DNA of 64,000 bases, taken from contig CM049316.1 of the NCBI GenBank assembly GCA_026874595.1, positions 66,984,676 through 67,048,675 on the forward strand. The letters run 5' to 3'. The notes under the pieces were generated by a model. That model was given only the letters and a program-made list of their open reading frames with translations. It was not told where the DNA came from and ran no database searches. The position numbers and the translations under genes were made by a program. Source of the DNA: Sipunculus nudus. Its lineage: Eukaryota; Annelida; Sipuncula; Golfingiida; Sipunculidae. Positions 1 to 64,000 of the stretch are shown here, piece after piece. Within the stretch, counting starts at the first letter, position 1. Each line of letters starts with the position of its first letter.

Positions 1-290
1 CAATATAATGTAAGGCTAAGCAGGTGGTGCCACAAAATGCTTAATCCACATTTGATGTGTGACTGACTTTTGCGTAAAATTTTGGGATGCTAGCTCCCGC
101 TATTCTGAGCAATCATGGGTTAACGTACTGATGACCAATAACCCCAGGACAGAAAAGGTCAATGCAGATGGCGCCACCAAGACCTCAATTTCAAATATGA
201 CTCATGTGACCATCATTGGCATAAACATTGGTGATACTGTTTTTTAAATAGTATGGGTTAACATACGAACGACAGATGATTACACTTCCC
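1..290. repeat. Dispersed repeat, right half of the family seen again at 9940-10795
   Basis: The stretch carries the same ordered phrases as 10236-10745: a GGTGGTGCCAC word, a phrase reading tgggatgctagctcc, then a second GGCGCC word (about 164-180) and a tcatgtgacca phrase. Similarity is by eye, perhaps 75-80 percent. No coding capacity is credible; the 62-codon open frame over it is a by-product. The repeat probably runs off the left edge. Confidence 0.55.
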
Positions 291-422
291 ACACTAATTA
301 ACTGTTAACAGTAGCCACAGTAAAAAGGCATCAGTATAGTTTTGACAATATTTTATTTTTTGGGTCTCCTTACTAAAAAGCATATAAAAATTTGCTGCAA
401 TGATTTTTATTCTATATTTCAG

Positions 423-500
423 GCATATGCTTTCCAGGGAATGAATGCACATTTCCCCAATATGTTCCAGCACCAAACCAGGCAAATATTATCTGTTTAG
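423..500 (+). CDS. Possible 3'-terminal exon of an unrecognised gene entering from the left
   Basis: A good acceptor (pyrimidine-rich, ending tatttcag at 422) is followed by 25 open codons and a TAG, and an AATAAA lies about 33 bases downstream. The encoded tail (starting AYAFQGMNAHFP) is not recognised. A second frame is also open for about 40 codons, so the phase is uncertain. It could be chance: the stretch is short and a tandem repeat begins at 513. No upstream exons are in the window. Confidence 0.15.
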   Translation, partial: AYAFQGMNAHFPNMFQHQTRQILSV

Positions 501-512
501 ATATTACCCACA

Positions 513-738
513 GGTGCTTGAATTCCTATCTAAAATAAAGATGTTATTATAAATAGGGATTCAAGTTCCTGTGATATATATATATACAGAAAAGATAGAG
601 GGAGAGTGAAAGTGGGTAACAAAAATGGTGCTTGAATTCCTATCTAAAATAAAGATGTTATTATAAATAGGGATTCAAGTTCCTGTGATATATATATACA
701 GAAAAGATAGAGGGAGAGTGAAAGTGGGTAACAAAAAT
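513..738. repeat. Direct tandem duplication, 114-bp unit x2
   Basis: The unit starting ggtgcttgaattcc at 513 is repeated from 627. The copies differ mainly in the length of an internal TA run, two bases shorter in the second. Part of the unit (ataaatagggattcaag) recurs at about 2277-2292, so the unit is itself derived from a dispersed repeat. Confidence 0.9.
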
Positions 739-740
739 GA

Positions 741-1660
741 AATGTAAAAAAAAAAATCTCCTGTCACCGTGAAATTTTGTTGTTTCTCTTGAGCAATCCT
801 AGGACCTCCCTGGATGTTAAGTATTGTATTTTAGGTCCAACAGTTATGATCTGTGCCCTGCTAACAGCCAGCTGGACAGAAGGACAGAGGGCCCAGGGCA
901 AAATGGCTTCCAGAAACTGTTTACAGAGCAGTTAAGTAATCTGAGTAGTCTGGAGCACTGAACCCTCCACACTGAAGCCTTTATATATTTCTTAAATTAA
1001 AACTTATTAGGTATAACATTGTCACATTTAATGTTCCATGTATATACTTGTACCTTACACAGGTTATCAATTTCTTAAGATTTCCATTGATTGTTTTCTT
1101 TGCAGAAAGGGATACTTGTACACTGCAGGTGTATATTCACATCATTTATTCAAATTATGCATAATTATTCATACTACTTGTACTTTACATATGTAATGAA
1201 AGCATTCAATGAATGAAAACACTATGGAGCTCTTTAAATACTTGACATGCTTATAACTTACTTCATAATAGTCCTTTCACATGGTGTGTAATAATCAAGC
1301 CGAACACATATTTTATCACATGCTTTATCATTTATTCTCAGACTCATGGGTAATCGCACTGTAAATCAAACTGTGCAAACAGAGCCTCCTCTTTCACTGC
1401 CCATTCTGCCATTTGTGAGCAGGCAGTCATTTGATAACAAGCCCTTAGGTTTTCTGTCTTGGACATTCCAAGCTAAGGGCACTATGTATGCCATGGTAGC
1501 ACTTCAGCCCCTTGTCTCGGCCTTAATCACTTTTAAAGTTAATTTACATTTACAACATACAAATGGTACTGATAAGCCCTGTACATAAGCCCACACATAA
1601 TCCATCCTAAGATAATGCTATATTTTTGGAATTGCTCACATATTTAAATGGAAAGTTTAC
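741..1660. other. AT-rich non-coding stretch with one dispersed repeat fragment
   Basis: Positions about 838-880 (atgatctgtgccctgctaac) match phrases at about 35765 and 43453, marking a dispersed family. The 80-codon open frame at 1346-1588 has no recognisable domain and its composition is like its surroundings. If the PIF1-like exon to the right is real, this would be its first intron on the minus strand. Confidence 0.4.
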
Positions 1661-1664
1661 AGAC

Positions 1665-1774
1665 CTTAACAGAACAGTCTTTCCTGTGCCACACTGGCCT
1701 GTGACAATCAGGCTGTGCCCTGAATAACAGGCTTCAGCCACCCCCCTCTGCTCATCGTTGAGCTTCAGCTCCAT
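1665..1774 (-). CDS. First coding exon of a PIF1-like SF1 helicase (partial)
   Basis: On the minus strand an ATG at 1774 opens 36 codons that read as the N-terminal start of a superfamily-1 (PIF1/RecD-like) helicase: LNDEQ at residues 5-9 resembles the Q-motif that binds adenine, and GQCGTGKT at residues 26-33 is a complete Walker A loop for ATP. The exon is followed by a donor (AAG then GTCTGT, intron from 1664); a second donor, GTAAAC, lies six bases further. An in-frame stop precedes the ATG. A strong donor (GCAG then GTAAGT) at 1826/1825 suggests a 5' UTR exon just upstream, but an intron joining it to AG at 1776-1775 would be only 51 bases, so the splicing is unsure. Other helicase exons must lie left of the window. 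A Helitron-derived helicase fragment is an alternative. Confidence 0.5.
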
Positions 1775-1826
1775 CTTGCATCACAACACATGGTGTTACG
1801 AAAAATAAAGTTTCATAAAACTTACC

Positions 1827-2128
1827 TGCGATCTACCTTATTCAATGGCAGACAATTGACAGCAGTGATGAATCTACATTTCTTCTTGCAAAAGTCCGGT
1901 ATTCTTTGAAGGGATGTTTGCAGCTCTCTTCGTCTTTTATAATATCAAAGAAATTGATTCAACCGCTAGGAAACGAAGCGGAACGAACGATCAGCTGATC
2001 GCGAAGATACACGTGGACCGGTTTGTTATGTAAACAACTGGTAAACGTGACACCTCTGAACGCAAGTCTCCCTAGACCAATCACAGGGAGGAAAAATATT
2101 CGGTGTAGGATCAGGCAATTTATCTGGA
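1827..2128. promoter_or_regulatory. Possible divergent promoter region
   Basis: This stretch is richer in G+C and CpG than its surroundings. It lies between the minus-strand helicase exon and a possible plus-strand ATG at 2129. It includes a perfect 14-bp palindrome CGATCAGCTGATCG (1988-2001) and an inverted CCAAT-type box (tagaccaatcacaggg). No TATA box is evident. The promoter role is inferred only from position and composition. Confidence 0.3.
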
Positions 2129-2194
2129 ATGGCCACCGTCGAAAGTGTTTTTGCCGAGTTACCTACCTTGAGTCATAATATAATAGATAGTATG
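2129..2194 (+). CDS. Possible first coding exon, head-to-head with the helicase exon
   Basis: An ATG in a fair context (GGAATGG) opens 22 codons starting MATVESVFAELPTL and reaches a plausible donor (ATG then GTATGA) in phase 0. The peptide faintly resembles the N-terminus of ABCF3-type ATPases, but nothing downstream in the next 12 kb supports that gene, so no name is given. It may be a chance frame in a CpG-rich promoter. Confidence 0.18.
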
Positions 2195-2344
2195 GTATGA
2201 CCGTTTTTTATTGGTTCTTTTGAACTGATTCTTTCGTTGTATTTTTAAGAACACTGAGGATATGAAGACTTTATTACAAATAGGGATTCAAGCGCCTGTG
2301 ATCAAAACAAAGTGTTCTGGCATACCTAAGCTTAACTGCATTAA

Positions 2345-2380
2345 ATGCGGCGGTATCCAGGACCCTGGATACCGCCGCAT
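2345..2380. repeat. Perfect 17-bp GC-rich hairpin with a 2-nt loop
   Basis: The left arm, 2345-2361 (core TGCGGCGGTATCCAGG), is exactly complementary to 2364-2380 across the loop AC. The arms contain four CpG positions each, in otherwise AT-rich DNA. Confidence 0.9.
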
Positions 2381-2399
2381 AAAAAGGTTCAGAGTAAAC

Positions 2400-3088
2400 T
2401 TGCGAACTTCAAACCCTTGTCGGAAAAAAAATCGTGTAAATTCAAATAGTGCGTTTATGACAAGGAAACTTTAAGTAATTTAAGGGAGATATAGTACTTT
2501 AATTGAATGACCAAGAAATTCAGCTAAATATTATGTTTTAGTATGTAAACAAGACTCGCTTTTAAAACTTTGCAACCCTTGCGCTTGAAACTGTCTCAGA
2601 ATCTGAAACAATGAACTGCGTGACCTTTGCTCGCTGAGCCAACACGGCCCGTTACCACTGGTTACACAGGCGGCTGCCGGCCAGCCGTGGCTGGGGAAAA
2701 ACCCAGAGCAGACATCGTTCCCCGTGTATCACCGTTACATATTCTTCCAATCAACATTTAAAGTGGACAAACACTGTCTAATTGGTATGTTATATGCGTA
2801 TTTGATAAGATATCTTTATTTCTTAACGAATACGACACTTTCAGACGAAGTATAAGAATTTAATTGTCATGTGGAATGTCTCCAGTTTCGTCAAATCATC
2901 TTCTAGGGCTCTCGCACAGCGTAGCGTAGTAAGAGAGGACGGGTGCTAGGGCTAACCTAAGCTCCGCTTACAGCTTTTGAGGTAAAAGAATACCGTATTC
3001 TGCTATATTACGTTCTACTGTCGTCCACAAAGTTAAACGAAATTATGTTATTTACCATGTACTGTTAGTTACAGATTATTTTCTCTTT
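2400..3088. other. No gene recognised
   Basis: This is mixed-composition DNA. A moderately GC-rich patch around 2630-2720 has no open frame worth reporting. The right part may be the 3' untranslated region of the minus-strand LINE whose ORF1 ends at 3089, but no poly-A or tail microsatellite was identified. Confidence 0.3.
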
Positions 3089-3870
3089 TTATAAAATAAA
3101 AGTCTGCATGGGTTCACCAGAACCCTTTTCACCCGGTCTATATCTTAACACCCTGGGCACCGACCAGGGGATGTATGCGTACCACCCTTTTGCCCGAAAT
3201 TCTTTCATCTTTTCGACCAGCTTTTTGTGTTCGATGCGCGTTTCAGGATGTACATCGTCCGATACAAATATTTTCTGTCCTTTTATGGAATAGTCTTTCA
3301 GTTTCTTAGGGGCTGCCTGCAAAACCATGTCTCTCTGTTCTTCATATTTAAATCTTGCATGAATCAGACATGGCTTTCCCTTGTCTTGTCTGTGCGAGGT
3401 TTTAGAGGATTTAGAACGATGGTCCACTTCAACTTCAACCTCCAGTCCAAAAGTATCAGAGGTTAGCTTCTGCACGAAAATCGTACAGTCATTGTATTCA
3501 TCTTCCACTCTTTCTGGGACATTCTGAATAACAATGTTTTTTCTTCTCATTCTATTGCTAATATCAACAAATTCCCTTTCCATAATGTCAATATCTGATT
3601 TATCTACAGAATTACACTTAATATCTTCTATAGTGTTTTCTGAATTTCTACCTGTTCCTCAAGAAAGCTTGTGCCATCATGCTGGTCTTTAAACTGATCT
3701 TCAATGCACTTAATTGAAGTTTCTACTTTACTCACTCGCACATCAAGGTTTGCAACACTGACGTCGAGTCGGTCCAGCGAATTAACCTTTTGCCAGATCA
3801 TTTCTAACAGCTGTCTATCAGAAATCCCCGTGGGGATTGGCGTGACGGTTATTTGACTTGAAGTTGACAT
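3089..3870 (-). pseudogene. Non-LTR retrotransposon ORF1p relic with a 1-nt frameshift
   Basis: The likely start is the ATG at 3870 (MSTSSQITV); a longer open frame begins at 3927. The first about 80 residues are heptad-like (VNSLDRLDVSVANLDVRVSK), as in ORF1p coiled coils. After a frame change at an AAAA run near 3633-3640, a second frame continues through RRKNIVIQNVPE, then KPCLIHARFKYEEQRDMVL, then YSIKGQKIFVSDDVHPETR, the order seen in the RRM and C-terminal domains of LINE ORF1 RNA-binding proteins. Total length of about 260 residues is near the usual 280-340. No endonuclease or reverse transcriptase follows on this strand, so the element is 3'-truncated or was ORF1-only. Confidence 0.65.
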
Positions 3871-4639
3871 GGTTATAATAGAGAGAGGGGTTTTCCGACG
3901 TTTCAGGCCTATTGTCAAACAATTCAATGGAAGAACTCACTGAGGTGAGACGGGCGGACAGGTGTGTGTCAAATATGGACATCAAGAATTGGCGGTCAGT
4001 TACAGTGAAATTATTTACCTTCCAATTTATGCTTTACCCGTCTGTTCGTGTGGCCTGTTAAGGGGTTCCGACTGACGTAGAAGGAATCATATGTCCATAC
4101 ACACTTCCTTGTATGATGACCGACGCCGTTTTTTGTCTAAATTCCGGAATTATATTACACCGTCTTTCAAGCGGCTGTCACTCAGTAGCCATCGTGACCT
4201 TGACACCCTTAGATTTTAATCTATATCACATCGTGATAAAGCCAGTGAGTACTGTAGTTGAATTAATACCAGCGGGGCTGTATTTTAAATTTTTCAGAAT
4301 TTCATGAGTTCCTTTTTCGTGGTCAATCATTGGTATGTATAGTACATTATAATATTATAAGCCAAAACCAAGTCAAGACGACTAACGAGCTAGTCAAGAT
4401 CTGAAAACCCACCCTGTGACTAAAAGACCGTGAAATCAGTTTATTTTAGAGAGAGTGCCTTGATAAGAGGGTACCTGGAGATCTCGGTTGTTTTCTATTT
4501 CGGCCCACACGAAGTCGGACTACTTCATATAAGACGACTACGATTTACAATCAAGGGGCCGAAGATCTCGGACCACTTTAGTTCTGGCTACTACGATCTC
4601 GCACCATTATCGGACACCATATTCAAACAACCTTAGAGC

Positions 4640-6108
4640 TACATTTTTCAGTGAATTTCCGGACCTCGTACCAAATCTGCTCCGGGACTTCCAGAATATT
4701 AACATTGTTGGAGACTTTAATATATATTACAATAAAATAACTGATGTGTTTAATGGAAGAAGCGCAAATCTATGGATTGAAACAACATGTATGTTCACCG
4801 ACACATATAGGAATCACCAGTTGACTTATCCATGGATGCCAATTTTGACTTATTTCTTTAGTGACCACTGTTCTCTGAGTACGAGACTGTCTGTATCTTA
4901 ACCTGGTCCAGTTAGAATCGAATTAAAACTAGAAACATGAAGTCGATAGACCTTGGTTTATTCATTAAATCTTTACAACAGGTGGCGACTAATGATCTTG
5001 TTACAAGTAACATCAGTGATTCAGTGGATATATATCACCAAGGGTGAACACGGGCACTAAATGAATATGCGCCCATCAGGAATAAAACCGTTACCATTAG
5101 TAATCGGGTACCATGGTTTACCACTGATCAGAACAAGCTGAGGTCATTAGAAAGGAAGGCCATAAAGCTAAGAATTTGTAGTATGTTAGGTGGGCTAAAA
5201 GAAATTGCATAAATGACTTGATACTCAATGGGGAAGGTGTCACAAGAAAACTGTCCTCCACCCTGGAAAATTGGCTGGGATGACTATACGTTTGCTGACA
5301 AGGGTAAAACTGGAGACAATGACGCTGAGTTACATACATTGGACAAACTAGAAAAAATGTGATTGAATTTTCAACATTGGATGAGTTGAAATGGATTGAA
5401 AATAATTGATACAAAAACAGAGCTTATATATTTTGGTTTTGCAGAATAAATGGATAAGAATGTGGTCAATATTATATATGTTGATGACTCAATGACTCAG
5501 CGGTCTAAGTGCATAAGTCTACTTGAATTTACATTGGACAGAGAACATTTTCTTGCGGAACATATCAAGAAAATTGCGATGGAGCTTTGTGTAACATCAG
5601 CAGAAGCCGGATATTTCTAGATATATAATTCTGGAATCTGGAACAATCCTAGAGACGGCCATAGTGCTGTCACATTTTGAATATGAAAACAGTCTTTTTC
5701 ACGGGATCACCTGATAACACTCTAAGACCCATGCAGCTTCTTCAGAAATATGCGGCCAAAGTTATTACAAACAACAAGAAATTTGACAGTGTAAGTGAAG
5801 CCTTGAAACGACAACACTCGGTTCAAGACCCTACTTCTTGCTTACAAGTCCCTTCAAACATGACCCCATAGTACTTGAGTGAATTATTGAACTTTAAAAA
5901 GATAACATATCGAAAGAGAAAATCAGTTGATAATTTACTATCGGAAGTTCTGGAATTTACCAAGAAAAGAACTTTTTAGGACCGTAGTTTCACTGTATTA
6001 GCATCCAAATTGTGGAACAATCTTTCATGTGATGTCCGGTCTTCAAGCAGTGTCAATGCTTTTAAACGGTACTTGAAAACAAATATGTTTAAAAAAGCTT
6101 TTAACTAA
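4640..6108 (+). pseudogene. Decayed LINE ORF2 (APE endonuclease and RT tail), CR1/L2/Rex-like
   Basis: Three fragments in order are recognisable. First, an apurinic-type endonuclease piece with GDFNI at 4710-4724 and SDH at 4860-4868 in the same frame, ending at a TAA (4899-4901). Second, a linker of the type NEYAPIRNKTVT...PWFT (about 5060-5125), typical of the region between endonuclease and reverse transcriptase. Third, the end of the RT region: KTELIYFG (about 5417-5440), HIKKIA, and the C-terminus SKLWNNL...FKRYLKTNMFKKAFN with TAA at 6106-6108. The polymerase core is missing between about 5215 and 5400, and there are many stops and frame changes. The family assignment is from motif spacing; the exact clade cannot be told. 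Confidence 0.7.
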
Positions 6109-6319
6109 CGCAACTGAGTCTTGGTTAATATTTATTCATTAGTAAATTGTATCTCCTGAATGTTTTGTGAAGTGCGCCATTAAAAGTTTTTATTTCTGTA
6201 ATGAGCGCTATATAATTGTGAATGTAATGTAATATATCATTTGTGTCAAACGCCGTTAACCGGTATGCATTGCCAATAAGGAATTCTATTGGTTGATTGG
6301 ATAGTGGATTTCTAATGAA

Positions 6320-6323
<4 letters not shown>

Positions 6324-6380
<57 letters not shown>
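6324..6380. repeat. (TA)n microsatellite
   Basis: Uninterrupted TA dinucleotides, about 27 repeats, directly downstream of the LINE relic. Confidence 0.97.
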
Positions 6381-6384
<4 letters not shown>

Positions 6385-6444
6385 GAAGGTAGTGTTACCC
6401 TCCGATGTAAAGTGCTCTATGGCCTACAGGCTAGGCCAGAGCGG

Positions 6445-6623
6445 TATAACTCTGGAGAAAAACAACACTGTAAATTCACTACAGTCTGTTTCACGGGATG
6501 CGACCCGATCATCAGGTGAATGTTGTTAGAACAACATTCCAACAACATTCACCTGATAATCGGGTCGCATCCCGTGAAACAGACTGTAGTGAATTTACAG
6601 TGTTGTTTTTCTCCAGAGTTATA
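6445..6623. repeat. Long foldback: 83-bp inverted arms, 13-nt loop
   Basis: Arm 6445-6527 is complementary to 6541-6623 with one mismatch (c/t in the cgatcatcagg segment). The loop is 6528-6540. The arms carry no coding sense. This is either a foldback/MITE with almost no interior, or an inverted duplication that arose in place. Confidence 0.9.
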
Positions 6624-6627
6624 TATA

Positions 6628-6690
6628 TTTGTATATATATAATATATGTATGTATGTATATATGTATGTATGTATGTATGTATGTACAAA
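6628..6690. repeat. (TATG)n and TA microsatellite
   Basis: An imperfect run of tatg/tata tetranucleotides that produces the repetitive YVCMYV-type open frames seen in translation. Confidence 0.95.
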
Positions 6691-6704
6691 GTGGATGAAT
6701 ACGC

Positions 6705-6805
6705 ATAGTAGCTGGGGTTCTCTGATTGCTCAGCCGACCGGAAATCAGAAGGTCATGTGTTCGATTCACATTCGGAGTGAACCGACTTCCCTGTGTATTC
6801 ATGTT
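6705..6805. repeat. tRNA-derived SINE-like fragment
   Basis: A B-box-like word GTGTTCGATTCAC (about 6758-6770) follows a weak A-box-like gctcagccgaccgga about 30 bases upstream. The spacing is that of a tRNA head, but it cannot fold as a full tRNA, so it is called SINE-like rather than a tRNA gene. Confidence 0.4.
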
Positions 6806-7234
6806 CCAACACTATATACATAGAACGAGCGTTTCTTTTCCTAAACTAGTACATACACACGTATGAACCCACCAACAGTGATTTCTCTGACAGATATAGC
6901 CTTTTTGTACCGGGGTTACGTACATATATATATATAACAGATCACACTTACAAGTTGAGTGCGGCTCATCATAATTAGGCCTACATATAGGCTGGAGACA
7001 AAGCAAAATTAAACCTAAAGTCCCTAAAGTCCAAGTATTATAATCAATACTTCATCTGCCGCTCAGCAAGGAGTGTATTTGAGGCTGACTAGTGATTACT
7101 TACATCCAAGGGCTTCTTATTTGTTCATGATACCGTTACCATGGAGTCAGGTGATATGTGGATATTATTTTACTGTCAGAAATGTCACATCCTCAGATAT
7201 TAATGAGAAACTCATCCTTAATACAATATCCTTG

Positions 7235-7345
7235 ATCACTGTCTGGGGCATAGCGCAGTGGTTATACATTAAAGTCCTTTCTGATATCCTTTGCTTTGAC
7301 CGCTGCCAGTGGCAGATCCAGTATTCGAGTACCGGGGGGGGGCGT
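7235..7345. repeat. tRNA-derived SINE-like fragment
   Basis: There is a very good A-box (TAGCGCAGTGGTTA, about 7249-7262) and a weaker B-box (GTATTCGAGTACC, about 7321-7333), then a G-run and a ggcgttaatac phrase that recurs near 63540. The wide A-B spacing and lack of a clean cloverleaf argue against a functional tRNA. Confidence 0.45.
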
Positions 7346-7419
7346 TAATACTGGGTTTAAGGTTTATGGGTATTAAGAAAAATAAGATCTTAAATTGTAC
7401 ATATAATACTTTGTTTTAA

Positions 7420-7420
<1 letters not shown>

Positions 7421-7491
<71 letters not shown>
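7421..7491. repeat. (TA)n microsatellite with one TG interruption
   Basis: TA dinucleotides across the interval with a single tatgta break near 7443. Confidence 0.97.
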
Positions 7492-7492
<1 letters not shown>

Positions 7493-7499
7493 ATCGTAT

Positions 7500-8050
7500 A
7501 CAGTAAGTTTTACCTCATGTACTACAGAACTTTTACATCTGTACAGCTTTAGGCCGGCTCTCTCTTCAGATACAAACAGAAAAGATCAGATACGTGATAT
7601 ATTTTCAGCCTGTGAATTAAAAATATTTCTTTTATAAACCTAGAATGCCTTTTTTGTAAAAGTACTCACAGAAACACGGGGATGATATGGGAAGGGGTAC
7701 CCCTCCCATATTGAGAATAATTTTAAATGTGCAGTGTACATTTTGAGACACCTTTAAAAAATAAGAGGATTTTCTGTTCCTCAACTACTATTCTCTTGAA
7801 TGTTTTATATACCGTTGTCAAACTTTAAGGGGTGGGGCTTTTTACGTGTGACCGGCCTTAATATATATATATGTATCTTTAAAAGTTGAGTATGACCGGA
7901 TATCAAATATTGGATTATGGGTGTCAAGAATGAAGACCAAGGTTAGCTTTGACACTTAAATGTACAAGATGGAACTTGATACTTTGTTACTTTCAATGTC
8001 CTTGATGCAAGCCCCGCCTGCGTGCACCTAAAGAATGTGATATATTTCAC
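7500..8050. other. No gene recognised
   Basis: AT-rich sequence with a short TA run near 7860. No frame or splice-bounded exon could be supported. Confidence 0.3.
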
Positions 8051-8054
8051 TTAC

Positions 8055-8141
8055 CATTAAGCAGATCAGGGTCAGCTGCGACACTGAAACTAACAAGCAC
8101 ACCTGGACGTACTTGAAATCCTGGCTGTCATTGTTTCTCAT
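8055..8141 (-). CDS. Possible first exon of a membrane or secreted protein
   Basis: On the minus strand an ATG at 8141 opens 29 codons (starting MRNNDSQDFKYV) whose second half is strongly hydrophobic (QVCLLVSVSQLTLICLM), like a signal anchor or signal peptide. The exon ends exactly at a consensus donor (TTAATG then GTAAGT, intron from 8054), phase 0. A CACGTG box lies about 60-70 bases upstream. No downstream exon was recognised, so the protein is unnamed. A chance combination of hydrophobic codons and a donor is possible. Confidence 0.28.
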
Positions 8142-8996
8142 TAAATCGAACGCTTTTCATTTTCTCTTTTTTTTTTCTTTTATACTTAAGCTATTTGTTT
8201 ACATTGTCACGTGCACGTTATTTTTGTTTTTGTTTAACACGTTTTACAAGATAGATAAAAAGATACGTATTGGGCCATAATGACAGAGCCTTTATTACCC
8301 AGTTTTGGGCCACGTAAAAGACCCTAGGTCATCGCGATGCCTAAATTACCCATTCATTGTTAAAAGTACTTCAAAACGGCGTTCTCAAAACTTGACCCTA
8401 GAACCAGTCTATGTTAACGTGCAAAGTGGTTTTAAAAAAATATTTAGACAGAGGTTAGTGCTTTGACATATGGCTTACAGGCATTACTGAACCATTTCCC
8501 AAAAAATTCAATTCCCAGTCCATCATACCTCATGCACTGCCCGCTGCACTGATCACTGTACGAATGACCGCTATGGTCACCGGTAACGCCGGCCAAGGCG
8601 AGCAACAAGCGTATCTACTTTATGAAAAGCGGTTTGATCAGAATACATCCATTATTAAACACAAAAAGTTTCTGATTAAAATCTGCCGTAAGCTTATTAG
8701 AACGAATTCTGGATATCTGAACATTGAGAAAGGTGGGCATAAATTCGTTTGCAAACAGACGATATATTTGTCCAAATCATGAATAATCTTGACAGTGTTT
8801 GAATCTTTTAAGCGGAGGGTAAGGTATGTTGGCATATGCGTTTGTTCAAATTCACATTTTTTATTGTGAGTTGTACCTTTTTACCGAACCTCGTGGATAT
8901 ACAGAGCTCGCCTGATCTGAAGAAAGCAAAGTACGTCAGTGTCATAGCTGCCAACAACATGACATGATTATACTTGTGATCTACCACTAGTAAATC

Positions 8997-9320
8997 TCAC
9001 AAAAGGACATCAATCATAGAAATTGGCTGTCTTTGTCCAGTGGGTCCATCGTATAATCTGACACCTGCTAATGCGCACTTTAATCTTTTGCAGTCATTAG
9101 GCAGATTTCTATAGCCCTGTTCAATATGTGACGAGCGGATAGCTGCTAGGTACACTGATATTGCTTCAAAGAAACTATATTCAAATAAGCCATATACAAT
9201 AGAAAAGTCTCTTCTGATGCTGGTAAGGGCTCCCTTCCAACAAGCGTGCAGGAAGAGATGAACTGTCGCTGTGCCGAGCTGTAAGTTCGTCAACTGCCAA
9301 CTTGAGCCCCCGATCAACAA
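8997..9320 (-). CDS. Unrecognised open frame, possibly a relic
   Basis: A 107-codon open frame on the minus strand. A neighbouring frame just upstream also reads protein-like (MTLVDRGLKLAVDEL) before it breaks, which suggests one older reading frame cut by a frameshift. No domain, signal peptide or splice boundary is seen. It lies among transposon relics and may derive from one. Confidence 0.2.
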   Translation of the reverse strand: MLIGGSSWQLTNLQLGTATVHLFLHACWKGALTSIRRDFSIVYGLFEYSFFEAISVYLAAIRSSHIEQGYRNLPNDCKRLKCALAGVRLYDGPTGQRQPISMIDVLL

Positions 9321-9407
9321 GCGTCATAGCTTCTTTAAACAACTAGCTTTAGGTGAGAAAGGGAGTTGTCCCAAGTGATCCGGAACGAATTTCTAGCTCC
9401 AGCTACT

Positions 9408-9505
9408 GCACTGAGTGAACTCTTGACCTGCACCTGCCTGCAATGGGTGAATACTTGACCTGTACCTGGCTGCACTGAGTGAACTCTTGACCTGTTCCAT
9501 GATCT
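9408..9505. repeat. Short tandem repeat, about 32-bp unit x3
   Basis: Three units of the form tgagtgaactcttgacctg plus a CTG-rich tail begin near 9410, 9441 and 9473. The copies are about 80 percent alike. Confidence 0.7.
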
Positions 9506-9939
9506 GACACAGTTGGTAGTCTTCTAAAGCTATAAATATATCCAGACTGACCTTTAGCCTGTTGCCAAATCTGAAATAGTTTGCAGTCTGCCAAGCTTGT
9601 TATAGCTACAGACTTAATCTTGGCCTGTAGGAAAATCTGTTTACACATACTGAAAGTCTTTCGCTAAAATATTTTTTTATAATTTTTAAAATATTGAGAT
9701 ATCCATAAGATTTTTTTATCAAAATGTTTAGAATAATACAATGTGAAGTACTTTCATTGTTAGCGGTCAATAATTCTGCCGACGATCATTTAAGTAAACT
9801 TGAACAATTGCCTCCTAGGAATCATTTTTGTTCAATGTTACTGAAGATGGAACAACGGTTTTGCAGAAGAAAACTATTGCAATCCTCAGTTTGAAATAAG
9901 CTTACTAAAATTATTAGGTTTTAGTCTGTTGAAAAAAAA

Positions 9940-10795
9940 AAAACAGGTCGATGCAGGTGGCACCACAAAAACTGCATTTTCAAATATGAGTCATGTGACC
10001 AACATTTGCACAAAATTTTAAGATAATAGCTCCTGTCGTTTTGAGATTATTATGTCAGTGTGCTTACTTGGCCAAATGACTAAGTTGAAATTCCTGTAAC
10101 TCTGCCAAAATTCATCAAACCCAAACCATTTGAACAAACCTGAAAGAACTTCTCTGGGATTATTTTTGTGAAATATTGAACAATTTGGCCGATTAATTTC
10201 AGAGAAAAAGATTTTCTTATTTTTTAGCTTCCCCCACGTAAAATGTAAGTTAATGTAGGTGGTGCCACAAAACGCTCAATCCCACAATATTTGATATGTG
10301 ACAGATTTTGCATAACATTTTGGGATGCTGGCTCCTGCTATTCCTGAGAAATTATGGGTTAATGTACTGATGACCGATTGCCCTCGTACAGAAAAGGTTG
10401 ATGCAGGTGGCGGCGCCAATGCCTCAATTAATATATGAATCATGTGACCAATATTTGCATAAAATTTGGTGAAGATAGCTCCAGTTGTTTCTGATATTGT
10501 AATTTTAGTATTCTTTTAGGCCAAATGACTAAGTTTAGCTTCCTGTAACTAGGCCAAAATTCACCGAACAAAAAACCATTCGAACAAACTTGAGAGAGAT
10601 TGTTTCAGAGATTATTCCTGTGAAATATTGAACAATTTGACTGGACAATTTCGGAGATGGCAAAATCCGAGTTTTTTAGATGACTGATTTTTGCGTAACA
10701 TTTGGTGATGCTAGCTCCTGCCGTTTTTAAGATAGTATGGATTAAGGTACTGCCGACGGACGACGGGACGACGCCACACCATCTCATTAGCTCAC
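9940..10795. repeat. Dispersed repeat with internal half-units and GGCGCC/GGTGCC words
   Basis: At least three related sub-units (from about 9940, 10245 and 10395) share atgaatcatgtgacca, gatgctagctcctg and ccaaatgactaag phrases and a GGTGGCACCAC / GGTGGTGCCAC / GGCGGCGCC word. It ends near a gacggacgacgggacgac phrase at about 10755. This is the same family as 1-290, and it shares the palindromic word habit with 18290-19347 and 59164-60600. Confidence 0.6.
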
Positions 10796-10955
10796 AGGTT
10801 CGCTAAAAAACAATGGCGGTACAGTCTTCATCATTAAAGGAGCACTTTTTTCCCGCGAATTGAGCGCCCAATGTGGCGGCCGTTTTCGTTACCGCGTAAA
10901 GTTTCCGACAGGCATTTATCTTTGATGCATACTTGTTTCCGTTCGCCAGGGATTA

Positions 10956-11973
10956 CAGTGAAGTCTCGTTATAATAAACAGGTTTGAATCGCTGGCGCAG
11001 AAGCGGATCCAGGGGAGGGGTCCAGGGGATCCCAACCCCCCCCCCCCCCCCTTTCATCCGCTGCAAGCTTTTTTTTAAGGGTTTTGGGCAACATTTTGCG
11101 ATCTGGACCCCCTTTTCAAGACCAGGTGATCTTTTTTTAGGTTTTCAATAGTCTTTCGTTGGACCCCCCCCCCCCCCACCACAACTTTTCCTTAATCCTG
11201 GATCAGCCCCTGTGGCGACACTTGACCACTTGTCTACTGCCCTCAGAAAATGGTTGATGATGGTCTCAATAGTAGCCTTCTGATGTATTATTTTGTACTG
11301 GCAATCTTCAGCTTTTTGTGCAGCAGAAATTACAAGACGACGTCTCTTTGCTGGCGATTGATTCATCCTGAATATCGTAGCGCGATCCGTGTTGCGAGTC
11401 TAACAGTCTGAAGAGTCATCGGAGCTGATCCTATCATATTGACACCTAGTTTTACAAAGCTGCATTGTTCGGATAACGATGGCATGATTGTTTGGTTAAA
11501 CGTACCTATGGTATCTTTTTATTCTCAATTAATGAAGTATTTCACAAAGTTATTTACCCAACAATTTGACATCGATCTCACTAACTAATCAAGGAATGCG
11601 CGAGGTGTGAACACGGGTGCGCTCAAACAAAATGGGAAGTAAACGGCTGTGACATAGCCACTCGACCATGGCCAGCCTGGGTGTTAAAACCTGCATTGTG
11701 ATGTATTAATTAGCCGGCCATTGTCGGCTGGATTTAACAAAGATCAAACAATTTTGGAAACTCAGACCTGACCGCCGCCACTCTAGTTTGTAATAACGAT
11801 TCTGAGTATAGGAGCGAGGTTCATTTTGTTTCATGTAAGTCCATTCGTTTCCGGAACTCGAGTTTTCCGTTATATCGAAACCAATTTTAACTTTCTCTCG
11901 TACGTTCCCATGAGATTTGTCCGTAACTCGAGTCTTCCGTTGTGACGGACCCCGTTGTAACGAGACCCCACTG
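10956..11973 (-). mobile_element. Pogo/Tigger-like element, degenerate, with a nested MITE
   Basis: The termini are inverted: CAGTGAAGTCTCGTTATAA at 10956 and its counterpart CAGTGGGGTCTCGTTACAA read from 11973 on the minus strand (16 of 19 match). The left end abuts a TA (10954-10955), the usual pogo/Tc target; the right flank is AA, perhaps mutated. A minus-strand frame from 11366 (MNQSPAKRRRLV) is basic and might be transposase-derived, but it is short and enters the nested insertion. Sub-terminal aactcgagtcttccgtt phrases repeat near the right end. Confidence 0.55.
10998..11212. mobile_element. MITE nested in the pogo-like element, 5-bp target duplication
   Basis: The ends CAGAAGCGGATCCAGG and (minus strand from 11212) CAGGGGCTGATCCAGG are inverted repeats (13 of 16). 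TGGCG flanks both sides (10993-10997 and 11213-11217). The interior is dominated by C/G homopolymers. A sister copy lies at 12238-12417. Confidence 0.7.
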
Positions 11974-12237
11974 AATTCGTATACCCATGCATTGGCCGCA
12001 GATCGCCACGAATCCGTGGTCTCAAGCATCGGACCACAGGTGCGAAGCCGCGCTTTGTGTATGGTTTCAATCGTAAAAGACACTGACCCCGTTCCTTTTG
12101 GGTAGGTATGCGATCCATCATTGAATATCCGCTCGAGCTATTATCTGTTCAATCTGGTCCTGTGTTGTAAATAACTAAGCTTTTTTGACAAATCTACAAA
12201 ATCTTCTCGTATAAAAAGCTTGCACACTTTGGAAAAA

Positions 12238-12417
12238 GCCAATCCAAGGGGGGTCCAGGGGGTCCCTGTTTTTTAAGGTTGTTGACAAAATTGTTTGGGT
12301 TGCCCCCCCCCCCCTTTCCCCTTTTCAGGACTGAGGAAACTTTTTTGGGCTTTTCATTAGTCCTCCTGGGTTGGACCCCCCCCCACCTTTTTCCTATATC
12401 CTGGATCCTCCCCTGAT
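12238..12417. mobile_element. Second copy of the G/C-tract MITE
   Basis: It has the same plan as 10998-11212: a gggtccagggggtcc start, C-tracts, the phrase ctttt-cagga, and a ctggatcctcccctg end. The left terminus is degenerate, so the boundaries are approximate. Confidence 0.5.
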
Positions 12418-12550
12418 ATGGAAATCAGTTTTCCTGCCAGTGTTAATCACTGGCGTTAAGAGCATTTTCTTTTACATCTCCAGCGTTTTAGTTCTCCCAT
12501 TATAACACTTAGCCAACCTCAGTTGTTTCAGAGTCAATGCCCGTTGACCC

Positions 12551-12572
12551 GGGGGGGGGGGGGGGGGGGGGG
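12551..12572. repeat. G homopolymer, 22 bases
   Basis: An uninterrupted G run. Such runs can form quadruplexes and are prone to assembly length error. Confidence 0.95.
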
Positions 12573-12679
12573 TGGCTGCACAGTGAGGCCCACCATCTCA
12601 TAATACTTTAACTAATTCATTATCAAGGTTTTGCTACACTTTATGGAATATACTCTACATAATAACTTTGAAATGTCTA

Positions 12680-12785
12680 AAACTCCATGACGGGGCCCAG
12701 CGGTTGGAGCTGTCTGTTAAACACTGCAAGAAAAGTAAATTAAGAATGTAAGAGGAAGGGTTTGAACCCCCCCCCCCCTCGGGCC
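12680..12785. repeat. tRNA-derived SINE-like fragment
   Basis: A-box-like gggcccagcggttgga (about 12694-12709) and B-box GGTTTGAACCCC (about 12759-12770), then a C-run. The distance and lack of stems argue for a SINE head rather than a tRNA. Confidence 0.4.
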
Positions 12786-12799
12786 CGCTCAGCTTACTG

Positions 12800-15030
12800 A
12801 TCACGCAGTCACAGGATGTGTATAGTGTATTCTGGGAGACAAAAACACATTGAAGTTGGAAGTGCACTTTCAAAATATATTGACTCAACAGACTACACCT
12901 GTTTACATGAAATAATATACATTATATATCTTTTTCACAAAACAAAACCTGTTTCACATTTTGCACTAAAGGATAGGGGTAATTCCGCATTTGTAGCCGC
13001 ATTTGTATGTTTTGATCGAGGCATTCCATAATTACTCCCAAATGTCCACAGTATTTCTCTAAAACTATCGTACCACAGAAATTGACTGTGTTATCTAAAA
13101 ATGTCAACAGGTATTTAATATATATATAATTCCAAATTGCCTCAATTAATAATACACTTCAATTATCTTTCTAACACTATTGCTTAAAATTTAATGTAAA
13201 TGCATTTTTCAAAATACATATGAATTTGTTTAATATTGATTTTTATGTTTAAAAAGGGTATTGATATGTTTTGAAAGGGCAAAATGTAATTTAATGAGAC
13301 GTTGATGCGTGGGGGTTGGATCTGAACGTGGTACCCTTGGTGTCGTGTCTCTTGGGTCCAATGTAACATGCTATGTGCCACTTTGGCTTGTGTTTATAAT
13401 GGTTGTTTAAACTGAAATGAAGTTTATGTCAGAGGTCATTTGATGAACTGCACCTACATTTAATTACGTTTTATCTACATTCATAGACAAAGATACATCA
13501 AGAATGGACCGTCTTCATTCTTGATAAAGGTATTGCTCTATATAGATAAAACATTGTTTTGTTAGTAATTTATATATTATTTAATTAATATTTCCTCTAT
13601 TTATTATTTACCAATATTCAATGCTTACATTATTTACATTGTATTTGCAAATATATTCATGATTTGTTACATAATTTATTTGCAAATATTAATGATCTGG
13701 GCCCAACATAACTCCGCGTCACTGTGCATAAATACATTGTTCCATTATCCCAGACATGTAAATGAGCATAAGTTACACTCGAGGGGATATTAAGAAACCG
13801 CAAACTTAGCGAGTGTTTGCTCCCTCTTTAAAATGTGGGTTTTTTTTTAATTTTTGTCAGGCCTTATTTCCACTTCTCCTTGGGCGTGTTAATATTAAAA
13901 GTGATAGTAATCATTACTCCCCCTTATTATAAAGATTAGAACAATCCGACATTTTAAAAATGTCATTTTTGAAAGGTCTTTATATATTATAAACAAGTTA
14001 TTTTTTTCTGCTTACAAAATCCCATCTTATATACCATAAGGGTAGTATGGACACATAATTATACTTTTATGTTCTTTGACTTTGTGTTCAGTTTTTTATT
14101 GGAAATTTTTTCCAAAGTCAATATTATTAATATATGGAACGTCTGAAACATTTATGACGAGAGTGACACTCTACATCTGGGTTTAATTTATAGTTGTGAA
14201 CTTCCAAAGTCAAGATTAATAAATAGTAAACATCTTAAACATTTTGATAGACCACAGTTAAACCCTACAACTAGATTTGATTTATATCTGAGAATATTTT
14301 ACACCCTTTGATAAAATTACGTTTTTTTTATTCGACAGGGAAGTAATATTAAATATAATCAAGACCATCGGAAACGTTCCTTTAAAAAAATAACAATTTC
14401 GCATAAGAATAAGTGTTGTTTACACGAAAGAAATATTGCTTTACCTGTACATTTGATGTGTATGTCCTAACATGTGATACAATACATTAAAGTTACATAA
14501 ATATTTGTTATAATATGCTTATTTTCTCACGCTATCAATTCATTCTAGCTGAATACAACAGATTCCCAACAAATCCATCCTGACATATTCTCCCCAAATC
14601 AATTGTTTATACGTGGAACATTTCTGTGTGTGGGTAACGTTACACACAGTCCACGTTTGTCTGATTATTATATGAAGACTCCACGATCTTGCGTATGCGC
14701 CAAGACTCCCAATCAAGTAGAAAAAAAACAAGCAACTAGAAATACAGAAAAAAACACAGTTTGGGAGCTTAAAAAATTCTTTCTTTTGTGAAGTTGTGGA
14801 ATGATTGCAGATAACATAATATTTTAGGAAGAAAACACTTTAAAACGAATCGTCAAGCACAAGGTCAGCACACAGTGATTAGAACTTAAGGCATGTCAAT
14901 CAAAAATAACTATTTCTATACTATTTACTCATCTATTTGGACATCCATATGAAAACGTATGAATACTTTTCTTGTTCTTCTGTAGAGATAATTGCCGCCC
15001 AAGTGATGCCCATGGATAGCAAAGCCGTTG
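12800..15030. other. Long AT-rich stretch, no gene recognised
   Basis: Very AT-rich with T-runs and no convincing exons on either strand. A palindromic GTAACGTTAC lies near 14634-14643, and an NRF1-like TGCGTATGCGCC near 14692-14703. Neither can be tied to a transcript. The left end of the receptor gene's 3' untranslated region should lie just below 15036. Confidence 0.3.
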
Positions 15031-15035
15031 CTTTA

Positions 15036-16001
15036 TCAGCAGTTCCATTGAGCGCCGTACCTCCCAAAGGTGATCATATATACAGCTTCGTTTCGAAAGG
15101 CGGTACTTCCTACACAGTAAAGTATTATGTTTGCCGAATATGACAACAGATACCAACACTTGGTAAGCATCATAGTCAGGTAAATCCCATCCCACGATAC
15201 GTGTTTGTAGTAGACAATGAACACAGATGCGTACGGCACATGCGTGATCACATAAAACAGAGCGATGAGTAGCAAAAATCGCGTCACCCGACGGTCTTCC
15301 CGCATTCTTCTGGTTTCCTGTGGTGAACTTGCTGATGAGTGAAGTACGGCTCTTATAGTTAAAAGTGAGAGAACAAAAATTATAACACTAAAGGTGAGGA
15401 ACGTTATTACAGCGTACATAATGATCGCATAAGTAAAGTACATATTACTGTATCTTTTTGTAATGCAACAACCATACGTACAACTGTCAGTAGTTAACAC
15501 TGATACCGAGAATGCAGTACCTGCACATAATGTTACCATTGCAGATACTAAAATTAAGACATTTCTATAATTAGAAATCCAGACCGAGCGCAGAGGGAAA
15601 GCTATGACGATATAGCGACTGATGCTTATTAGCAGGACAATGAAACTTGATGTGTATAGAGTAGTTCCATTAAGACCGCAAAATATAACACACTGCGCAC
15701 GACCGGTGCCAAAATCACATAAGCAATAACCAAGCAAACTTAATGTATCTGATGCAGTTAAAGATATGACTAGAAGTCCATGAACGCTTGTCCTTGCTCT
15801 CTTGGAGTACAACAATACTGTCAGAGCAAAAATGTTCCCAATACATCCACTAATAATGGACACACGCGAGAAATACTTGTAGGTTGTATCTGCAAGACGC
15901 AGCATGTAGTCATCATCGGTTGGTGAAGTCGCCGAAATATTGCTGCTCTGATTTGAGGTCGTCATAGTAACACTGGATATGACGTCAGGAGTTGAATTCA
16001 T
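15036..16001 (-). CDS. Class A (rhodopsin-like) 7TM G-protein-coupled receptor
   Basis: A single exon of 321 residues on the minus strand. The first ATG is at 16001 (MNSTPDV); the open frame extends 18 bases further up only through a non-ATG codon. An acceptor (tttttgcag, AG at 16023-16022) lies just upstream, so the 5' UTR is spliced; a donor at 20301/20300 (ACAG then GTAAGA) is one candidate partner. The N-terminus has NST, NQS and NIS glycosylation sites. TM1 carries G55-N56, TM2 D85, TM3 ends in S128-R129-Y130 in place of DRY, cysteines at about 104/108 and 174-179 could form the TM3-ECL2 bond, TM6 has FYVITHVPY, and TM7 ends SANIILY in place of NPxxY. The C-tail is short (about 26 residues). 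It is probably a peptide-type receptor at the plasma membrane; the ligand is unknown. Confidence 0.85.
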   Translation of the reverse strand: MNSTPDVISSVTMTTSNQSSNISATSPTDDDYMLRLADTTYKYFSRVSIISGCIGNIFALTVLLYSKRARTSVHGLLVISLTASDTLSLLGYCLCDFGTGRAQCVIFCGLNGTTLYTSSFIVLLISISRYIVIAFPLRSVWISNYRNVLILVSAMVTLCAGTAFSVSVLTTDSCTYGCCITKRYSNMYFTYAIIMYAVITFLTFSVIIFVLSLLTIRAVLHSSASSPQETRRMREDRRVTRFLLLIALFYVITHVPYASVFIVYYKHVSWDGIYLTMMLTKCWYLLSYSANIILYCVGSTAFRNEAVYMITFGRYGAQWNC

Positions 16002-16029
16002 TTGAAACGTGGCCACCAAACCTGCAAAA

Positions 16030-16900
16030 AGTACACAATTTTATCCACAGTAGTTTGCATTCAAGCCAGATAAAAAAAATAATGTGTTCTAACTATAAAT
16101 GAAGCGAACAGGCTCAGTTTATAGTATATACTGAGATATCTTGCTAACACGACCATCTGCGGGACAAGTCAAAGCGATCATGTTAGCGAGAGGGTTATAT
16201 TGAACAATCAGTTTCTCGACTGGGCGATAAAATGAATTTTTTAACAAATAATAGTTTAATAATAACGTTTATTAAAGTTCACACGTAGCATGTAATTCAT
16301 ATGTTCATTTACAAGGGAACAAATTATTAGGATTAACATGGTATAATACGGATCAGGTCCATTGTACAGATTGCGTTACGCGGGGCGAAATCTATCGTGA
16401 ACTGTTTCTTCAAGTATTTTGATTCTTCAGCACTTTGATATGAAGATTATCTTCATTCGACTACCATAATCAAAACGGGGGGAAACGTATGTGTACATAT
16501 ACATATCTTTATCAAATCCCTTCATATAAAATTTTACCTGTGAGTATATATGTAATTTAAGCATGTTATGTCTATAAGGCATATACTTTCATGATATGTT
16601 CAAGTACTTTGTTTATGTCAACATGTATGTGTTATGTAATTGTATGCGTTTCATGTTTGTGACTGTTTACAAGATGTATTGTTATTGTTTCAATAAAAAG
16701 AATTTGTAGGGTCCTGTCAGGTAGTCAATCCGGCAACTTCTCAACCATCTTGGATGCCGTCTTGTCATGTATGATCCTTGTCAATGGCCACGTACGCTTC
16801 GGGGTATATTAATGAGGTTGATAATCACAATTTTTCTCATTAGGAAGGGCAAGTATACGGAAAAAAAGGAGAATGATCCTCATTTGTTGTTATATGACGG
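16030..16900. other. Upstream of the receptor exon; no gene recognised
   Basis: AT-rich, with an aataaa at about 16692. It is probably intron or 5' flank of the receptor gene. No further exon could be supported. Confidence 0.3.
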
Positions 16901-16922
16901 GGACTTGAGGTACACAAAGCAG

Positions 16923-17345
16923 TTACGAGATCTGCAACAGTTCTCCACAGTGGATGGTTTGTTTTAAATATTCGCTGGTGTCTAACACTGACACGCAGGC
17001 AACATCTGCGGCAGTGTCCATACGGGTCAGCATGTTGCGTAACACGAACTTTCTGCATCCACGTTTTACTGCCTCGATGATCCCTCGATTAAGTGCAAAA
17101 CAGATGTAGAATTGGGCGGTATAAAGTTGATTAAGATCACATCTGACAAGCCGAAATCCTTCTGAAGCACACAGGCGTTATCCTGTATCAGTGCCACATG
17201 TCGATCTAGACACCTATTCCCACCATTGAATGATAACGCTAATTCCTCGAAGAGAGAACCTGTCATTCAGGTCTTTTTGTTCCATCTGTAAGTCACAGGC
17301 AGATTGTGTGCCCTGATGTTCTTGAAACATCTAAGCTTCTCTGAG
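16923..17345 (-). pseudogene. Tigger/jerky-type DDE transposase fragment
   Basis: Read on the minus strand, the blocks RCFKN, LPVTYRWNKKT, SLFEELALSFN, HVALIQDNA, INFIPPNSTSVLHLIEG and GIIEAVKRG...FVLRNMLTRMD occur in the order of the catalytic core of Tigger/pogo DDE transposases (which have LPPNTTS...QPLDQGIIR). It is broken: a TGA stands where the family has tryptophan before MTGSLFEE (about 17267-17269), and a frame change falls near 17080 after the PPNSTS block. The IQDNA aspartate, the likely second catalytic acid, is retained. No TIRs were identified around it. Confidence 0.65.
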
Positions 17346-17410
17346 TAACATGTAAATTATGTTCGCCCGATGCCCCTACAGCATTGTCACACAGTGACAT
17401 GGTCTGGACA

Positions 17411-17570
17411 ATCGAGGGTGTAAAACGCTCGGCTCTCTCCGATTGCGACCAGGGTTTCATCCCCGGTGTGGCTATGTGAGTGGGTTGTGGTTGTAGTCCA
17501 AGGTCGGTGGTTTTCTCTGGGTTCTCCGGTTTCCATATCTCCTACAGACTACCGGACGCATTCATCCAAG
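17411..17570. repeat. SINE-like element
   Basis: A B-box-like GGTTTCATCCCC (about 17453-17464) is followed by a gtggttttctctgggttctc-type block, a phrase common in invertebrate SINE bodies. The A-box is not clear. The specific SINE family is not asserted. Confidence 0.4.
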
Positions 17571-17907
17571 CCATGGAGAGTGCTTTTTTTTAGTTAAAGT
17601 AACTATTTGTACAATCCATGTAAAATAAAAAAGTTTATTTATTTTAATAATTATATACACAGTGGCTACTACACATTTCACCCTCTCCCCTCATGGTCTT
17701 ATCGGTCAGGGCGCGAAAGAAAATCCATGTTGTTGACGTTCATCGGTGTGAAAGAGTTGATAACTTTTCCTTCCATTCAGTCACACCGGTCATGTTCATC
17801 AGATATCTCGCCAAAAGTGAAGTTATGTCGCTCCCGGAAAGTGACCACCCATATGACGCTTTGAAATCCGTATTATCGAGTCTTTGCGCATGGCAAGCAT
17901 GGCAAGC

Positions 17908-18075
17908 TTGACTCACTCGAGTCTGAGAAACACTCGTGTGCGGGTACCTGAAAATATAAAAGACAAATGTTGTATACTCGAATATGTTACTATCCATATC
18001 TAAAAATGATTGAAATACCAAAATTAATAAAGCAAGCATTGAAATGATGTACGAAACGTTAGCTAATCTAGAAAA
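17908..18075. repeat. Left member of a direct repeat pair flanking 18.1-19.35 kb
   Basis: Phrases ctcgagtc, cactcgtgtg, gggtacctg, aagacaaatgtt, atactcgaata and atgtacgaaac occur in the same order at about 19357-19525, with about 80 percent identity by eye. The pair brackets the element at 18290-19347. Confidence 0.75.
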
Positions 18076-18289
18076 CGGGCAGTTGACAAGCGACTACGTT
18101 TATCTGCCAAATCACAGAAGCATTGGTTAAGTAAGGCTTTGAATGTTCCTGACATGACATGACGCCAAATTTTTGGCATCAGTGATGCCATTTAAGCTCA
18201 TCATATATGTGCATTTTTCACCAAAAACAGATCTACAGATGGATACACAATGCAAAATTTCAGGCCGCGACACCAATACACTACCGAGA

Positions 18290-19347
18290 AAAAGTGCACA
18301 AAATATAATATAAAAACAGTACAGTAGGTGGCGCCACCTGTCTGATCTACATCAAAGCTATTCAAGTCGGAAAAACATGCAAAGTTTTAGGCTGATGCAT
18401 CCATCCACTCCTGAGATATGAACAATTTTACCCAAAGCAAACAGACAGGTGGACACCACGCAAAAACTATTGCAGATGGCGCCACCATTCTTGAATACAA
18501 GTGGGAGGTATCCAAGGTCTATGGATATACACACTTTCAGGCCAATCCGGCTAACCACTCCGGAGGAAGGACATAAGTGTATACTACAAAAACGGGAAGG
18601 TATGTGTCGCCTTCTGTCTGGTCACGAGATTACTCTTCATGATGAATGAACATGCCGAATTGTTTAACCTCTCCTGAGATGTTGAGCAATTTTCACAAAT
18701 GGCGCCATAGGTCTTGAGTACGAAATGGAGGTATCCAAGATCTATGGACATGCATATTTCAGGCCAATACAGCAAACTACTCCTGAAAAAGGCATCAATG
18801 TATTCTACGAAAATAGGAAAGTAGGTGGTGCCACCTCTCTGGTCATGAGAGAAAGCAAACGTACGGATGGACACCACGCAAAAACGATTGCAGATGGCGC
18901 CACTAGTCTTGGGTACAAGATGGAGGTATCCAGGATCGATGGACATGCACAGTTTCAGCCCGATACATTGAACCAATCACTAATACGAAAAATCGACAAA
19001 CGCATGGATGGATGCCACGCAAAAAAAATCATCGTAGGTGGCTCCAACAGGCTGAAGTACGAGATGGAGAGATCCAAGATCTATGAACATGCAAAATTTC
19101 AGCGCAATACATTGAACCACTCCTGAGATATGGGCTGTTATCAGTAAAACACCAAGATTCACACTGCACAAAAAATGCAGATGGAATTGATACGCACAAC
19201 TACATAGGTGAGCGAATAATTTTGCCGGGTTTCGGAGAGATCGGTTCAAGGGTATCAGAGGAGTTCTCCGGAAACGAACGCGGCGGCGGCGGAACCCGCG
19301 TTATAAACATAGTATCCGCAAAACTCTGTTTTTGCGGATGTTATTAC
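18290..19347 (-). mobile_element. Copy of the GTATCCGC-TIR element, reversed and diverged
   Basis: Read on the minus strand from 19347, it starts with a catccgcaaaa...gttttgcgga hairpin, then actatg, gggttccgccgcc and ttcgtttccggagaactcct, the same order as 59165-59255. It then has several units with catatctcaggagtggttca-type phrases and GGCGCC palindromic words (near 18327, 18477, 18697 and 18896, with variants at 18828 and 19038). It is non-coding; the left end is not defined precisely. Confidence 0.65.
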
Positions 19348-19356
19348 CTTGTTGAT

Positions 19357-19525
19357 TTTCCTTACTCGAGTCCAAGACACACTCGTGTGCTGGTACCTGG
19401 AAATATTAAAGACAAATGTTTTATACTCGAATATATAACTATTCAATTTGAAAATGATGGAAACACCATAATAAATAAAATAAAGATTAAAATAATGTAC
19501 GAAACTTCAGCTAATTTACCTTTTC
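19357..19525. repeat. Right member of the direct repeat pair
   Basis: Partner of 17908-18075 (see there). It directly adjoins the hairpin end of the reversed TIR element. Confidence 0.75.
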
Positions 19526-19529
19526 CTCG

Positions 19530-21190
19530 TAAATGGCCATGAAGCAGCATTTCGTTTCAGAATGACTTGAATTTGTGTCTTACGCCGCCGAACGAGTGAC
19601 GAGTTTCTTCTGACTGGTCCTAGGTACGCTCTGACCACAGCGCGTGATCTCCCGGTGACCTTCCACTCACATAGCGAATAGTTAGGCATAGCATAACCGC
19701 TGCTTATGGAGCGTATGCTGAGTCTCCGATTTCATGATGGGGAAGAGCTCCTTCGGCTTTCGACGCCATGATAAACCAATGGATCTAACATGCAGAACGA
19801 ACAGGTAAAACAATTGGGACCTTTCATACGTTCGGCCATCGGTAAATTGAGTTAAAGTTTGTCACGGTTTTATTGAACTGGGAATCCTCTGTGAGCGGCG
19901 GCAGTAGTGTTTAAAAAACATGTCTGATCAGCGGGGTCAGTGCCAGACTGGTGGTTGTAATTAATTTATAGAGCACCAAACTCACTGTTATATGTTCTAA
20001 GGCTCTTTACATAATACTAAGAAACTATAAAAGAAGATTTAAAAAAAAGGTTGCGTTGAAACCTTTCAAACTTACTAAAAAAATAGTTAAAAAGTACTAC
20101 AGTAAAAAAGAACAATAGATATTTAAGTATCAGTCAATAAGAATAACATTCAAACCAATTAATTAAAAAAATAAATGGATAATCAACGAAGTAATATTGT
20201 CAAAATAAATAACTTAATCCTCTATTTAAGGTTTCAAGCCAAATAAGTCGGAGCAATCAGTTAAACTTTAAGTTATCATTCCGAGTAAAAATGTCTTACC
20301 TGTAACGATCAACAGAGTATTTTTTGTCTCAGTACACTGTGGTCGACTTCGTACAGGTCTTCTCAGACTCTTCTCGCTTAGCCTGCCCACTATGCAATAA
20401 ACGTGGGAATCGTAGGTATGAAGTAAACCTTCATAGCTTTTTTGTCTGGCAAGAGCTCGGCTTATTACGAGGTATGATTAATGAGTGGTTCAGGCGCCAG
20501 TGCCATTGTTACCGTTCTTGGACGGGATCCATGTTTTTCCCAGCTGTTTTTCAGTCATTCTGTGCTAAAGCATCGTTCGTCCGGCAGTCCGTTAGCAAGC
20601 AAAGATCGTAAAAGTTGGACCTTAAATTTCTTTAAATAAGTTTGTAAACCATGAAACAAGTACAAATATTACATACATACATAACAAACATGAATTGTAC
20701 AGATACATAGAATTACATATATATAACAATACACAAAATGTAAACAGACATATCACTAGCTATTTAGTCACATTTAACCAAATTATCACTTCATCACAAA
20801 CATATTGACCCTGGGCAGGCAGAATTAAACGTATCAAATAAGATCCTTGCACAAAAAGCTACCAACAACACAGAACAAGTGTTCATAAATGTATCAGTCA
20901 GTCAAACTGCTGATGCTTAATATAGCTATATCAGATGAATTTCTATGGAAGTTAAACTAAGCTGTTCAAATGCGACATGTAATTTGGTGTTATTTATCTT
21001 TCCTCTTTTAGTTGCAATATTAAATTATATTATATTTTTTTAGTGTACATACCGAATCCATGAATCTTAGGTTTCTTCTTACAGCATGTTCTATAATAGC
21101 CTTGCCTGGGCTTTAATATTTATTTTTGCTACTAAAATGCCTAAAATGAAACGTGAATCCATGTACCGATAGGCATACCTCAGTGCTTAT
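19530..21190. other. No gene recognised; one possible minus-strand donor
   Basis: At 20301/20300 the minus strand has ACAG then GTAAGA, a good donor, in a less AT-rich patch (20300-20610). This could end a 5' UTR exon of the receptor gene at 15-16 kb, which needs an upstream exon. A gcataaccgctgcttatggag phrase near 19690 recurs near 55130. The rest is AT-rich filler. Confidence 0.25.
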
Positions 21191-21197
21191 CACTATG

Positions 21198-22481
21198 AAA
21201 TGGTCGCACAGAGAGCCGTAATTTAGTTATGTAATTGCCGCGAGGTTGTAGCGCCTGTTCTTAGCGTTGCAACACAGCAAGCGTAAGTTTCATGACTCTG
21301 GTAGTGGGAGGAATTATGTTTAAACCATTGCATCGACTGGGCCAGTCTAGTTCTCTAAGCGAACTTCTTTATTGATAAATGTTATAATAGATCTCTGAGA
21401 TCTTGACCACTTAGTGTACTCTGAATACCTGCCCATAGCAAGACTGTGAGAGAACATTCCCCATATAAATAAATTAGTTCCTCTTCCATTTTGCAAAAAG
21501 TATATTTACTTGAATTAATAATAATGAATGTACAGAAGTGGATTCAAAGTCACTTTACTGTGTGGAATGTAATATTGAAATATACGTAGCTTTGCTGATA
21601 TTGTAGTGAATTAAGTCTTAGAGAATCCCTCCTATAAAAATATCCTTTTAAACTTAAAATTAGGTCACTATGACCTATATTCTCCGAGTTATTTGCGTGT
21701 TTTACACACGACAACAAAATAAAATTTTGTAAGAAAATATATTGCAATAAAAAGCTCCAGAATCCCAATAATTAACACATGGATTGTCATGAATCTTGCT
21801 GGTTTCAGGACTGGTTTCGTTGAATGCTAAAGACTGTTGAAATGGTCGCACAGAGAGCCGTAATTTAGTTATGTAATTGCCGCGAGGTTGTAGCGCCTGT
21901 TCTTAGCGTTGCAACACAGCAAGCGTAAGTTTCATGACTCTGGTAGTGGGAGGAATTATGTTTAAACCATTGCATCGACTGGGCCAGTCTAGTTCTCTAA
22001 GCGAACTTCTTTATTGATAAATGTTATAATAGATCTCTGAGATCTTGACCACTTAGTGTACTCTGAATACTTGCCCATAGCAAGACTGTGAGAGAACATT
22101 CCCCATATAAATAAATTAGTTCCTCTTCCATTTTGCAAAAAGTATATTTACTTGAATTAATAATAATGAATGTACAGAAGTGGATTCAAAGTCACTTTAC
22201 TGTGTGGAATGTAATATTGAAATATACGTAGCTTTGCTGATATTGTAGTGAATTAAGTCTTAGAGAATCCCTCCTATAAAAATATCCTTTTAAACTTAAA
22301 ATTAGGTCACTATGACCTATATTCTCCGAGTTATTTGCGTGTTTTACACACGACAACAAAATAAAATTTTGTAAGAAAATATATTGCAATAAAAAGCTCC
22401 AGAATCCCAATAATTAACACATGGATTGTCATGAATCTTGCTGGTTTCAGGACTGGTTTCGTTGAATGCTAAAGACTGTTG
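21198..22481. repeat. Tandem duplication, 642-bp unit x2, almost identical
   Basis: Unit 21198-21839 is followed directly by 21840-22481. The only difference noted is one base (ctgaatacctgcc against ctgaatacttgcc). There is no gene in the unit; the 72-codon minus-strand open frame is carried twice but has no recognisable domain. Confidence 0.95.
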
Positions 22482-22589
22482 AAATTTCCTGTATTCTTTT
22501 CATTTTTTATTTGCATTTCAACTGTAGTTTTGAAACAGCCAAATTACAATAGTTGCATCATTTAATTAGCTGAAGGTCAATCTAATGGC

Positions 22590-22910
22590 ATAAGATCTAG
22601 AATGCTTATTGATAATGACTCGTTTCACCAGTTATTGAAGAGATGTGGCGCCACTTGTATATCCCCTTATTTTCAACCAGTTTTCTTTCGCTCTATTTTG
22701 AGTCCTGTCGTTTTTTTTATTGATCATGATCAGTTTTATCTGCTGAAGACTGATTTTCACACAATTCTTCTTGTATTTCCGAGATAATCAAATGACTATA
22801 CTTGCATATCTTTCTCAACTGTGCTTTTATATAGTGTCTTGAAACCTCTGTTTACATTGATGACTAGTGTCATCAGTTCCTGAAGACGGATGGCGCCACC
22901 TGTATTTTTT
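22590..22910. repeat. Two half-units with GGCGCC palindromic words
   Basis: GTGGCGCCAC near 22645 and ATGGCGCCACCT near 22889, about 245 bases apart, are each preceded by a related ccagttattgaagaga / cagttcctgaagacgga phrase. They look like two diverged units of the same repeat habit as 59381-60480. Confidence 0.5.
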
Positions 22911-23299
22911 TCTATTTAACACAGATCTTTTAGACCATCAAATGAGAGCAATAGTAACCTAACCCCTCCCTATAGATCCACATTAGATCCATAACCTCGT
23001 GCTAGTCAGCGGAGCGACAGTGGAGTTTCAGTTATATTTTACATAACATTAAACATTATGGGTGAATACAGATAATTTAAGATCAATAAAAAGTTTTTGA
23101 GCCCTAATACTTGGCTTATAAGCCAAATAAGTGGCTAACAGGGGGGACTGCAGGTACTCTAATGGAGTTCGGTATTGTATGGGCACAGAATGAATAAGAT
23201 ATAGTGAATAATTATGGATGATAATGATCTAGCGATGTGCTTTCCTTGATTTTAAGATACGCCCTAAAAAGACAAGTAAATCATAAAAAAACTATAAAT

Positions 23300-23600
23300 A
23301 TGCATCCGTGAGAATGCAGGCCTCCGCCGTGTGGGTGGTCCTTAATGTGGGGAATACCGCAACCCGTGTTTTCACTCATTCAGTCAATATTCCCATGTTC
23401 AACTTGGCATATGTGACTGCATATTTCTGGAAGTCCTTCCTAGGTCCGGAGCATGAGCCGGACCCACACCAAAATCTAATCCATTCTTCAATGGTCTATT
23501 CCCGAAGTGCCCTGAAAATGTCATGGGATTCCGCTCAAGATTGCATGAGTTATGCATGCTGTGAACAAACACACACACACTTACGGTAATAAATGCATAC
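23300..23600. repeat. Dispersed repeat fragment
   Basis: The phrase run taatccattcttcaatggtc, cctgaaaatgtcatgggatt, gagttatgcatgctg then a CA run is of a kind often seen at high copy in invertebrate genomes. The family is unnamed. The 93-codon frame across it is not credible. Confidence 0.35.
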
Positions 23601-23609
23601 CCTTCTGGT

Positions 23610-25715
23610 GGAAGCAATTTAGTATTCTAAGTGTAAGTACATGTTGTACACCAGAGCTATCAGTCAAATGATCCCGTATTCTCAGTAAATCAGAGCCGCA
23701 AGTGAATAGTTGTGACGTAATGGTGTGTGTGCTGGGCTCGTGACAGCATGTTTAGGTCATCACATATATCAACCTATAACCCCCTTACCTTACTTAGATT
23801 GGAGGAATCCCCTGGTCTCAGAGACACAATAGTTGGTAATTTACAATGAGTTTTCATTAGTGCCAGATAATATTGAGTAATTACCCGTATAAAATATTAA
23901 ACCCCTAAATAATGTCTGACGGGGAACCTTTTAATTAAACTTGATATATAGAAACTGTTGTCTGGGATACACAACTTATTGCCGTATTTACGTCAAATTG
24001 TGGTCTGAGATAATTCAGGTATTGCAATATTCCAAGATTAATGAACTCGCTACCGGCCTTTATTGACGATGAATGGTGATGACGGATAGGGCCGTGGATC
24101 AGGTGCGACCGTAAAACTGATGCAGATATCCTAATACAACAAGGGACACGTGTTACATTTCCCTCGTTGGCTCATATTTGGTTCCATCCCAGGAATGCCC
24201 TTGGCCCAAGATACACGGCTAGGCAGTATACAATATCAAAATGTGGCAGACATCTGTATAACATAAAGATAATTTATTAAGCGTACCTGTGTTCTTCAGT
24301 ACCTATATACATGTTACCCAGTGACTATAGTGTTGGTTTGATATTCGCGAGTTATTTATTATTTTTTTTTTTTTTTGCGATTTTAATTTTCGTGGTCTTA
24401 CCATGTAGTACCCTGTACATAGCTATATCGGTCATATCAGGGATTACATCAAAAGCGCGCTAAATCCTCGTCTGGATATAGTCCCCAAGAGCAAAGTACT
24501 ATGAAAGATCTGATATTAATGTCAATGAATATATGATTTACAGGTAACATAACATATACGTCATAATTTATATAACATATAAAACGTACAGGTGTATAGT
24601 TGCCAGGAATACAAATATACATAAAATGCAAATGAGGATAGATTATATATGACCGTTCACCTGTGTATATGAGGTATATCATTTTCAGGAAGGTTTCGTT
24701 TTCGCGACAATTTCCCTATCGCAAATATCCCGAATTAAAACCCCTCGCGAATATGAAGCCAATCACAACATTTCCCAATTCGCGACGAAACCTAAATATA
24801 CTCTAAAGGCCACGACGCTGCTGTTTAGGGACTGCGTTTTAACAAAAATCATTTCCCCATATACACATAAATTGTTTTATTATAAGGGTTCATTGAATTA
24901 TAATATGCATTTTCAACGTCTGAAGTCCACAACGTAACAATTATTGTCAAAGGGAATTAATTGCCCCTACCTGAACCGTCAAGTCTGTTCATTTTGCCTC
25001 ACTAACAATCACTAATTGTTATATTTTTAATCTTAATGCCAGTGTCTGTAACTGTTCTGTTATTACACACAAATCATGTATATTTAAGGAATACAGGTTC
25101 CGGGGAACTCAGGTATTGAGGAACATATCTGACACTAAAATCGAACACAGATTTTGGTTTATCTTTTATTTAATGTGCGGGTACAAGCTTGTAACAAGAA
25201 TTTCAATGGGAATCCAAAATAAACCGAAAAAGTGGTAAGGCATATATTTGGCCTTATCGCCTCCGACACTCCTGATAAAGCGTGGCGTACCCTGTTGGTG
25301 CAGAGTTCTACTTAATCGACAAAGCCAGCAGTGTATAGGTTATTTTTTTAAATATGGGAATCCTTATACGGTCCTATTTCGTGTGTTTGGGGGGGGGTAG
25401 GGTAAGAAGACATTTTTCGGAAGTGGGGGACACAGTACCTTTGTCCCACTCAATATTTATGGATTTATAACACAATAAAATTCGAGATAATTCCATCCAA
25501 CTTTTTTTGGTTTCGTGATATTTAACTGAGTAATATTTCGATTATGCTTTTCGTATTGAGAGAAATTGGTTTATTGTTTGTCAACTGCCTCATTAAATTG
25601 ACGTAAATGTTAGCCCATGATACATTACGTTTATAAATGTATGTTATGTAAGTTATGAATAATGTACATGTTATAATGCATATTTTATTATATAAATTAT
25701 TAATAAATACAAGGC
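23610..25715. other. No gene; includes a CGCGA-rich dispersed repeat at about 24335-24790
   Basis: Around 24340-24400 and 24690-24790 there are atattcgcgag, ttttcgcgaca and cctcgcgaatat phrases on both sides of a 300-bp AT-rich core, partly inverted. This looks like a MITE-type element with CGCGA-rich ends, boundaries uncertain. The rest is unremarkable. Confidence 0.3.
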
Positions 25716-25720
25716 AAATA

Positions 25721-27952
25721 CAGTAGAGCGCCATTTTTCCGAAAGTGTCGGGGGACAAGCTTTTTGTTCGTAAATACGAACTTTCGGAAGAGTGGACAAG
25801 GGTCTCGCGGAAAGTTCGTAGGCAGGGTTGGCAAGTTTTAGGCATGAAGGTTTTAACCATAGGTTATAATCTGGTTAAAACCGCCCCGCCTAAAACAGGT
25901 TTTAGGCAGGTTTTAGGCACCAAAAGTGCCCAAAACCTATATTTGTTTACATTTTTTACTTAAAGATCTGTAAAACTACCATACTGGCTGGGGTGAAGCA
26001 GTCACAAGGCTTTGCTGGGCTTCTGGAAGCTATCAAGTATTAGAAATGCATGATTTCCTGTTGGCTGGTACCATGCAGTCTTCAAAGAGCCTGTATAGGT
26101 GTCTGAACATGAGACCATGTTTGTGTGGCACATAGTTTTATTGGCCAAAGTAATGACATTATCAGGACCTTTTGGGTTTCCTGATGAGTGCCCAGCTACC
26201 TTGAATGATGTAATACAGCCTCCAGTTTGCCCTTGTAAGACAGGGTATCACTATCAGAGGGGAGGACTACTTGATTAGACAAGTTAATTACAATTTATCA
26301 GGGTGATGGGGTCATAAGACCCAATGGTCATAAGTCCTACTACTGTGTCCTAATAGATGTTCATGTCAACTTTCATACATGACTAGGAGGATGCAATCAA
26401 AGCCCTTGCCCTGAAGACTGTTCTTGAGCAAACATTTTACTGAGTGATGCAGTCAGTGCCCCTCAGGCCTTCAGGTTTAACACAGCCCCTGAGTAATTAT
26501 GAATATTCTGTGGTTTGCAACATATTCATTGCAAAATATTTTCACATTTTCAGTTTTATACTAATTATAGTGTTTAATGAGGGTTCCATTTTTACAATTT
26601 CATCATACAATTAACAGAGTATATCCATCATTATATAGAAGATACGTATGTGCACAAAATCTTAAAATTTGACAAGGGATGACCTAGCTAAGGGAATAAA
26701 CAAATAGTGGAAATTCTTGTTCATTATCAGATATTATCATATTTTTAGTTTTATGGCTAGCATAAAAGATATGTAATAATTTATAAATCCAATCCAATGC
26801 TTTTTGCCATTGAAGCTACAGGCATACAAAATAAACATGTTATGTTAGTGAAGCTACAGTATAAAGAACTATTCATCAGTGTAAATGGAACAACATTTTA
26901 AATCCAGGAAAACTTCTTTTCCATTTATCACAAAATTTAATCCCTTGTGATCAAAAAGCCAATAAAAGATTCTGGTTATAAGCTTAAAGTAAGAGCATTT
27001 TTTTATAAATTGGCAGTAATGGAGGTAGGAGAGTCGGAGAACTGTGTTCATAAGGAAATCCCTGAAGTAGTGTTGAATTCATTTGTTGCTTTTTTTTGTG
27101 TCATGGTTTAATTTGTTTAGTTTGAATAAAATGATCCTCAATTATAATTTGTTGAGCATATTTCTTTAATGCATTTAGATGTTTAACAATAAAACATAGT
27201 TAAACTAAAAGTCATAGGTAAGGGTAAATAAGGTTTTAGGCAGTTAAAGGCAGTTTTAGGCAGGTTATAACCTATTTTAGGCAGTTAAAGGCATGTTTTA
27301 GGCTCTGCCCTGCCGAAAACAGGTTTTGGGCAGCCTAAAACCCAACCCTGTTCGTAGGTCAGTTAATCATTAACTTAATGCCACTTTACCCGCGGAAAAC
27401 GGTGTTTCTGTTCGATCTACGTAAATGAAGACCGGGACATATAAAAGATATTGGATTCATTGCTGAGCATATTTGCTAAAGATCTGTCTAACCTGCTTTT
27501 TTATGATGCGTGCGTGCCCTCTTTCCATCAAATTAACCGGAGGGAAAGGTCAAATGACATCGCCATTTGTAAAACTGCTCAGTTATTTGGCCTGACATCC
27601 TATCCCAAGCCGATGAACGATTCTTGTTTGAGTACAAACGAGATGTGGTTGATAACACACAAGTGCTCTTACATAAACTGCTCAGTCGCTTGCTAAGGGT
27701 ACAGGGAGTCGAGCGTTGCGGGGCTATCTGTAATTTTCACACCTTTGTCCCGGCGACAACATCCGCCCGAACTTATTAATTAGGGTCAGCACTGGGCTTA
27801 AACACATGACTGCAAGCCTTCTGACTCGTAATAACAAATATTCATTGTAGGTATATACATACTTGAAATATATTTCGGAAATACAAATAAATTTTCCGTA
27901 CCCCATTTTAATTTTCGGAAAAACGAATTTCCGGAAATTCGGCGCTCTACTG
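25721..27952. mobile_element. TA-flanked DNA element (pogo-like TIRs), split by a nested hAT-like element
   Basis: The ends are CAGTAGAGCGCCATTTTTCC at 25721 and, read from 27952 on the minus strand, CAGTAGAGCGCCGAATTTCC. Both sides have TA (25719-25720 and 27953-27954). Sub-terminal ttcgtaaatacgaa and tttccgaaa palindromes occur near each end. Without the nested insertion it is about 0.7 kb and non-coding, a MITE of the Tc/pogo type. Confidence 0.8.
25823..27350. mobile_element. hAT-like non-autonomous element with a perfect 8-bp target duplication
   Basis: TTCGTAGG occurs at 25815-25822 and again at 27351-27358. The inverted ends are CAGGGTTGGCAAGTTTTAGG and (minus strand from 27350) CAGGGTTGGGTTTTAGGC. 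Both sub-terminal regions are filled with iterations of gttttaggcag and gttataacc. The 1.5-kb interior has no long frame. 8-bp duplications and CAGGG ends are the hAT pattern. Confidence 0.85.
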
Positions 27953-28154
27953 TATGTCCGTGTACTTAGATTAATACGCGAAGGGCGAGAAGAAAATTAT
28001 GAATTTCCTAGAAGGATTTTGTTCTGGGTGTCATAACGTGAAAAGGGGAGTACGTGTACTCATTTGTATGTTTTAGATTCCGTGGTCCTTTACGTGCATG
28101 AGGAGTGGTGATCAATAACAGGATTAGTATTGACGATGATGACGACTACTGTGT

Positions 28155-28206
28155 CGATGATAATGGTAGTAGTAGTTGGTAGTAGTAGTGGTAGTAGTAG
28201 TAGTAT
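28155..28206. repeat. (GTA)n microsatellite
   Basis: Imperfect gta trinucleotides. A neighbouring (AAT)n run lies at 28394-28418. Confidence 0.9.
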
Positions 28207-28716
28207 GGTCATTTATCCCCAGCACAAATTGCTGATACGGGAGCTGAGTCCAGGAGAAGAATGGCCTGAGATAGCTGCAAGGAGAATGACGAACAGTGAC
28301 AATCGACCTGTGTAGTGCCGCCATCTAGTAGCTGTGGTATGCACCAAAAGTAATGATAACACCCTTTTTCATGTCGCAAGCTGTCTTTTGACTAATAATA
28401 ATAATAATAATAATAATAGCAATAACAATATTACTATTATTGTTATTACTATTTGTAGTAGCAGAAGCAGTAATAGTGGCAGAGTAATAGTAATATCTCC
28501 CATTGGAAATAGTTTGATTTTTATTTTGCTTATTAGAAATACTTAATAATTATAATGATGTTATAATTTCATTTTTCTCTTCTTAGTAATCAGTAAAGCA
28601 TATATGAAAATTACAACGTGTACAAAAAGGTCATGGAAAACAAATGGATAAACAGAGTTTGTCAATTTAAAACCCTCGAGGGTCATGTGCAAATTCTGCT
28701 TTCTGGTAGAATATTT

Positions 28717-28721
<5 letters not shown>

Positions 28722-28761
<40 letters not shown>
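28722..28761. repeat. (TA)n microsatellite
   Basis: TA dinucleotides, about 19 repeats. Confidence 0.95.
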
Positions 28762-28763
<2 letters not shown>

Positions 28764-28789
28764 CAAATATATAAAATGGTATTTCCAAA

Positions 28790-29245
28790 ATAAGATAAGA
28801 TAAGATAACATTTATTAGCCTTCAGTTCCGGGAATTTGTCGTTGACTTGCAATTCATTACATAAAAATAAATAAGTAAATAGATAGATACATAAAATAAT
28901 ACATAAAAATATATAAAAATAACACATAACATACTGACTATGCATGTAAAAATAAGCATGTAAAAACGATAAAACAGATAATTCTGCAGGTTAAACACAT
29001 AATTCAAAACATTAAATAGGCCTATCTAAGACGGTTGCAAGTTAAAAAGTTTAATACTGTATGGCACGAGAGATTTTTTAAAACGAGTTGTTCTGCAGAA
29101 TATTGTATATAGGCGTTTACCTGAAGGTAAAAAACGGAACTCTGAACGTAGGGGATGTGTTGTGTCATTCATGACCTTTGATATGAAGGCCATTGTTTTG
29201 GTTTTACAGATTTCCTGGTGTGTGGCAAGAGAAGTACTAGTTATT
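28790..29245 (-). pseudogene. 5'-truncated LINE: end of ORF2 plus 3' tail
   Basis: On the minus strand an open stretch from about 29240 to a TAG at 29028-29026 reads THPLRSEFRFLPSGKR, then CRTTRFKKSLVPYSIKLFNL, the RxxRxKNSFIPxAIxxxN-type C-terminus of CR1/L2-group LINE ORF2 proteins. A 3' UTR of about 220 bases follows, ending in a (CTTAT)n tail (28793-28808 on the plus strand as ataag repeats), a typical LINE terminus. It is 5'-truncated, like most LINE copies. The clade is inferred from the motif and tail only. Confidence 0.65.
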
Positions 29246-29754
29246 CTTCAATTCTCTTCCTCGAATTATTTAACTGTTTCTTTAGCTTATCAGATATATT
29301 TGTAAACCATGTTGATTAAAAGGTGCATATCATGTTCAGGTGTTAGGTTAAAATAAAGGGATAATCACGCACACAATAATGTGAAGAATATTTAACCGTC
29401 TGAAAAAAAAACATATAGTCTTCAATGTGATGTGTCGAGGTTTAAAAATAAACGGCACGTTTTATGACAATTGACTACTACCAAGTGAATGTCGAAAGCA
29501 GGCGTCATGTGAAGCCACGGCTTGACCTTTCATGGGCTCCAGTCAGGTTACTGCAATAATATAATGGAAAATCGTTTACCACTACAGGGGCTCAGGTCGG
29601 AAACAACACCAACATGAAACAGACAATGATGGCCCATATGTAGGTATAATACAAGTATATTAAATTTAGACCAAAGACCCAGTTAATTTCGCCTATGTAC
29701 AGTGACAATAATTTGCAGAAAACCCAGTTGGGCCTCCCGAAACACCCCGCAATT

Positions 29755-29827
29755 ATTGCCCACGCATGCGCAGTGGCACTTTGACGCAATCCAGCAACGC
29801 CATCCTGTGTCGAAATCTGCAACTCAG
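29755..29827 (+). promoter_or_regulatory. Candidate promoter and first exon of CTCF (speculative)
   Basis: ACGCATGCGCAG at 29762-29773 is one base from the NRF1 consensus. It is followed at 29827 by a good donor (aactcag then GTAGGC). The next matching acceptor on this strand is 51153, directly before the CTCF ATG. Orientation and spacing fit a 5' UTR exon, but 21 kb separates them and no other proof is present. The left edge of the 7.68-kb duplication (29792) cuts between the NRF1-like site and the donor. Confidence 0.3.
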
Positions 29828-29999
29828 GTAGGCCAAGTGCCTCTATATTTAAATATTAAAACTAAATCTAGTTCACATCTTAAACTAGCAAAGCTTGCAA
29901 AAGTCTTTTTCCAGATTTAATAGGCTGATAATTCTGAAAACCGGGCTTGACATCGCTTAGAATAAAAATATGTCTTTCCCGGGTTGGCCATTCATTGTT

Positions 30000-30510
30000 C
30001 CGTGTTTAGCCGGGGCCGGCCATTTCTCAAAAAGTCTTTTCACTTTGAAGGAAATTTCCTGCAAAACCTCGCAGGAAATAGCGTAAATATCCAAAGGCTT
30101 TAACAATTGAGTACTGTAGTCGAGTTCAGGTGAGTAAATTCAGTGCTGACGTTGGCAGATTTGAACAGAAATCCTCTCGCAAATCGGGAAGGTTTATGGG
30201 CGCGTGTTTCCTCAACCTCAAGTTATGGCTGCCAAGTGGGGACAGGGGGCGCACGTTGAAATTGGCCATGGGGGCGCCAGTGCCGACATATTCACCAGTG
30301 ACACCTGGGGTCTTTTTATTGCACATCATTCTTCCCACCAAATGCTGCAACCCTGGACCGAAATCCCTAGGGGTCGGGAATTGGGCGATATGTGGCCCCT
30401 GGGTACGGGAATAGGGCGGCTTTCACAAAATGGCGGATACAGAGCCTTGCATTCGATCGACATGTTGGGTCACGCTGTCTGGCTCACACCATCATAGACA
30501 AATGGGTCGG
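30000..30510 (+). promoter_or_regulatory. GC-rich block with consensus donor and YY1-like motif (copy 1)
   Basis: A GC-rich island in AT-rich DNA. At 30129/30130 stands a full consensus donor (TTCAG then GTGAGT), and AAAATGGCGG, a YY1-type motif, at 30427-30436, with ccggggccggcc at about 30010-30021. This is promoter-like, with the donor in the plus direction, the same strand as CTCF. An exact copy lies at about 37685-38195. Transcription is not shown. Confidence 0.35.
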
Positions 30511-31252
30511 TGTGGCTTCAGCCAGTTCCAATTTATTTTACTCAGTACATTTGTTGTGTTTTTATTTAAACTTATTTTTTTCTCTGAATAAAATAATATT
30601 ATTTTGTTTTAAAATATATTTAACCTATTTGTATATTATTTTAGTTTAGCTTCATGTGTCTAAGCCAGGCCAACAGACCCCCTGTTTTCTTTCCTCTTTA
30701 TTAAAATTAGAGAAAAGATTGTATTTTTCTATCATTGCATATTATTTCATATTATTTTTTTTTTTTAATATTTTTAAACACTGTCATATAGAGATATGTA
30801 GTTTTTTAAAATGAACCAGGCCAGCACAAAGACGTATATTGAACTGCTATATTGAACTCAGAAATTATAATATTTCATTTAATTTGTTAACCATTATCTG
30901 GTAAATTAAAAAATAAATCAGTATTTTAGAATTTGAGAATATAGTGTCATAGTCATTCTATATGAAAATAAATCTTTTCAATTACTAATAATATTGTAGA
31001 AATAATTTAACTAAGTAGAAACATTTCTGTTTAGTACATTTTTGTTTCATATTAGTTTTCTTGTTATTGAAAATATTCCAACTGGCCTTCCACCACTGAG
31101 ACTGCATTAGATTTGAAAATATTCACATTTCTGTTGTAAGTTGTATACAAATAGGAGATTCACACTAAGTAGATGTGACACTGACAGATCTAATAATTAA
31201 AGTTTAAACAACCACCAAGTTTTCACAGAACATTTCAAGTTGCATCATTTTT

Positions 31253-31275
31253 TTATATATATATATATATATATT
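31253..31275. repeat. (TA)n microsatellite (copy in the second duplicate at about 38938-38960)
   Basis: TA dinucleotides within otherwise unremarkable AT-rich sequence; the surrounding 30.5-32.9 kb shows no gene. Confidence 0.9.
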
Positions 31276-32999
31276 AAAGGCAGTACCGCCTTATTTATCC
31301 TTTAAATTTTAATGTATGAGCTGTCACAATCTCCTACAAAGGCTCAATTAGGAACAGGTTTGGAGGTTTAAAATATTTTATCAATTTCTAGCTTGGTTGA
31401 CAAAATAATTTGATTTATATTTAATTTATAGATATAATACAATATTTTGAATGAAAAAGGCCATTTATTGTATCTTATTCTTCAATTTCAAAATTTAAAT
31501 GGTCACTGAAGTTTGTGAAATTTTGCAGGGATTATATATTTAAGTTAAATGTTAGTAAACCTTTTTTACCATCTTACACATGTTTAAAAGCAATCATAAG
31601 TCTGGCAAATAAATAAAAAAATAACATATATAATGTATGGCATTTTAATGCTGCACAGTCTTGTGTAAGTGGCGCAATATGGGATTCAGATTCTTTTTTT
31701 CATCTTGGATATAATTAAGTAGCCTATGTTGAGTTTGGTAGATGAGTAATTGAAAAATTGAAATTCCTAGATTGTGATGACATTCATGCTATCTTCATTT
31801 TGAACAGGATTTCAAATATTTAAAAGGTGACTGAGGAATACATTAAAATATCAAAACAATTATTCCTTGATTGTGATTACTTTCACACTATAGTTATTTA
31901 GAATGTAGCATTTCATTTTGAAAGATGGGCGACTCAACAAAAATAGTATAACCTAAAATTATGACAGCCAATGGCACCAATGGTTGCAATGGTTCTCTGG
32001 GATATGAGTCTAAGTGAGGAGTCCAAGCTAACTAGGGTCTAACAACAGTCTGTCTGTTATGCTGTATGTGCTTGGTGACCGCTGTTTGGCTGGTCATTTG
32101 CTTTTAGTTTTAAGTTTTGTTAAGTTTTCCACCTGTTACATGGTAACACACAATCCATTTTGTGAAATTTTATTCAGCAATATTACAGTAAATTGAAGTC
32201 AAGCTGAAAAAAAGTCAGAATTTTATTACCAAGCCTGTCTGGAAAGTCAACTTACATTATAATGAATTATGATTAATATTATGACTTTGTTGTTTTAATG
32301 TAATGATAGATTTTTTTCTATATTTTCACTAAACAGATTTATAAATAATAATCAGTATCCATTGGTCAACCAAATGAATTCAAAATTTTAGTTTTAAAAT
32401 TGTAGATGGATATTTAGGATAACTCAATGCTCATGGATGTAATTATTGGCAGGCCCTATAAAAAAAAAAGTATGGAACCTGGATGCAAACATTGCTGCTC
32501 TGGTCTTGCCATCAGTGCACTGTACCCGCTTGATCCGTTTGTCTCCAGGCACTACACCTGGTTAGATAAAGTTAAATTGGTATGTAGTGACCTTATAATC
32601 AAGGTCCAGGTCAAACGTTGGCCCGACCAAAGTCATTGCCTGCAAAATGGAAAAACAAGGTGCCCACTATAAATTTTCAGGTTTAAGTATTTTATATGAA
32701 AAGCAGTTGAATGGTACCATGAAAAAAGTGCTGGTTAAATTGAGATTGTAGGAAGGCTAGATTTCGCTGCATTATTTTATAAGATTTTGTTTTCAAACAT
32801 CCGTAATACTTTCAATTTTGGGAAACAGAGAGTGTACAGACATGATTTGATCACAGAAATCTTACATGTTTACTCTCAGGAGAAATTTGAGGAAATCAAA
32901 GAATTTCAGTTTCAGTAATATTTACTTATTTTTACCTCCATTCACTCATATTCTTGCATATATTAATATTATACTTGAAACCAGTTGGGCAATTCCACT

Positions 33000-33403
33000 G
33001 TGACGGACGTTACATTCAGAGAGACTTTTACCCATTTAAGTCACTCTCACAGTTAAAGCTGTCATTCAAGGAGCCTAAACTTATGTGTGTTAATAGCTCA
33101 GATCTGAGGCTGTATGATACAGGAAAGAAATGTGTCCAGATATATATGTGTCTTTCACCTACGACAAATGTCAGAATGTGACGGACGTTACATAAAAAAG
33201 ACACTGAAAAAATTCATCTGAATTTATTTCAAAATTCTCTGAATCTAAACAGTGGCACAAATTGATCTTTACCCCAGTATTAAAGGGGAACTATGTCACT
33301 TTATAAACAAATTAAAATATACCTTAAAATAATAGCCTGTTAGCAGGCAGCTTTAACACAGTTCAAAATTCTGTGTGACGGACGTTACGTGATGGACGTT
33401 ACA
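33000..33403 (+). repeat. Left cassette of GTGACGGACGTTACA words (copy 1)
   Basis: Four copies: 33000-33014, 33178-33192, 33375-33389 (last base G) and 33389-33403 (GTGATGGACGTTACA). All point the same way. The word is an imperfect inverted repeat (GTGAC / GTTAC half-sites around GGAC) with two CpGs. It sits in non-coding DNA, with the same order and spacing as the diverged cassette at 45780-46214. Confidence 0.9.
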
Positions 33404-33481
33404 TTTTGTCCAAAGGATGCAAGTGAAACTTCTATCAAAACTGTATTCTGAAAAAAAGGTTTAAGCACACTTTTTGATGAC

Positions 33482-33640
33482 TTTGCCTTGTCTAGTAATT
33501 AATGTTTTGGATGCCAAGTTGGCATCTTCATCACAAACCTATCAAAATGATATATAAATTATATATTGCAAAGACTGCATTTAGAAGGTTTGTGATGAAG
33601 ATGCCAACATGGCATCCGAAACATTACTAGACATGGCAAA
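33482..33640. repeat. Inverted repeat with ggatgcc / ggcatc arms
   Basis: 33482-33546 is roughly complementary to 33584-33639 (ttggcatcttcatcacaaac against gtttgtgatgaagatgccaa). A third, direct copy of the right arm and its flank lies at about 33857-34030. It is a MITE-like unit, duplicated again at about 41167-41325 in copy 2. Confidence 0.8.
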
Positions 33641-36600
33641 ATCCCTTGTAATTCACAGGTTCACAATTTAATGCAGTAAAAAACACTAAATATCTAAGAA
33701 AATCCCAAATTTGAATGTCCTGATGATTCAAATCTGCTTTGAAGCATATTATACAAGGACAGCAAGGGAAAGACATCTCCAACCTAGTTTATGTTTAAGC
33801 ACACTTGTTGATGACTGCAGATTATTCAGTCTTTGCAATATATACATTTTATATCATTTTGATAAGTTTGTGATGAAGATGCAAACTTGGCATCCCATAA
33901 CATTACTTGATACTGCAAAATCCCTCGTAATTCACAGGTTCACAATTTAATACAGTAAAAAACAACACTTAATATCTAAGAAATTCCAAAATTTGGATAT
34001 CCTGATGATTCAAACCAACTTAGAAGCCTATTACACATAGACAATAACAAACTAGATGACCAAGGTCGAGCGCTTGCCGGAAGTTGTAAGAGAAATAGGT
34101 GAAGGTCAGATTATTCTTTTAAATTATGTTTTATGAACAGGAGACTAAAATTAGCAACTGTTTATGTGGATGTGACCATTTATAAACAAATTATGAAGAA
34201 AATAAGCCACTGAGGTTTGTTTGTGGCCTTGACATTTGACCTTTGACCCAATTTTGAATAAAAAACAAGTTGGTCTGTTGTTAATAGATATTTACCGACG
34301 GTATAAGTTTCAGAGCGATTGCATTAAACTGTGGCCTGTACCAGATATAGAAATATTTGAATATTTCCAAGATCGATAAGTTTTACCCAAAATTAGGTCA
34401 ACATCAATATGTCAGAATATGGCCAAATCTCCACCGGAATAAGGCCATATTTTCTAATTTTCAGATGCAGTAATGAAAATTATTATAACATCATTTATAG
34501 TCTTTGAGATATGACACAATAATGATATATTGCAGTGTTGTCAGTGCAGCATTCCCTGGATGTCATATTACCGTAAAACATAAAATTATGAATGGCATAC
34601 TGTAAAGGAGCAAATGATAAAGTGAAATCAGAACCAGAATGGTATAAAAGTAAAAAAATTTAGTTAAACTAACCCCCCCCCTTCAAATTATCATTCATAA
34701 ACACAGCTGTCCCACCATTAAAACAAGGGAGCGTTGGGCCACATACAGATCTAAGCTGGAATTATCTATTTATAAGATTATAACTGCATAGAATCACAGA
34801 AGTTTGAAAAAAGGTTTAAGTTAATTTGTAAGGTCTGGTATATATATTTTCTATAAATAAACTTTACTGCTGGGAGGTGGATGGGGTTCAATCTTTATTT
34901 TCACACAGGCTGCATACCAACCATACAGGCCACTGAAAGCTACCATTTGATGCATCAGAATCTTAAATAATTGTGCAATACATGTACAGTAAATAATCTT
35001 TATTTCAACTATAGTCATGAGTTGTAAGCACCTCATGAAATATGAAACTTTTAATTTTGCTATTTTTCATAACCTTGTTTGCTTCTGTATAAGCAAATGT
35101 GGCTCAATCATAGAGCCAAGCTCTGACTTGGCCAAGTGCTTCTGTCAAATCTCTCATTTTCACACAAGTAACTGTAACCCATGGGTCATGACACTCAGCT
35201 GGTTGCCTGGTTGGTATTGGCTATAATGTGACACTAGATACATTTATGTGTTTGATACTGGTTTTCATAAGGATACTGTACAGAAGCCTGTTATTTATCA
35301 AAATAAGGTCATGCAATGAATCATGCCAGAAACTGATTAAACATTCGATGATCAATGTGTATGTCAAGAATCATGGTAATCAATGCATTAGTTATTCACA
35401 CACTGGAGCTTTTGTATCAATTTTTTTATATATACTTGGGGGGGGGGGGGGGTTATTACGAGCCCCTATAGCTTGGAGAATATGGGTAATAGAGACCTAA
35501 TTTCAAATTTTCAAGGAGGTTTTTCATGGAACTCCTGGATGTAAAGTTAAAATATTCTAGATCCAACAGTGACTATTTGTGTCCTGTAAAAAGATGACTG
35601 CTTCTATTGAAGGTCTCAAAAATAGAGCCTTCAGTGCATTACTTATTCAGATACTGGAGCTATTGTATCAAAATTTTAATTATTTGGGGGGGGGGGAGGA
35701 ACTAACAAGCCCTATAGCTTGTAGGACCTAATTTCAGGTTTCCAAGGAGTTTCCAGGTCCAGCCATAATGATTTGTGCCCTGCTAACAGCCAGACGGTAT
35801 GACGAAGGTTGACGGTCAAAGACCCATCACTACAGCTCAGTTGATTTTCTGTCAGCTGAGCTAGAAACCTTTATTGTGACTAACCTGATATCTTATAATA
35901 ATTTGCTATTCAATATTTATTCACTTAATTATTCAGCAGAGGTTACTGGATACATACCTTACTGTACACTCTTTACACAGCGCTTTACCTATAGGCCTGC
36001 TACCTATATCGTAAGCGCTGTTTGTTTTGACCTCGTATTCTGAATCGCTACACTAGAGGGGAGCACTGTATTTTGGTCCGATCAGATGAAACCCTGTGCT
36101 GGAAGACACAACCTCTATGGTTGGCTGATATGGTCCCATGATTAATAAATAGCAAATATAAATGCTGTTGGCAATTTTTTAGGGGTTGAAGAGGTCATTG
36201 TGTAAGAGCTATACCACAAACTTATTCAATAAATAGTTGTGGTCCTCTTCACTGCGTGTAAACAATTGGGATGCCCGATATGCGACACACAACTGATGCG
36301 ACAAGGTATCTACATAACTATAAGGCAGTGTTGCCAGCAAAGACGGTTAACCAGCCAGTTGAAGTATACACGAAGCAACTGTTGTTTTATTTGTCTTGAG
36401 TGACAGCTCATCGCCCTAGCAACCGTTTGAGCAGGCCACAGTCTGTACGTGGCACAGGGTCAGACAGAATGGCCCAACACGTGGTTTGCACTCGTCCGTG
36501 AATGTGCACATAGGATGCCCCGCCGGTGAGCTGTAATTCAAACCAAATTTTACAACACTGGCTACGTTTTGCTGGCAAATGGATACATGGTTACGCTAAC

Positions 36601-37053
36601 ATAGTCTTAATGTCATAATTGACCAGTTGATGATGCAACAAAGCAGAGGGAGCAATTCAAATTAGACTATTTTTACTTGAGTGCACCTAAGCGCACTTGA
36701 AGTGCAGCTATTGGCAGAGCCATGATGCCTGTCGAGTGTTTGTTAACTGGCATTTGGTTGGCTGCAAGACAAGGACACACCTCCTGGTGTATCATAAACG
36801 GTCACACCCAGCAGCAGGAAAATTTCTGCTGCCTCGGGAGGGTAACCTTACTGAGAATGCGGCTGTTTCACTAAAAATCATGAAATATAAAAAGTTGTCT
36901 TCTTGACCTTGGAAATGACAGGAAGTACCAGTGCATTGTGGGTAAATTTTGCCATGCTGCAGCTCCACCTATATTTGATTTAAGGAACTATCCTTTGTTC
37001 TAGAAAATTGAAAGAGGATAAAACAGCTGATGATTTCTTGATTCTTTGGGTGC

Positions 37054-37280
37054 GTGACGGATGTTACAAGACCCCAATTTTCCCGTGACGGACGTTACAT
37101 GTGACGGACATTACAGTTTTTTATCGCCTGCTGTATCAAACTTGTCATACTTTCCAGCAGACTCTTAATATTATTCACCTTCTCTTGACAAGACCTAAGA
37201 AAATTAAAAAGGTTATTTCAGAATTCTATCTAATTTTTCTACAATAAAAATAGTTTGACATTAATGTGACGGACGTTACA
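37054..37280 (+). repeat. Right cassette of GTGACGGACGTTACA words (copy 1)
   Basis: Four copies: 37054-37068 (GTGACGGATGTTACA), 37085-37099, 37101-37115 (GTGACGGACATTACA) and 37266-37280. The deviations are all CpG to TpG/CpA. Spacing is 31, 16 and 165 bases, against 29, 16 and 164 in the diverged cassette at 49373-49596. Confidence 0.9.
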
Positions 37281-40200
37281 TGACCCATGAAGATAAAAGT
37301 CACCCCTGACTTTCTGACCAGTCACTTCAACAGTTGGGCTGAAGCTTCTTTCTGCCTAAAATTCATTCTCTAGTGATTACAAAGTGAATGATATGAAGAG
37401 TAATACCCATTTAGTTTCTAGAAAATAAAGGAGTTCATTATAACCTGTTTTTGAGCAAATTTCATTTTCAAATTTCAGCAACGCCATCCTGTGTCGAAAT
37501 CTGCAACTCAGGTAGGCCAAGTGCCTCTATATTTAAATATTAAAACTAAATCTAGTTCACATCTTAAACTAGCAAAGCTTGCAAAAGTCTTTTTCCAGAT
37601 TTAATAGGCTGATAATTCTGAAAACCGGGCTTGACATCGCTTAGAATAAAAATATGTCTTTCCCGGGTTGGCCATTCATTGTTCCGTGTTTAGCCGGGGC
37701 CGGCCATTTCTCAAAAAGTCTTTTCACTTTGAAGGAAATTTCCTGCAAAACCTCGCAGGAAATAGCGTAAATATCCAAAGGCTTTAACAATTGAGTACTG
37801 TAGTCGAGTTCAGGTGAGTAAATTCAGTGCTGACGTTGGCAGATTTGAACAGAAATCCTCTCGCAAATCGGGAAGGTTTACGGGCGCGTGTTTCCTCAAC
37901 CTCAAGTTATGGCTGCCAAGTGGGGACAGGGGGCGCACGTTGAAATTGGCCATGGGGGCGCCAGTGCCGACATATTCACCAGTGACACCTGGGGTCTTTT
38001 TATTGCACATCATTCTTCCCACCAAATGCTGCAACCCTGGACCGAAATCCCTAGGGGTCGGGAATTGGGCGATATGTGGCCCCTGGGTACGGGAATAGGG
38101 CGGCTTTCACAAAATGGCGGATACAGAGCCTTGCATTCGATCGACATGTTGGGTCACGCTGTCTGGCTCACACCATCATAGACAAATGGGTCGGTGTGGC
38201 TTCAGCCAGTTCCAATTTATTTTACTCAGTACATTTGTTGTGTTTTTATTTAAACTTATTTTTTTCTCTGAATAAAATAATATTATTTTGTTTTAAAATA
38301 TATTTAACCTATTTGTATATTATTTTAGTTTAGCTTCATGTGTCTAAGCCAGGCCAACAGACCCCCTGTTTTCTTTCCTCTTTATTAAAATTAGAGAAAA
38401 GATTGTATTTTTCTATCATTGCATATTATTTCATATTATTTTTTTTTTTTAATATTTTTAAACACTGTCATATAGAGATATGTAGTTTTTTAAAATGAAC
38501 CAGGCCAGCACAAAGACGTATATTGAACTGCTATATTGAACTCAGAAATTATAATATTTCATTTAATTTGTTAACCATTATCTGGTAAATTAAAAAATAA
38601 ATCAGTATTTTAGAATTTGAGAATATAGTGTCATAGTCATTCTATATGAAAATAAATCTTTTCAATTACTAATAATATTGTAGAAATAATTTAACTAAGT
38701 AGAAACATTTCTGTTTAGTACATTTTTGTTTCATATTAGTTTTCTTGTTATTGAAAATATTCCAACTGGCCTTCCACCACTGAGACTGCATTAGATTTGA
38801 AAATATTCACATTTCTGTTGTAAGTTGTATACAAATAGGAGATTCACACTAAGTAGATGTGACACTGACAGATCTAATAATTAAAGTTTAAACAACCACC
38901 AAGTTTTCACAGAACATTTCAAGTTGCATCATTTTTTTATATATATATATATATATATTAAAGGCAGTACCGCCTTATTTATCCTTTAAATTTTAATGTA
39001 TGAGCTGTCACAATCTCCTACAAAGGCTCAATTAGGAACAGGTTTGGAGGTTTAAAATATTTTATCAATTTCTAGCTTGGTTGACAAAATAATTTGATTT
39101 ATATTTAATTTATAGATATAATACAATATTTTGAATGAAAAAGGCCATTTATTGTATCTTATTCTTCAATTTCAAAATTTAAATGGTCACTGAAGTTTGT
39201 GAAATTTTGCAGGGATTATATATTTAAGTTAAATGTTAGTAAACCTTTTTTACCATCTTACACATGTTTAAAAGCAATCATAAGTCTGGCAAATAAATAA
39301 AAAAATAACATATATAATGTATGGCATTTTAATGCTGCACAGTCTTGTGTAAGTGGCGCAATATGGGATTCAGATTCTTTTTTTCATCTTGGATATAATT
39401 AAGTAGCCTATGTTGAGTTTGGTAGATGAGTAATTGAAAAATTGAAATTCCTAGATTGTGATGACATTCATGCTATCTTCATTTTGAACAGGATTTCAAA
39501 TATTTAAAAGGTGACTGAGGAATACATTAAAATATCAAAACAATTATTCCTTGATTGTGATTACTTTCACACTATAGTTATTTAGAATGTAGCATTTCAT
39601 TTTGAAAGATGGGCGACTCAACAAAAATAGTATAACCTAAAATTATGACAGCCAATGGCACCAATGGTTGCAATGGTTCTCTGGGATATGAGTCTAAGTG
39701 AGGAGTCCAAGCTAACTAGGGTCTAACAACAGTCTGTCTGTTATGCTGTATGTGCTTGGTGACCGCTGTTTGGCTGGTCATTTGCTTTTAGTTTTAAGTT
39801 TTGTTAAGTTTTCCACCTGTTACATGGTAACACACAATCCATTTTGTGAAATTTTATTCAGCAATATTACAGTAAATTGAAGTCAAGCTGAAAAAAAAGT
39901 CAGAATTTTATTACCAAGCCTGTCTGGAAAGTCAACTTACATTATAATGAATTATGATTAATATTATGACTTTGTTGTTTTAATGTAATGATAGATTTTT
40001 TTCTATATTTTCACTAAACAGATTTATAAATAATAATCAGTATCCATTGGTCAACCAAATGAATTCAAAATTTTAGTTTTAAAATTGTAGATGGATATTT
40101 AGGATAACTCAATGCTCATGGATGTAATTATTGGCAGGCCCTATAAAAAAAAAAGTATGGAACCTGGATGCAAACATTGCTGCTCTGGTCTTGCCATCAG

Positions 40201-40684
40201 TGCACTGTACCCGCTTGATCCGTTTGTCTCCAGGCACTACACCTGGTTAGATAAAGTTAAATTGGTATGTAGTGACCTTATAATCAAGGTCCAGGTCAAA
40301 CGTTGGCCCGACCAAAGTCATTGCCTGCAAAATGGAAAAACAAGGTGCCCACTATAAATTTTCAGGTTTAAGTATTTTATATGAAAAGCAGTTGAATGGT
40401 ACCATGAAAAAAGTGCTGGTTAAATTGAGATTGTAGGAAGGCTAGATTTCGCTGCATTATTTTATAAGATTTTGTTTTCAAACATCCGTAATACTTTCAA
40501 TTTTGGGAAACAGAGAGTGTACAGACATGATTTGATCACAGAAATCTTACATGTTTACTCTCAGGAGAAATTTGAGGAAATCAAAGAATTTCAGTTTCAG
40601 TAATATTTACTTATTTTTACCTCCATTCACTCATATTCTTGCATATATTAATATTATACTTGAAACCAGTTGGGCAATTCCACT

Positions 40685-41088
40685 GTGACGGACGTTACAT
40701 TCAGAGAGACTTTTACCCATTTAAGTCACTCTCACAGTTAAAGCTGTCATTCAAGGAGCCTAAACTTATGTGTGTTAATAGCTCAGATCTGAGGCTGTAT
40801 GATACAGGAAAGAAATGTGTCCAGATATATATGTGTCTTTCACCTACGACAAATGTCAGAATGTGACGGACGTTACATAAAAAAGACACTGAAAAAATTC
40901 ATCTGAATTTATTTCAAAATTCTCTGAATCTAAACAGTGGCACAAATTGATCTTTACCCCAGTATTAAAGGGGAACTATGTCACTTTATAAACAAATTAA
41001 AATATACCTTAAAATAATAGCCTGTTAGCAGGCAGCTTTAACACAGTTCAAAATTCTGTGTGACGGACGTTACGTGATGGACGTTACA
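40685..41088 (+). repeat. Left GTGACGGACGTTACA cassette (copy 2)
   Basis: Words at 40685, 40863, 41060 and 41074, identical to those in copy 1 at an offset of 7685. Confidence 0.9.
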
Positions 41089-44000
41089 TTTTGTCCAAAG
41101 GATGCAAGTGAAACTTCTATCAAAACTGTATTCTGAAAAAAAGGTTTAAGCACACTTTTTGATGACTTTGCCTTGTCTAGTAATTAATGTTTTGGATGCC
41201 AAGTTGGCATCTTCATCACAAACCTATCAAAATGATATATAAATTATATATTGCAAAGACTGCATTTAGAAGGTTTGTGATGAAGATGCCAACATGGCAT
41301 CCGAAACATTACTAGACATGGCAAAATCCCTTGTAATTCACAGGTTCACAATTTAATGCAGTAAAAAACACTAAATATCTAAGAAAATCCCAAATTTGAA
41401 TGTCCTGATGATTCAAATCTGCTTTGAAGCATATTATACAAGGACAGCAAGGGAAAGACATCTCCAACCTAGTTTATGTTTAAGCACACTTGTTGATGAC
41501 TGCAGATTATTCAGTCTTTGCAATATATACATTTTATATCATTTTGATAAGTTTGTGATGAAGATGCAAACTTGGCATCCCATAACATTACTTGATACTG
41601 CAAAATCCCTCGTAATTCACAGGTTCACAATTTAATACAGTAAAAAACAACACTTAATATCTAAGAAATTCCAAAATTTGGATATCCTGATGATTCAAAC
41701 CAACTTAGAAGCCTATTACACATAGACAATAACAAACTAGATGACCAAGGTCGAGCGCTTGCCGGAAGTTGTAAGAGAAATAGGTGAAGGTCAGATTATT
41801 CTTTTAAATTATGTTTTATGAACAGGAGACTAAAATTAGCAACTGTTTATGTGGATGTGACCATTTATAAACAAATTATGAAGAAAATAAGCCACTGAGG
41901 TTTGTTTGTGGCCTTGACATTTGACCTTTGACCCAATTTTGAATAAAAAACAAGTTGGTCTGTTGTTAATAGATATTTACCGACGGTATAAGTTTCAGAG
42001 CGATTGCATTAAACTGTGGCCTGTACCAGATATAGAAATATTTGAATATTTCCAAGATCGATAAGTTTTACCCAAAATTAGGTCAACATCAATATGTCAG
42101 AATATGGCCAAATCTCCACCGGAATAAGGCCATATTTTCTAATTTTCAGATGCAGTAATGAAAATTATTATAACATCATTTATAGTCTTTGAGATATGAC
42201 ACAATAATGATATATTGCAGTGTTGTCAGTGCAGCATTCCCTGGATGTCATATTACCGTAAAACATAAAATTATGAATGGCATACTGTAAAGGAGCAAAT
42301 GATAAAGTGAAATCAGAACCAGAATGGTATAAAAGTAAAAAAATTTAGTTAAACTAACCCCCCCCCTTCAAATTATCATTCATAAACACAGCTGTCCCAC
42401 CATTAAAACAAGGGAGCGTTGGGCCACATACAGATCTAAGCTGGAATTATCTATTTATAAGATTATAACTGCATAGAATCACAGAAGTTTGAAAAAAGGT
42501 TTAAGTTAATTTGTAAGGTCTGGTATATATATTTTCTATAAATAAACTTTACTGCTGGGAGGTGGATGGGGTTCAATCTTTATTTTCACACAGGCTGCAT
42601 ACCAACCATACAGGCCACTGAAAGCTACCATTTGATGCATCAGAATCTTAAATAATTGTGCAATACATGTACAGTAAATAATCTTTATTTCAACTATAGT
42701 CATGAGTTGTAAGCACCTCATGAAATATGAAACTTTTAATTTTGCTATTTTTCATAACCTTGTTTGCTTCTGTATAAGCAAATGTGGCTCAATCATAGAG
42801 CCAAGCTCTGACTTGGCCAAGTGCTTCTGTCAAATCTCTCATTTTCACACAAGTAACTGTAACCCATGGGTCATGACACTCAGCTGGTTGCCTGGTTGGT
42901 ATTGGCTATAATGTGACACTAGATACATTTATGTGTTTGATACTGGTTTTCATAAGGATACTGTACAGAAGCCTGTTATTTATCAAAATAAGGTCATGCA
43001 ATGAATCATGCCAGAAACTGATTAAACATTCGATGATCAATGTGTATGTCAAGAATCATGGTAATCAATGCATTAGTTATTCACACACTGGAGCTTTTGT
43101 ATCAATTTTTTTATATATACTTGGGGGGGGGGGGGGGGTTATTACGAGCCCCTATAGCTTGGAGAATATGGGTAATAGAGACCTAATTTCAAATTTTCAA
43201 GGAGGTTTTTCATGGAACTCCTGGATGTAAAGTTAAAATATTCTAGATCCAACAGTGACTATTTGTGTCCTGTAAAAAGATGACTGCTTCTATTGAAGGT
43301 CTCAAAAATAGAGCCTTCAGTGCATTACTTATTCAGATACTGGAGCTATTGTATCAAAATTTTAATTATTTGGGGGGGGGGGAGGAACTAACAAGCCCTA
43401 TAGCTTGTAGGACCTAATTTCAGGTTTCCAAGGAGTTTCCAGGTCCAGCCATAATGATTTGTGCCCTGCTAACAGCCAGACGGTATGACGAAGATTGACG
43501 GTCAAAGACCCATCACTACAGCTCAGTTGATTTTCTGTCAGCTGAGCTAGAAACCTTTATTGTGACTAACCTGATATCTTATAATAATTTGCTATTCAAT
43601 ATTTATTCACTTAATTATTCAGCAGAGGTTACTGGATACATACCTTACTGTACACTCTTTACACAGCGCTTTACCTATAGGCCTGCTACCTATATCGTAA
43701 GCGCTGTTTGTTTTGACCTCGTATTCTGAATCGCTACACTAGAGGGGAGCACTGTATTTTGGTCCGATCAGATGAAACCCTGTGCTGGAAGACACAACCT
43801 CTATGGTTGGCTGATATGGTCCCATGATTAATAAATAGCAAATATAAATGCTGTTGGCAATTTTTTAGGGGTTGAAGAGGTCATTGTGTAAGAGCTATAC
43901 CACAAACTTATTCAATAAATAGTTGTGGTCCTCTTCACTGCGTGTAAACAATTGGGATGCCCGATATGCGACACACAACTGATGCGACAAGGTATCTACA

Positions 44001-44739
44001 TAACTATAAGGCAGTGTTGCCAGCAAAGACGGTTAACCAGCCAGTTGAAGTATACACGAAGCAACTGTTGTTTTATTTGTCTTGAGTGACAGCTCATCGC
44101 CCTAGCAACCGTTTGAGCAGGCCACAGTCTGTACGTGGCACAGGGTCAGACAGAATGGCCCAACACGTGGTTTGCACTCGTCCGTGAATGTGCACATAGG
44201 ATGCCCCGCCGGTGAGCTGTAATTCAAACCAAATTTTACAACACTGGCTACGTTTTGCTGGCAAATGGATACATGGTTACGCTAACATAGTCTTAATGTC
44301 ATAATTGACCAGTTGATGATGCAACAAAGCAGAGGGAGCAATTCAAATTAGACTATTTTTACTTGAGTGCACCTAAGCGCACTTGAAGTGCAGCTATTGG
44401 CAGAGCCATGATGCCTGTCGAGTGTTTGTTAACTGGCATTTGGTTGGCTGCAAGACAAGGACACACCTCCTGGTGTATCATAAACGGTCACACCCAGCAG
44501 CAGGAAAATTTCTGCTGCCTCGGGAGGGTAACCTTACTGAGAATGCGGCTGTTTCACTAAAAATCATGAAATATAAAAAGTTGTCTTCTTGACCTTGGAA
44601 ATGACAGGAAGTACCAGTGCATTGTGGGTAAATTTTGCCATGCTGCAGCTCCACCTATATTTGATTTAAGGAACTATCCTTTGTTCTAGAAAATTGAAAG
44701 AGGATAAAACAGCTGATGATTTCTTGATTCTTTGGGTGC

Positions 44740-44966
44740 GTGACGGATGTTACAAGACCCCAATTTTCCCGTGACGGACGTTACATGTGACGGACATTAC
44801 AGTTTTTTATCGCCTGCTGTATCAAACTTGTCATACTTTCCAGCAGACTCTTAATATTATTCACCTTCTCTTGACAAGACCTAAGAAAATTAAAAAGGTT
44901 ATTTCAGAATTCTATCTAATTTTTCTACAATAAAAATAGTTTGACATTAATGTGACGGACGTTACA
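44740..44966 (+). repeat. Right GTGACGGACGTTACA cassette (copy 2)
   Basis: Words at 44740, 44771, 44787 and 44952, identical to those in copy 1 at an offset of 7686. Confidence 0.9.
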
Positions 44967-45152
44967 TGACCCATGAAGATAAAAGTCACCCCTGACTTTC
45001 TGACCAGTCACTTCAACAGTTGGGCTGAAGCTTCTTTCTGCCTAAAATTCATTCTCTAGTGATTACAAAGTGAATGATATGAAGAGTAATACCCATTTAG
45101 TTTCTAGAAAATAAAGGAGTTCATTATAACCTGTTTTTGAGCAAATTTCATT

Positions 45153-45779
45153 GTTAAATTTAGCCATTTTTACGGGTGCAAAATTCTTGCAGACAGAGTA
45201 TGTTTCAACCATAAATTTATTTAGTTTCATAAAGTTAGGGGTCATATGGTCAGATTAAAGCCCTTTGCTGGATGCAAAACACAAATTAATTTTTTGCTCA
45301 TCATGTCCCTATTTTCATGGAATTGCCCAGTTGGGCCCCCACTTATTTTCAGGAAATTTTACTATGATCCCTTCTCATTCTTGTTTCATAATTTTTTTTT
45401 TTTTATATTTGTCTGCAAACTGGAAATTACTTGTGATTTTTAGGTTTGATTGACTTGTTGTGACTTGAAGTGTCAGTAGTTTACAAAAAAAAAATATTGA
45501 AATTGGAACCCTGTAATATAAAAACAATTACTTAATTTGTGTATTGATTACTCCAATCATTGAATGTCCCCAATTCTGTAATGACAAGTTTGGAAATAAA
45601 CCTCTGTAAGATGGTGGAGGTATTGTGTTTTTGATACGGTTAGTTGGTTAGTTAGGAACTTACTAGCTTAACTCCTAAAATACTTGAGAGACAAAATTTT
45701 GAAAATCTTTTGGAACATTCATGAACTGCCATATAAGATAGCCATGTTCACCATTATTATATAACTGGGCCTTTCCACT
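45153..45779. other. Unique AT-rich spacer; no gene recognised
   Basis: T-runs and short open frames only. It follows the end of duplication copy 2 and precedes the diverged word cassette. Confidence 0.35.
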
Positions 45780-46214
45780 GTGACTCGGATTACATTTTTA
45801 CTTGGTTCCCCTGTTTATTGTGCTATTAAACTAAGTGTAATTCATTTAAGTTAATCTTTTATCAGCTGACAGTTACTGAGATTGACCATAAAAAATAAAA
45901 GCCAAACAAATGTTTTGATAAAACGTATTAATTGAACATACACAGCTAAAAGTGTGTTTTGATAAAACATATTAATTGAACATACACAGCTAAAAGTGTG
46001 ACTCGCGTTACATTCTAGGGACATCTGTAATCTCCATATCTTTTCTGTTTCAATTTCTCCTCAGATTATGAACAATAAAAAAAGATAACTTGTCTAGTTG
46101 ATTTTGTCACATATTCAGCTGCAAGAACATATAAGATTGTAATCAGCTGTTTGCTTAATTTTAAAGAAAAATTTCTTAATGTGTGTGACTCATGTTACCG
46201 TGACTCGCGTTACA
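45780..46214 (+). repeat. Left cassette of GTGACTCGCGTTACA words (diverged paralogue)
   Basis: Words at 45780-45794 (GTGACTCGGATTACA), 45998-46012, 46185-46199 (GTGACTCATGTTACC) and 46200-46214. A 44-bp tandem duplication (units from 45911 and 45955) accounts for the longer first gap (218 against 178). The context ttccactgtgac before the first word matches the context at 32993-33004. Confidence 0.85.
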
Positions 46215-47108
46215 GAGTGTCCTTTCTATATCTCCAGTTTCAAAATTCAACTTCTAAAGGTACCAAACTTATTTATGATGCCAACCAGGTGAACTTTTGT
46301 AAAGATGAAAACAATAATTATTGTAAACAGTTTAACATGGATTATAATACTGATTTATCAAGCTGTAAGTGGTAATTCATACTTTCCAATAACACACCTG
46401 CTTTATTCAAAATTCATGCTTAGAGCTGACTCAGTTGAAAAGATTGGAAATAGATGCAGTGAGAACACCTTATTAGACATTTCATTATCATGTCATCATC
46501 ACTGATTTATTTATTGACAAATAACTTGTGAAATTATTTAGAGAAAATATTATGAGATATCAGCAATCATTACATGAAATAATATTAAATGATGTACACA
46601 GGGTACAAACAGACAATTTTACTGGTCAAACACATAGAAAATAATGTTATTTTACACAAAGTAATTCAAAAACATGTGAGGTTTTGCAATAAAAAATGAA
46701 GAAAGACTCCCTGCCAAACGATATAAATTGTTCTAAGTGTAAAAGCTGGTTATATTTAAGAATCCTCAAAGTTGAAGTGGCCTCGGTTATTAACAGTGAA
46801 TTGTGGTCTCAACAGGTTAAGTTCTTGTTTTAAATAAAAGATATCATCTGGATTTGTTTGCCATTTCAGTTTTAACCAATTGGCACCGTCACAGACTCTT
46901 GGTATTCCTCAGACTCCATTTATATCACCTCTCAAGGATACACAATTTCATCATAATCTTTGCAGCACCAGTCCCCTACTGAGATACAGTGTAGGTAATG
47001 ATCAAATGCATTAGTAGCATCTGCGGTGTGACATCACTGGATTTTGAAATATACACCTTAATTATTACAAAATTTTTACCTTATAATTCAAATTTACACA
47101 GACTCAAA

Positions 47109-48362
47109 CAGGGTTGGGTTTTATCCGGATAAAACTTGTTTAATCCAGGACATTGGATAAAACTGGGTTTTGTCCGGTTTAATCCAGTTTTATCTGGATA
47201 ATACAGAATTAAACTGGATTAAACTAAGAATCACCCTTTAAAATTTAATTAAATTAACAAAAATGATAATCTGGATAATTAAGTTCAGAAGGTTTATTAA
47301 TATATTAACATTATATAAGTTTTATAGCCAATTGGCAATTTCCTCCAGGTTCATGTTTCACTGTTGTCAGCATCCACTATTAGCTTATGCTCAACACACG
47401 AGATTGACGAGCTGTCCCTTTGTCTTTAATGTTACTTTTCTGGCTGGTAGTCAGTTTCCCAATAGGATATATCATCCTTATTGCATCATCCTCGATCAGC
47501 CATCAAATATATACTCATAGTGACAGTGCAAGCTTATAGGGTGACTTTTGTAGCCCAAACTAATTATAGAGACTCTATGGAGGTGGATGCCTGAATGACT
47601 TTGATCCAATGGAGGTATTTTCCTCTCAGGCTGTCATGACTGGATGAATGTGAAATGGTAGCTCACTGTGGCAGCTTGTATAAACATGCCTTTCCAGTGG
47701 TCAAGTACTACACTACAACCCAAAATTCAGAGAAACCAACTTGGGCAAGATAGCTTTTCAAGTATTTATCCCTTGCTTTTGAAAGGTCTTCCCCACAAAA
47801 TTATTGACATAGTGACTGATGTCACTGTATATATTAAGTCATTTAAGCAATAAATGAGTTGCTTATGTACATCTCTCTCAGATGTAAGAATAGATGCTTA
47901 TCTGTGTATATATGGTATTCTATAGTACAACTGATTGTGGAGTTAAACTAAACATGTGTGAACTGCAGTTGTTTAGCTTTCTTATAGTGTAATGTAAAAA
48001 ATATGTGATTATGCTTTAATAAGTCATACTTGAACTGACCTCGCTTCAGAAGAGAAATAATTTAAAGTTTCAAAATTATTATTAAAATCATGGTATGACT
48101 ATCTTTGACAAAAACAATGAGTTTTTTGTATAAATATATAGTCCCATAATAATTCAGTTGACTAGACATAAATTTTCCTTATAAGAACTGTATTTTTTTA
48201 CAGTGGAAAGCTAAACTTAATATAAAATGTCTACTTCACAGACAGTATACACCCAAATTTCGGATAAAACTGGATAAAACCTGTTTTATCTGATCCGGAT
48301 TTACTGGATTTATCCAGTGGGTTAAACAGACTGCGGATAAAATGATTAAACTGCCAACCCTG
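47109..48362. mobile_element. hAT-like non-autonomous element with a perfect 8-bp target duplication
   Basis: GACTCAAA flanks both sides (47101-47108 and 48363-48370). The ends are CAGGGTTGGGTTTTATCCG and, from 48362 on the minus strand, CAGGGTTGGCAGTTTAATC. Both sub-terminal zones are packed with iterations of ggataaaactgg / ccagttttatcc. No coding frame is credible. It lies inside the diverged cassette block, so it inserted after that block formed. Confidence 0.88.
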
Positions 48363-48749
48363 GACTCAAACAATCCTCATGACTGATTTAAAAATGTTCC
48401 TCAGCCTGCTTTACTGTATATTTTACATGTGTTAACAATTTACCTCTTATCAATATTCATGTAAAAGGCTATTAATATTTTCTTGTAAATATAAATTATT
48501 TATATATATAAGACCTGCACTTCTCCATGTGTTTTCAGTTAAACCAGGGTGGATTCACCATGTTATTAAGATTTTAGTACATTATGTTATTTTTATAGGA
48601 AATAGCCGTCGGACACCTTCATGTATATCAGAATCCATATACTAATGTTACATGTCTGTTTTCCACATATTTATATAAAACACGTTTGTGGTAAAAACAT
48701 AACATTCTAAAAGTTTTACTACATTTCTGACAAAGATTTTTTAGTTCAG

Positions 48750-48910
48750 GTGACTTAAAGGAGCTATAGAAATGGTCCTTTGTTTGTTGTCCGGCCGGAC
48801 ATCAGTTATCAAGGCATGTACTGAAACTGTTGGACCTACGAATCCAAAATTCTACATGTATACTGTAATGTAGTTAAATATCCAAAAGTTCTTCTACCCA
48901 ACTTAAAGCT
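48750..48910. repeat. Dispersed repeat fragment
   Basis: ttggacctacgaatcc...aaaatt and preceding ttgttgtccgg phrases match 57465-57560. It also contains a short ccggccgg palindrome. A TA run follows at 48960-48980. Confidence 0.5.
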
Positions 48911-49372
48911 TTTAATATCGTCAAATAACAAAATTTCCTCTCAGATTTTCAAATGCTGATATATATATATATATATATATACAAGTACAATTTACATTTG
49001 CTAAAGTTTTACAGAGTTCAGCTGTGCGCCATAACACACGGGTCCATCTCTGGTTGCAAATCTCTGGTTGCAAATACCTTCAGTCTGGATTTAAATTCAG
49101 ATTTCATTTGCAAAACTTGGATTTGAATTTTTAACAGGATATCAAGAGCATTAATGGATTGATGTTTAGGTGTTGCCCCTATGCAATGAGTCAAGGACTC
49201 ATTAATAATATATGATAAGAGCTAAATTAATCATATCAAATTAAATTTATCATAATAAAAAGACTGGACCAAGCTGTTGTTCTCTTTGAAAGTCAGACAT
49301 ATATCTATTACAGTAACTTATTTTATAATGAAAATGATAGCTCACCCTGTAATGCACCAGCTTAATTTTAGC

Positions 49373-49596
49373 GTGACTCGCGTTACATTACCCCATCCTT
49401 TGTGACTCACGTTACATGTGATTCGCGTTACCAGTGTTTAGTTTGCTGTTTCACACCAAAAGGAGCTGTGACACTTGAATAGTTGGTACCATCAAATGAG
49501 AATTAAAAGTCTGGAGGAAACTTTTAAACAGCCTCTTCAACTTGTAACGTATAGAAAGTATAGAGAAAATTCACTGTTTTTGTTACTCGCGTTATA
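49373..49596 (+). repeat. Right cassette of GTGACTCGCGTTACA words (diverged paralogue)
   Basis: Words at 49373-49387, 49402-49416 (GTGACTCACGTTACA), 49418-49432 (GTGATTCGCGTTACC) and 49582-49596 (GTTACTCGCGTTATA). Same order and spacing as 37054-37280. The acccca phrase between the first two words is shared. Confidence 0.85.
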
Positions 49597-49599
49597 TCT

Positions 49600-51153
49600 T
49601 CATTGATGCTCATGGTAAGGAGAGGGTTCATAAAAATTTTCAATGAGAGAAGGAATTTTAACCATTGCACAATGTAAAGTCATATGTTCATATTATGGCT
49701 GCAGTATGGAAGCCTTTGAAATATTTAATTAACAGGAGATATAATCAGGATAAATTTGTGCTTTTATGACCCAAAAATAGCAGTTTACACTTATGTCACT
49801 TATACTTTGTGACAGTGAAAGAGTTTAGAGAGAAACCACATTTAATTATTATATTCCAGAAACTTCAAGACACATGCTATCATCAAAAGTACAACTTTTC
49901 TAAATTTAACACATTTAATTTTTTTCAACTTTGTCCCTCAAATCATGGAAATGCCCAACTTGTTATTCTCTGCTAGTAGTGTATAAAAAACAGGTCATGG
50001 ATGCTTATTGACATGAAAGTATTAAATTTGAAACCAACCAGAAAAGAACCTTGATGTAATGTTCCCATCCCCCCCTCCCCCCCCCCCCTGAAAAAAAATC
50101 ATCTACCCCATAAAAAACATTTTGTGTGTGCTTGCAGTTTACCAAAGCACAAAATTCCACAGAGACAGATGTACATGTATGTGAACTTAAGCTCTATTTT
50201 GTGACCTGAATTTTTTAAGAGACCAAAGCTGTATTTCAGATTACCGGTACATCTGAAGGATGCCTTTGAAAAAAGGAGTCCTAGACTCTGAGAGGGAGTT
50301 AGATTTATACCAAATGACGTCCAATGTCAGCCCGTCCACATACAAACCTCTATAACTTTTGCAAAAATGCCTGAAATAAGTGTCATGTACCACATTAGGT
50401 ATCTTATTTGTGAGACTGAATTTTATGATATTCTCTTTTCACCGAAAAGTCCCATTTTCCAAATAGTATCATTTTTACAATCACACTAGAAGGATATATT
50501 TGATATATATAAGTTCATAAAAATAAATTCTGATACAATATGATACATTTCTTCATTATTTTTACTCAAATATGATACATTTCTTCATATATTACTCAAT
50601 AGTGTAACCACAGTATTTAACCACATAACTCCTTATCATTTGTACAGTAATTTATGCTTGATTTCCTGGGCTGGTGATAATGTCCTGCACAGAGCAGTTC
50701 GCTGAAGTGTGGAAAGTGGTTCATGAAAAACTTGTTCACCTGACAACACAGATATGACAACTCTTTGGGCATTTGAATAATGAAGTGCTCAGCTCTGGGA
50801 TTGTTTTATTCATAAAGGTTTTGTTTTTACAAGTGTATGATTATAACCCTTTCACAAATATTATGAATTGAAACCCCTGATTATTTTGAAGCAAACCATA
50901 GTAGTGAAACCTTTAAAAAAATACTCAAATTCTTGGTTTGTCATATATTAATTTATGACATAAAATTTTGTTTACCTGCCATATTCTTGTAATCATTATC
51001 AGATAACTTCAGGATAACTCTTGTATTTGTACATTATTGAGCAGGATTTGCTTTGTAGCCAAAATATTTTCTTGAAGACCACTGGGGGGAATAAGGTGTT
51101 CTATGCCCATGGTGATATCCTTGGTGCTAATCCATATTTTTTTTACTTTCTAG
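49600..51153 (+). other. Intron or 5' flank directly upstream of the CTCF start exon
   Basis: AT-rich with a C-tract near 50070-50090. It ends in a strong acceptor (ttttttttactttctag, AG at 51152-51153), so the CTCF coding exon is preceded by at least one non-coding exon further left. Confidence 0.6.
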
Positions 51154-51159
51154 ATAACC

Positions 51160-54054
51160 ATGGAAGGTCAAGGTCAGGCAGGGCCCGCTGGAGGGCCCTT
51201 GCAGGACATTCAGAGCTATCTGACAGATTTCAATAAAGAAATCGCGGATAACGGGAGTCAGCAACAGTTTCAGGCTGCTGAGGCACCTGCCGAGCAGTCA
51301 GACCTGTATGATGTCGCTCTCACCGAACCAACTACTGGCGGGAATCAGATCAACGGGGAACAAGAAATTCAGGAAGAGCAAACTCAAGAAACTGTGACAG
51401 TTTCACAAATTCAAGAGACACAGATTGTTGTTCCAGAGAGTCAGGAAGCCACGCAGGACATGTCACAAGTTACCACTGTCCCAGAGACACAGGAGATACC
51501 ACAAGGGCAAGACGAAACTCAGTCAGATGTGCAGATATCAGTAGAAGGAACTCTGGTGGAACAGCATATTGTGACCTCAGAAACTGGTCAAGTTCTTGCA
51601 CAGGTTGCTTCAGAAAGTCATGGGGCTGCCGTGGTGCTTGGTGACCTAGGAGTACAGCAGTTAGCAGTACAGTCTGCAGCTGGTCAGACACAACAGCAAG
51701 TACAAGTAGAACAAGCCATGAGCCAGCCAGAAATTGTCCATCTGCAACAGCCTGAACAGCAGGTGTTAGATGCTGGTTTGGCTGGACAAGTCCACCTGGT
51801 CAACGCCAACCAAACAATACCGCAGACGATTGTTATCCAACAACCAGTTGTGGAGAATATTGTACAACATCATACACTGGAGGGGCAGGATATTGCCCAG
51901 GTAGCAGCTGCTGTAAGCCAGACAATGCCAGCACTGCAGGGGGCGCAGGTAGTCACTGACCAGCAGATGCAGATGCAAATGCAGCAGACTGAGCAAGGTA
52001 CAATCTACATACAGCAGGAGGTGCCAGGGCAGCAGGCTACGGAATACGTCACCCAAGCAGCTCTGGGCCAGCAAGGTATTACTGTAGTGTCCCTGCCACA
52101 GGGTATGTCAGTAAGCCAGAGTAACGCTGCAATATTGGACGCAGTAGCGCAGCACACTGTTGGTGTACCGGTTCCACATGAGCACACACAGCTAGTGACC
52201 GTATCCCAGGTAGCTCACCATCATGTACCAGAACAGCAGCAGGAGCTAGTTGATACTGAAACACCAGAAACACAGCAAGTAACTGTATCAGTAACGGAGA
52301 CAACCTTACCACAGCCTGTAGTGAAAGATCCTCAAGTAGCCCTGAAAACTACAACAGGGCAGCAAAAAGATTCTGTGCAGGCATCCTTGGAACCGATACA
52401 AATCAAACCGCAAGATTCTGAGAAGGCCGAGAGGGAGACAACTAAGGCAGAGGTCCTGGCACAGATAAGTGTGCAAAACACAGAGGAAGAGCAAGAAGAA
52501 GAAGATGCTGTGAAGCAGAAACAAGAGAAGACCACGCAGGAAGAGGAGCAACAACCTGCACAGGCTGAGGAGGGAACTGATGAGCAGCAAGCAGAGGAAG
52601 AAGGGGAGGAGGCTGCTGAAGAAGAAGCTCCTCAAGAAGGCCAAGGAGATGGGCAGAATTTCCAGACTGTCACGTTGGTGCCATCTGATGTAAATCAGGG
52701 TGGAGAGGTCAGCTATGTGCTTATTGTCTCTCAGGGTGAAGATGGCGATAAGGGAGATGGTAAGATGGATATGTCTGTGTATGACTTCAAGGAAGAAGGT
52801 AGAATTATCACCACTGAAGAACAGACAACAACAGATGCACAGGGCAGGAAGATCATCAAAGTAACGCCCAAAAAGAATCCTCAGACAAGCAGTGGGCAGT
52901 TGATGTGTAACTACTGTAATTACACCAGCACCAAGCGATACTTGCTGACTCGGCACATGAAGACCCATTCTGAGGAACGACCTCACAAGTGTAACATTTG
53001 TGACCGTGCGTTTAAAACAATTGTGTCGCTCACCAATCACATAAACACCCACACTGGCACTCGCCCACACAGGTGCAAGGAATGTGACGCAGCTTTTACA
53101 ACCTCTGGTGAGTTAGTGCGTCATGTTCGCTACCGCCATACTTTTGAGAAACCTCATAAATGCCCCGAGTGTGACTATTCCAGCGTTGAACTGAGCAAGT
53201 TGAAACGCCACATCAGATCACACACCGGCGAACGCCCATACCAGTGCCCGCATTGTTCCTACGCAAGCCCTGACACCTACAAACTGAAGCGCCATCTGCG
53301 GGTCCACACAGGAGAAAAGCCTTATGAATGTGAATTCTGTCATGCCCGATTCACTCAGAGCAATAGCCTCAAAGCTCACAAGCTGATCCATAGTGGATCC
53401 AAGCCTGTCTACCAGTGTGAGCTTTGTCCCACCACATGTGGTCGCAAGACAGATCTTAAGATCCATATTCAGAAACTCCATACAAGTGACAAACCATTGA
53501 TGTGCAAAAAATGTGGTAAATCTTTCCCCGATCGCTATACATACAAGCTTCATGTAAAGACCCACGAGGGAGAAAAATGTTTCCGCTGCGAGCTGTGTCC
53601 CTACGCAGCCCTCTCACAGCGCCACCTGGAGAGCCATATCCTCACTCATACAGGTGAGAAGCCATTCCAGTGTAACGAATGTGACCAGTCATTCCGTCAG
53701 AAGCAGCTCCTGAAACGTCACAAGAATCTGTACCACACTCCCGATTACGTTCCACCGGCTCCAAAAGATAAAGCGTACGAGTGCACCGAGTGTCAGAAGA
53801 CGTTTGCCCATAAGGGTAACTTGCTTCGTCATCTCATGCACCATGACCCTGATCTCCAGCTCAGCAAAGAAATGTTAGACTCCAGCCTCCAGGAGGTTAT
53901 CATCACTGATAACACGGATCAAAACACGATACTGGTGTCACAGGCAGATGATACGCCAAGAACAATTTCTACTACCACGGTCCGTAGACGTGCAAAGACT
54001 GGCCCAGCCACAACAGCCTTGGAAATACCAGTCCAGACTGTACAGCTGGTGCAA
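51160..54054 (+). CDS. CTCF: CTCF orthologue, coding exon 1 (start codon, N-terminus, all 11 zinc fingers)
   Basis: ACCATGG at 51160 is a strong start six bases after an acceptor. The exon encodes 965 residues in phase 0 and ends at CAA then GTGGGT; the open frame beyond, to 54123, is intron. Residues 1-530 are rich in Q, E, V and T. At 541-543 is Y-D-F in the context SVYDFKEEG, matching the vertebrate CTCF motif that binds the cohesin SA2-SCC1 surface. Residues 583-895 form 11 C2H2 fingers with TGERP/TGEKP linkers. Fingers 3-6 are closest to vertebrate CTCF (SGELVRH, SVELSKLKRHIRSH, DTYKLKRH, HARFTQS); finger 7 is clearly diverged. Finger 11 is C2H2, whereas the vertebrate one is C2HC. CTCF binds DNA in the nucleus and anchors chromatin loops with cohesin. 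The protein is much longer than the about 730-residue vertebrate form. Confidence 0.93.
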
Positions 54055-54627
54055 GTGGGTGCATTTAACTCTTTCTATTTGATCACAGTTTTGTATATAA
54101 CCACTCAATTCTTGTTGCTATGAAGCAAGAGCTATCAGCTTCCTGTGGCTGTCCATAAACATATATATAGCAACCGTATGATGCCAAGATGAATATTATA
54201 TGCAGTGTTAGCATATATGTAGACCAAATAATGATTAAATATTCTTATATATTGCTGTGCTAACATTTGATCGAGGATATAATGTAACGTTCCATGTTTA
54301 AACAATAGTTCATTAATACATTATTCATTATTATAGCCCTGGTCTGTAAGTTAAACCAAGATGGTATAATATTATAATATTTCACCAAGTTTTTATGAAA
54401 GCCTACAGATTGGCCATTCTCCAATATAATTTTTGCAGAACACAAACTTAAGAAATACACCCTTTAATCATATAATTTACAAGCCAGAGCTGTTAAATTG
54501 GTAAAAATAATGACATGAATATTAAATTTGTCATAAATGATTAGTACTCGTCCATTTTGTTTTGTAGTAAATAAGTTAATGTGGAAATTCTTCTTAACAT
54601 ATCTTTATTTAATTTATTTTCTCTCAG

Positions 54628-54933
54628 GTGGTTGATGAGAGTGGACAAAATACCACTCAGATCCTGCTACAGATGGAGGACGGCTCGACTCCAGTCGTAG
54701 CTGGCACCACCAGCCGAGCGGCTTTCAGAGAGATTGAAGTTGAGGAAGGTGAAGAGGAAGTGATGGAGAAGCAGGAGATGGAAGAAGAGGAGGAGGATGA
54801 ACCCATCATACCAAAAAAAGAAGAGCCAGTGGCAGAAACAGCCACTCCCAAAAAGCGGGGCCGAGGACGTCCTCCCAAACGACAAATCCAGGTCGAAGAG
54901 GCCCAGGAGGAAGATGAGGAGGATAAACTACAG
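54628..54933 (+). CDS. CTCF: CTCF coding exon 2 (acidic, AT-hook)
   Basis: The acceptor ttttctctcag ends at 54627. 102 codons follow in phase 0, to CAG then GTAAAA at 54933. The exon continues directly from exon 1 (QLVQ then VVDES). It encodes an E/D-rich stretch and an AT-hook, KKRGRGRPPKR (about residues 1040-1050), of the kind found in the C-terminal tail of vertebrate CTCF. Confidence 0.85.
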
Positions 54934-55376
54934 GTAAAATTAACATAAATTAGTGGAAGAAATACATATGGAAATCACAATCAGTGATTGAAAAATAAAA
55001 ATGACTGATGATCAAATATTAATTGATTATTTTATGTACTTTCTGTATTACCTTGAAATCTGCTGTATACTCGTAACAAAAATATTGACCCCAGTAAGGC
55101 TGACATGTATATAGTATGTAGAATAGTTGAGCATAGCGTAACCACTGCTTATGGAGTGTACAGTTTCTTGTACCCCTCCATTATAAGGAAAAACTACATT
55201 TCTGAAAAAAAAAATACCTGTACCCTGGTAAAAGGTCACAAGTGACAAGTTTGTCACTCCTTAATTATTCAGGTTCAGATACTTTGTATTATACTTTGAT
55301 ACTGTCAACCAGTGTGATAGTTATCTCTTATTCATATGTTAAATTATTTATTAAATTTTCTTAATTTTTTTAATAG

Positions 55377-55633
55377 GAAAAGAAGGAAGATGAAGGTGAA
55401 GAAGAGGAAGAAGAAGGCACGGCTACCGCAGGTCGGAGGTCACCTCGCACCCGTGGCATTGTGAAAACCCAAGCCACACCAACCAAGACTGCCACCGCTA
55501 AGTCACCAGCACGTCGTGGACGAGGTCGACCTCCAGCAGCAGCGGCCGCTCCTCCACCCGAGCCGGAGGAGGAAGAAGAGGTGCAGGAGGAGGAAGTGAT
55601 GCAGGAATCCCCCGCTACACCCAAATCCAGAGG
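55377..55633 (+). CDS. CTCF: CTCF coding exon 3 (second AT-hook)
   Basis: The acceptor tttttttaatag ends at 55376. The frame is EKKEDEGEEEEEE, then SPRTRG, then RRGRGRPPAAAA (about residue 1113 on), then an acidic run. The donor is taken as GG then GTCAGT (phase 2), because only this choice joins exon 4 in frame; a competing donor four bases on would meet a stop at once in exon 4. The open frame beyond 55633 runs into a CA/TA microsatellite. Confidence 0.8.
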
Positions 55634-55656
55634 GTCAGTAATAAAGCATTTGCTGA

Positions 55657-55658
<2 letters not shown>

Positions 55659-55701
<43 letters not shown>
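55659..55701. repeat. (CA)n(TA)n microsatellite
   Basis: CA then TA dinucleotides, starting 26 bases inside the intron after CTCF exon 3. Length variation here would not alter the protein but lies close to the donor. Confidence 0.95.
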
Positions 55702-55704
<3 letters not shown>

Positions 55705-58700
55705 TTATTTAAAAGTATATTATATCGACAATTATGTGGTTGCACTGGCTAGACCTAAATCATGAAACACCTGTGTGCCAACGCCCCTGAAAGGACTGTT
55801 TTTGATCTTGATGTGTCTGGAATGATGCAGATTGTGTCCTTATTAATTTTCCATATATTCACTTGCATCTTGAGAAATTAGATTTTATTGGCGAAGGGGC
55901 AGTCACAGCACCATCTGTCAGAAACTAAACAAGTGTATCCACAGACCTGTGAATGAACTTATAGCACCATCTATCAGTTCAGAATGAAACTAGATTGGTC
56001 TGATTGGTCTCTAAGTGCAAAATTATAATTTTACAGTGTACATGAAGTAGTAAAATGTACCAGCACAAACCAGTCAGTCAACACTGCTAGAAGCCAGAGA
56101 GCCAAGTGACCAAGTAGACCAAGTGATTATTTTTATTATGGCATATCAAGTACTTGATTAAATCAGCAGAAACATGTATCCCAACTCCTAAACATTGGTC
56201 CTTTTTAAACACTTAATAAATGTTCAATGTTAATTCCTGGTTGTATGCTGACGTTTCATTGCAGAGGATGGCCATCACTAGAGGTCACAGCTAGATACAA
56301 TTGTGGCGTTATATGTGGTAGTTAAATTGTGAAACCCTCAGTACTACTATAAGGCCTGTGAATTGCTAAGGGGTCTTTGGTTCAATTCAGTTATTGATAA
56401 TTGCCTTTTCATTCAATTCTCAATTCGATTATTGTATATAGTCTCAATATTCTATCAGAGACGCATATCTACAAAAACGTTTTCATCCCATATAATTCCC
56501 ATAAGATTAAGATTATTATATACCTGAGAATTTATGCAGACCAGGTAATATTTAAATCTTCTCAGCTATTATTGTGCTAACATCTAATGAAAGATATAAG
56601 GTGACTTTCTTTGTTAAATAACAGTGCTGCTTTATCAGGTTTGCGGTTCATCTGTTCCTAGATAAGAACTAGAGACCAAAAAGGTATGAAAATGAATGTA
56701 CATACAATAATTGAAATTAATCAGTTATTTCATACCTGATTTGATTATTGATTAATGACTGGCTTCGATTCAGTGCATCCATTATTCTATGCATTGTTAT
56801 AGCCCTAACTTCTATAATGCCACCTAGGCTAAAGTTTGACCTGGCATAATACTCTACAGGACCATCCGTACCAAAGAAATATAGCATTCCATACCTAAAG
56901 GTTAATAAAAATTTGTCACTTAAGACAAGCTGTCGGTCTCATCAGCATTTATCCCTTTCCATCCTCTCGTGACCTTGAATATTTTTCTTTGCTATTATCA
57001 ACAACTCCATGTGGATTATTTTACCAAACAGTCATGATATTCCCTGGATGTTGGAGTGTTTTACCTTTGCCAGCTTTTATTGACTGCTTGGTGGTGAGGG
57101 TTTAAATTTGTGGTTATGACCTTGGCCAGTGGTGTTGATAGTTTTGAAAACTGTCTAATCAGGACCACAACCCCTGAGTGACAAGTGCCATGTGACTTAA
57201 CTACTGTGGTGGACTTTTATTTTGAGTTATTGCGAAAGGGGAATTATCGCAAAAATAAAAACTTTGTGAATAAGAGGTCCCATCATCTTAAGTAAAGTTG
57301 AAAAGTGAAAAGTTCACATTATGATTTAAAATATATTGTGTATGTTGAAAGACTGATATTTTTAATGCAAATCAGATCTTTCAAATGGTCTGCCATGAAT
57401 GACTAGTTTTTTAGCTCAGCTGACTATAAGTCATCTGAGCTATAGTCGTGGTCCATTGTCCGTCCTCCGTCTGTCTGTCTGTCCTTCCGTCTTTCCAGAT
57501 GTCCGTCCGTAAGACCGGCACGTTTCGAGACCATTGGACCTACGAATCTGAAATTTGCCATACAGTTGGATGTCCCCAAAATCTCCTACAATGCCGAAAA
57601 TTGGGTCAATAGGTCTTCGTTCCTTCCAGATATTAAAGACCGAGTGCCACTATAAATACCAGGGGGCGTTACTGGGCAACATGGAGTTTAACATAATATC
57701 TGCAACTGTCCACTTGGGCTCTGACTGTAATCTGAATATTAGCTGGGAAGGAAGATGTTACTAGAGCTGGATTTTGGCAAACATGTTCCTAGTATTGCAA
57801 GTAACTGAAATAAATTATCATTTCTTGGTCAATTTATGTGGTTTCTGAAGGAAAATGAATTATATGTGCCCATGCTAGTCCCAGTTCAAATTTAGCGGGG
57901 GAGGTGCACAGCAACAGCAGGAGCCAATCAGTTAGCAGCCATGATGTGTATAAACAACAGCACGTGGCTTTGTGCGCAAGCCGACATGCCATGTCATATA
58001 TATAGTCAGTGACTGTCTTTGTTCCAAATACTGGTACTCACCAGAACAAGCTCTGCTGAAACTCCATTTACTATACAAATCCATATTGGCTTTTAAATGT
58101 TAACTTTATAAGCCCAGTTTAAATCAAGCTTTGTTAGAAATTACACCTTGATGAACAGGATGAGGGAACACACTACACAGTAACATGAACCTGTTCACCA
58201 AGTTTCTGAGTAAAGCTGTGGCTTGGCTGAATAAAAATTCTGGGACAGTTTATTGCTAGGCCATGGACAGGAAACATGAACCACATTGGGTTACTTCAAT
58301 AATGTTAGGAATTTCTCATTTACATAGGGAAACAGACAGCAACTTGAGATGAAGCTTAAGTATTTTAAAGCCTGTATGAAGGTGAGAAAAACCTTATTTG
58401 GAGTTATTGTTAACAAAAGAAAACTAAAATTAATAGCAGGCAAAATGAATTGGAAAATTAAATATGCATGAAAAATACATTTAACCACATAATTTTCTCG
58501 TGATGCCTCTGAAACATGCTCTCCAGATTCAAGCTTGTATACGTCTTTCAATCAAGCCATTAATCTTGATTTACCCTTTGAGTTCTGAGCTAGCAAGGTG
58601 ACAGGCACAGGGGGATTTTTTTTTGCAATGTGCAATGTCACATATACACAGGCTGTGTACGGGCAACCTCAGTAAGAGGGTATCTGTTGGTATCTGTTCA

Positions 58701-59160
58701 TTACTAACATCTTCCTCAGGTTACTCAAAAGCATATATATGATAAAACAGGGTTCATATTTATGTAATGTCCCATGTCATTACTGAATTGATAATACATT
58801 TATGGGGACCCAGGGAGACATGAAGATATTTACTGATTCACACTCATACACGGCTAACCAGCACAGAAGGATACACTACATGTGTACATGTCAGCAGTAA
58901 GCCACGTGCTCAGGCTGATGTCTGTGTATGATAAGCTTGCCTCTGGCTGTCAGTCACAGTCACATGACTCGAAACTGAACCGGATGGTTCGAGAACTCGG
59001 CCTTTAAGGAAAAACCTCAATTTTTTTATTAGAAATCTATTTTCACACTTCAGGACAGCCTAATATCAAAACCACTCATCTGGTTTTCTTCATATTTACC
59101 ATAAATATTCCTCTATATAGTTCCTATGTACATGCCAGAAATTAGGTCAGTATTATTTAA
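55702..59160. other. CTCF intron, left part; no gene recognised
   Basis: AT-rich. At about 57410-57780 lies a dispersed repeat with ttagctcagctgac, tcatctgagctatag, gtctgtctgtctgtc and ttggacctacgaatc phrases, shared in part with 48750-48910. The 69-codon frame within it is not credible. No splice-bounded exon was supported. Confidence 0.4.
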
Positions 59161-59163
59161 TTG

Positions 59164-60600
59164 TATCCGCCAAAACGAAGTTTTGCGGATACTATGTTTT
59201 TGACCGGGTTCCGCCGCCGCCGCCGCCGCGTTCGTTTCCGGAGAACTCCTCTGAGACTACTGGACAGATTTTTCCGAAACTTACACAAATTATCGGGTCA
59301 CATGTGAACTGGTGCCTAACCAAGTGACCTTGACCTCTGACCTTTCGTCTCTGCCCAGCGTCCGTTTGTGCGTCTGTTTACACACATAAACCCATATATC
59401 TCGGGAACCGTTTGACCGATCCGGAAAATTTTTTTACACAAATGTAGCCCTGGGATAGCTTTATAACATACACAACAAAAGGTGGCGCCACCTGCAACCA
59501 TGTTTGCACAGTGTCCATCTGTTCATCTGCCTGGGGTTAAAATCACTCATATCTCTGCAGTGGTTTGACTAATTCACCTAAAATTCGGCATGCATATACA
59601 TCCTAGATAGCTTTCTCAATTTTATGACAGGTGGCGCCACCTACATTCACGGTAACGCTCCACACATAAACCCATATATCTCGGGAACCGTTTGACGGAT
59701 CCGGAAAAAATTTTTACACAAATGTAGCCCTGGGATAGCTTTATAACATACACAACAAAAGGTGGCGCCACCTGCAACCATGTTTGCACGGTGTCCATTT
59801 GTTCATCTGCCTGGGGTTAAAATCACTCATATCTCTGCAGTGGTTTGACTAATTCACCTAAAAATCGGCATGCATATACATCCTAGATAGCTTTCTTGAT
59901 TTTATGACAGGTGGCGCCACCTACATTCACGTTAACGCTCTACACATAAACCCATATATCTCGGGAACCGTTTGACCGATCCGGAAAAAAATTTTACACA
60001 AATGTAGCCCTGGGATAGCTTTATAACATACACAACAAAAGATGGCGCCACCTGCAACCATGTTTGCACAGTGTCCATTTGTTCATCTGCCTGGGGTTAA
60101 AATCACTCATATCTCTGCAATGGTTTGACTAATTCACCTAAAATTCGGCATGCGTATACATCCTAGATAGCTTCCTTGATTTTATGACAGGTGGCGCCAC
60201 CTACATTCATGTTAACGCTGCAGACATCCAAGCTCATATCTCGGGAACCGTTTGACCGATCCGGAAAAAAATTTTACACAAATGTAGCCCTGGGATAGCT
60301 TTATAACATACACAACAAAAGGTGGCGCCACCTGCAACCATGTTTGCACAGCGTCCATCTGTTTGTCTGCTGTGGGATAAAATCACTCATATCTCTGCAG
60401 TGGTTTGACTTTTCCACTTGAAATTTTGCATGTGTATATATCTTGGATAGTTTCAAGTTCAAATAACAGGTGGCGCCACCTACAATCATGTTTATGTGGC
60501 AGAGATCCAATACTAATATTTTACATATGTAACTCTATATCCCCTTGCCACTCAATCCATGCCTCACTTCACCCGTCCTTCTCTGATTTTGGCGGATACA
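59164..60600 (+). mobile_element. TIR element with GTATCCGCCAAAA ends, inside the CTCF intron
   Basis: It starts GTATCCGCCAAAA (59164) and ends TTTTGGCGGATAC (about 60588-60600), exact 13-bp inverted ends. The left end also forms a local ccgc-aaaac/gttttgcgg hairpin, then a (CCG)n run at about 59210-59230, then gttcgtttccggagaactcc. The interior is a 280-bp tandem array. It is non-coding, with no clear target duplication. A reversed, older copy lies at 18290-19347. Confidence 0.75.
59381..60480 (+). repeat. 280-bp tandem array (about 4 units) with 8 palindromes AGGTGGCGCCACCT
   Basis: Units begin at 59381, 59661, 59941 and 60221, exactly 280 bases apart. Each has two GGTGGCGCCACC words; they start at 59481, 59630, 59761, 59910, 60041 (GATGGCGCCACC), 60190, 60321 and 60469, so spacing alternates about 149 and 131. 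The flanks of the two words in a unit differ, so the unit is a dimer of two older half-units. AGGTGGCGC within the word resembles the core of animal CTCF sites. Confidence 0.93.
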
Positions 60601-61003
60601 CGTAGTCGCTTGTCGACTACCCGTATTCTAGTTTATCATATATAACAGCTGAGTGCCGTGACCCATGGGTGGTCCCTTGTTTGTCAATAAGATTTTGTAA
60701 TTAATTCACATATTAATGGTTATACTCTGTGTATAGGTCTTTTGTATTATCAATTAACTAAAAATGGAACCCTTGAGAAACACTGAAAAGGTGAAAATCG
60801 TGATATTTTAAGACCACCAATATGAAGGCAACCACAGTATTTTAAACAATAGGCTTAATTTCTACTTTAAAATTCCACCTTTGAAGAACTAAACATTTTC
60901 TTATATCATATGAAGCATAATATAGACATCATCATATTTCATCACTTCCGTTTATCAGTCTTTGAAGATTTAAACATTTTCTTGTATTGTATAAATGTTT
61001 CAG

Positions 61004-61146
61004 AAGGAAACGTAAGGCTGCATCTCCTGAGGATGAAGAAGCTGAGGTTGAGGAGGAAGGAGACGATGAGGAGATGGAATCTCCCATGAAAAAGTTACGT
61101 CGTCAGCAACGCAAGACTCCACAGAAGGGCAAGAGGAGCGTACAAG
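61004..61146 (+). CDS. CTCF: CTCF coding exon 4 (basic/acidic tail)
   Basis: The acceptor aaatgtttcag ends at 61003. The frame is set by completing the codon split from exon 3: RKRKAASPEDEEAEVEEEGD, then MKKLRRQQRKTPQKGKRSV. The donor is CAAG then GTAGGT (phase 1). Alternating basic and acidic blocks fit a nuclear protein tail and could hold nuclear localisation signals. Confidence 0.8.
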
Positions 61147-61907
61147 GTAGGTCACATGACCACCCATGCTGCAGTTACAGTAGCAGGTTCTTACGCTGTG
61201 CAATATAATTACTTCTGCCAAGGAAGTCATGTCTCCACCCATGTCTGTTTGCTTGTTTGTCTGTTAAAAGGATCATGCTTATGCTGATGAATAAGTTTCT
61301 GTGAAACTTTGTCCAGGGGTGAGACATTTGCCAGTGAAAATCTCTTTAAAATTTCTATGTGGTTTCAGATACAGGGGTTTATCCTGTGGCAGTAAGAGTG
61401 TTTTGCCTTGGTGGAGGTTCGCACTCTACTGAGTGCCATCTTGTTTTATAATTTATATCTAAACTGGAGTGATTAAATCAAATATATATCAAGCTGAACT
61501 TGACCAAACTGTGATCATAATAATTCATTCTGTATCCCAGCTGTTATTGCAGGGGGCAGAGCGTAATTAAGGTAACTGTTATATACATTAAAACTTCTAA
61601 AATAAATTTAAAAAAATGAAATATGCAGCATCATATTGAGATGGTTGTGTCAGAAGGGAATATGCACTAAAAATTACTTTAATTGCATTTGCATCACTTG
61701 TTATGAATAGACCTTTTTATCCAACTGTTACAATGAAAAATTCATACCCATGTTGTCTTCATCAAATTAGCTATTTAAGCCATCAAAATTGTTTGTTATG
61801 TGGTATGCAGAGCAGTTAGTTTAATGTAGCTTGCATGACGATGAGTTCTGCTTAATATCTTTGAGATCACAACTATGTACAGGGGTCTGTGTTATTCATG
61901 TTTTCAG

Positions 61908-62003
61908 TGGATTCTAACCCCACCATCACTGATACAAATGGTCCGGACAGCTTACCAGCAGCTGTTCGGGCTTTCATTGATGACTTCATTCAGTCGCTGG
62001 CTG
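61908..62003 (+). CDS. CTCF: CTCF coding exon 5 (end uncertain)
   Basis: The acceptor catgttttcag ends at 61907. The frame continues from exon 4 (phase 1) as VDSNPTITDTNGPDSLPAAV, then RAFIDDFIQSLA, a likely helix. Three ends are possible: donor GTACAC after 62003 (chosen because the residues beyond look non-coding), donor GTGCAT after 62010, or read-through to a TAA at 62153-62155. No poly-A signal is obvious nearby, so the gene may continue to the right of the window. Confidence 0.6.
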
Positions 62004-62009
62004 GTACAC

Positions 62010-62540
62010 GGTGCATATACCCTGTTCCATATACCCTTGCCACCAGTAACAGCAAGATAATTTTGGATATGTTTTTCAGCACAATATATACCTTACTTTG
62101 TTATCAGGAAATTCCATTGGTTATACTTCATTTTAAAATTAAAAGGGTAAATTAAAATTATTTGACTGTCTTGATAACTGTGTAAAACTGATTCAGGCCC
62201 TGGCAGACTTGTGTGACTCTTGAAGACCTTTCAGATCTGGTATCTAAAAATCAAAACTCTGACGACTTCAAACATTACTGGAAGATTTAAAAACTTTCCA
62301 AAAGAAAGTAGGGGAAAGGGAAGGGGGGGGGGGACATTTCCTGATTTTAATATTTGGTAGATAATTATAAACATACAAAACATATAGAAACAAAATGAAC
62401 ATTTTACTTAAAGCGTAAATACTGTAACATGGCTAAGTGTAGAGCTCATGAAATAATTCTGTATACTTTTGATTCTTATAAAATAATATGGTATTCAAGT
62501 GGGTCCTCACCTTTTTATACACCGTCTAATGCTGGATGTA
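62010..62540. other. Probable CTCF intron or 3' region; no further exon recognised
   Basis: AT-rich with a G-run near 62323-62333. Nothing else could be supported. Confidence 0.3.
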
Positions 62541-63290
62541 TTAAGGTATACCTACCATCTGTCTGTCTGTCTGTCCGATAACTTTTAGTGTCGCCACAAT
62601 AACTTGCCAGGGATATGATGGATTTTCAAGAAACTCATCATAACTTCTTACCAATAGAATGTCTTGCACAAGTTTAATTACAGGCAAAATTCACACAATC
62701 AGGGCTCGACATTAACTTTTAAAAATACTTGCCCTGTCAGGCAAGTAAAATATATCTTTTACTTTCCCCTCATGAATTTTTACTTGCCCTACAAATATTG
62801 TTAATTGTATTCAAGAACACAAAGAACCCTTTTCAAACCTTTATTGTTGGACCCACTTGCCCAGTCGGGCAAGTAGGAGGAGAATTCTAGTTGCCCTTCC
62901 ACTATTTTCTTGAACCTTCACTTGCCCCGGGCAAGCGGTTAACTGTTTATGTCGAACCTTGGCATATTTAATCAGATTAGAGGTCATACAGCTACTTTTT
63001 GGTGTCACTGCGATAACTTACCAGCAATATGAAGCTTTTTGATGAAACTCAAGAGAAAAATTAACCAATATAATATCTTGTCTAAGTTCGATTCCTGCCA
63101 AAATCTATGCATATTTAATGAGGTCAGAGGTCACCAGACTTAGTGGCATCGTAATGACTTGCCAAAAATCTTATGGATTTTCATGAAACTCATAAATAAT
63201 AACCAATATAGTTTTCACCTGAATTAAATTCTTGGTGAAACTTGTGCATATTTAATGAGGTCAGAAGTCACAAAATAAACAAAGAGCATA
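62540..63290. repeat. Dispersed repeat of three diverged units, interrupted by a MITE
   Basis: Units near 62580, 62990 and 63130 share gataacttgccag, ggattttcatgaaactca, taaccaatat and gcatatttaatgaggtcag phrases, after a gtctgtctgtctgtccg start. The first unit is split by the element at 62700-62961. Confidence 0.65.
62700..62961. mobile_element. MITE with CAGGGCTCGACATTAAC ends
   Basis: The inverted ends CAGGGCTCGACATTAAC and, from 62961 on the minus strand, CAAGGTTCGACATAAAC match at 14 of 17. The interior repeats cttgccc / gggcaag words, including cttgccccgggcaag (about 62931-62945). It splits a unit of the surrounding repeat. The target duplication is not clear. Confidence 0.7.
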
Positions 63291-64000
63291 TTAGTACTTG
63301 TTTAGTATGTGGTGTTTCTGAGCAGCCCCCTCTCCCATACACGGCCCAGATTTTCCCAAATTTGTGAAATGTTATCCCTTACTTGAACATCTGGCCATCC
63401 CATTGATGTTGGGAAAGATTTCCATCCAACGATGTCACTTCCCTTGAAATATATATTATTGTGTGGCCGTTTCATGTAAAATATGACCACTTTGGAATGC
63501 CAGCAATAAAATATTTGTCCATGACCACAAAATTGTTGGGGGGGGGCGTTAAATAAGGGGAAGGGTATTTAATTTAGTAGGTTAAATATGGTCTATATGT
63601 ATATATAGTATGAAGTCACAAATTTAACCAGTATGGTAGGTTAATTGCAAAATAAATGTTATCATTGGTCTTGTAATTGGGCATCAGTCCCTGGAAATTT
63701 TTGTTCTGAGTGTGAAAGTTTCAGTTTCACAACAAGAATTTGAATTTTAAAGTTAAAATACGGACAACTCCAAATATCCTGGCTGTAAACCTGGTGAGAA
63801 GGTGTGTGGAATGGTACATCAGGCTGTTAAGAATGTTTATTATTTATAATTATCTCTCAAATGTTGGCGTTTCTGCTAGTTTTGTCATGTTTGGTTTGAC
63901 ATTAAATGTTTCTGTTGTCTCTGGCAGCATTTTCGAGTTGCAGATTTGACGATGGATGTTAAATGATGATTTTTACTTGTTTCTAAGTATAAGATAAATA
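63291..64000. other. No gene recognised
   Basis: A G-run with ggcgttaa (about 63538-63553) matches the phrase near 7335-7348, marking a dispersed family. The short open frames at the right edge lack splice or domain support. Confidence 0.3.

Follow-up and report, generated by a model that had tools for sequence, protein, structure and literature searches.

The repeated words in the 64,000-nucleotide stretch of DNA analysed here ('the window') are subterminal repeats of a DNA-transposon family, lying at near-fixed distances from the element ends; the arrays A and B belong to internally deleted, non-autonomous copies representing two subfamilies. Genome-wide, words are alike within loci and their geometry is constant; each of the three word types is accompanied by a separate copy of the transposase gene, and the arrangement recurs in distant relatives. 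From these comparisons of sequence, we consider it highly probable that the words serve as binding sites for the transposase of the element itself, with word and DNA-binding surface having changed jointly and the geometry kept.

Elements and words in the window

Within the window there are 38 matches to GTGACNNNCGTTACA (up to two mismatches), against 3.4 expected (sd 2.0) and a maximum of 9 in 100 shuffles; the repeated words are thus genuine and well above chance expectation. Twenty-four words make up three cassettes of eight, in the two copies of A and in B (Table 1), at the places and in the order that an earlier note on this DNA had described, and with the spacings it gave: 178/197/14/3665/31/16/165 in A and 218/187/15/3173/29/16/164 in B. 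Its statement that all A words have the centre GGAC, and nearly all B words TCGC, needs some adjustment; GGAC is found in 7/8 words of A, with GGAT in the first right-hand word (R1), and TCGC in 5/8 words of B, the remaining three being TCGG, TCAT and TCAC. The TCAT of B occupies the third left word (L3), as in 13/15 L3–L4 pairs of the TCGC subfamily, and is a trait of that subfamily, no noise.

The words do span 33000–49596, as had been proposed, but the elements end beyond them, at 45328 (A copy 2) and 49956 (B). Duplication of A was correctly recognised: the second copy is the product of a 7.69-kb tandem duplication (99.9% identity) later than the A insertion, and no right TIR is seen in copy 1 before 37479, its right end having been lost at the duplication junction. 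Descent of A and B as two paralogous blocks did not hold; paralogous host-gene blocks are ruled out, as these are separate insertions, each with its own TIRs and with different TSDs. The 44-bp local duplication invoked for B's extra 40 bases is present (45911–45956 / 45955–46000), with the equivalent of the 218 spacing being 178, 172 and 178 in the TCGC copies L015, L032 and L033, as is the later hAT-like insertion in B's long gap. Within B lies a C-terminal transposase remnant, aligned by tblastn to the C-terminal piece of L022 (40.5% over 37 aa and 41.4% over 29 aa, E 7e-4), which indicates that an autonomous element gave rise to B through deletion.

Table 1. Positions of elements, ends and words in the window
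Feature	Position	Strand	Basis or remark
Tandem duplication, 7.69 kb	29792..45164 (29792-37479 / 37476-45164)	.	99.91% identity over 7690 bp
A element copy 1, GGAC type	32987..37479	+	left TIR at 32987
A1 word L1	33000..33014	+	word match
A1 word L2	33178..33192	+	word match
A1 words L3, L4	33375..33403 (33375-33389, 33389-33403)	+	word match
A1 words R1-R3	37054..37115 (starts 37054, 37085, 37101)	+	word match
A1 word R4	37266..37280	+	word match
A element copy 2, GGAC type, 4657 bp	40672..45328	+	both ends; TSD AGTT each side
Left TIR of A copy 2, GGGCAATTCCA	40672..40682	+	identical at 32987-32997 (A copy 1)
A2 word L1	40685..40699	+	word match
A2 word L2	40863..40877	+	word match
A2 words L3, L4	41060..41088 (starts 41060, 41074)	+	word match
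A2 words R1-R3	44740..44801 (starts 44740, 44771, 44787)	+	word match
A2 word R4	44952..44966	+	word match
Right TIR of A copy 2	45318..45328	-	inverted-end comparison
B element, TCGC type, 4190 bp	45767..49956	+	both ends; TSD AACT each side
Left TIR of B, GGGCCTTTCCA	45767..45777	+	inverted-end comparison
B word L1, TCGG variant	45780..45794	+	word match
B word L2, TCGC, shifted by 44-bp local duplication	45998..46012	+	word match, repeat comparison
B words L3 (TCAT), L4 (TCGC)	46185..46214	+	word match
Decayed transposase C-terminal remnant in B	46783..46985	-	tblastn; two stops, one frame change
hAT-like insertion within B, later than B	47109..48362	.	ends CAGGGTTGG/CCAACCCTG, 8-bp TSD GACTCAAA
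B words R1-R3	49373..49432 (starts 49373, 49402, 49418)	+	word match
B word R4	49582..49596	+	word match
Right TIR of B, GGGCATTTCCA	49946..49956	-	inverted-end comparison

Family ends, word centres and flanks across the genome

The family has 11-bp inverted ends, GGGCAWTTCCA, and 4-bp target duplications (for example TTCA, AGGG, CTCT, ACCT and AGTT). Amongst GGAC copies with both ends located, a perfect TSD is seen in 17/18, the exception being L027; this count leaves out L028, whose right end was not found, and the truncated A copy 1. In the TCGC copies the TSD is perfect for L015 and B, matching for L032 and not matching for L033; the right end of L016 was not found. TIRs with short TSDs at dispersed sites, word positions near-constant from copy to copy, and a putative encoded transposase of which the non-autonomous copies are deletion derivatives together describe a class II TIR transposon. 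Assignment to En/Spm (CACTA) fails, with ends of GGGCA and a 4-bp TSD in place of CACTA termini and 2–3 bp; hAT fails likewise, there being neither an 8-bp TSD nor a BED or hAT dimerisation domain by Pfam. Kolobok and Sola3, like piggyBac, have TTAA as their target duplication, and TSDs such as TTCA and AGGG exclude all three. A 4-bp TSD with short TIRs does agree with Sola, as judged by the description of Sola2 alone in the available text of PMC3627910.

Three centres—GGAC, TCGC and TCAT (type C)—are found for the same cassette in the 1.43-Gb genome, with one geometry common to all three and the words in direct orientation throughout. The C copies L029, L030 and L031 were rejected as independent insertions: they have common flanks beyond the left TIR, with right-side flanks also common to L030 and L031, the two traced rightward. 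They look like one insertion carried within another repeat and are counted as one, L039 being the second; the right TIR TGGAACTGCCC is followed by TSD CATT in L031, with AAAT on the left and CATT on the right in L030.

Not one of 73 adjacent word pairs mixes GG- with TC-type centres, a homogeneity by centre that the earlier note had proposed to test; 5/73 contain a centre starting with neither (AG, AC with TT, CC). The 73 were sorted by hand and remain from 86 rows after setting aside 13, of which 12 are evenly spaced (C2:32493645-32494236 and C6:77855769-77856439) and were read as minisatellites, the other being a lone pair with centre CCAG (C15:43169136).

Divergence of flanks and words could now be measured, and here a reading by old common ancestry comes into question, in which the words are simply the slowest-changing stretches of paralogous blocks, drifting as their flanks do. 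A few short flank phrases can still be aligned between subfamilies, in its favour. Consensus against consensus, however, the flanks approach saturation (z -0.8 to 4.1 against shuffled sequence, mostly within about 3 sd), with z of about 6 for the 13-bp tip only, whilst the word half-sites are kept between subfamilies, as the earlier note had claimed; the right-tail flank of C scores -0.7 and -0.5, an unfair comparison because the segment held a later insertion. Furthermore, nearly all sites of an element show the same change of centre where independent drift would yield eight centres, and the random mixing of centres sought amongst the adjacent pairs is absent. We regard old ancestry as the least credible explanation, with next to no chance of being right.

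Inside the words of GGAC ends, consensus CpG cells number 323/359 on the left and 252/324 on the right. Non-CpG cells vary in 10/737 for words against 216/7291 for flanks at the left end, and in 5/825 against 234/10338 at the right, in copies chosen partly by their first word; with CpG sites included, words at the left end vary about as flanks do (2.7 vs 3.0%). Decay of both CpGs would turn TCGCG into TCATG, such that CpG decay may be part of the route between TCGC and TCAT; as sole cause of that difference it was set aside, for it leaves GGAC unexplained.

With no link to protein specificity, words might also be homogenised inside each element through unequal exchange or through gene conversion, the alternative entertained in the earlier note; that words are alike within a locus and different between subfamilies would fit. 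Position-specific variants nevertheless persist across copies: for GGAC, of which 18 copies were aligned, GGAT at R1 (17/18), CATTACA at R3 (17/18) and TTACG at L3 (15/18); the L3 variant of TCGC; and, in TCAT copies, GC(G/A)AC...TTACC at L2 and TTACC at L4 (4/4 read, equal to two insertions). Because conversion would erase such variants, we think this very improbable.

Transposase lineages and a model for word recognition

For each of these three word types there is one decayed copy of the transposase gene: L022 (GGAC), L038 (TCGC) and L039 (TCAT), with 63–66% identity in the core and 42–52% in short frame fragments (25–48 aa). All three of these nearest autonomous copies are broken. The piece of L038 examined is without its left tip and yielded 4/7 expected words; the 4.25 kb examined of L039 shows no right-hand word, and the first word there has the centre TCTT. 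The start-codon edge of the gene is retained in A copies (L014 and A in the window), and C-terminal remnants in B copies. Between types, the N-terminal basic part is 37–44% identical and C-terminal pieces 43–51%, the former not clearly faster in changing.

From its place and conservation we infer that the encoded protein is a transposase. A DDE/D enzyme would have three spaced acidic catalytic residues in an RNase H-like fold; the acidic residues D83, E86, D159 and D200 are invariant in five sequences. The earlier note had proposed looking for an autonomous relative encoding a DNA-binding protein. A decayed transposase copy was found for each of the three types; the Pfam search gave no DNA-binding or transposase domain and nothing above cut-off (best sub-threshold match BssC_TutF, E 0.0012). 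No match was found in PDB (best E 0.14 and 0.51), and no relatives in viral_contigs or genome_contigs.

More distant transposases lie at six places (L040–L045; 26–46% core identity); two of them, L040 and L041, have a frame that stays open for 734 codons, counted from stop to stop. All six carry another word, GTCACGGACGGGACA in the case of the lineage with an intact frame (L040), as a 9-base core repeated 5–9 times, in clusters to either side of a gap that is no shorter than 2500 bases. Two-ended arrays of this kind reach 5 repeats in 0/20 control segments, and 4 in one; without the two-ended condition, the commonest 9-mer reaches at least 5 in 4/20. Shuffled-word controls flatter the distant words, because these were chosen from the sequences later used for counting them. 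Word orientation is mixed in the distant lineages, word number ranges from 6 to about 10, and the left steps are double-length in F (L044) and G (L045). Overall, eight different words occur within one genome, each found with its own transposase lineage and, save for the partly read L038/L039, at both ends.

The words could instead be bound by a protein of the host, whether a transcription factor or a chromatin component, that drives or silences the elements, with the words following or escaping it; retention of CpGs in words would suit this, and close pairs with ~180-bp steps would fit binding on chromatin. But a single host protein would favour a single word, where eight coexist, each with its own transposase lineage, and word positions are set relative to transposon tips; this reading we judge improbable, if a little less so than conversion.

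The earlier note's suggestion of a word bound by an element protein of shifted specificity is well supported by the TIRs and TSDs, the transposases per type and the distant repeats, and we infer the transposase as binder, the domain responsible and the order of change. On this model of transposase recognition, the eight words would be subterminal sites recognised by the transposase that the element itself encodes, or by a DNA-binding part of it, with transposase molecules occupying all eight. The preserved spacing—a single site close to the left tip, steps of ~165–200 bp, and pairs or triplets 14–31 bp apart—would help a multi-subunit complex to assemble and to join both ends for cutting. Were the DNA-binding surface to shift in one lineage, every site of its elements would have to follow, because only copies with matching sites get mobilised; words would then agree within a lineage, differ from one lineage to the next and stay constant in position, and each branch's own version of the transposase probably reads that branch's words. 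More tentatively, and with confidence falling somewhat short of even, these may represent an animal superfamily that builds its synaptic complex on a conserved site gauge (left-tip site, ~180-bp steps near the nucleosome repeat, close pairs), with the word rewritten in concert several times to give at least eight words in seven lineages, and no transposase lineage reading the word of another.

It is an open question how a transposase can shift its specificity jointly with every one of its dispersed sites, since elements at an intermediate stage ought not to move. In the present case a single genome provides a graded series, from sister lineages that differ in a 2–4-bp centre (GGAC, TCGC, TCAT), through a one-base difference in the half-site (GTCAC/GTTAC), to wholly different words, each step coming with transposase sequence and similar geometry. 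This permits direct tests of which residues read which bases, and of orthogonality between lineages; one can also test if intermediate stages are preserved in relic sites, namely the TCAT that TCGC elements have at L3. Should the ~180-bp steps reflect nucleosomes, they would also be relevant to the formation of transposition complexes on chromatin.

Relation to known systems

That no described system shows this pattern, as the earlier note had it, was too strong. In the available text of PMC2613891, the subterminal repeats of soybean CACTA (En/Spm) elements Tgm1 and Tgmt* are sites for an element-encoded DNA-binding protein; the motifs differ between subfamilies in one genome, their transposases have diverged, and coevolution is raised by the authors. 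Subfamily-specific motifs and diverged transposases within one genome are likewise found here, and binding by an element-encoded protein is probable; the soybean elements end in CACTA, duplicate 3 bp of target and have numerous repeats (Tgmt*, 4 left and 24 right), as against GGGCA termini, 4-bp TSDs, about eight near-fixed sites and a transposase without Pfam match. Our literature search, with most subscription papers outside its coverage, returned no title or abstract opening describing such an array in a family with 4-bp TSDs.

Sola2 of slime moulds has TIRs of 12–13 bp in one species, AT-rich 4-bp TSDs and deletion derivatives without most of the transposase (PMC3627910, available text, where 'subterminal' has three uses, for Helitrons and not Sola2); our elements share short TIRs, 4-bp TSDs and deletion derivatives, a likeness in described structure. 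In the hAT element Hermes, according to the portions available of PMC10368747, a transposase octamer binds the subterminal repeats through its BED domains, site positions relative to the tip are critical, and it is an N-terminal domain of the multimeric transposase that reads them. Multiple subterminal sites positioned from the tip are common to both, reading by the transposase being presumed in our case; Hermes has 4-bp motifs (AAGT/C) and 8-bp TSDs, in contrast to the 13–15-bp words found here, which are mostly 155–203 bp apart, with no BED or other finger by Pfam. Subfamily-specific subterminal motifs are, then, of a kind already described for plant CACTA elements; what is new is a geometry retained under repeated rewriting of the word, in a family matched by neither Pfam nor PDB.

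Element structure and dispersed copies

Word matching within the window places all 24 words at the positions and spacings described in the earlier note; at up to two mismatches there are 38 matches where 3.4 are expected, the maximum among 100 shuffles being 9. Just beyond the outermost words, the GGAC-type element A terminates in inverted GGGCAATTCCA and the TCGC-type element B in inverted GGGCCTTTCCA/GGGCATTTCCA. The second A block, previously recognised as a duplicate, proves to be half of a 7.69-kb tandem duplication (99.9% identity), and the 44-bp local repeat and hAT-like insertion reported for B are both present. The proposed uniformity of the 4-bp word centres holds for the majority of words, but is less complete than had been noted: 7/8 are GGAC in A and 5/8 TCGC in B.

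Features located in the window
Feature	Position	Strand	Observation
Element A, first copy	32987–37479		
Element A, second copy	40672–45328		flanking 4-bp duplication AGTT
Repeats inside A	33479–34037; 41164–41722		inverted/direct, ~80–180 bp; present in several further A copies; could be a nested element
Element B	45767–49956		flanking 4-bp duplication AACT
C-terminal transposase remnant in B	46783–46985	minus	decayed
CTCF gene	51154–54123	plus	zinc-finger region matches transcriptional repressor CTCF (PDB chain 7w1m_H; E 2e-113); open frame begins ~1.2 kb right of element B; possible more exons near 54613 and 55377
Rhodopsin-like 7TM receptor	15036–16040	minus	334-aa open frame; Pfam 7tm_1, E 2e-14
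648-bp tandem duplication	21196–22485		99.8% identical, hence probably very recent
Tandem repeat	59381–60510		unit ~280 bp, about four copies, 88–93% alike

Across the genome (1.43 Gb, 153 contigs), which the neighbouring CTCF gene suggests is an animal's, the left-end pattern with a free word centre occurs at 64 places, three of them in the window, against 11 in a reversed control; a looser single-word pattern was noisy (245 matches versus 158). We read 26 of the 61 places outside the window: 20 as 10-kb stretches, five more elements, and L039, a decayed autonomous copy. Both ends were located in 18 GGAC copies, of which 17 are flanked by a perfect 4-bp target-site duplication (TSD), with 14 different tetramers represented. 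The A and B blocks belong to a set of dispersed DNA-transposon insertions, with the words as subterminal repeats of the transposon.

Eight left ends, seven of GGAC and one of TCGC type, lie within ~0.56 Mb at C16:52.9–53.5 Mb, a local cluster (from which loci L027 and L028 were read) that contrasts with the scattered copies in the rest of the genome. Centre TCCT, seen at C16:45432523 and C16:39976964, may mark another word type.

Geometry and homogeneity of the words

Measured from the left tip, the left-end words (L1–L4) of most GGAC copies start at 13, 191, 388 and 402 bases, and the four right-end words (R1–R4), in steps of 31/16/165, finish ~375 bases before the right tip; a few copies deviate through indels or lost words (L018 is without L3 and L4; ahead of L3, L011 is shorter by 35 bases). 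The TCGC copies L015 and L033 have words at 13, 191, 378 and 393 on the left and steps of 29/16/166 on the right; L032 is shorter by 6 bases. Centre TCAT defines a third type, with left-end words at 13, 193–196, 379–382 and 403–406 and right-end steps of 18/16/164–167.

Genome-wide there are 86 adjacent word pairs, versus 7 in a reversed control; 13 were excluded before sorting, and among the 73 sorted by hand none mixes GG-type with TC-type centres, five including a centre that starts with neither. Between subfamilies the half-sites GTGAC/GTTAC are kept while the inter-word stretches of the consensuses align barely above shuffled sequence (inner segments, z −0.8 to 3.1); the right tails of A and B align at z 4.1, with the 13-base tip exceptional at z ~6. 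Both the absence of mixed centres and this unequal divergence leave standing the earlier suggestion that the centres changed in concert.

Gene conversion among words had been offered as the source of this homogeneity, an account that is very improbable, since it would have erased the position-specific variants that persist across copies. Among the 18 GGAC copies aligned, 17 have GGAT at R1, 17 have an R3 ending in CATTACA and 15 an L3 ending in TTACG; TCGC copies have TCAT at L3 in 13 of 15 L3–L4 pairs; and L2 of the TCAT type starts GCGAC or GCAAC and ends TTACC (four copies read, representing two insertions). Outside CpGs, variation in GGAC ends is 10/737 in words versus 216/7291 in flanks on the left, and 5/825 versus 234/10338 on the right; with CpGs counted in, words and flanks of the left end vary about equally (2.7 versus 3.0%). 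As the first word helped to select these copies, its uniformity is not counted as evidence. In the GGAC ends the words contain 323/359 (left) and 252/324 (right) of the consensus CpG cells, and make up 1060/8387 and 1077/11487 of all cells.

Transposases and distant lineages

On the minus strand of the GGAC-type copy L022 (6419 bp) lies a decayed gene, whose start-codon edge is retained in the deleted A copies compared (L014 and window A); A is thus an internal-deletion derivative. B and the TCGC copies L015, L032 and L033 hold a decayed C-terminal piece of a related protein (38–52% identity in pieces of 29–40 aa). The L022 protein core has at least 71 matches in the genome (150 of 436 candidates scored), two groups of which fall inside word-bearing elements of other types, L038 (TCGC) and L039 (TCAT), at 63–66% core identity and 42–52% in short frame fragments (25–48 aa). 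For every one of the three word types there is a separate transposase copy, all three broken. Core residues D83, E86, D159 and D200 are invariant in a five-sequence alignment, compatible with a DDD/E transposase; searches of Pfam and PDB gave no match supporting a named family.

Six places with more distant transposases (L040–L045; 26–46% core identity to L022) were selected for identity or an open frame without prior sight of their DNA, L045 being one of five further places taken later from the same core-match list; each of the six carries, at its two ends, an array of a word specific to its lineage. Lineage D is represented by L040 and L041, copies of a single element that share 99.7% identity over 4763 bp; its open frame spans 734 codons, its terminal inverted repeat is GGGGCATTTCACGGTATTT and its TSDs, read by eye, are TTAG and TTAT. 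In L041 the word GTCACGGACGGGACA occurs eight times with up to three mismatches allowed, in steps of 169/188/23 and 19/168/165; L040 has the same eight, and three related words outside the element. The outside words, GTTACGGGYGGGACA at 413, 774 and 5694 (locus reverse complement; gene on the minus strand), point to a further related array beside or around the L040 element.

Shuffled-word counts flatter all the words of the six places, because these were chosen from the same sequences. The remaining words are GTTACGGACGGGACA in L042 (protein 64% identical to that of L040), 6 versus a shuffled-word mean of 0.1; GTGACGGAATCAC in L043 (lineage E; left steps 177/189/22), 12, two probably chance, versus 1.2; GGTAACGGTGTCGAG in L044 (F), 9 versus 0.1; and TGTAAAGGAGAACA in L045 (G; 26% core identity; steps 379/358/359 and 21/344), 8 at up to three mismatches, one probably chance, versus 0.9. 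A fairer control is a 9-mer with five or more occurrences, clustered to either side of a gap of at least 2500 bases (a limit chosen after the arrays were seen); such a 9-mer is found in 6/6 distant places and 0/20 control segments of 5.0–6.4 kb, one of which reached four; with the two-ended condition dropped, 4/20 controls also reach five. Word orientation varies in the distant lineages, unlike in A, B and the TCAT type. Over the whole genome the L044 word has 139 occurrences, its reversed control having 4; for the L040/L042 word the numbers are 30 versus 14, the 30 including an apparent third copy around the transposase match C16:40263371.

Over seven lineages, 20 of 25 steps longer than 45 bases, counted between neighbouring words or clusters, fall in 155–203 and five in 344–379. 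The best single period is 179 bases, for which the test (0/2000 uniform draws) is a guide only, given the shared ancestry of the lineages, the hand-picked steps and the post hoc choice of period. Steps of this size match the nucleosome repeat; a link between the two is speculation.

Mechanism and known systems

The features observed directly (element structure, geometry, homogeneity, pairing of word type with transposase copy, and recurrence) are best explained, very probably in our judgement, if the words are putative binding sites of the element's own transposase; from them we infer binding, the domain responsible and the steps of change. Sites would be needed at every position to assemble an end complex, so that a change of specificity would survive only after spreading to all sites of mobilised elements. 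TCATG is TCGCG with both CpGs decayed, and TCGC elements retain one TCAT site; CpG decay may therefore be one route between these two words. In L038 and L039 the C-terminal pieces (43–51% identity) are about as diverged as the N-terminal basic part (37–44%), which argues slightly less for binding by the transposase and slightly more for binding by a host protein, a reading we nonetheless hold to be very improbable.

What is new is a long word rewritten repeatedly inside a retained frame, in seven lineages of one genome and in a family without a Pfam match; our literature search found nothing on such rewriting, which is no proof of absence. As in soybean CACTA elements, for which subterminal repeats that differ between subfamilies are described and coevolution is suggested (PMC2613891), the subterminal repeats here are subfamily-specific. 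For Hermes, the placing of subterminal sites is described as critical (PMC10368747), and the 4-bp TSD and short terminal inverted repeats resemble those described for Sola2 (PMC3627910).
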